Origin: Desulfobulbaceae bacterium
GTDB lineage: Bacteria > Desulfobacterota > Desulfobulbia > Desulfobulbales > Desulfocapsaceae
Length of the DNA: 50,208 nt
Direction: 5' to 3'
Assembly: GCA_008933635.1 (NCBI GenBank)
Contig: WBUQ01000014.1
Location: 1 to 50,208, forward strand
The notes beneath the pieces are model-generated. The model was given only the letters and a program-made list of their open reading frames with translations, was not told the DNA's origin and searched no databases. Positions 1 to 50,208 of this stretch are shown one piece after another. How positions within the stretch are numbered: the stretch's first letter is position 1; the number at the start of each line of letters is the position of its first letter. The translations under genes were made by a program, and so were the position numbers.

Positions 1-344
1 TCCTTTAAGAGAAAAGACTCACAACACCCGAAGGATAAAAATTTATTGTATTCTACCTGCCCCTCTTTGGAATAGACATGAATATCGATGAAATTCTCTG
101 CAGCTACTTCTTTAACTGGAGCATGCTCTCCTCCAATCAGTTTAATATCCCATAAAGTTTCAATCAAATTCTTGTCATTGTCTATTAAATGCTTGCTTTC
201 ATTGAACTTGGTGTGAAGGCAGCGCAATTCTTTCAATTTAACAAAGTTTAATCCGCTGGCCTTGCATAAATTTTCCACGCCATTTATTAGCGCCTTATGC
301 AACGCTTGTTCTTCCACAGTGGTCGTTGTTGCTGTAGCAGTCAT
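1..344 (-). CDS. Unrecognised protein, cut by the window edge
   Basis: An open frame starts at an ATG at 344-342 and runs off the left edge of the window, giving at least 114 residues. It begins MTATATTTVEEQALHKAL and contains two adjacent cysteines near the visible end. I do not recognise the family. It starts 23 bases after the stop of the methyltransferase gene on the same strand, so it is probably the next gene of the same long operon. No signal peptide or membrane segment is visible in the part present. The AT-rich composition matches the rest of the island. Confidence 0.6.
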   Translation of the reverse strand, partial: MTATATTTTVEEQALHKALINGVENLCKASGLNFVKLKELRCLHTKFNESKHLIDNDKNLIETLWDIKLIGGEHAPVKEVAAENFIDIHVYSKEGQVEYNKFLSFGCCESFLLK

Positions 345-367
345 CCGTCAGCACCCAATATCCATCA

Positions 368-1414
368 TCATGCCGTTCCCTTTAAAGAGAACTCTAGAAT
401 CATGATCGCAGCAACCCGCTCTTGCCGGGTAAGCTCAAAACCAGCCTCTTTTGCGATTGCCACATAATCCACCTCCGACCGGTCTCCTCCCTCGGTGAGG
501 ACACGAAGGTTCAAGCTCACTACCGCTTCATCCGGGGAGGGAGGATCATGGACAAACGTTGTGGCTATATACATCCGGCCATCCGGATTGAGTCCTTGCC
601 GGGCCATCGTCAAAATTCGCTTCAGATGTTCCATGCTCCAATCGGCCAGGACATTTTTGAAAACGATCACATCCACGCGAAACGGCAGCGGATCAAGAAA
701 ACTTCCTCTGATGGTCTGCAAACGCCCCGCCACTCCTTGCGCATGGGCCAGTTGCTTCATTGCAGTAAAATCCGAAAACCGGTCGAAGGCGATCGCGCTC
801 GTATTCGGATAGCGCATCAGCAGTTCAATCAGGAATGATGATTGACCGGCGCCAAGATCGGCGACCACCTCTCCAGGATTGAGGCGAATTGCCTCTGCAA
901 GAGTAGCGGAGATTTCAACCTGGGTGTCCTGCATCGCTCCATGAAAGATTTCGGCAGGGTAACGCTTACTGCTGAGTGCATCATAGATACGTCGTTTTGA
1001 TCCTGCGGCAGGAGGGATCCCTAACAGGACATCGGCCAACTCCATCCACGCCGGGGCACAAAATTCAGCGGCGTATTGCACCCACTGGACAACATTGCCG
1101 GTTTGATCGGCCAACAGGAGCCTTCCTGACGGCTTGAGCGCGACCGCCTCTTCTTCTATGGTCACCACGTCGAGAGAGGCGAGAATAATGAGCAGTTCCC
1201 GCAACGGTTCAGGCTGGGTACCGGTGACCCGCGCCAATTCCGATATAGCCAGAGGCTCGTCGCGCAATAGATCGCATATCTTCAACTGAACGCACACGCC
1301 AAGGACGTGTGTGGTGACCATGCCCATGCTGGCGGCAACGAGCTGCTGACGCAGCCGGGATTGTTCGGAACCCATGGCTAAGCCAAGGATGTTTTCGCAC
1401 GGTTTTGCTTTCAT
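368..1414 (-). CDS. SAM-dependent O-methyltransferase, family 2 type
   Basis: About 348 residues with the layout of the plant-type/acetylserotonin O-methyltransferase family: an N-terminal winged-helix dimerisation domain (about residues 15-100) and a Rossmann methyltransferase domain with a SAM-binding loop reading VADLGAGQSS, then a later FKNVLADWS segment. The start is placed at ATG 1414 because it overlaps the upstream stop as ATGA, implying translational coupling. A longer reading frame (to 1444) would run into the previous gene. The substrate cannot be read from the sequence. It is the second family-2 methyltransferase of the operon, so the two may act on one small molecule or form a heterodimer. 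Confidence 0.75.
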   Translation of the reverse strand: MKAKPCENILGLAMGSEQSRLRQQLVAASMGMVTTHVLGVCVQLKICDLLRDEPLAISELARVTGTQPEPLRELLIILASLDVVTIEEEAVALKPSGRLLLADQTGNVVQWVQYAAEFCAPAWMELADVLLGIPPAAGSKRRIYDALSSKRYPAEIFHGAMQDTQVEISATLAEAIRLNPGEVVADLGAGQSSFLIELLMRYPNTSAIAFDRFSDFTAMKQLAHAQGVAGRLQTIRGSFLDPLPFRVDVIVFKNVLADWSMEHLKRILTMARQGLNPDGRMYIATTFVHDPPSPDEAVVSLNLRVLTEGGDRSEVDYVAIAKEAGFELTRQERVAAIMILEFSLKGTA

Positions 1415-1692
1415 AGCGCACCGTTCCAGTCCGGCATGCGCCACTCCCCTTTTTCATCTTCTTCAATCAACTCAAGATACGCCAAAAGGCGTAACAGTCG
1501 CAGACAGGATGGGGGATCAAAATGGGCAGTTTCCGCTATAGCAGCAAGCGATCTTGTCTCGTTGGCTGGCCACTGTTTGCGGAGCTTTTCAAAAAAATCC
1601 CAGGCCGATTTGAGAGCCAGGCCGAGACTCAGATGAAGCAGATACTCCCGCGGGTCCTCAAATTGACAGAGCTGCTGGACAACCTTTTTCAT
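1411..1692 (-). CDS. Stand-alone methyltransferase dimerisation (winged-helix) domain
   Basis: A 93-residue protein starting MKKVVQQLCQFEDPREYL. It overlaps the upstream gene by ATGA and the downstream gene by ATGA, so all three are probably coupled in translation. It resembles only the N-terminal helical/winged-helix dimerisation part of family-2 O-methyltransferases (the ALKSAWDFFEKL, LAAIAE and LRLLRLLAYL helices). It has no SAM-binding domain. The downstream methyltransferase has its own complete dimerisation domain, so this is not simply the missing front of that gene. It could be a partner subunit, a regulator or a decayed gene. The assignment is by pattern only. Confidence 0.6.
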   Translation of the reverse strand: MKKVVQQLCQFEDPREYLLHLSLGLALKSAWDFFEKLRKQWPANETRSLAAIAETAHFDPPSCLRLLRLLAYLELIEEDEKGEWRMPDWNGAL

Positions 1693-2639
1693 AATCGGCG
1701 CATTTCTAGAAAATGGAAGGGGGGAATGGTTGGCCTGGTTGCAGACAGCCACAACCCAGCCCTCCTGGCCAAAGCCTGAAAGGCATCGATTGACCTCTCT
1801 TTCCCGCCAAAGGCAACCATCTGGTGATAATCCCAAAGGCACGCAGCATCGGGGCGGCCCAATGGCGGCAAAGGACTTTCAATCAACAGCAGCGTGCTGG
1901 ATTCACTCATAGAGTCTCTGATCGTGCCTAAAATACGCTCCGCCTCATCGTCGGGCCAATCATGAATTACGAGTTTTGCCATATACAAATCAGCACCGGT
2001 GGGAACTCGATCAAAAAAATCAGCTACTTGAAATTCGATATTCCTCTTTTGATCATCTGTGGAACGCGGGATTCCGGGATCCGTATCCGCGACGGTAATC
2101 CTAATCTCACAATATTTTTTTTTGATAGCCGAGGCCAACCCTCCACTTCCTCCGCCAACATCCACAATCCAGGAGTAGTCAGCAAAAGGAAAATCATTTG
2201 CAAGAAACTCTTCCACCGGTCCCTGTGTAGCGCACATGGCTGAATGAAAGAATTTTTTTTCAACTGGGTGCCGGCTTAACCATTCGAAAAAGGTACTGCC
2301 GTAACAGCGTTGAAAGTTATTCCCCCCGGCCGCAAGACACTCTTGGTCTAACGCATAACAGGGCCGGAATACCTCCCCAACAAACAGAAAATGGTCACGC
2401 AGCGATTGGGGGTGATTTTTAGTCAACAATGTACCCGCAGAGGTAAGCCTAATCCTCTCCCCGTTTCGGGTAATTAATCCAAGGCTGAGAGCCTTCTCCA
2501 TTCCTTCTTTCTGCGAGGTGTCTCCAAATGAAGAGGCTGACCATTCATCTGAGGAAAATTGGTCAAGAAGTCCGGACCGCAGGAGATTGAGAACCGCATC
2601 AAAGGTCTCACCCGCATGCATTAAAGACAGAACATACAT
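1689..2639 (-). CDS. SAM-dependent O-methyltransferase, family 2 type
   Basis: About 316 residues. An N-terminal winged-helix dimerisation domain (residues 1-90) is followed by a Rossmann methyltransferase domain with a clear glycine-rich motif VDVGGGSGGLA near residue 160 and the family's HDWPDDEA motif near 227, where O-methyltransferases of this family keep their catalytic His-Asp pair. This makes it a likely active O-methyltransferase of a small, probably hydroxylated, substrate. It starts 5 bases after the importer lipoprotein gene and shares an ATGA overlap with the next gene. Substrate unknown. Confidence 0.8.
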   Translation of the reverse strand: MYVLSLMHAGETFDAVLNLLRSGLLDQFSSDEWSASSFGDTSQKEGMEKALSLGLITRNGERIRLTSAGTLLTKNHPQSLRDHFLFVGEVFRPCYALDQECLAAGGNNFQRCYGSTFFEWLSRHPVEKKFFHSAMCATQGPVEEFLANDFPFADYSWIVDVGGGSGGLASAIKKKYCEIRITVADTDPGIPRSTDDQKRNIEFQVADFFDRVPTGADLYMAKLVIHDWPDDEAERILGTIRDSMSESSTLLLIESPLPPLGRPDAACLWDYHQMVAFGGKERSIDAFQALARRAGLWLSATRPTIPPFHFLEMRRL

Positions 2640-2644
2640 GCCCT

Positions 2645-3682
2645 TTACTTACCGTCGTAAGCCGCTTTGATAAATGAATTGTCATACGCCTCCTCTACCT
2701 TGAGTCCTGAAGGAAGTGCAGCATAATGGACAAGAAGATCGAAAGTCTGTTGCCACTGGGCGGGATCCATGAGGCCAATCTCATTGGGGCCTGCCCCTAA
2801 AATAAACGGCCGCATGGCTTTGAAGCTTGCCAACTCAATTTCACGCTTTAGCCCGGGAGTAACCTTGAGCATCATATCGACATATTTGTCCGGTTCAGCC
2901 AATGACGCCTGCCATGCTCGCAACAGGCCTTTTATATATTTATTGACCAACTCAGGTCGCTCCTTGATGAGCTTTTCCGAGGTGAACACCACATTGCCCA
3001 TCAGCTGGATCCCATAATCAGCAGGATTGATAGTGTCGATCTTTTTCCCTTCCAGAGCGACCTCAACTGGTTGCCCGTGCAAATAAACCGGCAGAGCGTC
3101 TACCTGCCCGGAAAATAACGGGGCCATACTGAAAGTGACTGGGACTTTCTTGATTTTTGTGGCATCGATGTTGAGTTTGGCCACAAGAGCATCAAACATC
3201 GGTTCCACATTCGTCCCTGCCATTGTCCCAACCTTCTTGCCGATCAGATCGTGAGGAGTCTTGATGCTGCTTTCCTGCAACGACATCCAACCGACCGGGC
3301 TGAAGCGTAACTCGGCAAAGATGGCGACAATTGGCACCCCGTTGGCTCGCGCTTGTAACAGCTGGTCCCCGCCTGTGATGCCGAATTGTTCGGCTCCGGA
3401 CGCAACAAGCTTAATCGGGTCTGCCTCAAATCCTCCAGGTTTTATCGTGACATCAAGTCCCTCTTCTTTCCAAAAACCTGCCTGCTGTGCAATAATCGAC
3501 CCGATATATGTTACACCAGGCAACCATTTGAGCCTGGCAACTACAGGCTCCAAGGCGGAAGATTTGCTTTTTTCCTCTGAATGGTTGTCACAACCCATCA
3601 ATAAATAAAACAACAGCAAAGCGACGGGAAGGATTCGCCAAAGAGATTTCTTCATGTACCTCATTTTTATCATGTACCTCAT
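2645..3682 (-). CDS. NMT1/THI5-like ABC importer substrate-binding lipoprotein
   Basis: About 345 residues with an N-terminal signal ending in a lipobox (LLMGC), so probably lipid-anchored and facing the periplasm. The mature part resembles the NMT1/SsuA-type solute-binding family (GVTYIGSIIAQQAGFWKEEGLDV near the front; GKKVGTMAGTN in the middle), which feeds importers for thiamine precursors, sulfonates, nitrate or similar small molecules. It sits with matching permease and ATPase genes. Four in-frame ATG codons (3682, 3673, 3664, 3655) lie in a duplicated 18-base unit. The first has a strong GGAGGAG 9 bases upstream, in the end of the previous gene; the last fits the signal peptide best. 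Confidence 0.8.
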   Translation of the reverse strand: MRYMIKMRYMKKSLWRILPVALLLFYLLMGCDNHSEEKSKSSALEPVVARLKWLPGVTYIGSIIAQQAGFWKEEGLDVTIKPGGFEADPIKLVASGAEQFGITGGDQLLQARANGVPIVAIFAELRFSPVGWMSLQESSIKTPHDLIGKKVGTMAGTNVEPMFDALVAKLNIDATKIKKVPVTFSMAPLFSGQVDALPVYLHGQPVEVALEGKKIDTINPADYGIQLMGNVVFTSEKLIKERPELVNKYIKGLLRAWQASLAEPDKYVDMMLKVTPGLKREIELASFKAMRPFILGAGPNEIGLMDPAQWQQTFDLLVHYAALPSGLKVEEAYDNSFIKAAYDGK

Positions 3683-3688
3683 TTTTAT
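3653..3688 (-). repeat. Tandem 18-bp duplication over a start region
   Basis: Two exact head-to-tail copies of an 18-base unit (catgtacctcatttttat on the plus strand). Read on the coding strand, each copy carries a GAGG-like ribosome site followed by ATG, so the duplication doubles the initiation signal of the lipoprotein gene and adds six residues to the frame without breaking it. Confidence 0.85.
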
Positions 3689-4564
3689 TTACTCCTCCAT
3701 GGTTACGAAAATCAGTTTATCCTCATAATTTATATTCAATCCAGCGTGTTGCCGCACTAAAGGTTCCAGAAAGTCACGCCACAATTCAATCTGCCCTGCC
3801 AACACTTCCGGCGGAAAATGCCAAAGAAAGGAAAAAGTCGTAAACAAATCCTGCTCAACCACCTCTTCAGAACCCAGCCCGCTTAAAGCGCTCAGGACCG
3901 TGCTTGCTGGAAGAAAAAGTTTTGATGGAAGAACCTTGAGAGTAAACACCTGATTCAAAGAAAAAAGAATGTGTTCAATCTCTTCAGCGAAACCAAAATC
4001 GCCGTCGTACACATCAGTTCGTGGTAAGTTGCTTTGCCGGCGAAACGCAGGAAGAATGGTTTGGTATATATCGTTTTGCAAAATCGAGATTGACACGGCC
4101 ACGATGACAAGCATACCGCCCGCGTTAACCCTCGCTAAGCAGCGCTCAACAAAATTTTTTCTATCACGGAAATAGTACATGACGTGAGAAGCGATAACGA
4201 TGTCGAAACATTCATTTTTTTCTTTGTCCCAGTCTTCAAATCGTTCCTCCAATATATGGACATTCTCAAATCCCTCAAATCTACCATATAAGTCGTGCGC
4301 AGCATTTTCTGCCGGTTCAAGAATTGTTATCTGAATCTCTTTCTGCTGCTCTTCGGAAAATTGCAAGATGCGGTTGTCAATCCATCCTGTCCCCCCTCCA
4401 ATATCCAGAATTTTTATTCTGTCAAATCTTGCACAGAGCTTTGGCAGGACGAACTCGCTGAGCATGTCTGCTATCATACTGGTTTTACTTGTAAATTTTA
4501 TGTATTTGAGATATCTGGCGTATCCGATTGTCTCATGAGATGGTTTTATTGAAACTTTCAACAT
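3689..4564 (-). CDS. Class I SAM-dependent methyltransferase
   Basis: About 291 residues with a Rossmann-type SAM site (KILDIGGGTGWI near residue 52) and downstream acidic and hydrophobic motifs (FDIVIASHVMYYF near 125). It lacks the winged-helix dimerisation domain of the two other methyltransferases in the operon, so it is a different subfamily. The gene lies between the permease (24-base gap) and the lipoprotein (6-base gap), an unusual place for a modifying enzyme inside an importer operon. The acceptor could be the imported compound. That is inference. Confidence 0.75.
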   Translation of the reverse strand: MLKVSIKPSHETIGYARYLKYIKFTSKTSMIADMLSEFVLPKLCARFDRIKILDIGGGTGWIDNRILQFSEEQQKEIQITILEPAENAAHDLYGRFEGFENVHILEERFEDWDKEKNECFDIVIASHVMYYFRDRKNFVERCLARVNAGGMLVIVAVSISILQNDIYQTILPAFRRQSNLPRTDVYDGDFGFAEEIEHILFSLNQVFTLKVLPSKLFLPASTVLSALSGLGSEEVVEQDLFTTFSFLWHFPPEVLAGQIELWRDFLEPLVRQHAGLNINYEDKLIFVTMEE

Positions 4565-4588
4565 GGCATTCCACCCAAGGGTTACTCG

Positions 4589-5389
4589 TTATTCGCGATG
4601 CGTTAGTCCCATTTTCCTAAAAGTCGCTCGCTCTATAAAACAAACAAATTGATAAAATCCGATACCTGATGCAGCGGCAAAAAAAACCGCTGCAAAAAGC
4701 ATTGGAGTATCAGTCCGGTATGAGGAAGAAAGGATTTGGTAGCCGATGCCTTTATCCGCACCAGCCAATTCGGACACGATCGCCCCTATGACACTGAACG
4801 AAGCCGATATCTTGAGGCCTGAGAAAATAGCTGGCAAAGCGCTCGGAAGCCTTGCTTTCCAGTAAAGTTGAAACGGTGTCGCTCCCACCATTTTCATAAG
4901 ATCGACCATTTCCGGCGAGGTATTCTTGATACCTGTAGCACAATTAATTGTCATCGGGAAAAAGCAGATAAGAGCAGCCATGACCACCTTACTCCCAAGT
5001 CCGTTTCCAAGCCAAATGATTAAAAGTGGAGCTATAGCCACTAATGGCACTGCTTGAAGAGCGACAAACATGGGCATCGCTGCTCGCTCTACTAGACGCC
5101 ACACTCCAAAAAAAGAGCCTGTAAAAAAAGCAGCTCCACATCCGAGTGCGAACCCGAGTATTGCCTCGAGTAAGGTGATACCGGCCTCATGGAATAACAA
5201 GGGAAATTGCGCAATAATAAGGTTGAAGATTTCAGTGGGAGGCGGGAGTAAATATCGCGGGATATTAAACAACCTTACCGCTATCTCCCAACAAGCCAGA
5301 ACGACGCCCGGCACGATAAAGTCAGTTGCATGAGTGCTTAACAGGCGCAGTACAGCAGGAAGGAGATTGTCGATTTGTGAATTATTCAT
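4589..5389 (-). CDS. ABC importer permease, SsuC/TauC-like
   Basis: About 266 residues with several hydrophobic membrane segments and the cytoplasmic coupling loop (EAA-like: EMVDLMKMVGATPFQLYWK, then a conserved LP near residue 190) typical of inner-membrane permeases of the nitrate/sulfonate/taurine class. The start is placed at ATG 5389 because it overlaps the ATPase stop as ATGA; a TTG six bases upstream is possible. It should form a homodimeric channel with the ATPase encoded upstream and receive substrate from the NMT1-like lipoprotein. Confidence 0.85.
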   Translation of the reverse strand: MNNSQIDNLLPAVLRLLSTHATDFIVPGVVLACWEIAVRLFNIPRYLLPPPTEIFNLIIAQFPLLFHEAGITLLEAILGFALGCGAAFFTGSFFGVWRLVERAAMPMFVALQAVPLVAIAPLLIIWLGNGLGSKVVMAALICFFPMTINCATGIKNTSPEMVDLMKMVGATPFQLYWKARLPSALPAIFSGLKISASFSVIGAIVSELAGADKGIGYQILSSSYRTDTPMLFAAVFFAAASGIGFYQFVCFIERATFRKMGLTHRE

Positions 5390-6171
5390 AGACAATTTTC
5401 TTGCTGAGCGTGCAACTTTGTTGCTTTACGTAAGGAGCCCCGGACACGCAATAAAAGCGAATCAAATTCAGGACATTCCATAAGCTCAGGAGTTCTTGGC
5501 CGAGGGAAATTCACCTGAAATTCCTGATAAATCTGCGCGGGTTTGGAAGAAAGGACAATGACGCGATCCGCAAGAAAAACAGCCTCCACCAGATCGTGGG
5601 TCACAAAAAACATAGTAGCCCCTGTATTCATCCAAATTCGTTGCAACTCTAAATTCATCCGTTCGCGATTGAATTCATCTAAATCAGCAAAAGGCTCATC
5701 GAGAAGAAGTAAATCTGGCTCTGTAACTAGTGCCCGTGCTATAGCAACTCTTGACTGCATCCCTCCAGACAGTTGATATGGATGGTATGATGCATACTTT
5801 TCCAGTGCCGTGATTTTCAGCATTTCACCGATGACATTTGAAGCCAGGCTTTTCCCTTTCACCTCAAAAGGCAATTCTATATTTTCTCTTACAGTACGCC
5901 AGGGAAACAAAACAGGTTGCTGAAAAACAAAACCAATTCGTCCTTCTTCCTGTGCTCTCAGGGGAGAAGCTCCGTCAATATCAACAGCACCTTCATAATC
6001 ATGTTCAAGCCCGGCAAGAATTCGAAGTAATGTGGTCTTTCCACCACCAGAGGGACCGATAATGGTGACACAGGCACCACGCTCCACACTACAATGGATG
6101 CCATTAATGATGCATTGGTGTTTTCCGTCTCTTAATTTCTGAGAAAATGAAAGGTCCTTGATGCTGATCAT
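5386..6171 (-). CDS. ABC importer ATPase, SsuB/TauB-like
   Basis: About 261 residues with all nucleotide-binding motifs: Walker A GPSGGGKT (residues 39-46), Q-loop (FVFQQPVLFPW), signature LSGGMQ, Walker B LLLLDEP and the H-loop THD. It powers uptake through the permease encoded just downstream. It is the first gene of the importer/methyltransferase run. I see no good ribosome site before its ATG. It is separated from the upstream AAA+ gene by 89 bases containing palindromes. Confidence 0.88.
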   Translation of the reverse strand: MISIKDLSFSQKLRDGKHQCIINGIHCSVERGACVTIIGPSGGGKTTLLRILAGLEHDYEGAVDIDGASPLRAQEEGRIGFVFQQPVLFPWRTVRENIELPFEVKGKSLASNVIGEMLKITALEKYASYHPYQLSGGMQSRVAIARALVTEPDLLLLDEPFADLDEFNRERMNLELQRIWMNTGATMFFVTHDLVEAVFLADRVIVLSSKPAQIYQEFQVNFPRPRTPELMECPEFDSLLLRVRGSLRKATKLHAQQENCL

Positions 6172-6260
6172 ATTATATTTTGAGGAATAGCGCTATGCCG
6201 GATAGCATAAAAGCTATCGTGAGTATCGCTCAAGGCGAGTGATTCTTTGTTAATCTGCGT
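6172..6260 (-). promoter_or_regulatory. Palindrome-bearing gap before the importer operon
   Basis: This 89-base gap lies between the AAA+ gene and the ABC ATPase gene. It holds an inverted repeat gatagc-N6-gctatc (6201-6218) and a perfect 10-base palindrome atagcgctat (6187-6196). On the minus strand a weak TTGAGC-N18-TATGCT promoter-like pair overlaps the first repeat. This may be a regulated promoter or an operator. There is no run of Ts, so it is not a classic terminator. I found no -24/-12 sigma-54 consensus here. Confidence 0.35.
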
Positions 6261-7718
6261 TTACAATTCGAGATCCTGCTCCACGAGATACCCTCTGCAA
6301 TCATTGACGGCTCTTCTGCAGGCCCGCCGCATCAGAATTTCAAGATCGCGGAAATTCCCGTTGTCGTAATCAAACCCCCGTAACGCTCGAAGGGCCTGCT
6401 CACCGATTTCTTTAATTTTCCCCTCTGGATTAAACGCCACCATCTGCATCAACACATCCAAGATGTATGCCAATTCCAGTTCTTTCCGTTCATTGAGTGA
6501 GGGGATGCGTATGACGAAGTTAAATCGACGAAATAGATCGTTTCGGAACCGCCGTTCATGGTCCTCCTTTGCGCTATCCACAGACCAATCGTCAATTGGA
6601 CGGTTTGTGGCGGCCACGACCAGCATGGGGCAGAACAAGGGGTCGCCTGACCAGCCCCGGGGAGAGACTTGATAGTCATCAAGATAAGCAAGAAGTTTGG
6701 CCTGAACGCTCAGGCTGGCGTCGCCTATCTCGTCGAAGAAGACGACTCCACCCATGCGCTCCAGGAGAAACCCCTTTTGCCCGTCGGGGTGCGCACCGGT
6801 GAAGGCACCGGCGCAATAGCCGAAGACATCATATTCAAAATCGCTTTCACGGTGGAGATATTCCGGACATGGTACCCGCTTAAACGGCCTTGAGCGTTCT
6901 TCGCCGGGTCCGGGGGATGTTGCCCACGCCAGGTAACGGGCAACGAGGGTTTTTCCTGCGCCAGATGGCCCAAGCAGAAGTACCCTGGGCAGACGATTCC
7001 GATCAGCGTTGAATTTTTGCCGAATTACTTTCTGAAGTCGGTCAGAAAAGGTCTGGAGCATGGCACGTCTTGCTTCGCTATCCATCCTGACATCCAATGC
7101 CAGAGCTGGCTCCAGTGTTTCATGGATCTGCTCACGTCGCTGCTTCACGTTTTTGCCTATGATATTGCGAAACATCCGCTTGCATTCGTCTAGCTGATCA
7201 AGAACCTCACCCATTTTCCCAGATGGTGAAATTGTTAAAAATGAGGGGTCATAATCAATAAGGTGATTCACAGAACTCAATTTACCATAAGAAACAAGCT
7301 CCCCGACCCGCATTCCCTTTTCTTCCTTGGGAGGGGCAGGTTGCCCCCAACACCCAATTTGTTCCAGAAGCCACTGCTTCCAATCACTCGTCGATGGCTT
7401 TTTGGAAATAAAAATAAATTTATAAGCAATCTCACCTTCTTCAATTAGTCCACAGCGCCAGGATAGAATCACCGATGGATCCAGCGGCATCGCACCCCAA
7501 AGAATAACAACTCTTCTGGGGGCTCTCTTGCCAATCCAGGGCTTTTTGGGATGGCTCATGCAATATTGATTGAACTCGGTGTTATCATTCACCAGAATAA
7601 AAGCGATATTACACTCACTCGCGATTGCTGAAGCATCTGAGAAAAGAGCTGTGTCCGGCCAACCTGACACCGGAGAAAGCTTGAAAGGTTCATTCTCAAC
7701 TTTAGCTTTCAAGGGCAT
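6261..7718 (-). CDS. AAA+ sigma-54-activator-like ATPase with novel N-domain, no HTH
   Basis: A 485-residue protein. Residues 1 to about 205 match nothing I know. Residues 210-470 form a bacterial enhancer-binding-protein AAA+ domain: Walker A GPSGAGKT (250-257), a perfect GAFTGA loop (304-309), Walker B VVFFDE (325-330), sensor I ATN (370-372), an arginine-finger region RFRNDLFRRF (390-399) and a sensor II segment GNFRDLE (454-460). In this family GAFTGA is the loop that engages sigma-54. The protein ends right after the AAA+ domain, so the usual Fis-type DNA-binding domain is absent and it would have to act from solution or through a partner. It follows the sigma-54-like gene by 9 bases with a good AGGAG site. 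I infer that it remodels that factor on the fused polymerase. Confidence 0.8.
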   Translation of the reverse strand: MPLKAKVENEPFKLSPVSGWPDTALFSDASAIASECNIAFILVNDNTEFNQYCMSHPKKPWIGKRAPRRVVILWGAMPLDPSVILSWRCGLIEEGEIAYKFIFISKKPSTSDWKQWLLEQIGCWGQPAPPKEEKGMRVGELVSYGKLSSVNHLIDYDPSFLTISPSGKMGEVLDQLDECKRMFRNIIGKNVKQRREQIHETLEPALALDVRMDSEARRAMLQTFSDRLQKVIRQKFNADRNRLPRVLLLGPSGAGKTLVARYLAWATSPGPGEERSRPFKRVPCPEYLHRESDFEYDVFGYCAGAFTGAHPDGQKGFLLERMGGVVFFDEIGDASLSVQAKLLAYLDDYQVSPRGWSGDPLFCPMLVVAATNRPIDDWSVDSAKEDHERRFRNDLFRRFNFVIRIPSLNERKELELAYILDVLMQMVAFNPEGKIKEIGEQALRALRGFDYDNGNFRDLEILMRRACRRAVNDCRGYLVEQDLEL

Positions 7719-7727
7719 GTCTCCTAA

Positions 7728-8807
7728 TTACACTGACTCAATTCGAACAGTTATGCTCTTCAAAGCGGACTTGGCCATTCCAATCCCTCCTTTAAAACGT
7801 GCGCAGAGAAGGTGAAGTTTTTCTTCAGGTGTCAGTGTTGAAAATTCCTTACTCTTGATACTAACCAGATCTTTTTTACTAAAATCAGGATAGTTCAGTT
7901 CTGGACTGATCCAGCTTCCGCCAGCTTCTCGATAGTACTTCGTTCCTACCTCAACAAGCCAAGAGAGCTGATACTCGGACGAAAATACATTAGAAAGGGG
8001 CATGTTATATGCTGGCCACAGCAACCAAATCTTATCAAGAAGCCTGGAAAACTGCGATTCATCGATTCCCTGCCAAACTGGTCTTTCATCTTCCATTGCC
8101 GCCAGAACCGCGTCCTCATGTTCTTCTTCCGATAAAGGCACCTCGTCCTCAATTCGTTTATTTATTCTCTGCAATAAGCCTTTTTGCAGAACAACTGGAT
8201 TTTCAGAAAAGCGATCCTCTCTAAGGACGAAATTTCCAGGAAAGGGGTTCTGCAAAAACGCCTGTTTTTCCGTCTCAAGCCACTGGGCCAAGGCATCAAG
8301 GAAGGTCTTTAATTTATTGACATAGATTTGGATTTCAGGTGAAAGCTTGCTGGAGAACCAGGAAGGCCCTTCAAACCAGCAACGCATCCCCCCATTGAGC
8401 GCGGGCACCACCGTGATCGCATACACTGTATTGGTCAGCAGGGTAACTGAATCGTCAAACAGGGTATCACGGCCAAACAGGTTATCATAATCAAGGGACT
8501 GTGATTCGTCTTCCTGTACAGATTCCGGTTCATCTTCCTCGTCCTTTGCCTCAATGTCAGTCTCTTGTTCAGACTCATCTATAGATGCAATCTTCTCCTC
8601 TTCGGTCATCGTGTCGTCGAGCTTATCGTTTTCGGAAAAATCATTGAAATCAATAAACGCCTTCAGCAAAAAAGGAGACAACGAAAACACCATCTGCCGC
8701 GTATGAATAAGGTCGGTGCGTTTTTCTCTCGTTTTTTCAAGATTTTTACCTAAATGCTGCCCCTTGCTCTTTTTCTGGTCAGTTGACCGTATGTGCCCTT
8801 GATTCAT
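7728..8807 (-). CDS. Putative divergent sigma-54-like factor
   Basis: A 359-residue protein with no obvious close family. Its architecture follows sigma-54. Residues 34-56 (around TRQMVFSLSPFLLKAF) resemble the glutamine/leucine-rich region I, including the S/T-P-x-L-x-x-A core. Residues 57-105 are a long acidic stretch like region II. Residues 128-190 resemble the core-binding domain (an NGG-x-W strand pair, then a helix ending AQWLETEKQAFLQ, compared with the sigma-54 VEQQQAFF segment). The C-terminus (GIGMAKSALKSI) is a possible degenerate relic of the RpoN box, but the canonical ARRTVAKYR is absent. It lies between the fused polymerase gene (15-base gap) and the GAFTGA ATPase gene (9-base gap), with a strong AAGGAGG site. 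The identification is by eye, not by a search. Confidence 0.55.
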   Translation of the reverse strand: MNQGHIRSTDQKKSKGQHLGKNLEKTREKRTDLIHTRQMVFSLSPFLLKAFIDFNDFSENDKLDDTMTEEEKIASIDESEQETDIEAKDEEDEPESVQEDESQSLDYDNLFGRDTLFDDSVTLLTNTVYAITVVPALNGGMRCWFEGPSWFSSKLSPEIQIYVNKLKTFLDALAQWLETEKQAFLQNPFPGNFVLREDRFSENPVVLQKGLLQRINKRIEDEVPLSEEEHEDAVLAAMEDERPVWQGIDESQFSRLLDKIWLLWPAYNMPLSNVFSSEYQLSWLVEVGTKYYREAGGSWISPELNYPDFSKKDLVSIKSKEFSTLTPEEKLHLLCARFKGGIGMAKSALKSITVRIESV

Positions 8808-8822
8808 CGTTGATGTTCCTCC

Positions 8823-11800
8823 TTAGGCCAGGTTGCTAGGTAACCGGCTTGCCATGATCCGCGCAAACGGGGACGCTAGATCATCTTCCAGACTTCCATG
8901 AACAGCTTCGAGAAGACATGTCCATTGATTGGGACCAATCAGCCTTGAGATAGCCGACCTATTTTCTTTCCATACCTGATTAAGAGCCTTCCCCTTACTT
9001 CGATGGATTATGAGCCAAATGAGCAGAAGATGTCTCTGGTCTATATCTGCGTACGCTTTAATCCCTTGAATCCTCTTGACAAGTTTTTGCGCATCATCCT
9101 TTTGTACAAACCAGTTGCAGGCGGACTTGGCTGATTTTTTTTCCCCTTCCTGGGTCGCTGAATAATCTTTCCCGTTGAGAAGGGAAACGACTTCATCTAT
9201 GGAAAGCTGTCTCTCCGCCGTATGAAAACTTTGCATGGAGAGTTGTGTTCCCCTCTCTCCAAAGGACTGGGCGGCTATCAGACCTGCTGGATACCCTTTC
9301 GGTGAGGTATCATAACCGGATATCTTTCCATAGCAGGCGCTGCAGATTATTCGATCTTTTTGCCAGAGGCATTGCGTTAATTCACGCGCACCTGAAAATT
9401 TAACCTCACAGTTTCCTGGCGCCACAGTCCACTCCCAGCCTGCCAATACCAAAGAGCGGGTCAAAGCTCCCGCTTTGCCAGTTCCGAGTTTTTTGTCGAG
9501 CATGGAGCTCCGAGCATTCATAGCTGCCAGGAAAGAAGAGGCCGGCGTCATACCCTCCACGAGAGATTCCCGGATGAAGAAACTTTCAGGGGCAAGCTCA
9601 AACCCGGTGTCTCCCGGAGCAAGAAAGCCTCGAGCGCTTACGATCTGACGTACCTGTTTATCGCCACGGGCACCACTCACTGCAAGTGTGGCAAATCCAT
9701 GGCCAGCCACTTCAGGTTTCTGCCTGGTCAAGTCCTCCAAATTGCTCAAGACCATATCGCCCAAAGATTTTGTTGCTTCAGTAAGATTCGATATCTCTGG
9801 ATGTGATGAGATTGCCGCAAGTAGTTGTTTCGTTTCTTCCTTATATTCTTTTTGCAGCTTTTTCAGTTCGGAGAAACCGAAGGAAAGTCCGTGTTCCGTG
9901 ACCACTCTCAGAGCAAGTTGCATCCATTGTGGAATAATTTTGCCCGCATCTTCTGCATGCTCTGAACAAATATGGCTCAGCAAGGCCTCTCCATGCTTTT
10001 TGCCCCAAGGGGAAGGAGTGGACATCAACCTGTTACACTCTGCACAAGCAGACTGAGATTCGGAGAACTCTCCAACTAACCCACGTAACTCACTTGTTGC
10101 TCCCTTTTGAAGAGAAAGGAGAAAATGGCCAGCGACAAAATCCTGATCAAAATGTGCCAACGGCTTATTGTTAGCAGCTGAAATCAGGTTACATTTTCGC
10201 GTTGGCAGCATCAACTCAATCGCTTCCTTCTGTTCCTCATCGCTCCATGGAAGATGGATGGCCATCTCGTCGCCATCAAAATCTGCCCCAAATGCTTTGC
10301 AGACCAACGGATTGATTTTCATGGCAAGACCATTTCCAGGAGGAATCGGAATTGGCCGGAAACTCATGATGCTGTACCGATGCAGCGATGGCTGACGGTT
10401 GAGGATAACGGTAGTATCTTGAAATTTATCCAGAAACCGCGAAATGATGCTGTGAGCCAGCTGCAAGTGCGCCTCCGAAATCCTTGTGTTACACCATGGG
10501 GTCGCCGTCCAGAAATCCTCACTCACTACCAATTCTTCAATTGATTTGGGTATAGAAAGGTCTACATCGAAAATGGCCTTAATGAGGATGTCAGCCCAGG
10601 TATTCTGTACAAATTCACTGAGAATTTCGGGATGAGCGACAATTTTTGGCCCAAGGAGGGGGATCAAAACCTCCGTAGGGAGACCGCAGGCATCCCATGG
10701 CAGGGTGGGATCGGGGACAATCACCAGACGACCTGAAATATCGACCCTCCTGCCGAGAGCTGCTCGACGGAGTAATCCGAATTTGCCGAAAAGTCGACCA
10801 TGAAGAAGCGTGAAAAGCTTCGCAACAGCTTTTTCAATCTTCCTCGATGAATCGTTTTGCCTGGCAAGGGCAATGATCTCCCTGTACAGATCGGTCAACT
10901 GCTCTGGTTGCGGCACAATGGCGGTTCCAATTTTTGCAAAGCCCCGGAAACGGTATTTTAGGGGGAGTACAGGCAGATACTCGAAATCCGGGGGAGGCGG
11001 ATATTTTTTACCAAACAGGAGGGGGGAGAAATGGGGATAAGGGACCGGATGGGGTAATTTGATATGCCCCCAGGAGTTTGGATCCCATTCAGAAACGCTT
11101 ACCCGTCCGAATATTTTTTCATCGCAAAGCCCCCCCGGGGTGGCAAAAAATTTTTGTCTCGCATTATCACAGACAAGATATGCTGAGGAATGTTTAGAAC
11201 AAGTGAGCTGAAACTCAGCTACCTTATGGCAAGGGATATCACCCTCAAGACTCTTTTGCGAGTAAGCGGAATATGAAGTTTTGCCTATCGTAAAAGCAAT
11301 GCTCACTGTTCCTTTGGTCCGGCTATATTGAAATGAGATTGTTTTCTTTCGGCGTTTTCCTTCCTCCTGTAAAGGCTCCACCACCCATTTAACCTCTCTG
11401 GAGTCTTTGCCCGTGGTCCCGCTTGGAATAGGCATGTTCTCGGTTTTCTGTTCCATCTGATAGCCATTGTGTCGCAGTACATCCTGTACGGTGACTCCTG
11501 TCCTCCCCCTTTGCGATTCACCGGTTGTTCGCATTCGCTGGAGGTGATACCTGCAGTTTGCCATAGGGCAGTGATAGATACTCTCCAAGCCAAGATCCCA
11601 CATATTGAGACTGGCGACTTCCCTGCCCATTTGCTGAAGAGTTTGTGAAGACAACCAGTTGAAGCGATATGACTCCTCCCCGGTTTGTTGGAGATCTACC
11701 CCCAAGGCAAATAAATGGTCTTTAATGGATTGAAAGGTCTGTCCTTGCGTTAGCGGTTTTTTGCTTGAAACCGCCGGATCAGATTTGATTGTCAAAATGC

Positions 11801-14702
11801 TTTCAAGATTCGCTCGTGCCCGATTGGCGGCCAGAGCCCAGATTTCCATTTCCCCGACCCGCTGCCCCCCTTTTCGTCGCTTACCGCCTACCGGCTGCCC
11901 GGTAACGATATTATAAGGAAGCTGGCCGGCTGTTCCTGCACTGCCCCTGACATTGGCTTTCTTAGCTGCTACATGTTTGAGCCGGACAATGTGTTGATAG
12001 CCAACAACCACCGGAGCTTTGGTAACCTTTCCTCCGGGTAGGGAGAGAAACATTCGGCCATATTCATCCAAAATAGGTTTTTTGCTCTTCCCATTGAAAG
12101 CTTGAACAGCCCTTTGGAAGTATTCCCAGCCGATAGAATTGAAAGCTCTACCAACATTCTCCGGTAAGCAGGAATCATCAAGCCGGGCCAATAAACCGAA
12201 ACTGGTTTCCAACAACTGGCCGAGATTCATTCGCGATATGACCCCATGAGGATTAAGGATCAAATCAACGGTCCGACCGCGAAGATCGGGTGGCAGTCTT
12301 TTGTCACGAGGTAACCGCGGGAGATCTTCAGAATCACCAATCAGGGAGACCACTCCCTTATTCCCATAGCGGCCCATCAATTTGTCGCCCACCATAAGTG
12401 GGAAGTTTCTCCGAATCGACCAGTGGAGCGAGCCGCCGAGTAAAGTTGACGGCGGGTCCGTAAACTTGATGTCAACGAGTTCCCCATCGTGATCATCGGC
12501 AAAGGAAAATGGAGAAACTGCCCCACTTGCCGAATGCTTAAAAAAAACCAGCGGATCGCCTGGATTGATTCTCCCCTTTTTACGCAGGCCGTCTTTTTCA
12601 TAATTCAGGACCTTAAAGGCTTCTGCGAAAGTATTCTGAAAAACCGGAACGGTAGGATTATATCCAGGAAGAATATATGCTGAGCGCTCCTCTACCGTTT
12701 CCCAGTCGAGGATTCTCTTGTCCACCAGATCCCGGTTGACGACAATGGCGTCTTCCATATTCCATCCATACCAGGGCATATAGGCGACCAGCAGATCAAC
12801 CCCGGGTGCAGCCGCATCGCAGGCGGAGATGATACCAGTGTCCCTTTGCGGTTTGGTAATTTTCTGCACCATATCTTCATGTCCGGTTTGAATACGCGGT
12901 GGCAAGGAGGCTCTGATAGGAACAGCCTGCTTGAGATTTTTTGCCCCCATCATCGACCGTGGTCCATCGTTGTGCTGATAAAAAGGGACTAGGGAGGCGC
13001 CATATCCGAGATCGCCGTCGACCTCGGTTTGCTCGTTATCAGGCCGATACAATTGCCCTTGGGAATCCGTTCGAACACCTCGGGCTAAATGAAGGGTGAT
13101 GCCGACTTTCTTCGACTCCGGTGTTTCCACCGGACAGATGATCCCCTGATAACTGGGATGATTCTGACGAAATATAGCTGGAAGCTGGTCTATAACGTCT
13201 TTTGGATATGCATAGCGCTGGAGAGAAGTCAATTTGGCAAGGGCTTCCAGGCTGTTCAGCGGATCAAAAAAATGAAGCCAACCGGAATTGATATAATCAG
13301 AGGTGGGAATAAGCTTGTATGAAGATGCTAATTGACACAGGTTGTTCCATTGCGACGAAACTGGGAGAGATTTCTTTTTCCGCTGAATTGTATCTGCGAG
13401 GAAATTATGAATTCGTTCAATTAACAAAGCACTGTATGTATACAGTCGCTGCCATGCAATATCCTGCACATCAATTGCCTCTTTGTTGATACTTGTTTCC
13501 TTATACTCGTTGAGTATATTTTTCGTGAACAATTCCCGTTCACTCACCACCTGGCCAGTGCCAAAACGCAATTTAAATTTTTCGCTAACATCTATTAATG
13601 ACTCCAAGCTATCTTCGCAAATTGAGTTTTCTGAACCAGATTTGAAAGGGAAATCAACGTAAAGAGTACCCTTTGAAACAAAACGAAGGAATTCCTCCCA
13701 ACTTCGCACACCTTGTTTTTTTGAATGTTTACGAATCTTCCAGAGACCGGGTTTGCCTACAAGTCGAGGATGCCATATCCATTTACCGGCATGCCCTTTC
13801 AGAGAATTGTCTGTATGAAGAATAAAAACACCCTGAAAGGGATAGGGGAATGTAAAGCGTAATACTTTGCCGCTTCCCGACCAGCGAACTTCGATTGTCG
13901 CTGTCAACGTCCGATTGTTTCGTAAACAAAAACTGACTTCATCGTTTCCAGGGCAACGCATCGTAACATTTAGAGTTCCTTCAAAATCTTCATGCCCGGG
14001 AAATAACTTCTCCCCGAGGAGACTATTCAGCTGTTGTTCAAGACAATATTCAAGAGATGGAGGGTGCAGAAGGTAAGGAGCAGTAATCAACTCATTCTTC
14101 GGGAGGGGCAGGATATCACGCTTAAAGGCAAATCGTATAAAGGGATTGTCTTGGTTGGACCAAGCTGTAGTGACAAGGTCTGACGGTGTGAAAACTTTAC
14201 ATAACGGTATTGAATCTTGATGCCCTGAGGATTTATCAAATGTCGCAAGAGAAATAAGTTTGACAAAAAAGTTCGGATGACTTTCTGGCTCTAGCAATAA
14301 CTTGTACAGATGTAATATACCAAGCCTTTCACTTTTTGGTTCGGTCAGTGAGTTCCCAGGTAGATAAGGTAGGAGATGATACGAATGCGGTTGTTGCTGA
14401 GGAAGAAGGGAATTACATATTCTCTCCCATTCATCCTTCGGAATTTCTACAGCACTTTCTTCAACTCCACGGTTCGATTTTAAAGGAGGAGTAACCGCCT
14501 CAACCAATGCTCGAAACGCAGCCCTCTTCGGTGATTCATCATCGAGAATTTGTCCTCCAAAGAAATTGTATCCGTTAAAATCTCTGTCTAGTTTTAGAAT
14601 ATAGCGTTTTGCTGGTTCTGCCGATTTGTCGTCGAGTTCAATAACAATAAAACTGAATCTGGAATGCTTTCTTCCTGATGTTGTTAATTCTTTTTGTATC
14701 AT
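8823..14702 (-). CDS. Single-chain beta-beta' fused multisubunit-type RNA polymerase
   Basis: About 1959 residues (positions below count four more, from an upstream TTG). Residues 20-75 look like a degenerate Nudix domain. The beta half runs from about 240 to 1040: ICPVETPES (526-534), AYMPWYGWNMEDAI (644-657), VGDKLMGRYGNKGVVS (775-790), LNPHGVISRMNLGQLLE (820-836) and QPVGGKRRKGGQRVGEME (940-957). The beta' half runs from about 1045 to the end: DEKIFG (1198-1203), GRRVDISGR (1321-1329), LNRQPSLHR (1438-1446), the catalytic metal motif ADFDGDEMAIHLP (1477-1489), a trigger-loop/bridge-helix region (about 1679-1756, SGARGDKQVRQ onward) and GLIAAQSFGERGTQLSMQSFHT (1811-1832). All three aspartates are present, so it should be catalytically active. 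The beta' N-terminal zinc ribbon and part of the clamp coiled coil appear shortened. The ATG at 14702 has a GGTGG-like site. No alpha or omega gene is nearby. Confidence 0.93.
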   Translation of the reverse strand: MIQKELTTSGRKHSRFSFIVIELDDKSAEPAKRYILKLDRDFNGYNFFGGQILDDESPKRAAFRALVEAVTPPLKSNRGVEESAVEIPKDEWERICNSLLPQQQPHSYHLLPYLPGNSLTEPKSERLGILHLYKLLLEPESHPNFFVKLISLATFDKSSGHQDSIPLCKVFTPSDLVTTAWSNQDNPFIRFAFKRDILPLPKNELITAPYLLHPPSLEYCLEQQLNSLLGEKLFPGHEDFEGTLNVTMRCPGNDEVSFCLRNNRTLTATIEVRWSGSGKVLRFTFPYPFQGVFILHTDNSLKGHAGKWIWHPRLVGKPGLWKIRKHSKKQGVRSWEEFLRFVSKGTLYVDFPFKSGSENSICEDSLESLIDVSEKFKLRFGTGQVVSERELFTKNILNEYKETSINKEAIDVQDIAWQRLYTYSALLIERIHNFLADTIQRKKKSLPVSSQWNNLCQLASSYKLIPTSDYINSGWLHFFDPLNSLEALAKLTSLQRYAYPKDVIDQLPAIFRQNHPSYQGIICPVETPESKKVGITLHLARGVRTDSQGQLYRPDNEQTEVDGDLGYGASLVPFYQHNDGPRSMMGAKNLKQAVPIRASLPPRIQTGHEDMVQKITKPQRDTGIISACDAAAPGVDLLVAYMPWYGWNMEDAIVVNRDLVDKRILDWETVEERSAYILPGYNPTVPVFQNTFAEAFKVLNYEKDGLRKKGRINPGDPLVFFKHSASGAVSPFSFADDHDGELVDIKFTDPPSTLLGGSLHWSIRRNFPLMVGDKLMGRYGNKGVVSLIGDSEDLPRLPRDKRLPPDLRGRTVDLILNPHGVISRMNLGQLLETSFGLLARLDDSCLPENVGRAFNSIGWEYFQRAVQAFNGKSKKPILDEYGRMFLSLPGGKVTKAPVVVGYQHIVRLKHVAAKKANVRGSAGTAGQLPYNIVTGQPVGGKRRKGGQRVGEMEIWALAANRARANLESILTIKSDPAVSSKKPLTQGQTFQSIKDHLFALGVDLQQTGEESYRFNWLSSQTLQQMGREVASLNMWDLGLESIYHCPMANCRYHLQRMRTTGESQRGRTGVTVQDVLRHNGYQMEQKTENMPIPSGTTGKDSREVKWVVEPLQEEGKRRKKTISFQYSRTKGTVSIAFTIGKTSYSAYSQKSLEGDIPCHKVAEFQLTCSKHSSAYLVCDNARQKFFATPGGLCDEKIFGRVSVSEWDPNSWGHIKLPHPVPYPHFSPLLFGKKYPPPPDFEYLPVLPLKYRFRGFAKIGTAIVPQPEQLTDLYREIIALARQNDSSRKIEKAVAKLFTLLHGRLFGKFGLLRRAALGRRVDISGRLVIVPDPTLPWDACGLPTEVLIPLLGPKIVAHPEILSEFVQNTWADILIKAIFDVDLSIPKSIEELVVSEDFWTATPWCNTRISEAHLQLAHSIISRFLDKFQDTTVILNRQPSLHRYSIMSFRPIPIPPGNGLAMKINPLVCKAFGADFDGDEMAIHLPWSDEEQKEAIELMLPTRKCNLISAANNKPLAHFDQDFVAGHFLLSLQKGATSELRGLVGEFSESQSACAECNRLMSTPSPWGKKHGEALLSHICSEHAEDAGKIIPQWMQLALRVVTEHGLSFGFSELKKLQKEYKEETKQLLAAISSHPEISNLTEATKSLGDMVLSNLEDLTRQKPEVAGHGFATLAVSGARGDKQVRQIVSARGFLAPGDTGFELAPESFFIRESLVEGMTPASSFLAAMNARSSMLDKKLGTGKAGALTRSLVLAGWEWTVAPGNCEVKFSGARELTQCLWQKDRIICSACYGKISGYDTSPKGYPAGLIAAQSFGERGTQLSMQSFHTAERQLSIDEVVSLLNGKDYSATQEGEKKSAKSACNWFVQKDDAQKLVKRIQGIKAYADIDQRHLLLIWLIIHRSKGKALNQVWKENRSAISRLIGPNQWTCLLEAVHGSLEDDLASPFARIMASRLPSNLA

Positions 14703-15038
14703 TGTCACCACCAAGATGCTGGTTAGTTGATTCTGAAAACGGTCATTTTTTAATTCAAGGTTGCTTACACCGTTCTTCTCAAGATAGTCTAATGTCCGCC
14801 CTGAAATCTCAACCTACTGATATTTAATAAATTTCACGAAAAATTTATTAGTATTGTATTGCGAAGCATGTGGTGTGTAAAAAAATTCTATAAAAATGAA
14901 AAGACCATGGTATACGCTGTTTAGCCGAACAAACATACACATCACCGATGAGCAAACCATGGCCAAAGAGAGTCTATCGTTAGACTGGGAGAAGTGAAAG
15001 GTCTTTTGCATGATGGCCGCGAATTTTTAAAACAAGTT
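14703..15038. promoter_or_regulatory. Upstream region of the RNA polymerase operon
   Basis: This region is AT-rich. It holds a perfect 10-base inverted repeat (arms 14825-14834 and 14841-14850, 6-base spacer), about 125 bases before the polymerase start, which may be an operator. A weak TTGAGA-N17-GACTAT promoter-like pair reads on the minus strand at about 14780-14810. No -24/-12 sigma-54 consensus is visible. A 33-codon plus-strand frame (14896-14997) has no ribosome site and is not called as a gene. Confidence 0.35.
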
Positions 15039-15384
15039 GCATGCGAGTGCCGAAGTCATGCCGGAAGCGATCTGATAGCGATGTTACGTCCATTTCCTGC
15101 GCAAAGCCGTGGATTATCTCCCCCGCCAAGGTGATGACGATTGCCATCGAGAGCTGCGTTGGCTGTATGATCGCCTAGATCTGAACGAGGCGCGCAAGGA
15201 CCTGGCCAGCTGGCTGCAACGCTGGCAGGAAGTATCCCAGGCTATGCGCCTGGGTATAGGAGAACATCGAAGAAACCCTCTCTTTTTACAGTCTGACCTA
15301 TGGGCATCACAAGCATCTCAAATCAACCAACATGCTTGAGAGGCTCAATGAAGAGATCAAGCACCGTACGCGGGTGGTGCGGAT
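15039..15384 (+). pseudogene. IS256-family transposase, decayed 5'/middle fragment
   Basis: This is the middle of an IS256-type (mutator family) transposase. It includes RCYVHFLRKAVDYLPRQ, DDDC, ELRWLYDR and later LTYGHHKHLKSTNMLERLNE. Two adjacent codons have become TGA and TAG just before the RCYVHF segment (about 15075-15080). The frame shifts around 15240-15255, and a further TAG follows. The front of the gene is missing. The coding match stops abruptly at about 15384 after RTRVVRI. The matching C-terminus lies 1.45 kb away on the minus strand. Confidence 0.8.
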
Positions 15385-15604
15385 TACTGAATCACTCCGT
15401 GAAAAACTCCGAGCTAACAAAGAGGCCATACTTGAAATGTTTCGGAAACAGCAAATACCAGTGCCGTGCCAGAAATGCACCAGGCTGGAGTGGTTGTCAC
15501 TCTTTGGCAGCCGTGTGGCAGGTTGTCTCTATATGGCTTCAGGCCTTTATACTGAAGGGTGGCGGAGGATTCCCAGCAATACAGATGCTTGTATCTGGAA
15601 CTGA
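15385..15604 (+). pseudogene. TubC-docking-like gene, detached 3' part
   Basis: From about 15385 the plus-strand frame changes from transposase to a different protein: TESLREKLRANKEAILEMF, then a cysteine pair (PCQKC) and an ending GWRRIPSNTDACIW. This is the usual tail of small TubC N-terminal docking-domain-like proteins carried on mobile elements beside DUF3631 genes. Its front (MDAQTVLAEARKTGL) is on the minus strand at 16839-16931, fused to the transposase C-terminus. The two were evidently one gene before an inversion. Confidence 0.65.
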
Positions 15605-16460
15605 ATAAGCCCAAGAGGTAAAATGAATATTAATAACCTTGCCCCTCCCCGATCAATCTAACGTCCTGGCGAAAACATTTAGTTGTCGCAAGCGTTGTCT
15701 GTTATGCCATTTATTTGCCTGTTCACAGGATAGGATGCCTCGATAATTTCCCGATTCTGCGGCATCTGCTAATGACCTGTAACCCCGCCAAGATTCAACC
15801 CATATATAAAAATACTAAGGTTCTGCTAAGGTTTTGGGACACTATAAAAAAGAGGGTGGGGAAATGGAGACATCCGTCTCGCTGGATTGAATCAGCCTTT
15901 TCTTCTTTCTTCGATTCACTTGCCAATCTGTCAAGACTGTTGAAATTGGACAGTCTTACCAGTAGGCGGATAGCCTGAAAACAGTCAAGGTTTTGGCTAG
16001 GTTTTCCAACACTATAAAAAGGTGTCGCAAATGACGGCAGCGATTTGGCTTGGTTTTTCGGGTGCAAATACTGATAGCTCTAGGAGCCAGCTGCTCAGGA
16101 AACATCTCAACTATTGCTTCATCAACCTAAGAAGAGATTGGTAGATCAAATCTCGCATGAAGAAACGACCTGCAAATAGAGAAATAGTTAAATAAATACA
16201 ACATTTTCTTAATCAAATATTACCTTCACGTGGAAAATAGTTTGAAGAGTATACATATTCCTAACGGTGTATATGTTGCATAGGTCCTGTGGGCGGTACA
16301 AGGGAGGTGTAACTACATCCACAAAGAGAGACAGAAGACTAGAGACAGCCAGAGAAACCGGTGGAAAAATGCTGTTGAAATCACGGTTTTTACCGGAGAT
16401 AGAAGAGGTGACTAACTCGCTAGCGTGAGGTGAGTAATTTTCCATTTTCATCTGGTCATT
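15605..16460. other. Non-coding stretch inside the insertion-sequence graveyard
   Basis: I see no convincing gene here. Short open frames on both strands lack ribosome sites and recognisable domains. The main structure is a pair of imperfect direct repeats (15817-15851 and 15987-16020) and AT-rich sequence. Confidence 0.5.
15817..16020 (+). repeat. Two imperfect direct repeats, about 35 bp, 170 bp apart
   Basis: The copies at 15817-15851 and 15987-16020 share aaggtt(c/t)tg, then ctaagg/ctagg, tttt and an identical tail acactataaaaa. The shared TATAAAA-like tail suggests repeated promoters or protein-binding sites, or the ends of a small repeated element. No gene with a good ribosome site follows either copy. 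Confidence 0.65.
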
Positions 16461-16466
16461 ACCCTG

Positions 16467-16580
16467 TATGAGAGAACATCGCTCATCGTAACTACCAACC
16501 TGAACTTTGCCGTATGGTCACAAGTCTTTGGTGATGTGAAGATGACGACTGCCTTGCTGGATCGGCTGAACAATCATTGA
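16467..16580 (+). pseudogene. IS21-family IstB ATPase, C-terminal fragment
   Basis: About 37 codons match the C-terminal part of IstB, the helper ATPase of IS21 elements: [17 protein letters not shown], then [17 protein letters not shown] and a premature TGA. The rest of the gene, the IstA transposase and both element ends are missing, so this is a relic. Confidence 0.75.
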
Positions 16581-16638
16581 GTTGTGTGCGTCAAGTTCTG
16601 CAATTTGTATCAGCATGTGGCGTAGCCACGAAGAACAA

Positions 16639-16684
16639 CCGGCGGCCGAGAATGGGCTTGAGTGAACTCGTCGGAGGCCGCCGG
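16639..16684. repeat. Inverted repeat near the transposase C-terminus
   Basis: Perfect 9-base arms ccggcggcc (16639-16647) and ggccgccgg (16676-16684) with a 28-base spacer, just past the stop of the chimeric transposase C-terminus. This may be the remains of the IS256 end or a terminator. Confidence 0.45.
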
Positions 16685-16691
16685 TCCCTGC

Positions 16692-16931
16692 TTATGCTGT
16701 CAGTCGCATCAAGGCTTTCTTTCTGTGTTCTCGCAGGAAATTCATGTCGAGATAACGGTGAACCTCGATCCAGTTTTCATGTGTTTCCACCGCCAGGGCC
16801 CGAATCAACCTGAGACCGCTTGGCGCGTTGGGGAAAACCCGATCCAAAGGACTCACCGCAAGTTTGTCTCCGACGATAGTGATGGTCAATCCTGTTTTCC
16901 GTGCCTCTGCGAGAACGGTCTGCGCATCCAT
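16692..16931 (-). pseudogene. Chimeric frame: TubC-like 5' part fused to IS256 transposase C-terminus
   Basis: It starts at ATG 16931 with a GGAGG site. Residues 1-31 (MDAQTVLAEARKTGL, then GDKLAVSPLD) are the front of a TubC-docking-like protein. From about 16838 the frame becomes the C-terminus of an IS256 transposase (FPNAPSGLRLIRALAVE, then NWIEVHRYLDM) and ends at 16692. The junction sequence cggrtt is shared with the plus-strand junction at about 15384, so this is one of two reciprocal chimeras made by an inversion. It lies 98 bases downstream of the DUF3631 gene and was probably the last gene of that operon. Confidence 0.7.
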
Positions 16932-17029
16932 AAACAACCTCCGTCAAATGAGTAATATTTCGCCTTGTGACGGCACAGATTCTGAAAAGGTAACATTCAA
17001 ACCCGCATTGTTATAGGTTTGTGTCTTTG

Positions 17030-18541
17030 TTACGGATAGAGAGGGGGGCCGAGGTAGCGTGCAAATGCCTCCGAAAACTGATCGAGCTCATATCCCTTGG
17101 CAGTGCTTGCGAAATCTAATCTGATGGTCTTTGAATAGATGCCGTAATCCTTGAGCTTAGCCGCAAGTTGCCGAGGTTTGATTGGAAACCCTCTGTCGTA
17201 AGTGGCCCATGGTTTTTCCTCATCTTCACACAAGCCCCTTAAAAGGTCTGTTGTGGCCATGCGGTCTATTTTGTTCAATTCAAACATTTCCTTTATGTCT
17301 CCTAAAAGTTCCGTCCCCTGTGAGAGGGACGAGCTCTCGGAGCCTGAGAGCTTCAGCGCTGCTTTTGTGGCAGTTTCAAACCATCCCTGACCAGCAACCA
17401 TGGCAATTGCCAAGAGAGGTTCCCAGTTGTCCTGTGCTCGGTCGTTCAAACTCTGTGGCAATGACGGTCTGGCCTGCCTGACCGCCTCTGCGCAGTCATT
17501 CGCAAAACGTGCGAGTTTTGCCGCCAGTGTAGGAAACAGATCAGGTTCTGCGTGTCGGATACGCTCGACTGACTCGGTAGCAAGCTTCCGTGGCAACTCC
17601 AAGACGACAGCCCTGTCCATGAGTGTTGCCGAAAGGTGGCCAATTCCTGAAAGAGCTTTTGCCCCCCATGTCGAGAATTTAGTCGGGGTGAATGTCTCCC
17701 CGACCGTGCGGATTACATACGCGCTGTCACGAGTATGACCACTGTTGATGATCCCTCTCAATTCCTCGTTGTCTCTCAGGCAAGCATCAGTCTCATCTAT
17801 CAGCAGTGTTGGTTTCCATGCATCGATTGCCCGGAAAAGTGCCGCCGGTGATATATTGGAGGCCGTGATCGGTCTGGCAGAAAGCTTGCCAAGGATCGTA
17901 AGAAGCATCGTTTTCCCACAACGCTTTTCTGGTGCTGTGATGACTGCCAGTGGTGCCACCTGCACAACGTCCATGAACCACGTCATTGCAGCCCACAGAG
18001 CAACCGCGTCAGCCACCTCTTGAGAACAAATGATAAATCTTCTAACGGTGATGGAAATCTGCGTAAGTAGCTCGGCGGGGTCAATCTGCTTTTCCCATGT
18101 AACTACCTCCCGGAAGGGAAGATCTTCGCCTATACCAGGAGACTCTCTTTCAATCTTAACGAGCTTATCCAGTAATGTAACTCTCACCCCAAGAAGGCCA
18201 GCCTTGTCTACGCGCACTCGGTCGTATTCGATTAACGATAACCTGGCAAGATCCCGAATGACTTCTTCGTCGTTTACAGGTGCATGTTCTTCTGTGAGGG
18301 GGTGTATATCCGTAACAAGGTCACAACCCTTTGTTTCTGCTGTTTCGTGAAAATCTCTATCCGTAACAAAAAGGAAGCGTGATAGTTTATCCGTCACAAC
18401 CTGATTGCCCAACTCATGTTCCTGTTCAGGCCAAGGCAAGAGATTAGGGTGAAGTTTGCAAGTATCCAAGCAAGAGTGAATGGCAAGCTTGCTGTCATCT
18501 TCGCGTAAGGCCTCAGTCCGCTTCAGTCTGCCGAGTCTCAT
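17030..18541 (-). CDS. DUF3631 mobile-element ATPase
   Basis: About 503 residues. A divergent N-terminal region is followed by a P-loop ATPase with a Walker A-like TAPEKRCGKTMLL and a Walker B-like PTLLIDETDA, then the DUF3631 C-terminal region. Proteins of this family are common on integrated elements and plasmids next to AlpA and integrase genes and are thought to act in element replication or helicase loading; that role is not proven. The start is placed at ATG 18541, which overlaps the AlpA stop as ATGA, so the two genes are coupled. It lies in the operon with the sigma-54-type promoter. Confidence 0.82.
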   Translation of the reverse strand: MRLGRLKRTEALREDDSKLAIHSCLDTCKLHPNLLPWPEQEHELGNQVVTDKLSRFLFVTDRDFHETAETKGCDLVTDIHPLTEEHAPVNDEEVIRDLARLSLIEYDRVRVDKAGLLGVRVTLLDKLVKIERESPGIGEDLPFREVVTWEKQIDPAELLTQISITVRRFIICSQEVADAVALWAAMTWFMDVVQVAPLAVITAPEKRCGKTMLLTILGKLSARPITASNISPAALFRAIDAWKPTLLIDETDACLRDNEELRGIINSGHTRDSAYVIRTVGETFTPTKFSTWGAKALSGIGHLSATLMDRAVVLELPRKLATESVERIRHAEPDLFPTLAAKLARFANDCAEAVRQARPSLPQSLNDRAQDNWEPLLAIAMVAGQGWFETATKAALKLSGSESSSLSQGTELLGDIKEMFELNKIDRMATTDLLRGLCEDEEKPWATYDRGFPIKPRQLAAKLKDYGIYSKTIRLDFASTAKGYELDQFSEAFARYLGPPLYP

Positions 18542-18720
18542 GAGTTGCTCTCCACACGGCATCCGGCCATAAATTTCTCGATATCCTCAATCCTGTAGCG
18601 AACTTGCCGGCCAAATTTGAAATACGGTATTCCCCGTTGAAAATGCCTGTCCTTCCTCAAGGTTGGAACGGCTCTTCCGGTGATCTTGGCAACTTCTTGC
18701 TCTGAGATAAACTGTGGCAT
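18538..18720 (-). CDS. AlpA/excisionase-family DNA-binding protein
   Basis: A 60-residue MerR/AlpA-type winged helix: MPQFISEQEVAKITGRAVPT, then LRKDRHFQRGIPYFKFGRQVRYRIEDIEKFM. Such proteins act as excisionase or as activator of integrase and prophage genes, and this one is two genes from a tyrosine recombinase. It is the first gene after the -24/-12 promoter candidate, with a GGGAGG ribosome site. Its stop overlaps the start of the DUF3631 gene. Confidence 0.85.
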   Translation of the reverse strand: MPQFISEQEVAKITGRAVPTLRKDRHFQRGIPYFKFGRQVRYRIEDIEKFMAGCRVESNS

Positions 18721-18764
18721 TTGGCACCTCCCGTGTGCTGTGAATGTCGTTTGCCACCCTATAT

Positions 18765-18780
18765 CTCAAGATGTGTGCCA
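18765..18780 (-). promoter_or_regulatory. Candidate sigma-54 promoter of the alpA operon
   Basis: On the minus strand the sequence reads TGGCAC-ACATC-TTGAG. The -24 element is perfect and the spacing is right. The -12 element differs from TTGC(A/T) at the C. It lies about 45 bases before the AlpA start, with activator-type half-sites about 110-170 bases further upstream. Confidence 0.6.
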
Positions 18781-18887
18781 ATATCGCTAAATAGGCTCCT
18801 GCGGCACTCAATGACCTAAGATGAAAGAGTTTATTGCAATAGTGATGACAGTAAGGCGGAGGTGTGGGAGTGGTGCTGAGGGGATCG

Positions 18888-18950
18888 GGTAACGATATCC
18901 AGAAATACGGTGACGATATATCGTTACCTGCGCTATTGAAGGTTACGATG
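18888..18950. promoter_or_regulatory. Cluster of enhancer-type half-sites
   Basis: Four copies of a half-site close to GGTNACGATAT occur: 18888-18898 (plus), 18909-18919 (plus), 18918-18928 (minus) and about 18941-18949 (plus, partial). The middle pair makes a near-perfect 20-base palindrome, GGTGACGATATATCGTTACC. Position relative to the -24/-12 promoter, and to the end of the adjacent activator gene, fits an upstream activating sequence for the Fis-type activator encoded at 18962-20311. Confidence 0.6.
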
Positions 18951-18961
18951 GAGTATCAGTC

Positions 18962-20311
18962 TTAGCGAAACTTCTTTGGATCGATAGCAAGTTTTTCAAT
19001 CTTCGACCGGAAAGTATTTAGCGGAATACCTGCTTTCTCCGCTGCCCTGGTGACATTGCCGCCGGACTGAGTAAGCAGTTTTTCGAAATATAGTATTTTC
19101 AAATCGCTATAACTCATTTTCCCGAGATGATCATTGTCAATTGGTTCAGTTGAAGATTGATATTCACTAAACCAATGAATAAGTTTCTCGCCATCTTGCT
19201 TACTATAAAAGAGTGGTAATATCTCATCCTTATTAAGAGCGTCGTCAACATACCCTTTCGCTTTTATAGTTCTTGATTTGAAAAGAATCAAATCCTCATG
19301 ACCTCTGTATCCAAGAAGGTAAGATAGCATTCGAAAACCTTTTTCAATTTGATTAATAATTGCTTGAAATTTTTCTTTCATCTCTCCATTGTGATCGAAT
19401 ATCGTTTCTCCAAGGTCAAATGGTGTGCTATCATTTTGAAAATTGATATCACAATGGTAATTTTTCAGTTCCTCTTCTAACCTATCAGTAGGCACTTTAT
19501 TTACATAATTAAGATCAATCCATAATGAAAACATATCTGCTGGATGCAGTTTGGTCAATTTTTCATCGACCATTGGTAATGAACCTCTAGTCAACTTCCC
19601 TGGGAATTTTTTTTCAAACATTATTCTTTGCCATTGCATAATTTTCCCAACTCTATCAACTTCCCTCACGTTCCCTGGCCAGTTATAACCAAGTAATGAG
19701 AGTATTTCGTATGGTCTAAGTTGCCTGAAGAAATCTTCGAATTTTTCGGCAAAAAAATAGAGTACATCCATTCTTCTATCGTGAAGAGGAGTTACATTAA
19801 ACGGGGAAAACCGATATAGCAATTCTTCTCTAAGCTTTTCCTCCCTGTTAGTTGCGGCGATAATATGCACCTTAGCTTCATCTTCTTTATCGCTGCCGAT
19901 AGCACGGAACTTTCCTGTCTCTACGAATGTCAAGAGCATTGCCTGAACATTCTCCGGCAATTCCCCAATTTCATCGAGAATTAGCGCCCCTCCATTTGTT
20001 TTCTTTATGAGTCCTTGTTTATCTGTGTTCGCACCAGTAAACGCTCCCTTTGTGTGTCCAAATAATTCTGATCTTGCCAAGCTTGAATCAGCGCCTACAA
20101 AATGACTACAATCAAGGTAAAGCACGGGGACTTTGCTTCCATATCTTTCTCGATAAATGGTTTTGTATCTATAAAGAAAATAACTTTTCCCTACTCCTGA
20201 AGGCCCAGTAACGAGAATAGGGGAATCTCCGGCAACATTGCAAAAAATATCGTAAGAATCTAGTAGTTTTGCCAACCCTGGAGGGGTTATTATCTTTTTA
20301 CCATTGACCAT
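18962..20311 (-). CDS. Sigma-54-dependent transcription activator (AAA+ with Fis-type HTH)
   Basis: A 449-residue enhancer-binding protein without an N-terminal sensor domain. The AAA+ domain begins almost at once: Walker A GPSGVGKS (36-43), GAFTGA (89-94), Walker B ALILDE (109-114), sensor I ATN and a WPGNVRE sensor II. A middle region of about 150 residues is unlike other activators. The C-terminus is a Fis-type HTH (GGNVTRAAEKAGIPLNTF, about 420-440). It lies between the integrase (30-base gap) and the sites it probably binds. I infer that it switches on the alpA-DUF3631 operon and so element excision or replication, through the host sigma-54. Confidence 0.88.
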   Translation of the reverse strand: MVNGKKIITPPGLAKLLDSYDIFCNVAGDSPILVTGPSGVGKSYFLYRYKTIYRERYGSKVPVLYLDCSHFVGADSSLARSELFGHTKGAFTGANTDKQGLIKKTNGGALILDEIGELPENVQAMLLTFVETGKFRAIGSDKEDEAKVHIIAATNREEKLREELLYRFSPFNVTPLHDRRMDVLYFFAEKFEDFFRQLRPYEILSLLGYNWPGNVREVDRVGKIMQWQRIMFEKKFPGKLTRGSLPMVDEKLTKLHPADMFSLWIDLNYVNKVPTDRLEEELKNYHCDINFQNDSTPFDLGETIFDHNGEMKEKFQAIINQIEKGFRMLSYLLGYRGHEDLILFKSRTIKAKGYVDDALNKDEILPLFYSKQDGEKLIHWFSEYQSSTEPIDNDHLGKMSYSDLKILYFEKLLTQSGGNVTRAAEKAGIPLNTFRSKIEKLAIDPKKFR

Positions 20312-20341
20312 TTGCTACCTCGCAGTATTAAAGAGAATTCA

Positions 20342-21472
20342 TCAGACCACTTCTTTTTTTGACTGCTTCTTTGTGGCCTCGCTGATGATATTATCAACCT
20401 TTTCTGCTGCTGCCCGTAAAGCATCATCCCTGAAATGGATGTACCGTTGCGTCATGGCAGGGCTCTTGTGCGTCATGAGTTTTTGCAGGGTAAACATGTC
20501 CACCTGTCCACTACTCGCAAGCATCGTTGCGTATAGATGCCGTAGACCGTGCATAGGGCGAAAGTCTGACGGTAGTCCTGCCTCCTTCTTGATTGCGTTG
20601 AAAGTCTTGTTAGCATCCCTTCTCGGTCCTCCGTTGCGGGCAGGGAAGACCCATTCAGAGTTGCTGGCGACACTTTCAAACACCTCCCTTGCCGCTCTGT
20701 TCATGGGGATCTTCTGCGATTTGCCGCCTTTGGGTTCCATGATCGAGATGAACCCCCGCTGAAAGTCCAGATCCTCCCACTTGAGCTTGAATATTTCGCC
20801 TCGCCTCATTCCGGTGAAGAGGGCAATTTTCATCATGGCCGCTGCCGCTGTCCTGTGCGTTGTATCGAGAACGGCAAGCAATCGCTGTAGCTGGTCCGTG
20901 TCGAGATCCTCGGTCTTGATGTTGTCCACACGTGGCAGTCCGATTGAAAACGATAGAGGAGGGCATAGACCGCGATCAGCACCGAAACGTAGTATGCGGC
21001 GGAGTAGCCCCAGGATATGCTTGACCGTTTGCGGGCTTTTGGTTTTCATCAGCTTGATGCGTAGACGGTCAGTGTCGAGCTTGATAATCTCAGCCGGTTC
21101 CTTGCTGCCGAATGATTTTTCAAGGAACAGAGTCCAACGGCTCAAATCGGGTTTAGATGCCTCGCCCCCTGGAAGGTGCTTCCGGTATTCGTTCCATATC
21201 TTCCTGACCGTCCATCTCTCTTCGTATTGTGCCCTTTCTGCTCTCTTCTCGGCCCCCGTCTTTTCCTTGCCCTCGATCATTTGCCCGCGTAGCGTGGAAG
21301 CTTTTGCAGGGGTCATAGCGTCCCGATACTGTCGCCCGACCTGAGTCTCAACAACCTTCCCGTCACGTTTGAAGACGGCATAATATACCTTTTCTGTGCC
21401 GGTTCCACCGATACGCTGCCGAATGCGAAAAAACACCCCAGGGTAGCTGGTCTTGTGTCTGGTGTTGTTCAT
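20342..21472 (-). CDS. Tyrosine recombinase (integrase)
   Basis: About 376 residues. It has an N-terminal arm-binding/DUF4102-unlike region, a core-binding domain (about 100-190) and a catalytic domain with the signature residues: R in TGMRRGEI, K in the following beta hairpin, HGLRH, a second H in THKSPAM and the tyrosine in TQRYIH. It should catalyse integration and excision of the island at the nearby tRNA-like site. The ATG at 21472 follows a strong GAGGGGGAG site, so a longer frame from a TTG at 21493 is not used. It is transcribed away from the attachment site. Confidence 0.92.
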   Translation of the reverse strand: MNNTRHKTSYPGVFFRIRQRIGGTGTEKVYYAVFKRDGKVVETQVGRQYRDAMTPAKASTLRGQMIEGKEKTGAEKRAERAQYEERWTVRKIWNEYRKHLPGGEASKPDLSRWTLFLEKSFGSKEPAEIIKLDTDRLRIKLMKTKSPQTVKHILGLLRRILRFGADRGLCPPLSFSIGLPRVDNIKTEDLDTDQLQRLLAVLDTTHRTAAAAMMKIALFTGMRRGEIFKLKWEDLDFQRGFISIMEPKGGKSQKIPMNRAAREVFESVASNSEWVFPARNGGPRRDANKTFNAIKKEAGLPSDFRPMHGLRHLYATMLASSGQVDMFTLQKLMTHKSPAMTQRYIHFRDDALRAAAEKVDNIISEATKKQSKKEVV

Positions 21473-21486
21473 TGTCTCCCCCTCGT

Positions 21487-21518
21487 TATCCAACCATTAT
21501 CCAACCCTATATCCAACC
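21487..21518 (+). repeat. Three short direct repeats before the integrase
   Basis: Three copies of tatccaacc begin at 21487, 21498 and 21510, spaced 11 and 12 bases apart (about one helical turn). They lie between the integrase start and the tRNA-like attachment site, where arm-type integrase or excisionase sites usually occur. They may also regulate the integrase gene. Confidence 0.6.
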
Positions 21519-21645
21519 TTCAAAATATATTATGGGGAAAAAAGAGGAAAGTCAATACCATTAAATATCATTACTAAGATCAAGTAATAGCGTTCAAATA
21601 TAAAATTGTCCTTGTATATACGGGTTGTTTGGGGAATAGTAGTCT

Positions 21646-21695
21646 TCGGCCTCCGAAGCCAAAGGTCGTGCGTTCGAATCGCATCCCGTCTACCA
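21646..21695 (+). tRNA. 3' part of a tRNA-Arg(CCG): island attachment site
   Basis: This sequence reads as the 3' part of a tRNA. It has an anticodon loop CTCCGAA with anticodon CCG, a T arm GTGCG-TTCGAAT-CGCAT, an acceptor strand CCCGTCT, a discriminator A and an encoded CCA at 21693-21695. Upstream, the D arm and the 5' acceptor strand do not pair well: positions 2-71 and 28-42 mismatch and the D stem is poor. So this is likely the attachment-site copy (attR-like) left by the integrated island, not a working tRNA. The intact gene should lie at the other island end, left of this window. Confidence 0.7.
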
Positions 21696-21700
21696 ATAAT

Positions 21701-21743
21701 ACGGCCGCTTGAAAAGATAGTTTTCAAGCGGCCGTTTCTTTTT
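21701..21743 (+). terminator. Strong rho-independent terminator after the tRNA-like site
   Basis: A perfect 15-base stem (21701-21715 with 21721-21735), a 5-base loop and a T-rich tail. It probably ended the original tRNA transcript. Confidence 0.85.
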
Positions 21744-21745
21744 GT

Positions 21746-22069
21746 GAAGCTATTGTGAAGGAAATCCTCCTGTAAGGTTTTCCCCTTAATCTCACACCTA
21801 ACCGATCCACTCTGGTGGAAGTATGTCGACGAATATATTGTCCTGTGCATCCGGTTCGCACGGAGAATCTGTCAATACGCGCCCACCACAATCCCCACAG
21901 CTTTTCCCTCGCCGCCTTGAGTTTCCTGAATGAGGTATTACCTGTAACCATACGGAGAAAGGATACGGGGAAATCGCCTGCGCAATACCTGGCGGTTTCA
22001 CACCTCAACTGTTCCGAAGAAAATTCAGGTTCTCAATCGGAACATCTCTTCAGACTGGAGGGCCATGAC
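21746..22069. other. Gap with no visible gene
   Basis: About 320 bases between the island end and the PA14 lipoprotein gene. Frames here have no ribosome site or recognisable domain. The final 15 bases carry the GGAGGG site of the next gene. Confidence 0.5.
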
Positions 22070-22663
22070 GTGTTCTATAAATCCATTATTCTTATAGCAA
22101 TGCTCCTTACGCTGGTAGCAGGATGCACTGGCCCGCGGGCGACGCTTGACGGCAAAGTCCCTGAAGATCGTCTGGAGCCGGGACTCCGGGTGCTGTATTT
22201 CAACGGAAAGTTTGACAAGGTCGGGCAGGTCCCCAGCGGGGACAGAGCACTTATGGAAAAGGGTAGACCGGGCGCGCCCATCTTGGTGATCGATCACCAG
22301 TTCGGCGATAACGAGGTGTATGACAGCGGCAGGAACCGCAGTGTTGGCGTGCAGATGAAGGGGTATCTCCTCCTCGACCGGAAGGGGATGTACGAGTTCC
22401 AGGCCCTGTCCAACGATGGGGTCGAGGTCTTCATCGACGGCAGAAGCATCCTCATCGATCCGGAAGTACATTCTGACCGGCTGTCCGATGTCGCGACAGT
22501 AGCCGTGCAGGAAACCGGATGGCATGCGCTGATGGTCAAGTATTTCCAGCGGAAGGGCTCGGCGGCGCTCACGCTGTACTGGAAACTCCCGGGCAATGAT
22601 ACGTTCGAAGTGATTCCCGCGAAGGCGTATGCGCACCTGCCGGACGAACCCGCGATCAAATAG
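22070..22663 (+). CDS. PA14-domain lipoprotein
   Basis: The start is placed at GTG 22070, with GGAGGG 7 bases upstream, because it gives a typical lipoprotein signal ending LVAGC. The mature protein of about 180 residues carries a PA14-type beta domain (GMYEFQALSNDGVEVFIDG near the middle, then GWHALMVKYF), found in secreted glycosidases, adhesins and toxins and generally binding carbohydrate. It is probably anchored in the outer membrane or periplasm. A longer frame to 21815 runs through non-coding sequence and is not used. Confidence 0.75.
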   Translation: MFYKSIILIAMLLTLVAGCTGPRATLDGKVPEDRLEPGLRVLYFNGKFDKVGQVPSGDRALMEKGRPGAPILVIDHQFGDNEVYDSGRNRSVGVQMKGYLLLDRKGMYEFQALSNDGVEVFIDGRSILIDPEVHSDRLSDVATVAVQETGWHALMVKYFQRKGSAALTLYWKLPGNDTFEVIPAKAYAHLPDEPAIK

Positions 22664-22722
22664 GTTGAAAAAGGACAACCTGATCGGGGTCCGTCCCCTG
22701 TTGCAGGAAGGATTCCCGCTGG

Positions 22723-22965
22723 CTAGCGGCGACCCCGCTCTTTCTCGATCTGGTCGACAATGACTCCGCCGACGACGCCGGCGGCGCCACCGATTACGGC
22801 GCCGGTCGTGCCGCTACCGCCTGAGAGCGCGCCAACAGCCGCCCCGGCTCCGGCGCCGATCGCGCCGCCGCTCAGCATCCTCTGTTCCGTATTGCTCATC
22901 CCGGCGCATCCGGATATCAGGCCAGCCAGCATGAACAAGGCAAGTAATTTGGCGATACTTTTCAT
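22723..22965 (-). CDS. Glycine-zipper lipoprotein
   Basis: 80 residues from ATG 22965 (GGAGG site upstream). It has a signal peptide ending LISGC, a short linker, and a glycine-rich segment GGAIGAGAGAAVGALSGG followed by more G-x-x-x-G spacing, typical of glycine-zipper outer-membrane lipoproteins such as SlyB/OsmB-like proteins. It ends in a charged tail, QIEKERGRR. Such proteins insert in or support the outer membrane. The specific role is unknown. Confidence 0.8.
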   Translation of the reverse strand: MKSIAKLLALFMLAGLISGCAGMSNTEQRMLSGGAIGAGAGAAVGALSGGSGTTGAVIGGAAGVVGGVIVDQIEKERGRR

Positions 22966-23101
22966 AATCTGCCTCCTTGCATCGAAGCAAAACAACAATA
23001 GGGGACATGCCCCGATTCAGATTTACTCATCCGGCAGCGATGAACACGAAGAGTCCCGCCGCTCCCGCGCGGACAGGAGTCCACAGCCAGGGCTGCTCAC
23101 G

Positions 23102-23121
23102 ATGCCCGCCTTCGCGGGCAT
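23102..23121. repeat. REP-like hairpin
   Basis: Perfect 8-base arms atgcccgc and gcgggcat with a CTTC loop, in a gap of 364 bases that has no gene. The form is like the repetitive extragenic palindromes common in GC-rich proteobacteria. Confidence 0.6.
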
Positions 23122-23329
23122 GACGACAGGATGCGCGCAAGCCCTGGGTGGTTTGAGAATATGACGATGCTTCAGGATGTTATTCGTCCTGACTTTCAAT
23201 GGACCGAAGGATGATGCTCATCAGTGACCCAATACCGGCGCTCGGTTCCCAGCAACGGACTGTCCCCTTACAACGATCAGGGGCATGCCGCGTCAGGAAG
23301 CCGGCTGGCCGCACGGGATCTGCCGCGAA

Positions 23330-23686
23330 TCAGCAGTAATCTTCCATGGAGAAATGCTCGCCATCAAGTTTGACGAAATGCACCCCGTCGAATTTGGGCA
23401 ATCCAGCTATTTTCCAGGCTACCTCCGGATTCTCGAACTGGTCGTAGACACATTTGCCCTTCTGGTGAACGTGTTTGCAGACATAGTTGAGGATGGGGAA
23501 GTTGTGGAATTTCGCATAGTATGCGCGCATGAAGGTGATTATTTCCCTTTGCTTGGCCGACAGATGGGCAATGCCATGCTCCTGCGCGATCGCCTTGGCC
23601 ACCTCTTCATCCCACAGGTCCGGATCGGTGATGAAACCGTCTTTATCCAGCGGGATCCTCTTTCCTGAACAGTAGAGCTCACCCAT
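23330..23686 (-). CDS. DsrC/TusE-family sulfur-relay-like protein
   Basis: 118 residues from ATG 23686, preceded by an AGGAG site. It follows the DsrC fold: a DKDGFITDPDLWDEEVAKAI front, an AKQREIITFMRAYY helix and an RxY-like later part. DsrC carries sulfur on a C-terminal cysteine arm. Here the very last residue is cysteine (SMEDYC), but the second conserved cysteine about 10 residues earlier is absent, and the arm is longer than the usual GLPKPTGCV ending. It may therefore be a one-cysteine relay or regulatory relative and not the dissimilatory sulfite reductase partner. It stands alone, with no dsr or tus genes nearby. Confidence 0.8.
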   Translation of the reverse strand: MGELYCSGKRIPLDKDGFITDPDLWDEEVAKAIAQEHGIAHLSAKQREIITFMRAYYAKFHNFPILNYVCKHVHQKGKCVYDQFENPEVAWKIAGLPKFDGVHFVKLDGEHFSMEDYC

Positions 23687-24065
23687 GGATTTTCTCCTAT
23701 CTGTTGCGAAAACGCTCCCCTCTGAAAGCGCTGCAGGCAGTCCCCCTCTCATGCCACAACAGCCAGCAGTTCCGGTCGCGGCGTCAGGGGAGGAGAACCG
23801 TATCCAACCACGGTACCTGCACCGGTCAACCGGGCTTGAATCTGCTGGCATGTAGTAAATATAATCATCAATCCGTGAAGATGAAGAGGGGCTCGACCCG
23901 CTGGCAGCGCCAACCCTGCCGCCGGGGCGCTGTCGAAACGGCGCCGGGCATCAGCCGGTTTTCCGTATTATAGTGTAGTTGCGGACTGATGGATGCAGTA
24001 CCAAACGGGGCGCCGCCCGGATGACGGTTGCGGCGTCACTTTCCGGCACCGATAAGGAGCAGGCC
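23687..24065. other. Gap with no visible gene
   Basis: About 380 bases between two divergent genes, presumably holding both promoters. A cgtattatagtg stretch at about 23963 may be a -10 region for the ATPase gene. Nothing else stands out. Confidence 0.4.
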
Positions 24066-25634
24066 ATGTCGAAGACCTTGACCTCAGTGGCACATGAAGA
24101 TACGCGCCTGCTGATCGCCGTCCTGCCCGTCGAACTCCAGGCGGCATTGCTCCCCGGGGCGGTGGATCAGCTCATCGAAGTCGTCATGGATCTCGGCAGA
24201 ACGGCCGAGGCGCGGTTTACGGACCGGGTCGTCCCCTTGGGCCGGCATCCGGTCAACCATGATGACCTCGCTCATACCCTGGGCTTGATCGGCGATTTTA
24301 CCGATGACAACCGGGCGGGGATAGAGCGGACGCTGCACCGTATTTCCGCGATCAGGAACCGCAAGGGCCAGGTCATCGGCCTGACCCTCCGGGTTGGCCG
24401 GGCCGTGCACGGGACCATCGAAATCCTGCGCGACCTGGTGGGGACCGGCAGGAATCTGCTGCTTCTCGGCAGGCCGGGGGTGGGCAAGACCACCATGCTG
24501 CGGGAGATGACCCGGGTGCTGGCCGACGATTTCCGGAAGCGGGTCATCGTTATCGACACCTCCAACGAAATCGCCGGCGACGGGGACATCCCCCATCCCG
24601 GCATCGGTACGGCCCGGCGGATGCAGGTTCCCCGTCCAGACCGGCAGCATGCGGTGATGATCGAGGCGGTGGAAAACCATATGCCGGAAGTCATCGTCGT
24701 CGACGAAATCGGCACCGAGTCGGAGGCGGCCGCCGCCCGCACCATCGCCGAGCGCGGGGTCCAGCTCATCGGCACCGCCCACGGCAACAGTCTCGAAAAC
24801 CTGGTGATGAACCCGATCCTCTCGGACCTGGTCGGCGGCGTCCAGACCGTGACCCTCGGCGACGAGGAGGCGCGCCGGCGCGGCACCACCAAGACGGTGA
24901 GCGAGAGAAAATCCCCGCCAACCTTCGAGATCCTGATCGAGATGGTGGACCGCAACGACCTGCGGGTCCACAGGGATACGGCCCGGGCAGTCGACACTCT
25001 CCTGCAGGGCTTTCTCCCCGGCTGCGAATGTCGGAGGCTCAATGAGAACGGAGGGGTGGAAGTGGTCGATTGCCGGCCGGCGCCCGCTGCGCCGGCAGCG
25101 CATCTGCCTCGTCCCCCTGCCGGACCCGCTGCTGCCGCCGGTTCCGGCGCCGATGCCGCCGCTCCTCCCCGGATTTACCTCCACGGGGTGAACCGCGATC
25201 TGGTGGACCGCGTTGCCCGGGAACTGGCCCTGAATGTACGGACAGGCGTCAAGGCGGAAAAGGCCAATCTGATCATCGCCCTGCATTCCCGGGAGCGTGA
25301 TCTAGATCTCAGGCGTTTCGGCCACATGCAGGACATCCCGGTCCATCTGCTGAAGAGGAATACCACCTCCGAGATCCGGCGGCTGCTGCAGCGGTTGTTC
25401 CATATCGTGCCCGGAGTTGACGAGCAGGAGATCAGGGAGGCCCTGCAGGAAGCCAGGATGGCAGTGCGGCAGGTCATGGAAGCCGGCGTCGATGTCGCCC
25501 TGCCCCCGCGGCGTGCATCCCTGCGCAAGGTTCAGCACCGCATCATTACAGGGTATGGTCTGGAGTCGACCAGTGTCGGGGTCGAGCCCGCGCGGCATCT
25601 GGTGGTGTACCCCCACGCCGGGGATGCCGTCTGA
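24066..25634 (+). CDS. Ycf45/SpoIIIAA-type AAA ATPase with R3H domain
   Basis: About 522 residues from ATG 24066 (AAGGAG site). Residues 1-330 form a RecA/AAA-type ATPase like the Ycf45 and SpoIIIAA proteins: Walker A GRPGVGKTT and Walker B VIVVDEIGTE, then an ARTIAERG helix. A low-complexity Pro/Ala linker follows at about 365-395. The C-terminus carries an R3H-type single-strand nucleic-acid-binding motif (VQHRIITGYGL, then a GVEPARHLVVYP end). The family is widespread in bacteria and plastids but of uncertain function; nucleic-acid processing is likely. Confidence 0.85.
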   Translation: MSKTLTSVAHEDTRLLIAVLPVELQAALLPGAVDQLIEVVMDLGRTAEARFTDRVVPLGRHPVNHDDLAHTLGLIGDFTDDNRAGIERTLHRISAIRNRKGQVIGLTLRVGRAVHGTIEILRDLVGTGRNLLLLGRPGVGKTTMLREMTRVLADDFRKRVIVIDTSNEIAGDGDIPHPGIGTARRMQVPRPDRQHAVMIEAVENHMPEVIVVDEIGTESEAAAARTIAERGVQLIGTAHGNSLENLVMNPILSDLVGGVQTVTLGDEEARRRGTTKTVSERKSPPTFEILIEMVDRNDLRVHRDTARAVDTLLQGFLPGCECRRLNENGGVEVVDCRPAPAAPAAHLPRPPAGPAAAAGSGADAAAPPRIYLHGVNRDLVDRVARELALNVRTGVKAEKANLIIALHSRERDLDLRRFGHMQDIPVHLLKRNTTSEIRRLLQRLFHIVPGVDEQEIREALQEARMAVRQVMEAGVDVALPPRRASLRKVQHRIITGYGLESTSVGVEPARHLVVYPHAGDAV

Positions 25635-25821
25635 GCACCGGCAGGCGGCGGTTGCGCCGTCACTCGCGGCATCCGCGCGGTGCCAGCCAGCGGTGCCGGG
25701 CTCGCGAAAGTTTCGTCACCCCGCCTTCCCGCACCACCACCGGGATGAAATTCCGGCATCAGGACTTATAGTATACAGATACCGGGATGGTCCCGGTGTA
25801 GTCAGTGCAAGGAGGTGTCCT

Positions 25822-26028
25822 ATGGGAAAACGACTCACAGACTCATACCACGGTTGGAACATTGAAGTCGACTGCGGCAGGAATCCCGGTAAATTCTGCA
25901 GCTTCGACGTCACCGACCCCGATGGCAATTCTCACCATGTCCCCATGGGAGGAGACAGCGTTGACCGCGCCCTGGAAAGGGCCAGGGAAATGATCGACCT
26001 GGAATCCTCGTTCATGCGTGATTCTTGA
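25822..26028 (+). CDS. Small unrecognised protein
   Basis: 68 residues, starting MGKRLTDSYHGWNIEVDC, behind a strong GGAGG site. It is compact and acidic, with no signal peptide. It looks like a small beta-rich protein followed by a helix (DRALERAREMIDLES). I do not recognise it. A short hairpin (accggga-tgg-tcccggt) lies just ahead of the ribosome site. A terminator-like hairpin follows. Confidence 0.65.
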   Translation: MGKRLTDSYHGWNIEVDCGRNPGKFCSFDVTDPDGNSHHVPMGGDSVDRALERAREMIDLESSFMRDS

Positions 26029-26044
26029 TATCCACCTTCCTCAA

Positions 26045-26092
26045 CCCCCGGGGGGAAGCAGATCTTTTCCCCTCCGGGGCCCTTTTCCGCGA
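26045..26092 (+). terminator. Terminator-like GC hairpin
   Basis: An imperfect stem between cccccggggggaag and cttttcccctccgggg, followed by a short T run, just after the small gene. Confidence 0.45.
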
Positions 26093-26240
26093 TCAGCCAG
26101 ACCGCTTGATATTGCCGCTTTCAAGGTGGAAACGGCATCTGCGGCAACTTCGACTGCCGGAGCCATTGCGTGGAAGCGCCAGCCGGGTTTCTTCCGTTCC
26201 GGCCTGAAGGCCGGTTACAGGTGCAGCGGCGGCCAGCCGG

Positions 26241-26771
26241 TCATTTGCCGAGGGGGGCCATGATGAGTTTGATGTCATCGATCCAGACGGTTCCCCGGCC
26301 GTCGATCACCAGATTCAGTTTGACGTTGTCGGGATTCTCGCCTTTCTCCAGGAAGAACGGCGTCTGCATGGTCGACCACTCGTTGCTGCCGGACAGCGGC
26401 GCATCCAGTGCGCGGGAGAAGAATTCGCCCTTGCCCGGGAAGCTGCACCACATCTCGAGATAGACCTGGCCTTCGACGCCTTCCGTGCGGACCCTGGCCT
26501 GGTAGGTCAGCCGGCTGTCTTCGAGGTGTATGTCGCCGGTTTCGTAGAGTTTGACGGTGACGGGAGCTGTTGTCGCCATCCGCAGCGATCCTTTGCCGTC
26601 GCTTGAAATTCCCCTGTCGATCTCCACCCCGGACCGGGTGATGAGTCCTTCCAGGTCGTCGACCGGGAACATGCCGATCACCTCCGGCTCGCCTTCGTTC
26701 CGGGAACAGGCCAGCGCGAAGGCTGTCGTCAGGGCCATGACGAGGGCAGCCAGCCGTGCAGTCGTCTTCAT
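26241..26771 (-). CDS. Lipoprotein with a jelly-roll, carbohydrate-binding-like domain
   Basis: About 176 residues from ATG 26771. The signal peptide ends FALACS, so it is a lipoprotein. The mature part looks like a single beta-sandwich module (segments LTYQARVRTEGVEGQVYLEM and VKLNLVIDGRGTVWIDDIKL), a pattern seen in galactose-binding-like and CBM modules that close with a WIDDI strand. There are no catalytic residues to point to. It lies 84 bases downstream of the solute-sensor gene on the same strand. Confidence 0.65.
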   Translation of the reverse strand: MKTTARLAALVMALTTAFALACSRNEGEPEVIGMFPVDDLEGLITRSGVEIDRGISSDGKGSLRMATTAPVTVKLYETGDIHLEDSRLTYQARVRTEGVEGQVYLEMWCSFPGKGEFFSRALDAPLSGSNEWSTMQTPFFLEKGENPDNVKLNLVIDGRGTVWIDDIKLIMAPLGK

Positions 26772-26855
26772 CGCTTCATTCCTCCGCAGCGGGTTTCGGG
26801 GCACGCGCGGGGCGGTGCCTCTGGATGACATGACGATGACCGGGCGGCACCGACT

Positions 26856-28079
26856 TCACTGCCGCACGCCCGGCCCGCCGTCGGGATTGGCCGCCGCGCC
26901 GTCCGACTCGCGGATGGCGCGGCGGGCGTCGGCATACCAGTCCTCCTCGCCGTACAGTTTCTCCATGCATTTCGGGCAGAGGCTGTGGCTGAAGTCCGCA
27001 TCCGAATGTTCCTCGATATAGGCCTCGATCCGCTGCCAGTAACCCTTGTCGTTGCGGATGCTCTTGCACTCGCTACAGATCGGCAGGATGCCATGCAGCG
27101 TCTTGATGTTGCCGAGGGCGTCCCGCAGTTCCCCGATGAGCCGCTCTTTCTCCACCTCCGCCTTGTGGCGTCTGCGGATCTCATGAACGAGCCGCTTGTT
27201 CCAGAAATACGACACGGCGAGCAGGATGGCCGCAATCGCCCCGACCAGCCCCGCCCAGGCTACGATATCCCTGACCCCGAGGCCATGCTCGTAGCGGACC
27301 GCTATCCATTTTTGCCTGATTTCGTTGTGTTTTTCCTGCGGCAGCGCCGCAAGGCCCTTGTTGAGGATGCCGACCAGCTGCGGCCAGTCGCGGCGGACGG
27401 CAATGGCCAGGGAATACTGCTCATAGGAGGTGGGAGCGGCGATCTTCAGGTTTGCCAGGCCGTGCTTCTCGATGAGGTAGGTGGCCGTGGCCAGGTTTTC
27501 GATCGCGACGTCGGCCCGGCCCAGGGAGACCTCCTGCAGGCCTTTCAGCGGGGAGTCGACGTAGCGGGGGACGACCCGGATCCTGTCCTGCTGCAGCCAT
27601 TCTATCGTCGAATTCCTCCTGGTGACCGCCAGGCGCTGGTTCTGCAGGCTCTCCACGCCGCTGATGAAGGGGGCGTCCTTCCTGCTGACGATGACCAGCG
27701 GAAAGGAGAGGTACGGTTGCGTGTAGGCCAGGTACCCGGCCCGCTCCGCCGTAATCGCGGCGCAGGTCAGCAGGTCGATTTCCCGGCTTTCCACCTTCTG
27801 CAGGATATCGGCCCAGGGCTGCTTTGCCGCAACCTCGATCTTCAGACCGGTCATCGCGGTGATATGGCGCAGATAATCCGAGGCGATCCCCTTGAACTCG
27901 CCGTCATCGTCGAAATACTGGAATGGCGGGAACGCCTGCGGCCCGCTTATGCGGATCACCGGGTGGGCTCTGATCCAGGCCCGTTCCTCAGGGGTGAGGT
28001 CGGGAACGGCAGCCGGTGCCAGGCCTGCCAGGGTCAGTAGGAGCAGCAGCGCTGCAGCGATTGTCTGAGTTCGTCTCAT
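26856..28079 (-). CDS. Periplasmic SBP_bac_3 sensor with cytoplasmic Cys motif domain
   Basis: 407 residues. It has a signal peptide, an amino-acid-binding-protein-type periplasmic domain (SBP_bac_3; residues 30-255, starting LTPEERAWIRAHPVIRI), one membrane segment (about 270-292), a short coiled coil, and a C-terminal module with two CxxC pairs (PICSECKSIRNDKGYW and LCPKCMEKLY). That module is found at the end of many one-component and histidine-kinase sensors. There is no kinase, GGDEF or other enzymatic output here, so it must signal through a partner. The next gene upstream encodes an HD-GYP protein on the same strand. Confidence 0.8.
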   Translation of the reverse strand: MRRTQTIAAALLLLLTLAGLAPAAVPDLTPEERAWIRAHPVIRISGPQAFPPFQYFDDDGEFKGIASDYLRHITAMTGLKIEVAAKQPWADILQKVESREIDLLTCAAITAERAGYLAYTQPYLSFPLVIVSRKDAPFISGVESLQNQRLAVTRRNSTIEWLQQDRIRVVPRYVDSPLKGLQEVSLGRADVAIENLATATYLIEKHGLANLKIAAPTSYEQYSLAIAVRRDWPQLVGILNKGLAALPQEKHNEIRQKWIAVRYEHGLGVRDIVAWAGLVGAIAAILLAVSYFWNKRLVHEIRRRHKAEVEKERLIGELRDALGNIKTLHGILPICSECKSIRNDKGYWQRIEAYIEEHSDADFSHSLCPKCMEKLYGEEDWYADARRAIRESDGAAANPDGGPGVRQ

Positions 28080-28143
28080 ACGCGATCAGAATGCCGGTTG
28101 TTCATTGCCGTGTGGTGATCCTGCCTGTCGGCCCGTCGCCGTG

Positions 28144-29880
28144 TCAGATTGCTTCCCTTGCGATATCCGCCATGAACAGCTCAATCTTTTTTCCCTCAAT
28201 CAGCCTCAGGCAGGCGTCGACGCTTGCCGCATGGTAGAGCGTGCCGCGGCCGGCGCGGATTTCGTCGAGGGCCGTCTGCAGGCCGAGCGACGGCCGGTAG
28301 GGACGGTGGGACGACATCGCCTCGACCACATCGGCCACAGCGAGGATCTTCGCCTCCGGCAGGATGTCGCCGTCGGTCAGGCCACGGGGATAGCCCGACC
28401 CGTCGAGATGCTCGTGGTGCTGGTAGACGATCTCCGCCACCGGCCAGGGGAACTGGATATTCTTCAGGATCTCGTAGCCGACCTCGGGGTGGCAGCGGAT
28501 GACCGCCTTTTCCTCCTTCGACAGCAAGGTCGGCTTGGCGAGGTACTCCGAAGGCAGGGTGATCTTGCCGATATCGTGCAGCAGGGCGGCGATATGCAGA
28601 CCCTCGATCCGCTCTTCGGGGAAACCCTGTTCCCTGGCGATGGCGCAGGCCAGGTGTTCGACCCGCTGCTGATGGCCGGCGGTGTAGGGATCGCGTTTTT
28701 CAGCGGTCGAGGCAAGCGAGGTCACGGTCTCCTCGAGGCTGGCATGGAGCTCGTCGCGGCTTTTTTTCAGGATTTCCATGGCCGTCCTGCGCTCGGTGAT
28801 ATCGCGGGCGACCCCGCGGTAGCCGGTGAGCCTGCCCCGGTCGTCGCTGATCGGCACGGCGTTGAACTCAAGGACCACGGTCCGGCCGCCTTTCGCCAGG
28901 CAGGGGACCTCGAAGCCGCTGAAGGGCCGTTTCTCAGCCTGCAGCCTCGCGAACGCGGTGTTGAGCTCCGTCGCCTGGTCCGGTGCGGCGAACAGGGTCA
29001 GGGGGCCATGGCCGATCTCTTCCGGCCGGTAGCCGAGCAGGCTGAACACCTGGGGGCTCGCGTAGGCAAATCTCCCTTCGCCGTCGGTCTCCCATATCCA
29101 GTCGCTGGTGGTCTCGATCAGGTTGCGGAACTTCCTCTCGCTCTCTTCAAGAGATTTCAGGAGGTTTTCCCGTTCGGCGAATATCCGTTGCCGTTCCCGG
29201 TCGGCCAGCAGGCTCTGGCGGATGGTGTAGAGGGCCAGCAGCGAGATGACCAGCAGGATGGCGAGCGAGATGGAGGAGAGCCGGTTGCGGATGGCGGCGA
29301 TTTCGGCGTGGACGTCATCGATATACAGTCCGGTGCCGACGACCCACCCCCATGGCTCGAATCCTTTGACGTAGGAGATCTTCGGCACGATCTTCTTCGG
29401 ATCGTCCTTCCACTGCCACATGTAATCGACATAGCCGGCGCCGTGCCGCTGCACCGTCCTGACGAATTCGACGAACAGGCGCTTGCCGTTCGGGTCCCTG
29501 AAATCGGAGATATCTTTGCCGTCGAGGTCGGAGCGGTAGGGATGCATGATCATTCGCGGGGTCATGTCGTTGATCCAGAAGTAATCCTTCTTCTCCGGAC
29601 CGTAGCGGAGTTCGTGGATGCGCAGGATGGCGCGCTGCTGGGCCTCCCTGCGGCTCAGCTCGCCGGACAGCTCACGCTCGTGGTAGGATTCGAGCAGGCT
29701 CCAGACCGTTTCCGTCAGCTCCTGGATCATTTCCTTTTTCCGGTTGAGGAGGCTTTCCTCGAGCTGCGGCAGGACGATCAGGAAAATGGCGGTGACGAAG
29801 AGGAGGACGGTCAGGAAGGCCGGCAAGGCGATCCGCCTGGAGATGGTGCTGGAAATCTTTCTCAGTTTCTTTTCGGGCAT
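28144..29880 (-). CDS. Membrane HD-GYP c-di-GMP phosphodiesterase with Cache and PAS domains
   Basis: 578 residues from ATG 29880. A membrane segment (17-37), a periplasmic Cache-type sensor domain (about 60-185, with YFWINDM and MIMHPYRSDLDGKD), a second membrane segment (about 203-220), a PAS domain (about 250-365) and an HD-GYP domain (about 385-565). The HD pair (LLHDIGK, 434-440) and the HHEHLDGSGYP motif (488-498) are intact, so it should hydrolyse cyclic di-GMP in response to an external small molecule. It lies upstream of the solute sensor on the same strand (64-base gap). Confidence 0.9.
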   Translation of the reverse strand: MPEKKLRKISSTISRRIALPAFLTVLLFVTAIFLIVLPQLEESLLNRKKEMIQELTETVWSLLESYHERELSGELSRREAQQRAILRIHELRYGPEKKDYFWINDMTPRMIMHPYRSDLDGKDISDFRDPNGKRLFVEFVRTVQRHGAGYVDYMWQWKDDPKKIVPKISYVKGFEPWGWVVGTGLYIDDVHAEIAAIRNRLSSISLAILLVISLLALYTIRQSLLADRERQRIFAERENLLKSLEESERKFRNLIETTSDWIWETDGEGRFAYASPQVFSLLGYRPEEIGHGPLTLFAAPDQATELNTAFARLQAEKRPFSGFEVPCLAKGGRTVVLEFNAVPISDDRGRLTGYRGVARDITERRTAMEILKKSRDELHASLEETVTSLASTAEKRDPYTAGHQQRVEHLACAIAREQGFPEERIEGLHIAALLHDIGKITLPSEYLAKPTLLSKEEKAVIRCHPEVGYEILKNIQFPWPVAEIVYQHHEHLDGSGYPRGLTDGDILPEAKILAVADVVEAMSSHRPYRPSLGLQTALDEIRAGRGTLYHAASVDACLRLIEGKKIELFMADIAREAI

Positions 29881-30174
29881 GATGGGCAATGACCTCTCCT
29901 TCGGCGATCCGATGCTGTCCTGCTGTATGAATTGTACGGCGGCGATCGGCCAAACGCCAGCAAGGAAAGCAAAAGTACTTGACCCTGGGGTGGATTTCAC
30001 CTTGCGGGGCCGGGGCCGTTTGGCCCTTTTCCGGTGCTGGCGCCGTTGCTTTCCGCTGTTTGGACACTACATTAGATGAGTGGGGCGGACCTTGCCGCCC
30101 GCCGCCAGGGGTATTGCCTTGAGCGAAAATCCAGCGGAGAGCTGGCAGGTTTCTCCGTGCCAGAGAGGTATGAG

Positions 30175-30648
30175 ATGATACAGCCTATTCCAGAAGGATA
30201 TCAGAGTCTTACGCCGATGTTGGTGTTCAGGGACGCCCGTCGGGCCATTGATTTCTACAGGCGCGCCTTCGGTGCGGAGGAGCGGCTGGTGATGCCGGGT
30301 CCGGATGGCAGGGGAGTGATGCACGCCGAGATCCGGATCGGGTCCTCCATCGTCATGATGGGCGAGGAATGCCCGGAGTATCCCTGCAAGAGCGCCGAGA
30401 CCCTCGGCGGATCCCCGATCAGCTTCTACGTCTATGTCGAGGATGTCGACCGGGCCTTCGAGAACGCCGTTGCGGCAGGCGCCAGCGTGACGATGTCGGT
30501 GGCGGAGATGTTCTGGGGCGACCGCATGGGGACGGTGCAGGATCCCTTCGGCTACAGCTGGAGTCTCGCCAGCCATACCAGGGACCTGACCCAGCAGGAG
30601 ATCGAGGAGGGGGCGAAAGCCGCCATGGCCGGGACGGCCGGCACATAG
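30175..30648 (+). CDS. VOC/PhnB-like glyoxalase-fold protein
   Basis: 157 residues from ATG 30175, with an AGAGAGG site. It has the paired beta-alpha-beta-beta-beta modules of the VOC superfamily: LTPMLVFRDARRAIDFY, HAEIRIGSSIVMM, then FYVYVEDVDRAFENAV and DPFGYSWSLASH. The PhnB-like branch includes many uncharacterised metal-binding or resistance proteins. The substrate cannot be inferred. It may be co-transcribed with the SRPBCC gene 129 bases downstream. Confidence 0.82.
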   Translation: MIQPIPEGYQSLTPMLVFRDARRAIDFYRRAFGAEERLVMPGPDGRGVMHAEIRIGSSIVMMGEECPEYPCKSAETLGGSPISFYVYVEDVDRAFENAVAAGASVTMSVAEMFWGDRMGTVQDPFGYSWSLASHTRDLTQQEIEEGAKAAMAGTAGT

Positions 30649-30777
30649 AGAGTCGGCGGGACGGTCCCGGGGCCGGGCGGTGCCGCCGTGCGCCCGTCCG
30701 GGGATGACCGGGGCCGGCCGCTTTTCATCGACCAGCAATGGTCGTCTCCGGTACCGGTGCGTACCGGGAGGATAATC

Positions 30778-31314
30778 ATGACCGCAATTCTCCACTTCTT
30801 CGACCATGCCTCGTCGTCGGAGGAGCTGATCATCACCCGCCATTTCGCTGCGCCTCGGATGCAGGTATGGAAGGCCTGGACGGAGCCGGAACGTTTCAAG
30901 CAGTGGTGGGGACCGAAGAATTTCACCACCCCCTATTGCCGGATCGATCTGCGTCCGGGCGGCACCTACCTCAACTGCATGCGTTCTCCGGATGGCAGGG
31001 AATACTGGAGCACGGGGATCTACCGGGAAGTCCAGCCGCCTTCGCTGCTGTTCTGCACCGACAGCTTTGCCGATGCCGACGGCAATATCGTCCCTGCTTC
31101 GCACTACGGCATGGGCGGGGATTGGCCGCTGGAACTGCTGGTGACCCTGACGCTGCGGGAGCAGTACGGCGGTACCAGGCTCACCCTGCGCCACGCCGGC
31201 ATCCCGGCGGGCGAGATGCGCGACCTGACCGAAACGGGCTGGCAGGAATCCTTCGACAAGCTCGCCGACTATCTGGCGGCGGAAAAACGTTTGCCGGCTG
31301 GTTGTTCCGGATGA
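30778..31314 (+). CDS. SRPBCC/AHSA1-family protein
   Basis: 178 residues from ATG 30778 (GGGAGG site). The START-like helix-grip fold of the AHSA1 family is visible: ITRHFAAPRMQVWKAWTEPE, FKQWWGPKNFTTP and a C-terminal helix GWQESFDKLADYL. These proteins bind hydrophobic ligands in a deep pocket and are often paired with VOC-fold genes, as here. The exact function is unknown. Confidence 0.85.
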   Translation: MTAILHFFDHASSSEELIITRHFAAPRMQVWKAWTEPERFKQWWGPKNFTTPYCRIDLRPGGTYLNCMRSPDGREYWSTGIYREVQPPSLLFCTDSFADADGNIVPASHYGMGGDWPLELLVTLTLREQYGGTRLTLRHAGIPAGEMRDLTETGWQESFDKLADYLAAEKRLPAGCSG

Positions 31315-31419
31315 TGCTCGACCCTGAACGGGCAATGCAGGCCTCATGCCTGCATTGCGGCACGTGCGGGGGACATCTCGATCGGCCGGGTGGCTTGCCC
31401 CGGCCAGAGGAAGCAGTGG

Positions 31420-31433
31420 TACAACATGTAGTA
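31420..31433. promoter_or_regulatory. Near-palindrome shared with the nrdJ upstream region
   Basis: TACAACATGTAGTA, 60 bases before the cobalamin riboswitch. It differs by one base from the perfect palindrome at 32682-32695 before nrdJ, and both are preceded by TGG or TGGT-like bases. This may be an operator for a common regulator. Similarity to NrdR boxes is weak but worth testing. Confidence 0.45.
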
Positions 31434-31492
31434 TCATGCAGGCGATGAAGATACCATTTGACCCGGAAGGGAAACTCCGTTATCCTGGTCCT

Positions 31493-31643
31493 GCAAGGTG
31501 TCGCTCAGACCAGAGAGGGAATCCCGTGCAAATCGGGAGCGGGCCCGCCGCTGTGACCGGGGACGAATCCTGCACATGCCACTGACACTGTTCGGGAAGG
31601 CGCAGGAAGGAGGATGATCCGGGAGCCAGAATACCTGCCTTGC
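31493..31643 (+). ncRNA. Cobalamin riboswitch
   Basis: It has the hallmark sequence blocks of the B12 riboswitch in order: gcaagg (31493-31498) pairing with ccttgc (31638-31643) as the closing stem; a GGGAAtcccGTGcaAatC block; GGGCCCGCCGCTGTGAC; TGCCACTG; GGGAAGGCGC; GATGATCCGGGAGCCAG; and AATACCTGCC. It should sense adenosylcobalamin and switch off downstream expression, here through the terminator at 31702-31738. Confidence 0.93.
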
Positions 31644-31701
31644 ACTCAACTGGGCCTCCGTGGATCAGAGGCACGACGGTTGCATCTGTGGAGAAATCAG
31701 G

Positions 31702-31738
31702 GCCCCCAGATCAATTCTTTGGTCTGGGGGCTTTTTTG
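31702..31738 (+). terminator. Rho-independent terminator of the cobalamin riboswitch
   Basis: A 9-base GC stem (gcccccaga with tctgggggc), a 12-base loop and a run of Ts. It lies 58 bases after the riboswitch and is the likely expression platform. Confidence 0.85.
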
Positions 31739-31780
31739 TCGGCCTGCAGACCTTCACACTTCACCGGATGGAGGAATCTG

Positions 31781-31903
31781 ATGACCGAAAACGAACTCGC
31801 TTTTGCCAAACAGGCGCTGCTGTCGACGAAAGACTGGGATACCTTTCAGGCGATCCTGAGGAAATGCCTGTCCAGGCAGGTTTCAGGGAAGGGGGAGGCG
31901 TAA
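31781..31903 (+). CDS. 40-residue protein behind the cobalamin riboswitch
   Basis: A 40-residue frame starting MTENELAFAKQALLSTKDWD, with a good GGAGG site 6 bases before the ATG. It has a short helical look, one cysteine and a lysine-rich end. I do not recognise it. It is the only gene directly downstream of the riboswitch and its terminator; the next gene on this strand is nrdJ, almost 1 kb further, with an opposing PilZ gene between. It would therefore be a B12-regulated small protein, or a leader whose real target has been lost. Confidence 0.55.
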   Translation: MTENELAFAKQALLSTKDWDTFQAILRKCLSRQVSGKGEA

Positions 31904-32027
31904 CCCGGGACGGGTTGCCGCCGGCTGCATCGGTATCGGCGGCAGTCCGATCCATCAGGAATGTTTTTCCGGTGTCAGCGGGATCGCGACAGCAGAGGTT
32001 TTCGCAACGGAGACTGACGCCGGCAGT

Positions 32028-32459
32028 TCAGATCGTATGGATCTTCGAGGAAATCAGCCCGGCGATATAGGACGAGACCTCCTCGGCGAGGTCGATGAAT
32101 TCCATGCCGACCCGCTGCTTGCCTTTTAGCGAGGTGATATTGCGGATTATGGCCGTCGAGACGACCCTCTGCCGGCCGAGGAGGAGGTTGAGCCGCACCG
32201 GCTGCCCTTTGCCCGGCGACGAATCGAGCAGGACGGCCAGGCCGCCTTTGGAGATATCGATCAGTTTTCCGATCTTGCTGAATTGCCGGCCGGCCACCTT
32301 GACCGGGATGCTTTCGCTGTCGAGGGAGGCCCGCAGATCGGCCGGGCCAAATCTTGCCCACAAGCGCTTGCCGAGCGCGTTTTCCGGCTCGAAATCCCAG
32401 TCGACCTCAAGGTTTTCCAGGGAAGGGATGTCATCCCATGATATTGCTGCTGCTTTCAT
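32028..32459 (-). CDS. PilZ-domain protein
   Basis: About 143 residues from ATG 32459. It carries the PilZ c-di-GMP-binding signature: an RxxxR pair (RLWAR) followed later by DISKGG (D/N-x-S-x-x-G), and a beta-barrel rest. Such proteins bind c-di-GMP and usually control motility, polysaccharide or gene expression. The start is not certain, since there is no clear ribosome site and an upstream frame is rich in arginine. It opposes nrdJ and lies downstream of the riboswitch on the other strand. Confidence 0.85.
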   Translation of the reverse strand: MKAAAISWDDIPSLENLEVDWDFEPENALGKRLWARFGPADLRASLDSESIPVKVAGRQFSKIGKLIDISKGGLAVLLDSSPGKGQPVRLNLLLGRQRVVSTAIIRNITSLKGKQRVGMEFIDLAEEVSSYIAGLISSKIHTI

Positions 32460-32866
32460 AACTTTACGGACAATACTGATTGCACTGCGTGAGCGTTGGC
32501 GGCTCCGCCGCAGGTTTCGCTTTATCTCCCTTGCCGGTGGGGCTGAAAGGGAGTCATCGTGAAGATTATACGACACAGTGGTATATCTGGCAATGGGTCG
32601 AAAGGGAATTTTCCTGCAGGTGCCTGGCGGAAAATCCTTGACAGCCACCCATCCCATTGTTTTTCGGATAGTTTCGTCTGGTACAACATGTTGTAGATAA
32701 GGCTTGAGCGGCCAATAAATGTGGTGTATAAACTCACTCAGTTGCCGTCCTTCAGGGAGATGGTCCGGGTCTGAACGGCCTGGTGTTTTTACCCGGGAGG
32801 ATCGACGCCGGGGGGCACGGACAAGAGGATAACAAACGCATTTTCAGCACCGTGAGGGGGGTGTGT
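32460..32866. other. Intergenic region between the PilZ gene and nrdJ
   Basis: About 400 bases, probably holding both divergent promoters. The main feature is the palindrome at 32682-32695. The GAGGGGG ribosome site of nrdJ lies at the end. No other gene is seen. Confidence 0.5.
32682..32695. promoter_or_regulatory. Perfect 14-bp palindrome before nrdJ
   Basis: TACAACATGTTGTA, about 170 bases before nrdJ. A near-copy occurs before the cobalamin riboswitch. This is possibly the binding site of a dimeric regulator such as NrdR; the match to the NrdR consensus is loose. Confidence 0.45.
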
Positions 32867-35038
32867 ATGGCACCGGATTTAACGAAACAGGTATTGACCA
32901 GTACCGCGGAAACCGTCTTGGCCAGGCGGTACTATCTCAAAGATGCCGAAGGCAATCCCGTCGAGACATGGGAGACGCTCTGCCACCGGGTGGCGGGGGC
33001 GGTGGCCGCCGTGGATCAGGACAGCGACAGCAGGGACAGCCTGGGCGAGGACTTCTTCAACCTGATCTACCGCATGGATTTTCTGCCGAACTCGCCGTGC
33101 CTGATGAACGCCGGCACCGACCTCGGCCAGCTGTCGGCCTGTTTCGTACTGCCGGTCGAGGACTCGATGGACGGCATCTTCACCGCGGTGCGCAACGGCG
33201 CTCTGGTCCACAAGACCGGCGGCGGCACCGGCTATTCCTTCTCCCGCCTGCGTTCGAAAAACGCCTCGGTCCGCTCGACCCAGGGCGTGGCCTCCGGACC
33301 GCTGTCGTTTGCCGCGGTCTTCGATGCCGCCACCGAGACCATCAAGCAGGGAGGCAAGCGGCGCGGCGCCAATATGGGCGTGCTGCGGATCGACCACCCC
33401 GACATCATGGATTTCATCTCCGCCAAGGAGGACCAGAACCGCTTCAACAATTTCAACTTCAGTGTCGCCATCACCGACGCCTTCATGCAGGCGGTAGAGG
33501 ATGACGCCGACTACGACCTGATCGAACCGTCCACCAGAGCGGTTACCGCTACCCTGAACGCCCGTGCCGTGTTCGAGAAGATCGTCGACCTGGCCTGGCA
33601 CAACGGCGAACCGGGGGTGCTGTTCATCGATGCCGCCAACCGCGCCAACATGACGCCGCAGCTGGGCGAGTTCGAGGCCACCAATCCCTGCGGCGAGCAG
33701 TGGCTGCTGCCCTACGAGAGCTGCAACCTCGGTTCGATCAACCTTGCCAATTTCGTCCGCAAGGGGGAGGTCGATTACAAGCGGCTGAAGTCCGTCGCCC
33801 GCACCGCCACCCATTTCCTCGACAATGTCATCGACTGCAACCGCTTCCCGATTCCCGAGATCGCGGATATGACCCTGAAGACCCGCAAGATCGGGCTGGG
33901 GATCATGGGCCTGCACGACATGCTGATCCAGCTTGAAATTCCCTATGGCAGCGAGGAAGGCCGGCAGCTGGCCGCCAAGGTCATGCGGTTTGTCAGGGAT
34001 GCGGCAGAGGAACGCTCGATCGAACTGGCCGCCGGGAAGGGGCCTTTCCCGGCCTACGATCCGGCCTGCAACCACTATCCGGCCCGCCGCAACGCGGCCC
34101 TGACCTCGATCCAGCCGACCGGCACGGTGTCGATGATCGCCGACTGCGCCTCCGGCTGCGAACCGTACTACTCGATCGTGATGGTCAAGCACGTGATGGA
34201 CGGCGACCGGCTGATCCTCGTCAACAAGTACTTCGAGCAGATCGCCAAGGCCGAAGGCTTCTATTCCGACGAGCTGATGAGCAAGGTGGCCGACAGCGGC
34301 ACGGTCATCGGACATCCCGAGATCCCGGAAAAATGGCAGGCGGTGTTCCGCACCGCCCAGGACATCAAGCCGGAGGACCATATCCGGATGCAGGGTATCC
34401 TCCAGCAGAACGGCGTCGACAGCTCGATCTCGAAGACCATCAACCTGCCGAACTCGGCCACCCGGGATGACGTCAAGCTCTCCTACATCACCGGCTACCA
34501 GCTGGGCTGCAAGGGCCTGACCGTCTATCGCGACGGCTCCCGCGATTCGCAGGTGCTCAACACCAGGGACAGCTCGAAGAAGGAAGAGACCGCCATCGTC
34601 TCGACCAGCGGCCCGGTCAAGAAGAAACTGCCCGACATCCTCGACGCCAAGCGCTACAAGCTCAAGGACCAGGACCAGAAGTCGGTGTACATCATCGTCT
34701 GCTTCGACGAGAACGAAAAGCCGATGGAGGTCTTCGCCAAATTCCCCTTCGACAACCGTTTCGACCTCAAGGACAAGTCGACGATGTGGACCACCACCTG
34801 CCGCCTGGTGTCCCTGGCCCTGCGCTTCAACGTACCGATGGACGAAATTATCAAGCAGCTCGACCGTTCGAGCGGCCACATGCTTGACCTGCCGGCGCAA
34901 TTGAGTAAACTGTTCAAATCATTCCTGGCCGGTACCCAGCAGGGGTTCTCCAGTATCTGCCCGGAGTGTTCCGGCAGGCTGGTGTTCGAGGAAGGCTGCG
35001 AAACCTGCCGGTCGTGTGGCTACAGCAAATGTTCGTAG
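32867..35038 (+). CDS. nrdJ: Adenosylcobalamin-dependent (class II) ribonucleotide reductase
   Basis: 723 residues from ATG 32867, with a GAGGGGG site. Class II reductase motifs are clear: the first redox cysteine in LSACFVLP (C92), the active-site cysteine region NPCGEQ (273-278), ESCNLGSIN and PTGTVSMIAD near 420. The C-terminus has CxxC pairs (CPEC and CRSC), the usual exchangeable-cysteine or zinc tail. The enzyme reduces ribonucleotides with B12 as radical source, which links it in theme to the cobalamin riboswitch about 1.2 kb upstream. Note that a B12 riboswitch usually represses B12-independent isozymes or B12 supply, so the layout is not the classic one. Confidence 0.95.
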   Translation: MAPDLTKQVLTSTAETVLARRYYLKDAEGNPVETWETLCHRVAGAVAAVDQDSDSRDSLGEDFFNLIYRMDFLPNSPCLMNAGTDLGQLSACFVLPVEDSMDGIFTAVRNGALVHKTGGGTGYSFSRLRSKNASVRSTQGVASGPLSFAAVFDAATETIKQGGKRRGANMGVLRIDHPDIMDFISAKEDQNRFNNFNFSVAITDAFMQAVEDDADYDLIEPSTRAVTATLNARAVFEKIVDLAWHNGEPGVLFIDAANRANMTPQLGEFEATNPCGEQWLLPYESCNLGSINLANFVRKGEVDYKRLKSVARTATHFLDNVIDCNRFPIPEIADMTLKTRKIGLGIMGLHDMLIQLEIPYGSEEGRQLAAKVMRFVRDAAEERSIELAAGKGPFPAYDPACNHYPARRNAALTSIQPTGTVSMIADCASGCEPYYSIVMVKHVMDGDRLILVNKYFEQIAKAEGFYSDELMSKVADSGTVIGHPEIPEKWQAVFRTAQDIKPEDHIRMQGILQQNGVDSSISKTINLPNSATRDDVKLSYITGYQLGCKGLTVYRDGSRDSQVLNTRDSSKKEETAIVSTSGPVKKKLPDILDAKRYKLKDQDQKSVYIIVCFDENEKPMEVFAKFPFDNRFDLKDKSTMWTTTCRLVSLALRFNVPMDEIIKQLDRSSGHMLDLPAQLSKLFKSFLAGTQQGFSSICPECSGRLVFEEGCETCRSCGYSKCS

Positions 35039-35040
35039 TT

Positions 35041-35183
35041 CGTTTCCGGACGGAAACGAGATATTTTGTTCTGAATCGAGGCGCTCGAAGAATTTAACCG
35101 CAGGCTTATACTCAATATTCCGAGGATTAAATTCTGAGGGCAACGAAGAGACAGGGCAAAAGAACCGTTTCCGGATGGAAACG
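35041..35183. repeat. Paired palindromic repeats (two copies, 125 bp apart)
   Basis: Two copies of cgtttccgga(c/t)ggaaacg at 35041-35058 and 35166-35183, each an inverted repeat with 7-base arms and followed by AG. The identity extends a few bases on each side. They flank most of the nrdJ to SEC-C gap. They may be a REP-type pair or regulator sites. Confidence 0.65.
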
Positions 35184-35218
35184 AGTTCGTCGAATCATCG
35201 AATCCATGGTGTCGTGAT

Positions 35219-35743
35219 ATGGCAAAGATCGGAAGAAACGAGAAGTGCCCGTGCCAGAGCGGGAAAAAGTACAAGCACTGCTGCGGGCTCAAGGAGCGGG
35301 CCGCAAAGCCGCAGCTCAGCCCCGAGGCGGCCCTGAAGATCACCCTGATGGGCGGGGTGGAGGCCATCCAGGAGGCGGCGCTGGCGAAAAAGGCGGTCAA
35401 TCGGGAACTGGGGGTCTTTTTCCTCTATTCGACGAGCGAAGGCGATGCCTGGCTGCTGGAGATGACCGACTGCGACTGCGTCCAGGTGGCCAGGGGCGGG
35501 GAGGTCGTCGAATCGCCGATCAACGAGAACCCGGAAGTCATCGAGATCAACTGGAGCCACCGCTTCGTCATCCGTGAAAAGAAACTCGAGATCACCGCCT
35601 ACGCCGACAACTCGGTGCTGGTCCTGGCCGACGCCCCCAGCCGGGAGATCAGCGCCGCGATCAAGCGGATCCGCAGGAAATTCTCCGATGCCCAGCTCCG
35701 GGCCATCCACCTGCCGACCAAGGAAGATGCCCCTTCGGCCTGA
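35219..35743 (+). CDS. SEC-C motif protein
   Basis: 174 residues. The N-terminus has the SEC-C zinc-binding motif as in SecA's C-terminus ([16 protein letters not shown], residues 6-21). The rest is a mixed alpha/beta domain with an acidic middle that I do not recognise. SEC-C modules bind zinc and may recruit protein partners. The gene follows nrdJ with a 180-base gap containing the palindromic repeats, and leads into the VanZ-like gene after 9 bases. Confidence 0.8.
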
Positions 35744-35752
35744 GCATCGCTG

Positions 35753-36145
35753 ATGCAGATTGTTCGTCTTTTGCCCCCGCTGGCGGTGATGGTGCTGATA
35801 TTTCTGCTGTCGCACCAGCCGGGGGATGACCTGCCGCCGTTCTTTCCTTTTTTCGACAAGATCGCCCACTTTTCGATCTACGGCCTGCTGGCGGCGACCG
35901 TCATCGGCGCTTGCCGGCCGGAGGTGCGGCAGCGGCGGCCGGGGGCGGTCGTCCTCGGCGCCGTGCTCTGCTGCCTTGCCTACGGCATCTCCGACGAATT
36001 CCACCAGTCCTTCATCTCCGGCCGGTCGCCCAGCGCGGCCGATGTCGTCGCCGATACCCTCGGGGCACTGTCTGTCGCCCTGGCATGGCTGCTGCTGCCG
36101 TTTCGCTCCGGCAGGAGGACAGCCCCCGGAGTTCGCGCCGACTGA
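35753..36145 (+). CDS. VanZ-like membrane protein
   Basis: 130 residues with three or four membrane segments and the VanZ-family signature ISDEFHQSFI, then GRSPSAADVVADTLGA. VanZ-like proteins are small integral membrane proteins of largely unknown function, linked in some cases to glycopeptide (teicoplanin) tolerance. It is likely co-transcribed with the SEC-C gene upstream. Confidence 0.85.
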   Translation: MQIVRLLPPLAVMVLIFLLSHQPGDDLPPFFPFFDKIAHFSIYGLLAATVIGACRPEVRQRRPGAVVLGAVLCCLAYGISDEFHQSFISGRSPSAADVVADTLGALSVALAWLLLPFRSGRRTAPGVRAD

Positions 36146-36263
36146 GGTTGCCCGCACCGCCCGGCGCTGATTTCGTCGGGCACCTTGCAAACGGGGCCAT
36201 CGATCTGTATACTGTGTGGTATGAGAATGGGTCTCATTGTGTTTCTGTGAGCGAGGTGACGAT

Positions 36264-36542
36264 ATGATTGGCGCATCTGGAAATGTGAATTCACTGGTCA
36301 GCGGCGAACTGGTTGCACGCAGTCCCCTCAGGGAAGGCGGCGAACGGCCGGCCAGGGAGGAGGAGGCGAACCAGGCTGCCGGCCGGGGCGATTCGGTGTC
36401 GCTGTCGGCCGAGGCGATCGCCCTGGCCCGCAATGTCCCGCCGGCCGGGGAGGCCTCGGAGACTGGCGGCGAGGAGCGACGGGAGGCAAGGTCAGCAGGA
36501 AATGGCGGCGGCAGGAGCGGAGGTATCGATATCCTCGCCTGA
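36264..36542 (+). CDS. Small hydrophilic protein of unknown function
   Basis: 92 residues from ATG 36264 (GAGG site). It is rich in Glu, Gly and Ala and looks largely disordered, with one short segment SVSLSAEAIALAR of a kind often seen in flagellar-regulation small proteins. That similarity is too weak for a call. It ends just before a strong terminator shared with hemB. Confidence 0.5.
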   Translation: MIGASGNVNSLVSGELVARSPLREGGERPAREEEANQAAGRGDSVSLSAEAIALARNVPPAGEASETGGEERREARSAGNGGGRSGGIDILA

Positions 36543-36570
36543 GATCGGCCGCTGTAGAGGGGCGTGTGAA

Positions 36571-36603
36571 GGGAGCCGGGTTGAACCCGGCTCCCTTTTT
36601 TTT
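36571..36603. terminator. Bidirectional terminator between convergent genes
   Basis: Perfect 10-base stem gggagccggg and cccggctccc with loop ttgaa and a run of Ts on the plus side. It serves the small upstream gene and can also end hemB on the other strand. Confidence 0.85.
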
Positions 36604-36619
36604 GTCCGGCCTTTCCCGG

Positions 36620-37594
36620 TCAGCCCCGCAGCAGACGGGCCATGTCCTTGGCGAAATAGGTGACGATGATGTCGGCGCCGGCCCGCCTGATCGACAGCAG
36701 GGTCTCCTCCATCACCCTCTCGCCGTCGATCCAGCCCTTCTCCGCGGCTGCCTTGATCATCGCGTATTCGCCGCTGACGTGATAGGCTGCGATGGGCAGG
36801 TCGAACTCGTCGCGCAGCTTGCTGATGATGTCGAGGTAGGCCACCGCCGGCTTGACCATCAGGATGTCGGCGCCCTCGTCGACATCGAGGGTGGCCTCGC
36901 GCAGCGCCTCGCGGCTGTTGGCCGGGTCCATCTGGTAACCCCGGCGGTCGCCGAACTGCGGCGCACAGTCGGCGGCATCGCGGAACGGGCCGTAGAAGGC
37001 CGAGGCGTACTTGACTGCGTAGGACATGATCGGAATCCCCTCGTGGCCGTGCTCGTCGAGGGCGGCGCGGATCTCGGCGACGCGGCCGTCCATCATGTCG
37101 GAGGGGGCGACCATGTCGGCCCCGGCCTCGGCGTGGGAGAGGGCGGTCTTGGCGAGGATCTCCAGCGTCGCGTCGTTGTCGACGGCCTTGTTGATCAGGC
37201 AGCCGCAGTGCCCGTGGTCGGTGTACTCGCAGAGGCAGACGTCGGTGACCACGGTCATCTCCGGGGCCTTGTTCTTCAGCTCCCTGATCGCCTGCTGGAC
37301 GATGCCGTTCTTGGCGTGGGCGCCGGAGCCCATGGCGTCCTTCTTCTCCGGCAGGCCGAAGAGGATGACCGAGTTGACGCCGAGTTCGAGACACTCCCTG
37401 GCCTCCCGGGCCAGCTGGTCGACGGAGACGCGGTATACCCCGGGCATCGACCCGATGGCCTCGCGCTTGTTTTTCCCGGGCATCACGAACAGCGGGTAGA
37501 TGAACTGGGAGGCGTCGAGCCGGTTCTCGCGGATCAGGGCGCGGAGGGCGGCGTTCTTGCGCATGCGGCGCGGTCGGTATTCGGGAAAGACCAT
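36620..37594 (-). CDS. hemB: Porphobilinogen synthase
   Basis: 324 residues, full length. It condenses two 5-aminolevulinate molecules to porphobilinogen in haem, sirohaem and B12 synthesis. Visible are the family start ([17 protein letters not shown]), the cysteine-rich metal-binding segment ([15 protein letters not shown]), and the two Schiff-base lysine regions ([15 protein letters not shown] and MVKPAVAY). The cysteines indicate a zinc-type enzyme. A GGAG site precedes the ATG. Confidence 0.96.
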
Positions 37595-37694
37595 GGTCAG
37601 CTCCTGTGGTTGAGAGGTGGTGGCGACGGCCGGCGCGGCGGGGAATAGATCCCTGAACGCCCGGTGGGCCGGGCGGTGCCGGAGCCGTCGGGGA

Positions 37695-39065
37695 TCATTG
37701 GATGATGTCGAGACTCTTCAGTTTTTTGTGGAGGTGGCTCCGCTCCAGGCCGACCATTTCGGCGGTCCTGGAGATGTTGTTGTCGTTTTCCAGCAGTTTC
37801 TGCTGCAGGTACTCCCTTTCGAACAGCCGTTTCGCTTCCTTGAAGTCGACCCCGGCGTAGCAAGGCGCCTGTCCGCCGCCCGGGCCGCCGGCCTGCGTCC
37901 TGGCGGGAGGGGGCAGGAACAGGCCGACCTGTTCGCCGGTGATCCTGTCCTCCCTGCACATGATCGCCAGCCGTTCGATGAAATTGCGCAGTTCCCGGAC
38001 GTTGCCCGGCCAGCTGTGCCCCATCATCGCCGTCAGCGCGCATTCGCTAAAGCTCTTGGCGGCCAGTCCCCGGCCGGCCTGATGCTGCATGATGCTGTCC
38101 ACCAGCAGCGGGATGTCGTCGAGGCGTTCGCGCAGCGGCGGGACGACGATCGGCACGACATTGAGGCGCCAGAACAGGTCGGCCCGGAAGGTGCCGTCCT
38201 CGATCTCCTTTTCGAGGTTCTTGTTGGTGGCCGCCAGGACCCGGACGCTGACCTTGATCGTCCTGCTGCCGCCGACCCGCTCGAACTTCTGTTCCTGGAG
38301 GATGCGCAGGATCTTGGCCTGGGTCTTCAGGCTCATGTCGCCGATTTCGTCGAGGAACAGGATGCCGCCGTCCGCCTGGTCGAAGCGGCCCTGCCGGCTC
38401 GCGTGGGCGCCGGTGAACGAACCCTTCTCGTGGCCGAACAGTTCCGACTCGATCAGCTCCTCCGGGATGGCGGCGCAGTTGACTTCGACCATCGGCTGAC
38501 CGGCGGACCGGGACAGGCTGTGGATGGTCTGGGCCACCAGTTCCTTGCCGGTGCCGTGTTCGCCGCGGATCAGCACCCAGGCGTCGGTGGGGGCGACCAT
38601 CGCGATCTGCCGTTTCAGCGTCTGCATCGCTGCCGACTCGCCGATCAGCTCCACCGTGCCCGGCCGGCTCTCGCGGAGCAGCCGGTTTTCCAGCTCGAGC
38701 CGGGAGAGCCGCAGACCGTTGGTGACGGCGAGGATGATCTTGTCGTAGGACAGCGGTTTCTCGATGAAGTCGAAGGCACCCCTGCGGGTCGCCTGGACCG
38801 CCGTCTCGATGGTGCCGTGGCCGGAGATCATGATCACCGGCAGGCCGTAGCGCTCCAGGATCCGGTCGAGGGCGGTCATGCCATCCATGTTGTCGCCGAG
38901 CCAGATGTCGAGCAGGACCAGGTCGATGTTCTCCTCCTCGATCATCTCGATGCCCTTCTCCGCCGATTCGGCGGCGAAGGCGGCAAAGCCCTCGTCCTCG
39001 AGGATCCCTGACAGGGCCTCGCGGATGCTGGGTTCGTCGTCGATGATCAGCACGCGCTTGTGCAT
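37695..39065 (-). CDS. NtrX-family sigma-54 response regulator
   Basis: 456 residues. A receiver domain (1-120; phosphoacceptor Asp in LVLLDIW), an AAA+ domain with Walker A GEHGTGKE and GSFTGA, the S variant of the GAFTGA loop often seen in NtrX, Walker B GGILFLDE, and a C-terminal Fis-type HTH ([19 protein letters not shown]). It probably responds to the NtrY-like kinase encoded 8 bases upstream, and drives sigma-54 promoters. Targets unknown. Confidence 0.92.
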
Positions 39066-39073
39066 GACTCTCC

Positions 39074-41368
39074 TCAGCCCTTGCGTGGTTCGGTGGTGGT
39101 CATGGGAAGTTCGATGACGAAGGTCGCCCCCTGCGGCACGTTGTCCAGGACCCGGACATAGCCGTTGTGGTCGGCGACGATGGTCGAGACGATGGCGAGG
39201 CCGAGGCCGGTGCCGGCTTTCTTGGTCGAGAAGTAGGGTTCGAAGAGCTTGGCTTTGTTTTCCTTGGAGATTCCCGGACCGTTGTCGGAAACCCGGATGA
39301 TGGCGCTGTCCGCCTCGGCGGACAGCGCGAGTTCGATGTCTATTGTACCGCCGCCCGGCAGAACCGCAACCGCATTGTCGAGCAGGTTGATGATGCAGCG
39401 CTTGATCTGTTCGGCGTCGAAGCTGAAGACCGGGATCGGCTCGCTCTCCCGGCAGCTGAAGGTGATGCTCCGGTGCGCCTGCTCGTAGAGGAAGAGGGTC
39501 TCGCGGGTCAGCTTGGCCAGGTCTGCCGGGGCCCTGTGGATCTTCGGCATCCGGGCGAACTGCGAGAACTCGCTGACCAGGCGCTTGAGTTCGTCGACCT
39601 GGGTGATGATGGTGCTGGTGCAGGAGTCGAAGATGCCGTCCGGCTCCGCCAGGATCTCCGGGTAGCGTTTGCGCAGGCGCTGGGCCGAGAGCTGGATCGG
39701 GGTCAGCGGGTTCTTGATCTCGTGGGCGATCCGCCGCGCCACCTCCCGCCAGGCTGCCACCCGCTGCATCTTTTCCATCTTGGTGAGGTTGTCGAAGACC
39801 AGGACGAAGCCCAGGGGATTGCTGTCATCGTCCGTCAGCCGCATGAAACTGACCAGCAGGGAGTAGTTCCTGCCCATGATGTTGAGCTTGAGGTGCTGCT
39901 CCAGCGCAGTCTTGCCGGTGATATTGAGTTCGTCGATGAAGCCGGCGACGATGGCCGCCTGCGGCGCCGGCAGGATCTCGCCGTAGCTGCGGCCGATGAG
40001 TACGGAGCTGTCGATGTTGAGGAGCTTTTCGGCGAAGCGGTTGAAGGTGGTGATGTTGCCGTTCTCGTCCAGCGAGATGACACCGGTGGAGACGCTCTGG
40101 AGGATGATCTCGGTGTAGCGTCGCCGCTGCTCCGCCTCCTGGGAGCTGGCCTGCAGGGCGGCATGGGCCTCGGCGAGGTGCCGGTTGCTGGTGCCGAGCT
40201 TGTGGGTCATGGTGTTGAAGGAGTTGACCAGCATCCCCATTTCGTCGTCGGACTCGGACTCCATCTCGAACTCGAGGTCGCCGTCGGCGACCCGGCGGGT
40301 GGCGTCGGCCAGCTTCTCCAGCGGCCCGGTGATGCCGCGGGAGATATAGAGGCCGAACCAGATGGCGGCGAAGATGATCAAGAGCGTCGCGATCAGCAGG
40401 ATGATCAGCAGCCAGAACTTGAACGGTTCCTTGAAGTGCTTGAGCTGGCGATAGCCTTCGAGTCCCTGGGAGATCATCTCCATCCGCGTCACCTGCTCCC
40501 TGTCCACCAGCAGCGAGGTGATCAGGGTGGCGGGCAGCCGGCCGATATCGATCCGGCTGATGCACAGCACCAGGTCGCCCTTCGGCGTTTCCTCGATGGT
40601 GGTCCTCCGCTTGCCGGAGGCCTTGACGTCCCGCAGCAGGCTGACGGGGATTTTCGGCAGCTGGACGTCCTTGAGGTCGGGGCTGACCACCGAAATCTCG
40701 AGATTGTTGTCGTCGGAGATGATGGCCAGGCTGTCCGGGCCGTTGATGGCGTTGAAGGCGAGGATCTGTTCGAGCGACTGGTTGAGTTCGATGGCGTTGG
40801 TGGTGGTCAGCTCCAGCTGCTGCAGACGGGATTCGACGCCCTGGCTCATCTGGCTGACCTTGTCCTCGGCCTCATGGAACAGCGACTGGGCCATCTTGAG
40901 GGATTCCTGCAGCGAGTTTTCTATGCTGGCGTTGAACCAGTAATCCATGCTGGTCGAGACGAACTGCAGCGAGACGAAGAACAGCAGGATGGTGGGGATC
41001 AGGGTGAGCGACAGGAAGGAGATGATCAGCTTGGTCTTCAGTTTGCTGCCGATCCGTTTGATCCGGCGTTCGAAGAGCAGTTCGGCGAGGTAGCGGAGGA
41101 CCAGGAAGAGGACGAAGATGGCCAGCAGCACGTTGAGGTTGAGCAGGGCGAAGACCAGCAGGTTGTTGCCGGTGGGCAGAGCCTCCTCGTGCTGCAGCAC
41201 GGCGCGCTGAATCCACACCGAAAAGGGGATGATGCAGAGGCAGACGAGGATGACCCAGCGGATGATCTTCCGTTTCTGGGCGAGCTGTTCCGGGGTGTAG
41301 ATGCGTTTTGCCGGCAGGGTTTCCTGCCGCGGTACAGCCGCATCCGGTTCTGGAAATATTCCGTTCAT
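39074..41368 (-). CDS. NtrY-like membrane sensor histidine kinase
   Basis: About 764 residues from ATG 41368 (overlapping the upstream stop as TGATG). It has two N-terminal hydrophobic segments and a large extracytoplasmic domain, then a HAMP, a PAS, a HisKA (H in RRIAHEIKNPLTPI) and a HATPase domain (DNGPGIS and GTGLGLAIVS). This is the NtrY architecture. The partner regulator follows after 8 bases. Confidence 0.92.
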   Translation of the reverse strand: MNGIFPEPDAAVPRQETLPAKRIYTPEQLAQKRKIIRWVILVCLCIIPFSVWIQRAVLQHEEALPTGNNLLVFALLNLNVLLAIFVLFLVLRYLAELLFERRIKRIGSKLKTKLIISFLSLTLIPTILLFFVSLQFVSTSMDYWFNASIENSLQESLKMAQSLFHEAEDKVSQMSQGVESRLQQLELTTTNAIELNQSLEQILAFNAINGPDSLAIISDDNNLEISVVSPDLKDVQLPKIPVSLLRDVKASGKRRTTIEETPKGDLVLCISRIDIGRLPATLITSLLVDREQVTRMEMISQGLEGYRQLKHFKEPFKFWLLIILLIATLLIIFAAIWFGLYISRGITGPLEKLADATRRVADGDLEFEMESESDDEMGMLVNSFNTMTHKLGTSNRHLAEAHAALQASSQEAEQRRRYTEIILQSVSTGVISLDENGNITTFNRFAEKLLNIDSSVLIGRSYGEILPAPQAAIVAGFIDELNITGKTALEQHLKLNIMGRNYSLLVSFMRLTDDDSNPLGFVLVFDNLTKMEKMQRVAAWREVARRIAHEIKNPLTPIQLSAQRLRKRYPEILAEPDGIFDSCTSTIITQVDELKRLVSEFSQFARMPKIHRAPADLAKLTRETLFLYEQAHRSITFSCRESEPIPVFSFDAEQIKRCIINLLDNAVAVLPGGGTIDIELALSAEADSAIIRVSDNGPGISKENKAKLFEPYFSTKKAGTGLGLAIVSTIVADHNGYVRVLDNVPQGATFVIELPMTTTEPRKG

Positions 41369-41955
41369 CAGGGGCTGCCGGGGGATCCGAAGGTGAAGGA
41401 AAGGGTATGCCAGTCGGTCTCGATATCCCACCACGAGACGAACGGCACGATATGCTGCAGGCTGAGCGGCAGGGTCTTGTTGAACAGCTCGGCCTTGACC
41501 CGCAGGGTGTAGGTGGCGCCAGGCGACAGCTTCGACAGCTCGATCACCTTGACTCCGTTGAGGTCGTTGAGGACCTCCTGGGCTTCGAGGAGGGAGGCGG
41601 AGGAGTGGTTCTGCCGGCGGTCCTCCTCCAGCTCGACGCGATAGATTTCCTTGAGGATGTCGTAGGACAAGGTGTGGGCGAAGGAGCGGGAGGCGATGAT
41701 CCGGTCGGCCATCGACCGGGTGAATTCATGCAGTTCGATGAAGAACGAAAAACGGACGGGGATGCCGCTGTGCAGACCTTCCAGCATCTCATCGGTGAAA
41801 CTGTTGCGCAGGGTGCCGAAGAGCAGGAGGTGGGTATCGGATGTCGCGGCGGTGAGGTCGGTGATGACGGCATCCCCACTCTCTTCGCCACGGACGGGGG
41901 TATGGCCCTGGCAGATAATGATCAGGAGGAAGAGGAAAAGGATCTTTTTCAGCAT
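41368..41955 (-). CDS. DUF4390 secreted protein
   Basis: About 195 residues starting MLKKILFLFLLIIICQG, with a clear signal peptide, and the DUF4390 beta-rich domain in the mature part (THLLLFGTLRNSFTDEMLEGL). Upstream starts are possible. It directly precedes ntrY and ntrX in a coupled operon, an order common in Desulfobacterota, so it is probably a periplasmic accessory of the sensor. Confidence 0.85.
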   Translation of the reverse strand: MLKKILFLFLLIIICQGHTPVRGEESGDAVITDLTAATSDTHLLLFGTLRNSFTDEMLEGLHSGIPVRFSFFIELHEFTRSMADRIIASRSFAHTLSYDILKEIYRVELEEDRRQNHSSASLLEAQEVLNDLNGVKVIELSKLSPGATYTLRVKAELFNKTLPLSLQHIVPFVSWWDIETDWHTLSFTFGSPGSP

Positions 41956-42140
41956 TGATGCCGTATTCTTATGCAGCAGGGGCAACAGTCACATCGCGTC
42001 GGGCGGATGGTCGGGGAAGTATGAATCCGGGAACAATCTACCTGAAATTGCAGGTACTGTCCATTGCTTGTTCCGGCAGTGGAAATTCGTCGGGACTGGT
42101 CATTGTCGGGGAACTTCCTTGACGGGGAACGAGAGTGCAT

Positions 42141-42155
42141 TATATTGCGCATATA
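42141..42155. promoter_or_regulatory. Near-palindrome before the DIMC-DUF134 operon
   Basis: TATATTGCGCATATA, an almost perfect palindrome with one extra T, 41 bases before the first gene of the operon. This may be a site for the DUF134 regulator encoded downstream. Confidence 0.4.
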
Positions 42156-42195
42156 CACACTAGATGTCAATTTAAGGACTTAAAGGAGGAGATCA

Positions 42196-42585
42196 ATGCG
42201 TGTTGCCATACCAACAGACCTGCCGGGTGGGCTTGACGCCGTCCGGTCGGACCATTTCGGGCACTGCCCGATATTCACCGTCGTCAGGCTCGATGATCGG
42301 CAGGCAGTCGTCGACGTGGAGACGATAGCGAACGGCTCGCACGAAGCGGGCGGCTGCATGGTGCCGGTCAGGATCCTGCGTGACGCCGGCGTCGACGCGA
42401 TCGTCGTCGGCGGCATGGGGGCCAGGCCGATGCAGGGTTTTGCCGAGGCCGGCATCAAGGTCTATTTCGCCAGCCGCGAGACGTGTCCCGATGTCGGCAC
42501 GGTAATCGGTCAGCTGACCGCCAATCAGCTGCCGGTCATGCATGCCGATCAGGTGTGCAAAGGTGCAGGTAACTGTCATCATTGA
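42196..42585 (+). CDS. NifX/NifB-like (dinitrogenase Fe-Mo cofactor domain) protein
   Basis: 129 residues with a strong GGAGG site. It has the fold of the dinitrogenase iron-molybdenum cofactor family (MTH1175-like): MRVAIPTDLPGGLDAV and a middle VDAIVVGGMGARP, with a C-terminal CHH. Family members bind Fe-S or Mo/Fe clusters or act in cofactor traffic. No nif genes are near, so nitrogen fixation should not be inferred. The next gene is a DUF134 regulator, a common pairing. Confidence 0.88.
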   Translation: MRVAIPTDLPGGLDAVRSDHFGHCPIFTVVRLDDRQAVVDVETIANGSHEAGGCMVPVRILRDAGVDAIVVGGMGARPMQGFAEAGIKVYFASRETCPDVGTVIGQLTANQLPVMHADQVCKGAGNCHH

Positions 42586-42693
42586 TAGATTTGTTGCTGT
42601 TCCAGGTTTCTGGCAGGAGAAGGAGAGGGCAGTATTCCGACCGGCTCGATTGATTATCCCGGGCCGGTTTCAACTTCAACAGGTACAGCGCCG

Positions 42694-42987
42694 ATGTCGC
42701 CACGACCGAAAAAAATACGTCGCTGCCATGGGGAGTTCTGCCGGAGGGCATTCAAGCCGACGGGAACGCCGCTGACCGATCTTGAACAGGTCATGCTGTA
42801 CCGGGATGAGATCGAGGCCCTGTGGTTGTGCGACAGTGAAGGATTGACCCAGGAGGAGGCCGGCCAGAAAATGGGCGTTTCCAGGGGAACGATCCAGCGG
42901 ATCGTCACCCTGGCGAGGAAAAAAACGGCCACAGCCCTTGCCAAGGGACACGCTCTGGTCTTCGTCAGTGAGGATGAGCAGACATAG
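42694..42987 (+). CDS. DUF134 HTH regulator
   Basis: 97 residues: MSPRPKKIRRCHGEFC at the front, then LTDLEQVMLYRDEIEAL and a sigma-like HTH (GLTQEEAGQKMGVSRGTIQR). The family pairs with NifX/DIMC-type genes and probably regulates them. The palindrome at 42141-42155 is a candidate site. Confidence 0.88.
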   Translation: MSPRPKKIRRCHGEFCRRAFKPTGTPLTDLEQVMLYRDEIEALWLCDSEGLTQEEAGQKMGVSRGTIQRIVTLARKKTATALAKGHALVFVSEDEQT

Positions 42988-42999
42988 GGCATCCCGGCT

Positions 43000-44106
43000 G
43001 TGCATCCTTCTTCTCCACGTTTTTCCGCACTTCTGCCGGCTGTCGGCGATTCGGGGCTGTCAGCCGGCACCTGTCAGTTTCCTTATGGCTTCCGTCGACC
43101 GTTATTCCCCCCTGGCGGGCGTTGGCTGCTCCTGGCGGTCAGCGCCCTGCTGCTGTTCTGCCATCGACCGGCGTCTGCCGGATGGGAGGTGAGCATGGAC
43201 CAGACCCGGCAGTTCGCCGATATCTATGAACCGTCGGGCCTGGTGCAACTCACCGATGGCCGCCTGCTGGTGGTCGAGGATGAGCAGGACAGGCCGGTTC
43301 ATCTGCTGCAGACAGCGCGCAATGACGGGCAACTGGTGCTGCTTTCCTTTTCCGCACCGGCATTTCCGAACCGTGCCGACGATCTCGAGGGCGTGGCGGC
43401 AGCCCCCGGCAACCGTGTCTATGCGGTCACCTCCCATACGCCCGAGGCGGACGGCTCACTGGCTGCGGCTCGCAAGAAACTGCTCCGATTTACGGTGGAA
43501 CCAGACGGAGGGTACGGGCAGGTGGAGGAATACACGGACCTGCTGCCGCACCTGCTCGAGCGGGTGGCGGGCATTGCGCCGGGAACCCGGCATCTCGATA
43601 TCGAAGGACTCAGTCTCGACCGCCAGGGCCGAAGGCTGCTGTTCGGCCTCCGACAGCCGGTGGTGGACGGCCGGTCGGTGGTGCTGACGCTGGCGAATCC
43701 GGCAGCGGTCTTTGACGAGCGGCAGACCCCGGTGGTTGAGGAGGCCGTCGTCCTGCTGGACCTGGGCGGCGGGGGAATCCGGGCGATGACCTATGCGGCC
43801 TGCTGCGGCGGCTACCTGCTGGCCAACGAGGTCGAAAGCGGCAGCGGCAGGCCCCGGGCCTGCCTGTGGCTGTGGGACGGCGATCCCGCCAGTCCACCGC
43901 TCATGCTGGATTTTCCCGGCCGCGGCGAGATCAAGAACATCGAGGGGCTGGCGGTTGTCGCGGTCGAGGGCCGGGAATTCCTGCTGGCCGTCTGCGACGA
44001 CGGCCACCGCGGAAAGGGGAAAGGCGCGCACTACCAGTTCTTCGCTCTCGATCAGCTGGCGGTGTTGACCGGGGCAGGCCAGCGGATGCCCTTGCCGGCC
44101 AGGTAG
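43000..44106 (+). CDS. DUF3616 secreted protein
   Basis: 368 residues from GTG 43000, although a later start is possible. A hydrophobic segment (WLLLAVSALLLF) ends in PASAGW, a likely signal-peptidase site. The rest is a beta-propeller-like DUF3616 domain (LVQLTDGRLLVVEDE, LEGVAAAPGNRVYA, HLDIEGLSLDRQG, KNIEGLAVV). Probably a periplasmic binding or enzymatic propeller of unknown substrate. It meets prfC tail to tail with only 4 bases between. Confidence 0.8.
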   Translation: MHPSSPRFSALLPAVGDSGLSAGTCQFPYGFRRPLFPPGGRWLLLAVSALLLFCHRPASAGWEVSMDQTRQFADIYEPSGLVQLTDGRLLVVEDEQDRPVHLLQTARNDGQLVLLSFSAPAFPNRADDLEGVAAAPGNRVYAVTSHTPEADGSLAAARKKLLRFTVEPDGGYGQVEEYTDLLPHLLERVAGIAPGTRHLDIEGLSLDRQGRRLLFGLRQPVVDGRSVVLTLANPAAVFDERQTPVVEEAVVLLDLGGGGIRAMTYAACCGGYLLANEVESGSGRPRACLWLWDGDPASPPLMLDFPGRGEIKNIEGLAVVAVEGREFLLAVCDDGHRGKGKGAHYQFFALDQLAVLTGAGQRMPLPAR

Positions 44107-44110
44107 CCGG

Positions 44111-45697
44111 TCAGATGTTCTCGCGGGTCTTGTGGAACTCGATGTCAGGCCACTTTTCCATGAAGAACCGCAGCATCCACTCGCTCTGGCTGAGATAGGT
44201 CAGGAATCCCTCCGAGTCGGTGGCCAGGGCCATCTGATTTTTCCGTTCGAATTCGGCCATTTTCTTCTTGTCGCCGCAGCTCACCCAGCGGGCGGCCTGG
44301 TAGTCCACCGGTTCGTAGACTGCCTCGACCCCGTACTCGTTCTTGAGCCGGGCCATCGTCACCTCGAACTGCAGCACGCCCACCGCCCCCATGATGTAGT
44401 CCGAGCCGATCAGCGGCCGGAACACCTGGATCGCCCCCTCCTCGGCCAGCTGCACCAGTCCCTTCTGCAGCTGCTTCATCTTCAGCGGATTCTTCAGCAG
44501 CACCCGGCGGAAGTGTTCCGGGGCGAAGTTGGGGATGCCGGTGAACTTGAGCTCCTCCTTGACGGTGAAGGTGTCGCCGATCTTGATCGTGCCGTGGTTG
44601 TGCAGGCCGATGATGTCGCCGGGGAAGGCCTCTTCGACGTGGGAGCGCTCCTGGGCCATGAAGATCGTCGCGTTGGCCAGGGTGATGTCCTTGCCGAGGC
44701 GGTGATGCCGGACCTTCATGCCGCGGGTGAAGGTGCCCGAGCAGATGCGGAGGAAGGCGATGCGGTCGCGGTGGGCCGGGTTCATGTTGGCCTGGATCTT
44801 GAACACGAAGCCGGAGAAGTTCTCCTCCTGCGGTTCGACGATCCTGGTGGCCGACTGGCGCGGGCCGGGCGGCGGGGCCATCTCGACGAAGGTGTCGAGC
44901 AGTTCGCGCACCCCGAAGTTGTTGATAGCGCTGCCGAAGAACACCGGCGTCTGGCTGGCCGTCAGGTAGTGGTCGTACTCGAAGGGGTTGGCGGCCCCGT
45001 GCAGCAGCTCGATGTCGCTGCGCAGTTCGTCGGCCTGGCGGCCGAGCAGCCGGTCGAGCTCGGGGTCGTCGAGGCCGTTGATGGTGATGCCGGGCTGGAT
45101 GCGGCTGTCCTGGCCGGCGGTGAACAGGTGCAGCTGGCCGCGGAGGATGTGGTAGACCCCCCTGAAGGTCTTGCCCATGCCGATCGGCCAGGTCAGCGGC
45201 GTGCACTCGATCTGCAGCTTCTCCTCGATCTCGGCCATGATGTCGAGCGGCGACAGACCCTCACGGTCGAGCTTGTTGATGAAGGTGATGATCGGGGTGT
45301 TGCGCATCCGGCAGACTTCCATCAGCTTCTCGGTCTGCGACTCGACGCCTTTGGCACTGTCGATGACCATGATCGCCGAGTCGACGGCGGTCAGCACCCG
45401 GTAGGTGTCCTCGGAGAAGTCCTGATGGCCGGGGGTGTCGAGGAGGTTGACCTCGTAGTCGCGGTAGGTGAACTTCATCACCGAGGTGGTGACCGAGATG
45501 CCGCGCTCCTGCTCGATGGCCATCCAGTCGCTGGTGGCATGGCGCTCGACTTTGCGGGACTTGACCGCGCCGGCGAGGTTGATGGCGCCGCCGAACAGCA
45601 GCAGCTTCTCGGTGAGGGTGGTCTTGCCGGCGTCGGGGTGGCTGATGATGCCGAATGTCCGCCTTCGGGCGATCTCGGCTTCGAGTTGCTTGCTCAT
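44111..45697 (-). CDS. prfC: Peptide chain release factor 3
   Basis: 528 residues from ATG 45697. It is a translational GTPase that removes RF1/RF2 from the ribosome. The GTPase motifs are clear: G1 HPDAGKTT, G3 [13 protein letters not shown] and G4 NKLDRE. The EF-G/RF3 domains that follow are complete. Longer in-frame sequence upstream runs through the divergent rfbB gene and is a shadow. Confidence 0.96.
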
Positions 45698-45817
45698 GAT
45701 GCTTCTATGGAAAGATTGTCCTTTGCGATATCGATTGCAGGTATTATAAGAACAGGCTGAGAAAAACACAGCACGATACGGCCTTTTTTCCATAAAGCAA
45801 ACAGAAAACGAATACTC

Positions 45818-46897
<1,080 letters not shown>

Positions 46898-46947
46898 GCG
46901 GCTGCCGGCCGCCGGATCCCGGATCATGAACGAAAGGAAGACAGACG

Positions 46948-47520
46948 ATGCAGGTCATACCGACAGCCATCCCCGAGGTGCTGGTCATCGAACCGAAGGT
47001 GTTCGGCGACGAGCGGGGTTTCTTCTACGAGAGCTTCAATCAGCGGATCTGGCAGGAAAAGACCGGGCTGGAGCGGGATTTTGTCCAGGACAACCATTCC
47101 CGCTCATGCCGCGGGGTGCTGCGGGGGCTGCACTACCAGATCCGCCAGCCCCAGGGCAAGCTGGTCAGGGTGGTGGTCGGCGAAGTCTTTGATGTCGCAG
47201 TCGATCTGCGGCGGCAATCGCCGACCTTCGGCCGCTGGGTGGGCGAAATCCTCAGCGCCGGGAACAAGCGGCAGCTCTGGCTGCCGGAAGGGTTCGGCCA
47301 TGGTTTCCTGGTCCTCTCCGAGTCGGCCGAATTCCTCTACCGCACCACCGACTACTACGCCCCCGAGCATGAACGCTGTATCGCCTGGAACGACCCCGAC
47401 CTTGGGATCGTCTGGCCGCTGGCCGGGGAACCGGTACTGTCGGCCAAGGATGCCGGAGGAATGGCGTTCCGGGGGGCGGATGTCTATGAAGAGTGGCCGG
47501 TGCCTGTCAACGCGGCCTGA
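46948..47520 (+). CDS. rfbC: dTDP-4-dehydrorhamnose 3,5-epimerase
   Basis: 190 residues of cupin fold with the RmlC motifs [28 protein letters not shown] and [14 protein letters not shown]. It acts right after rfbB in dTDP-rhamnose synthesis, supplying envelope polysaccharide. Confidence 0.95.
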
Positions 47521-47666
47521 GCCGTTTTCCGGGCCGGGCTTGAACAGCCGGCAAAAAACCGGTAGACTGCAGTGAGTCGCCCGACGGTCAATCCGTATGT
47601 TGGGCTGGCCGCTGAATACACTGATGAAATGAACCACTGTCCACATGCCGATGTGGGAGGATATCC

Positions 47667-48767
47667 ATGCGCAGTCTCGTCCAGATCCTGGTTTGTACCT
47701 CTCTGCTTCTTGCCGGCTGCGAGGCCTCTTTCAACCTGACCACCGCCGGGCTCAGCGACCCGGCGGTCAGCACCGCCGTCGATCTCAACACCGGGGCGCC
47801 GCTGGAGAAGGCGACGATCTTCCCCGCCGATGTCAAGACCCTCTATGCCACCGTCCAATTGAAGAACGGCCCGGCCGATACCAGCGTCAGGGCGGTGTTT
47901 TATTACCTTGAAGGCAAGCGGCAGCAGATCGCCGAGGATACGGTGAAGGGCGAGGGCAGCCGCCATCTCAGCTTTTCCCTCAATCCGCCGGAGACCGGCT
48001 GGCCGGCTGGCCGCTACGAGGTGGAGTTCGCCCTCAATGGCGAGGTAAAGGAAAAAACCGGCTTCGCCATCGTCCCGACCGCCGACATGCCGGTTGCGAA
48101 AAGTTTTCCGTCGGCCGGCGGCCAGCAGGCGACACCGCCCGCGCAGCCGGCCCAGACACCTCCGTCACCGCCGGCTCAGCCAGCCCAGACACCTCCGGAG
48201 ACCGTGCCACCGCCTGCGGCCCAGCCCGGGGCCGCGGCCCCCGGCGTTCCTGCCGTCCCGCCGGCGACGCCGCCCCCGACGCCTGCCCGGGCGTACAAGA
48301 CGTTTCAGGACAAGCAGTTCGGTTTTTCCTTCGAGTTGCCCGACAGCTGGACCTTCCAGACCGTCGGGGCCAACAGCGACTACCTGTTCAGCGGCCAGCC
48401 GGGTACACCCGAGGCCGAGATCAGCGTCATCGTCCAGATTGTCGACACCCAGAAAGGGGTGGTCGGCAGCCTGAAGGACCAGATGCTCTCCCTGCTGAAC
48501 CAGTTCTCGCAGATGGCCGGGGCCAAGATTGAATCCAAGAGCCAGATCCAGACGGCGAACCAGATGGCGCCGTTCTTCCTGGTTACCTACCAGGCCGAGA
48601 ACACCAGGAAGCAGCAGGTGACCTTCGGCCATACCCAGCTCGGCATCGATCATCCGCCGTATCTGCTCTTGATCAGCTATTCGGCGCCGCGCGAGATCTA
48701 CCAGCGGAATGTCGCTGTCTTCCAGCACATGGTCGAATCGCTGAAGCTGACGCCGCCGGTGCGGTAG
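47667..48767 (+). CDS. Lipoprotein with Pro-rich linker and PsbP/DcrB-like domain
   Basis: 366 residues. The signal ends LLLAGCEAS, so lipid-anchored. A beta-rich domain (20-145) is followed by a long Pro/Ala/Gln linker containing a repeated QPAQTPP unit (about 155-205), and then a domain like PsbP/DcrB-type periplasmic proteins (FGFSFELPDSWTFQTVG, VTFGHTQLGIDHPPYLLL). The specific role is unknown, probably in the periplasm or outer envelope. Confidence 0.75.
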   Translation: MRSLVQILVCTSLLLAGCEASFNLTTAGLSDPAVSTAVDLNTGAPLEKATIFPADVKTLYATVQLKNGPADTSVRAVFYYLEGKRQQIAEDTVKGEGSRHLSFSLNPPETGWPAGRYEVEFALNGEVKEKTGFAIVPTADMPVAKSFPSAGGQQATPPAQPAQTPPSPPAQPAQTPPETVPPPAAQPGAAAPGVPAVPPATPPPTPARAYKTFQDKQFGFSFELPDSWTFQTVGANSDYLFSGQPGTPEAEISVIVQIVDTQKGVVGSLKDQMLSLLNQFSQMAGAKIESKSQIQTANQMAPFFLVTYQAENTRKQQVTFGHTQLGIDHPPYLLLISYSAPREIYQRNVAVFQHMVESLKLTPPVR

Positions 48768-48773
48768 GCGGCC

Positions 48774-49250
48774 CTACTGGCCGAACTCCTCCGAGATCTC
48801 CGGCGGCTGGGCGGCCGGGGCCATCGCCGGATCGGCCAGCTCATCGGCGATCTCCGGCGGACTTCCAAGCGCCGGCACCGCCAGTTCCTCTTCCGGCAAG
48901 GCCGGCATGGCCCCCGCGGCCGCCGGCGGCTTACCGTAGCGGTAGTCGCCGAGATAGCGGGAGGCCACCCATCCCAGCGCCCCGTTTCTGGTTTCGATTT
49001 CTGACCACAATCCCTGCTGTTGCCGGACGGCGACCGTTTCGCCCCGATACAGCAGGGCCAGCACCTGGCAGGAGGTATCCGGGCATCGTCGCAGGTTGAG
49101 GGTATCCGCATGGATGACCATGTAGTTCCTGCTCGGCGGCGCGTAGACTACCCCGCTTTTCTGCGGCAGCGGTGCACAGCCGGCGACGGCGAGCAATAGG
49201 CCGCAGAGGATCAGCGCCGTGGGACGGGGCAGGGAAGGCAGGGGCAGCAT
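48774..49250 (-). CDS. SH3-domain lipoprotein
   Basis: 158 residues from ATG 49250. It has a signal ending LAVAGC, then a bacterial SH3 domain (HADTLNLRRCPDTSCQVLALLYRG, GLWSEIETRNGALGWV), of the kind that often binds cell wall. The tail is rich in Ala, Pro and Glu. The upstream TPR gene ends 1 base before it, so the two are coupled and probably work together at the envelope. Confidence 0.8.
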   Translation of the reverse strand: MLPLPSLPRPTALILCGLLLAVAGCAPLPQKSGVVYAPPSRNYMVIHADTLNLRRCPDTSCQVLALLYRGETVAVRQQQGLWSEIETRNGALGWVASRYLGDYRYGKPPAAAGAMPALPEEELAVPALGSPPEIADELADPAMAPAAQPPEISEEFGQ

Positions 49251-49251
49251 A

Positions 49252-49986
49252 TCACAGTCCTCCCGCCAGCCAGTCGGCCCGCTGGCTGACCTTCTGCATG
49301 TCCGGGGCGTTGGGTGCCAGGCTGCAGTACCGGCGATAGGCGTCCACCGCCCGCCGCTTCTCCCCGTTCTGTTCCAGCAGGATGCCATAGTTCTTGTAGG
49401 TCAGGGCGAACCCCGGGTTGGCCTGGATTGCCGAGGTGTAGGCCCTGGTCGCCTCCTCGATGCGGCCGAGCTTGCGCATCACCAGGCCGAGGTTGTTGAG
49501 GACGAGGACGTTGCCGGGTTCCAGCGCCGAGGCCTTCTCCAGGGCGACCCGCGCTTCATCGTATTTCATCTGCCGGGCAAGATCGGTGCCCATGGTCAGG
49601 AGTTCGGTGACGGAGAGCCCTGCTGCCGGCAGTGATCCCGGCGGCGGTGCTGTCGTTGCCGGGGTGAGGGCCGTGCCGGCGGCCGCCGTGGGGGGCGCCG
49701 TTCCCTGAGCGCCGGAGGGCTGGCCGAAGACGGCGTCGGGGTCGACCTGTTCCGGCTGCTGGGTCTGGCTCTGGTTCTGCGTCTGGGGCTGGGGCTGTTC
49801 CGGCTGGGGCGGCAGGGCGAACGGCGACGAAGCCGCCGGCGGCTGCGAGGCTGGGGCCGGGGAGACCTGCCTCGGATCATCGGTCTGGGGCAGGGCGAAC
49901 GGCGAAGGCTCGGTCGCCCGGGCCAGGGTGGCCGCCAGCAGGCAGGCCAGCAGCGACGAGGCTATGTATGTTTTTTTCGATTGCAT
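49252..49986 (-). CDS. Secreted TPR protein
   Basis: About 244 residues from ATG 49986 (GGAG upstream). A signal peptide ends near ARATEP. A long low-complexity region follows, rich in Pro, Gln and Ser, with a repeated SPFALPQ motif (about 25-110). Three TPR-type helix pairs follow (about 145-235: KYDEARVALEKASALEPGNV; GRIEEATRAYTSAIQANPGF; GEKRRAVDAYRRYCSLAPNA). It is likely a periplasmic scaffold acting with the SH3 lipoprotein encoded just downstream. Confidence 0.8.
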   Translation of the reverse strand: MQSKKTYIASSLLACLLAATLARATEPSPFALPQTDDPRQVSPAPASQPPAASSPFALPPQPEQPQPQTQNQSQTQQPEQVDPDAVFGQPSGAQGTAPPTAAAGTALTPATTAPPPGSLPAAGLSVTELLTMGTDLARQMKYDEARVALEKASALEPGNVLVLNNLGLVMRKLGRIEEATRAYTSAIQANPGFALTYKNYGILLEQNGEKRRAVDAYRRYCSLAPNAPDMQKVSQRADWLAGGL

Positions 49987-50208
49987 CGGTGAGTTGCTCC
50001 TTGTCTTGCAGGTATTGTCGAGAGGGTTGCCATGGGCCGTCCCTCCGCCCCCGCTATGTCTGGCATTGGCGACGCGGCGGGACAAGAATGCCGCAGGGGA
50101 GTGAGGACATCCGGATATTGTAACGTCAGGCAGGAGAAATTTCATCCCCAAACGGGCAGGAGAGCCGATGACGGCATCAACCCCAAGAGCGGTCGGTCGG
50201 GGGTGACG
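49987..50208. other. Upstream region of the TPR operon
   Basis: I see no gene in the last 220 bases. It contains the ribosome site, and presumably the promoter, of the TPR-SH3 pair. Confidence 0.4.

Follow-up and report, generated by a model that had tools for sequence, protein, structure and literature searches.

Sigma-54 transcription, as it is known in bacteria, runs on the host core enzyme, and an ATP-driven motor of the bEBP type normally switches sigma-54 on. The beta- and beta′-type catalytic barrels of RNA polymerase are reportedly carried by one chain in YonO. Single-chain two-barrel polymerases of phages include P23-45 gp64 and gp96 and crAss-like gp66 (PMC10770324). The jumbo-phage polymerases covered in PMC7598289 have no alpha subunits, and the AR9 enzyme among them requires gp226 for promoter initiation. 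RtcR/PspF-like proteins are CARF-AAA-HTH activators, a number of them linked with restriction (PMC4012209).

The locus described here lies in a window of 50,208 nucleotides, the whole stretch of DNA that was analysed, from a Desulfobulbaceae bacterium. Three of its genes encode a fused polymerase, a proposed promoter factor and an AAA+ ATPase. The reading favoured here, with modest confidence, is that this trio forms private transcription machinery of the sigma-54 type, gated by ATP and carried on an island associated with a tRNA.

Gene order, recurrence and island setting

The three ORFs lie on the minus strand as the preliminary description had them, in a three-gene operon with gaps of 15 nt between gene 1 and gene 2 (8808-8822) and 9 nt between gene 2 and gene 3 (7719-7727). 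The first ATG of gene 1, at 14702, is preceded by GGTGGTGACA; a start at the first TTG, at 14714 (8823-14714), would lengthen the product to 1963 aa. The features discussed below are collected in Table 1.

Table 1. Positions of the three genes, their main segments and the island features in the window
Feature	Position	Strand	Basis or remark
Gene 1, single-chain beta-beta′ RNA polymerase	8823..14702	-	1959 aa from first ATG; ORF and family matches
Gene 1, N-terminal ~200 residues	14115..14702	-	No family matches
Gene 1, beta active-site segment GDKLMGRYGNKG	12354..12389	-	Both conserved lysines present
Gene 1, clamp-helix coiled-coil region	10752..10898	-	49 aa
Gene 1, beta′ catalytic loop FGADFDGDEM	10263..10292	-	Three Asp retained
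Gene 1, bridge-helix segment	9450..9557	-	Sequence alignment
Gene 1, trigger-loop segment GERGTQLSMQSFHTAERQLSIDEV	9189..9260	-	Near-invariant among three family members
Gene 2, proposed sigma-54-like factor	7728..8807	-	359 aa; ORF, relatives, model
Gene 2, acidic stretch, residues 66-108	8484..8612	-	Alignment
Gene 2, residues 126-277	7977..8432	-	Modelled hairpin, long helix and more helices; matches sigma-54 271-405
Gene 2, residues 246-277	7977..8072	-	Gapless alignment to sigma-54 HTH-to-FFS stretch, fold-match register
Gene 3, bEBP-type AAA+ ATPase	6261..7718	-	485 aa; Sigma54_activat domain; no C-terminal HTH found
Gene 3, N-terminal ~210 aa	7089..7718	-	Conserved in three members; no family matches
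Gene 3, Walker A GPSGAGKT	6948..6971	-	Alignment
Gene 3, GAFTGA loop	6792..6809	-	GTYTGS in G995; third copy ends before it
Importer and methyltransferase genes	2645..6171	-	Co-directional, 89 nt beyond gene 3; taken as cargo from position alone
Second island bEBP, GAFTGA and Fis-like HTH	18962..20311	-	Family matches
Phage-type integrase of island	20342..21493	-	Family matches
tRNA-Arg at island edge	21618..21695	+	Supports island setting

Co-occurrence of the three genes elsewhere had been set beforehand as a condition for the proposal. All three genomes where the polymerase was detected also have relatives of gene 2 and gene 3, adjacent where the contigs allow. Apart from the window, these are G995 and G1001, both MAGs (completeness 78-81%, contamination 5-6%) from another class of the same phylum. 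Identity to the window is 42-50% for gene 1, depending on the segment, 32% for gene 2 and 44-51% for gene 3. In G1001, a single contig of 3,007 bases carries a portion of each gene, arranged as in the window. In G995, gene 2 is divided between two contigs, C43 with gene 1 and then gene 2, and C641 with the gene 2 tail and then gene 3. Since homologues of all three genes are found in two other genomes, with the order kept where it is visible, a chance association is very unlikely, and this recurrence suggests that the trio may be a transcription route of its own, gated by fuel.

The mobile island assumed earlier is supported by the integrase, the tRNA-Arg and a step in G+C content. The proposed link between the trio and the adjacent importer/methyltransferase operon is not supported beyond adjacency, since G995 has different genes at that place. 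There, an NYN gene (122 nt on) and genes for a CYTH-nucleoside hydrolase, a Csm3-like and a Cas10-like protein follow gene 3 on one strand, in part overlapping and in part spaced by 24 and 18 nt. PADLOC has matches for the Cas10-like (E 4e-40) and Csm3-like (E 2e-59) products, and Pfam matches are weak (Cas10-like, E 0.0045; RAMP-like, E 0.052; none for the Csm3-like product). These neighbours hint at defence in G995, the one genome in which they are seen, where contig C641 stops inside the module. Next to the window's own trio, no Cas10/Csm3-type genes were seen, and the G1001 contig is too short to show neighbours. As to promoters, no word is shared by the four gaps at a 12-of-14 match, -24/-12 sites are in no excess (59 observed vs 77 expected) and sigma-70-like sites occur about as expected (20 observed vs 19.4).

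The fused polymerase and the AAA+ ATPase

Gene 1 was first described as a single-chain beta-beta′ polymerase, and its uninterrupted ORF does contain Pfam Rpb2 domains followed, in order, by Rpb1 domains. Rpb2_3, Rpb2_6, Rpb1_2 and Rpb1_5 score above the curated cut-off, and Rpb2_7 and Rpb1_3 under it. The DFDGD loop, bridge helix, trigger loop and beta lysines of a two-barrel polymerase are present; the two conserved lysines lie in the beta active-site segment. DFDGD is retained in both the window and G995, with the usual Asn of the catalytic loop replaced by Gly in each. The bridge helix and trigger loop are kept in the three family members, and the usual Arg of the gene 1 trigger loop is a Gln. 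Judged by these motifs, the polymerase looks catalytically intact. The G995 relative lacks the N-terminal 200 or so residues, its listed ORF beginning at about residue 201; a Nudix-like look of residues 1-200 found no support in Pfam or the PDB and was set aside.

The clamp-helix coiled coil of gene 1 has 49 aa, compared with 80-85 aa in all 25 canonical beta′ chains; the sigma-docking coiled coil of this polymerase is short. The clamp region is also reduced in several phage beta′ chains (57-64 aa in nine of 12). In a beta′ tree of the 25 canonical chains, which include the host's own, and of phage groups of nine and three, the window and G995 share a stem of 4.0 substitutions/site and nest in neither the canonical nor the phage groups, the long branches making placements unsure. 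On this tree, gene 1 is a lineage of its own, outside the canonical and the sampled phage clades. A duplicated host polymerase is ruled out, as the gene 1 beta′ part falls far outside the canonical chains. With branches of this length, the family may nevertheless have come from phages.

Among viral contigs, gene 1 matches one phage polymerase locus, the catalytic-loop pattern finds 11 loci and the A1 query eight; the three family-aimed pattern scans (the trigger-loop pattern, A5 and A3) find none. In 66 plasmid and 39 phage records, no place spans 80% of the gene 1 query. Among the best 80 A1 loci of at least 594 stretches in genome contigs, none is fused by a two-motif test that misses L010, L013 and L026, which are fused chains of phages; with this sampling, the family comprises at least three genomes.

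Gene 3 matches Pfam Sigma54_activat (E 5e-25), its closest solved relatives are sigma-54 activators, and the best PADLOC matches of its AAA+ part are RtcR/PspF-type activators (E 7e-33). It also holds GGVVFFDEIGD and FRNDLFRRFNF. The bEBP AAA+ core is present with Walker A and B and an arginine-finger segment, and these segments are kept in both copies long enough to show them. Of the GAFTGA ATPase claimed at the outset, the core and the perfect loop in the window stand; in G995, the one orthologue long enough to include it, the loop reads GTYTGS. A C-terminal DNA-binding HTH is usual in bEBPs, though not universal. None was found in gene 3, where the best activator matches end at residue 467-471 of 485, at the end of the AAA+ lid. 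The conserved N-terminal region is a candidate sensor. In viral contigs, gene 3 has one AAA+ match, with 33% identity over 245-460.

The gene 2 protein

The sigma-54-like architecture that gene 2 was said to have is not borne out by sequence statistics, and survives as a fold-level lead. Searches of Pfam, NCBIfam, PADLOC and PHROGs with gene 2 gave nothing better than E 0.07, and the Pfam sigma-54 domains (AID, CBD and DBD) match none of the three members at E ≤ 1. In hhalign, gene 2 scores 0.1% against sigma-54 with one or three rows, and the score of a cropped alignment was equalled in 8 of 60 shuffles. HMMs of region I and of the hairpin-to-HTH part do no better on gene 2 than on shuffles, and a resemblance to region I noticed by eye at residues 36-51 was rejected on the same ground. 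No RpoN box (ARRTVAKYRE) is visible by eye in the two full-length gene 2 rows, the third being truncated. The 23 sigma-54 sequences used for comparison all have this box since they were picked by it; they represent 23 of 24 loci, L125 having been dropped because no ORF with an RpoN box was read there. About 127 residues precede the modelled hairpin in gene 2, compared with 278 in the host sigma-54; by length only, gene 2 would have no core-binding domain of the usual size. Viral contigs gave no match to gene 2 and plasmids no place spanning 80% of it, and none of 53 candidates in genome contigs is a relative.

The fold of the 359-residue protein had been named as a test of the proposal, and the outcome depends on the input. 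The single-sequence model is uninformative, VIA-align on it giving no sigma-54 row and a best Z of 4.8. A sigma-54-like match appears when the two relatives are added. This model, built from three sequences, one of them truncated, has low-to-moderate confidence (mean pLDDT 53.8; the other four models, 47.6-35.5). In its fold comparison, sigma-54 chains take the first 16 places among 35 rows (Z 7.9-4.1; next row, 4.0), including all 14 with Z ≥ 5; these rows are mostly one protein, and best Z values of 7-8 are common for unmatched models. Foldseek alone finds nothing below E 0.35, with sigma-54 at rank 21 (E 3.3), and no match at E ≤ 0.001 between the better gene 2 model and viral models.

Five sigma-54 rows have ends that fix one register, with an offset of 128; the others end elsewhere and provide no test of it. 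In this register, residues 246-277 score highest among 452 placements. A 28-mer within them is at the top of 151,392 pairs, the best 28-mer score being equalled in 33 of 200 column shuffles. This segment was examined because the cropped hhalign alignment pointed there, and the register was known earlier from the fold comparison. As a lead, then, the modelled gene 2 protein appears to resemble the hairpin, extra-long helix and HTH-like body of sigma-54.

Proposed mechanism, alternatives and relation to known systems

For the trio we infer polymerase activity, gating of a closed complex, a signal, promoters and a purpose. Gene 1 would be the catalytic core in one chain, with beta and beta′ fused and the canonical sigma-docking coiled coil shortened. 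Gene 2 would be a dedicated promoter factor, descended from sigma-54 or folded like it, with an acidic N-terminal part and a hairpin/long-helix/HTH-like body but lacking an RpoN box and space for a core-binding domain of normal length, and would keep the gene 1 polymerase closed on its own promoters. Gene 3 would assemble into an AAA+ ring of the bEBP type; its N-terminal domain would sense the signal, and its ATP hydrolysis would remodel gene 2, allowing gene 1 to open the DNA. The output is likely to be the cargo of the same mobile island, and the genes following the trio in G995 would suggest inducible defence. The matched losses, a reduced clamp region in gene 1 and a reduced pre-hairpin length in gene 2, are counted in favour of this machine. 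A broader proposal, an orthogonal ATP-gated system that joins a deep fused-polymerase lineage, a reduced sigma-54-type factor off the host core and an AAA+ opener, and that is mobile with variable cargo and in at least one lineage Cas10/Csm3-type defence, is put forward tentatively, at slightly less than even chances.

An alternative, which we regard as unlikely, is a phage-like module in which gene 1 is the core and gene 2 its specificity subunit for transcribing the genes of the mobile element itself, while gene 3 acts separately, not on gene 2, and starts the operon via the host sigma-54 holoenzyme. The host genome does encode sigma-54, a further bEBP, this one with an HTH, lies on the island, and several phage beta′ clamp regions are shortened too; the polymerases of jumbo phages have no alpha, and AR9 needs gp226 (PMC7598289). 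However, gene 3 has no HTH match, its relatives are found together with those of genes 1 and 2 in each of the three genomes, sigma-54 is the best fold match of gene 2, and the family-aimed scans and the tree tie gene 1 to no viral contig or sampled phage group. It is less probable still that the trio is a conflict or defence system whose polymerase makes an RNA that itself acts as effector or serves to guide, for instance, the Csm3/Cas10-like proteins; genes 2 and 3 would then provide the sensor and the switch instead of promoter machinery. The gene order in G995 speaks for such a system, as do the direct repeats listed at L145 and L167, which are unlike a CRISPR array (20 of 28 families listed at L145), and the nearness of the gene 3 AAA+ part to RtcR/PspF-type activators, some of them restriction-linked (PMC4012209). 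The window, however, has the importer and methyltransferases at that place, and the G995 arrangement is a single, incomplete case.

Least probable, and by a wide measure doubtful, is that the three genes form no common machine but are merely co-inherited, gene 1 being a divergent polymerase, gene 2 an unrelated acidic protein and gene 3 an activator of host sigma-54, and that the fold match reflects a chance arrangement of helices. The lack of a significant sequence match between gene 2 and sigma-54, the shallow model and the unconserved GAFTGA loop speak for this view. Against it, the trio is found in two classes, at 32-51% identity and with its order kept where visible, and no other rows share the top of the fold comparison with those of sigma-54, which give a register that is also the best by sequence.

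If the broader proposal of an orthogonal system is true, the logic of sigma-54 and its activator can be transferred wholesale to a polymerase other than the cell's. A polymerase dedicated to a factor of its own that ATP opens would mean that the sigma-54 mechanism exists in a second, independent instance. Since the factor seemingly has neither the core-binding length nor the RpoN box and the docking region of the polymerase is short, the trio could reveal what gating requires of sigma-54. For engineering, it would also offer an expression system that is orthogonal by nature and gated by fuel, and one relative, through its Cas10/Csm3-like neighbours, would place a private polymerase within a defence response.

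Among known systems, the trio resembles sigma-54 and its bEBPs in having an AAA+ ATPase of the GAFTGA type, complete with Walker segments and the arginine-finger segment, and in the acidic N-terminal stretch and modelled body of gene 2. It differs from sigma-54 in that gene 2 has no RpoN box, core-binding length or sequence-level match, and from the bEBP/sigma-54 pair in that no HTH is found in gene 3 and the trio has a fused polymerase of its own instead of the host core. RtcR/PspF-like activators, which are defence-linked (PMC4012209), are the best PADLOC match of the gene 3 ATPase part, but the gene 3 N-terminus matches neither CARF nor any other family. The deep-branching multisubunit RNAPs (mReC) of Caudovirales share with gene 1 divergent beta and beta′ parts distinct from cellular homologues (PMC7481178); these are phage beta and beta′ subunits, and the account in PMC7481178, as far as it covers them, names no such trio. 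Both barrel types lie in one chain in P23-45 gp64 and gp96 and in crAss-like gp66, as in gene 1, and the treatment of these enzymes in PMC10770324 describes no ATPase/factor operon with them. Unlike these polymerases and YonO, gene 1 retains many canonical beta and beta′ elements. The non-virion RNAP of jumbo phages, with AR9 gp226 or phiKZ gp68 as its fifth subunit, is similar in being an extra two-barrel polymerase without alpha that has one dedicated initiation protein (PMC7598289), as proposed for the trio. Gene 1 nests in no sampled phage group (phiKZ and AR9 not being among the tree rows), and in contrast to the jumbo-phage enzyme it is a single fused chain, lies in a bacterial island beside an integrase and has an AAA+ ATPase as its partner.

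The gene run and its setting

The three genes of the trio lie on one strand with gaps of 15 and 9 bases, as the preliminary description had it. Its reading of gene 1 as a single-chain beta-beta' polymerase also holds, with beta domains followed by beta' domains in a stop-free frame; the two halves match solved beta and beta' chains, one each. The genome (G000, of which the window is the complete contig C151) additionally carries ordinary rpoB, rpoC and sigma-54. Counted per kilobase, the G+C content of the window is 38-55% in the first 22 kb and 56-68% in the rest. The step coincides with a tRNA-Arg gene, on whose inner side lie a phage-type integrase and a second activator with a GAFTGA loop and a Fis-like HTH, near the RtcR/PspF models (PADLOC E 2e-41). 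The flank beyond the step has stretches 73-80% alike to three genomes of the same family (G130, G132 and G138). We read the step, the tRNA gene and the integrase as a tRNA-associated island, the other end of which lies beyond the contig.

Other features of the contig include a DUF3631 protein (Pfam E 4e-45), perhaps a replication-type island gene, and two 34-base direct repeats, 79% alike and 170 bases apart, in the long gap upstream of the trio, with a shorter related word elsewhere. Just upstream of the polymerase gene are broken frames that may be remains of an IS256-type transposase, which they resemble. A cobalamin riboswitch (Rfam E 4.5e-27) lies in the host part.

Coordinates of the features discussed (window unless a contig of G995, a metagenome-assembled genome, is named)
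Feature	Position	Strand	Description
Gene 1	8823-14702	-	ORF reading; start ATG 14702 (1,959 residues) or TTG 14714 (1,963)
Gene 1, first ~200 residues	14115-14702	-	not in the G995 polymerase ORF
Gene 2	7728-8807	-	ORF reading; 359 residues, second in reading order
Gene 3	6261-7718	-	ORF reading; 485 residues, third in reading order
Broken frames	about 15000-15600		possible IS256-type remains
Direct repeats	15817-15850, 15987-16020		34 bases each
Related word	19202		shorter than the repeats
DUF3631 protein	17030-18562	-	
Second island activator	18962-20311	-	AAA+ with GAFTGA N-terminal, middle region, Fis-like HTH
tRNA-Arg	21618-21695		at G+C step
Cobalamin riboswitch	31479-31656	+	
Small ORFs	L145 (contig C478) 3012-13377	+	before polymerase relative
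NYN, CYTH-nucleoside hydrolase, Csm3-like, Cas10-like	L167 (contig C641) 3-6998	-	tight run

The polymerase and the ATPase

The catalytic loop of gene 1, FGADFDGDEM, retains all three Asp. Where the four canonical rows shown have an Asn ahead of the three Asp, the window and G995 have Gly; Gly is also found at this place in some phage enzymes, from loci selected by that pattern. Across the three family members the bridge helix hardly varies, and neither does the trigger loop (TQLSMQSFHTAE). The clamp-helix region, the main docking site for sigma factors, has 49 residues in gene 1 versus 80-85 in all 25 canonical chains, and is also short (57-64 residues) in nine of the 12 phage chains. A beta' tree joins the window chain and the G995 chain on a stem of 4.0 substitutions per site, outside the 25 canonical rows (clade support 100/99) and outside the phage groups (nine and three rows); since the branches are long, their exact place is unsure. 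The first ~200 residues of gene 1 match nothing in Pfam or PDB. A loose Nudix-box-like stretch occurs there, without backing from either database. On the viral contigs L010, L026 and L013, single ORFs of 1456, 2084 and 2769 residues, respectively, seem to cover both beta- and beta'-type regions, and L013 seems to hold large inserts, perhaps inteins.

The AAA+ core of gene 3 is of activator type. Its nearest families are RtcR in NCBIfam (E 3e-31, well short of the cut-off of that model) and RtcR/PspF in PADLOC; no HTH was found in gene 3. Walker A, Walker B, the sensor region and the FRNDLFRRFNF segment are retained in G995. The GAFTGA loop reported earlier is present in the window and does not extend to the G995 orthologue, which reads GTYTGS. 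The loop of gene 3 thus appears to escape the strict constraint expected in an activator of the host sigma-54, as might follow from a private partner or from an altered function. The N-terminal 210 residues are conserved in the three members (for example LSWRCGL and QLDECK), have nothing convincing in Pfam and form a candidate sensor.

The middle protein and a possible mechanism

The sigma-54-like architecture proposed for gene 2 is not borne out by sequence tests and persists as a fold lead. Against 23 RpoN proteins from the host's order, hhalign returned 0.1% both with one row and with three, under the best shuffles. HMMs for region I and for the hairpin-to-HTH part gave the gene 2 family scores that did not exceed those of shuffles, and eight of 60 shuffles attained the score of a cropped hhalign. 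A single-sequence model of the protein (P0002) was useless (pLDDT 38.7), its best structural matches being unrelated (Z 4.8 or less). A better model, built from the three-member alignment, has block means of 50-88 in residues 121-300, a whole mean of 53.8 and a pTM of 0.52, the other four models having means of 47.6-35.5. In VIA-align, the 16 best of 35 rows for this model are sigma-54 chains, headed by 9msh_M (Z 7.9, 108 aligned, rmsd 3.4, model 126-277 on sigma-54 271-405), and the first unrelated row has Z 4.0. Since these 16 rows are mostly one protein, a best Z of 7-8 is common according to the tool and Foldseek alone gave no significant match, this match by itself is a lead.

Five of the sigma-54 rows end at 277/405 (three rows), 276/404 and 275/403, a single register. 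Residue 410 of the host sigma-54 is residue 404 in the aligned chain family, so that P0002 246-277 (QGIDESQFSRLLDKIWLLWPAYNMPLSNVFSS) falls on host residues 380-411. This is the best-scoring of 452 placements for a segment picked after the cropped hhalign pointed there. Among 151,392 P0002-by-sigma-54 pairs, the 28-mer 250-277 ranks first, with a score that 33 of 200 column shuffles attain. What carries weight, rather than the 28-mer score, is that fold and sequence point to a single register, and these two are not fully independent, because the predictor sees the sequence. On balance, gene 2 probably has a sigma-54-type fold.

Family knowledge suggests that gene 1 would make RNA and gene 3 would hydrolyse ATP. 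In the ATP-gated machine envisaged in the preliminary description, gene 2 might further direct gene 1 to promoters and keep it closed, and gene 3 might remodel gene 2. Direct support extends to the genes, their order and recurrence, the catalytic motifs, the short docking region, the fold lead and the island features. Pattern and shared-word scans found no promoter signature.

Recurrence, cargo and known systems

At a cut-off of E <= 1e-45, the polymerase search found no genome but its own in 257 from the class and in 395 drawn from the phylum. In another class of the phylum it matched two of 389 genomes, G995 and G1001. Resampling near these two, in overlapping samples, returned G1001 alone of 194 genomes and both of 228, with no new genome. 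In G1001, a 3,007-base contig carries, on one strand and in the window's order, the C-terminal part of the polymerase, a gene 2 relative in full (32% identity) and a gene 3 relative as far as its residue 246 (44%). The G995 genes are spread over three contigs: the polymerase followed by a gene 2 relative on one, a gene 2 tail followed by a complete gene 3 relative (51% over 7-483) on another, and a polymerase stretch at the end of the last; gene 2 is split across two contigs there and may or may not be intact. The orthology of gene 3 is specific, since the next best match in its own genome has 35% identity. All three genes thus occur in three of three genomes with the polymerase, two of them metagenome-assembled (78-81% complete, 5-6% contamination).

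The genes that follow gene 3 on its strand encode an importer and methyltransferases in the window. In G995 their place is taken by NYN (122 nt off), a CYTH-nucleoside hydrolase, a Csm3-like and a Cas10-like gene, plus a RAMP-like gene that is cut. PADLOC matches the Csm3-like (E 2e-59) and Cas10-like (E 4e-40) genes; Pfam backs NYN, CYTH and the hydrolase strongly, and the Cas10-like and RAMP-like genes weakly. The trio is constant beside differing cargo, as would suit a transcription module whose cargo can be exchanged, although two cases are few. The L167 run is itself an odd type III-like set, and none of the direct repeats listed for L145 and L167 resembles a CRISPR array. The small ORFs in L145 include a MotA/ExbB-like channel protein and a lytic transglycosylase, and further upstream are a Mu-type transposase, a ParB-like protein and a toprim protein.

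Among the matches listed from the open-access literature, with few subscription papers covered, no title describes the trio. The closest kinds, going by excerpts of the papers, are phage polymerases that lack alpha, of which one has its own protein for initiation (PMC7598289), single-chain two-barrel enzymes (PMC10770324), RtcR-like activators tied to defence (PMC4012209) and the deep-branching multisubunit polymerases of Caudovirales (PMC7481178). Taken singly, genes 1 and 3 are members of known superfamilies and gene 2 is similar to one, but the combination corresponds to no system found in this limited literature check.
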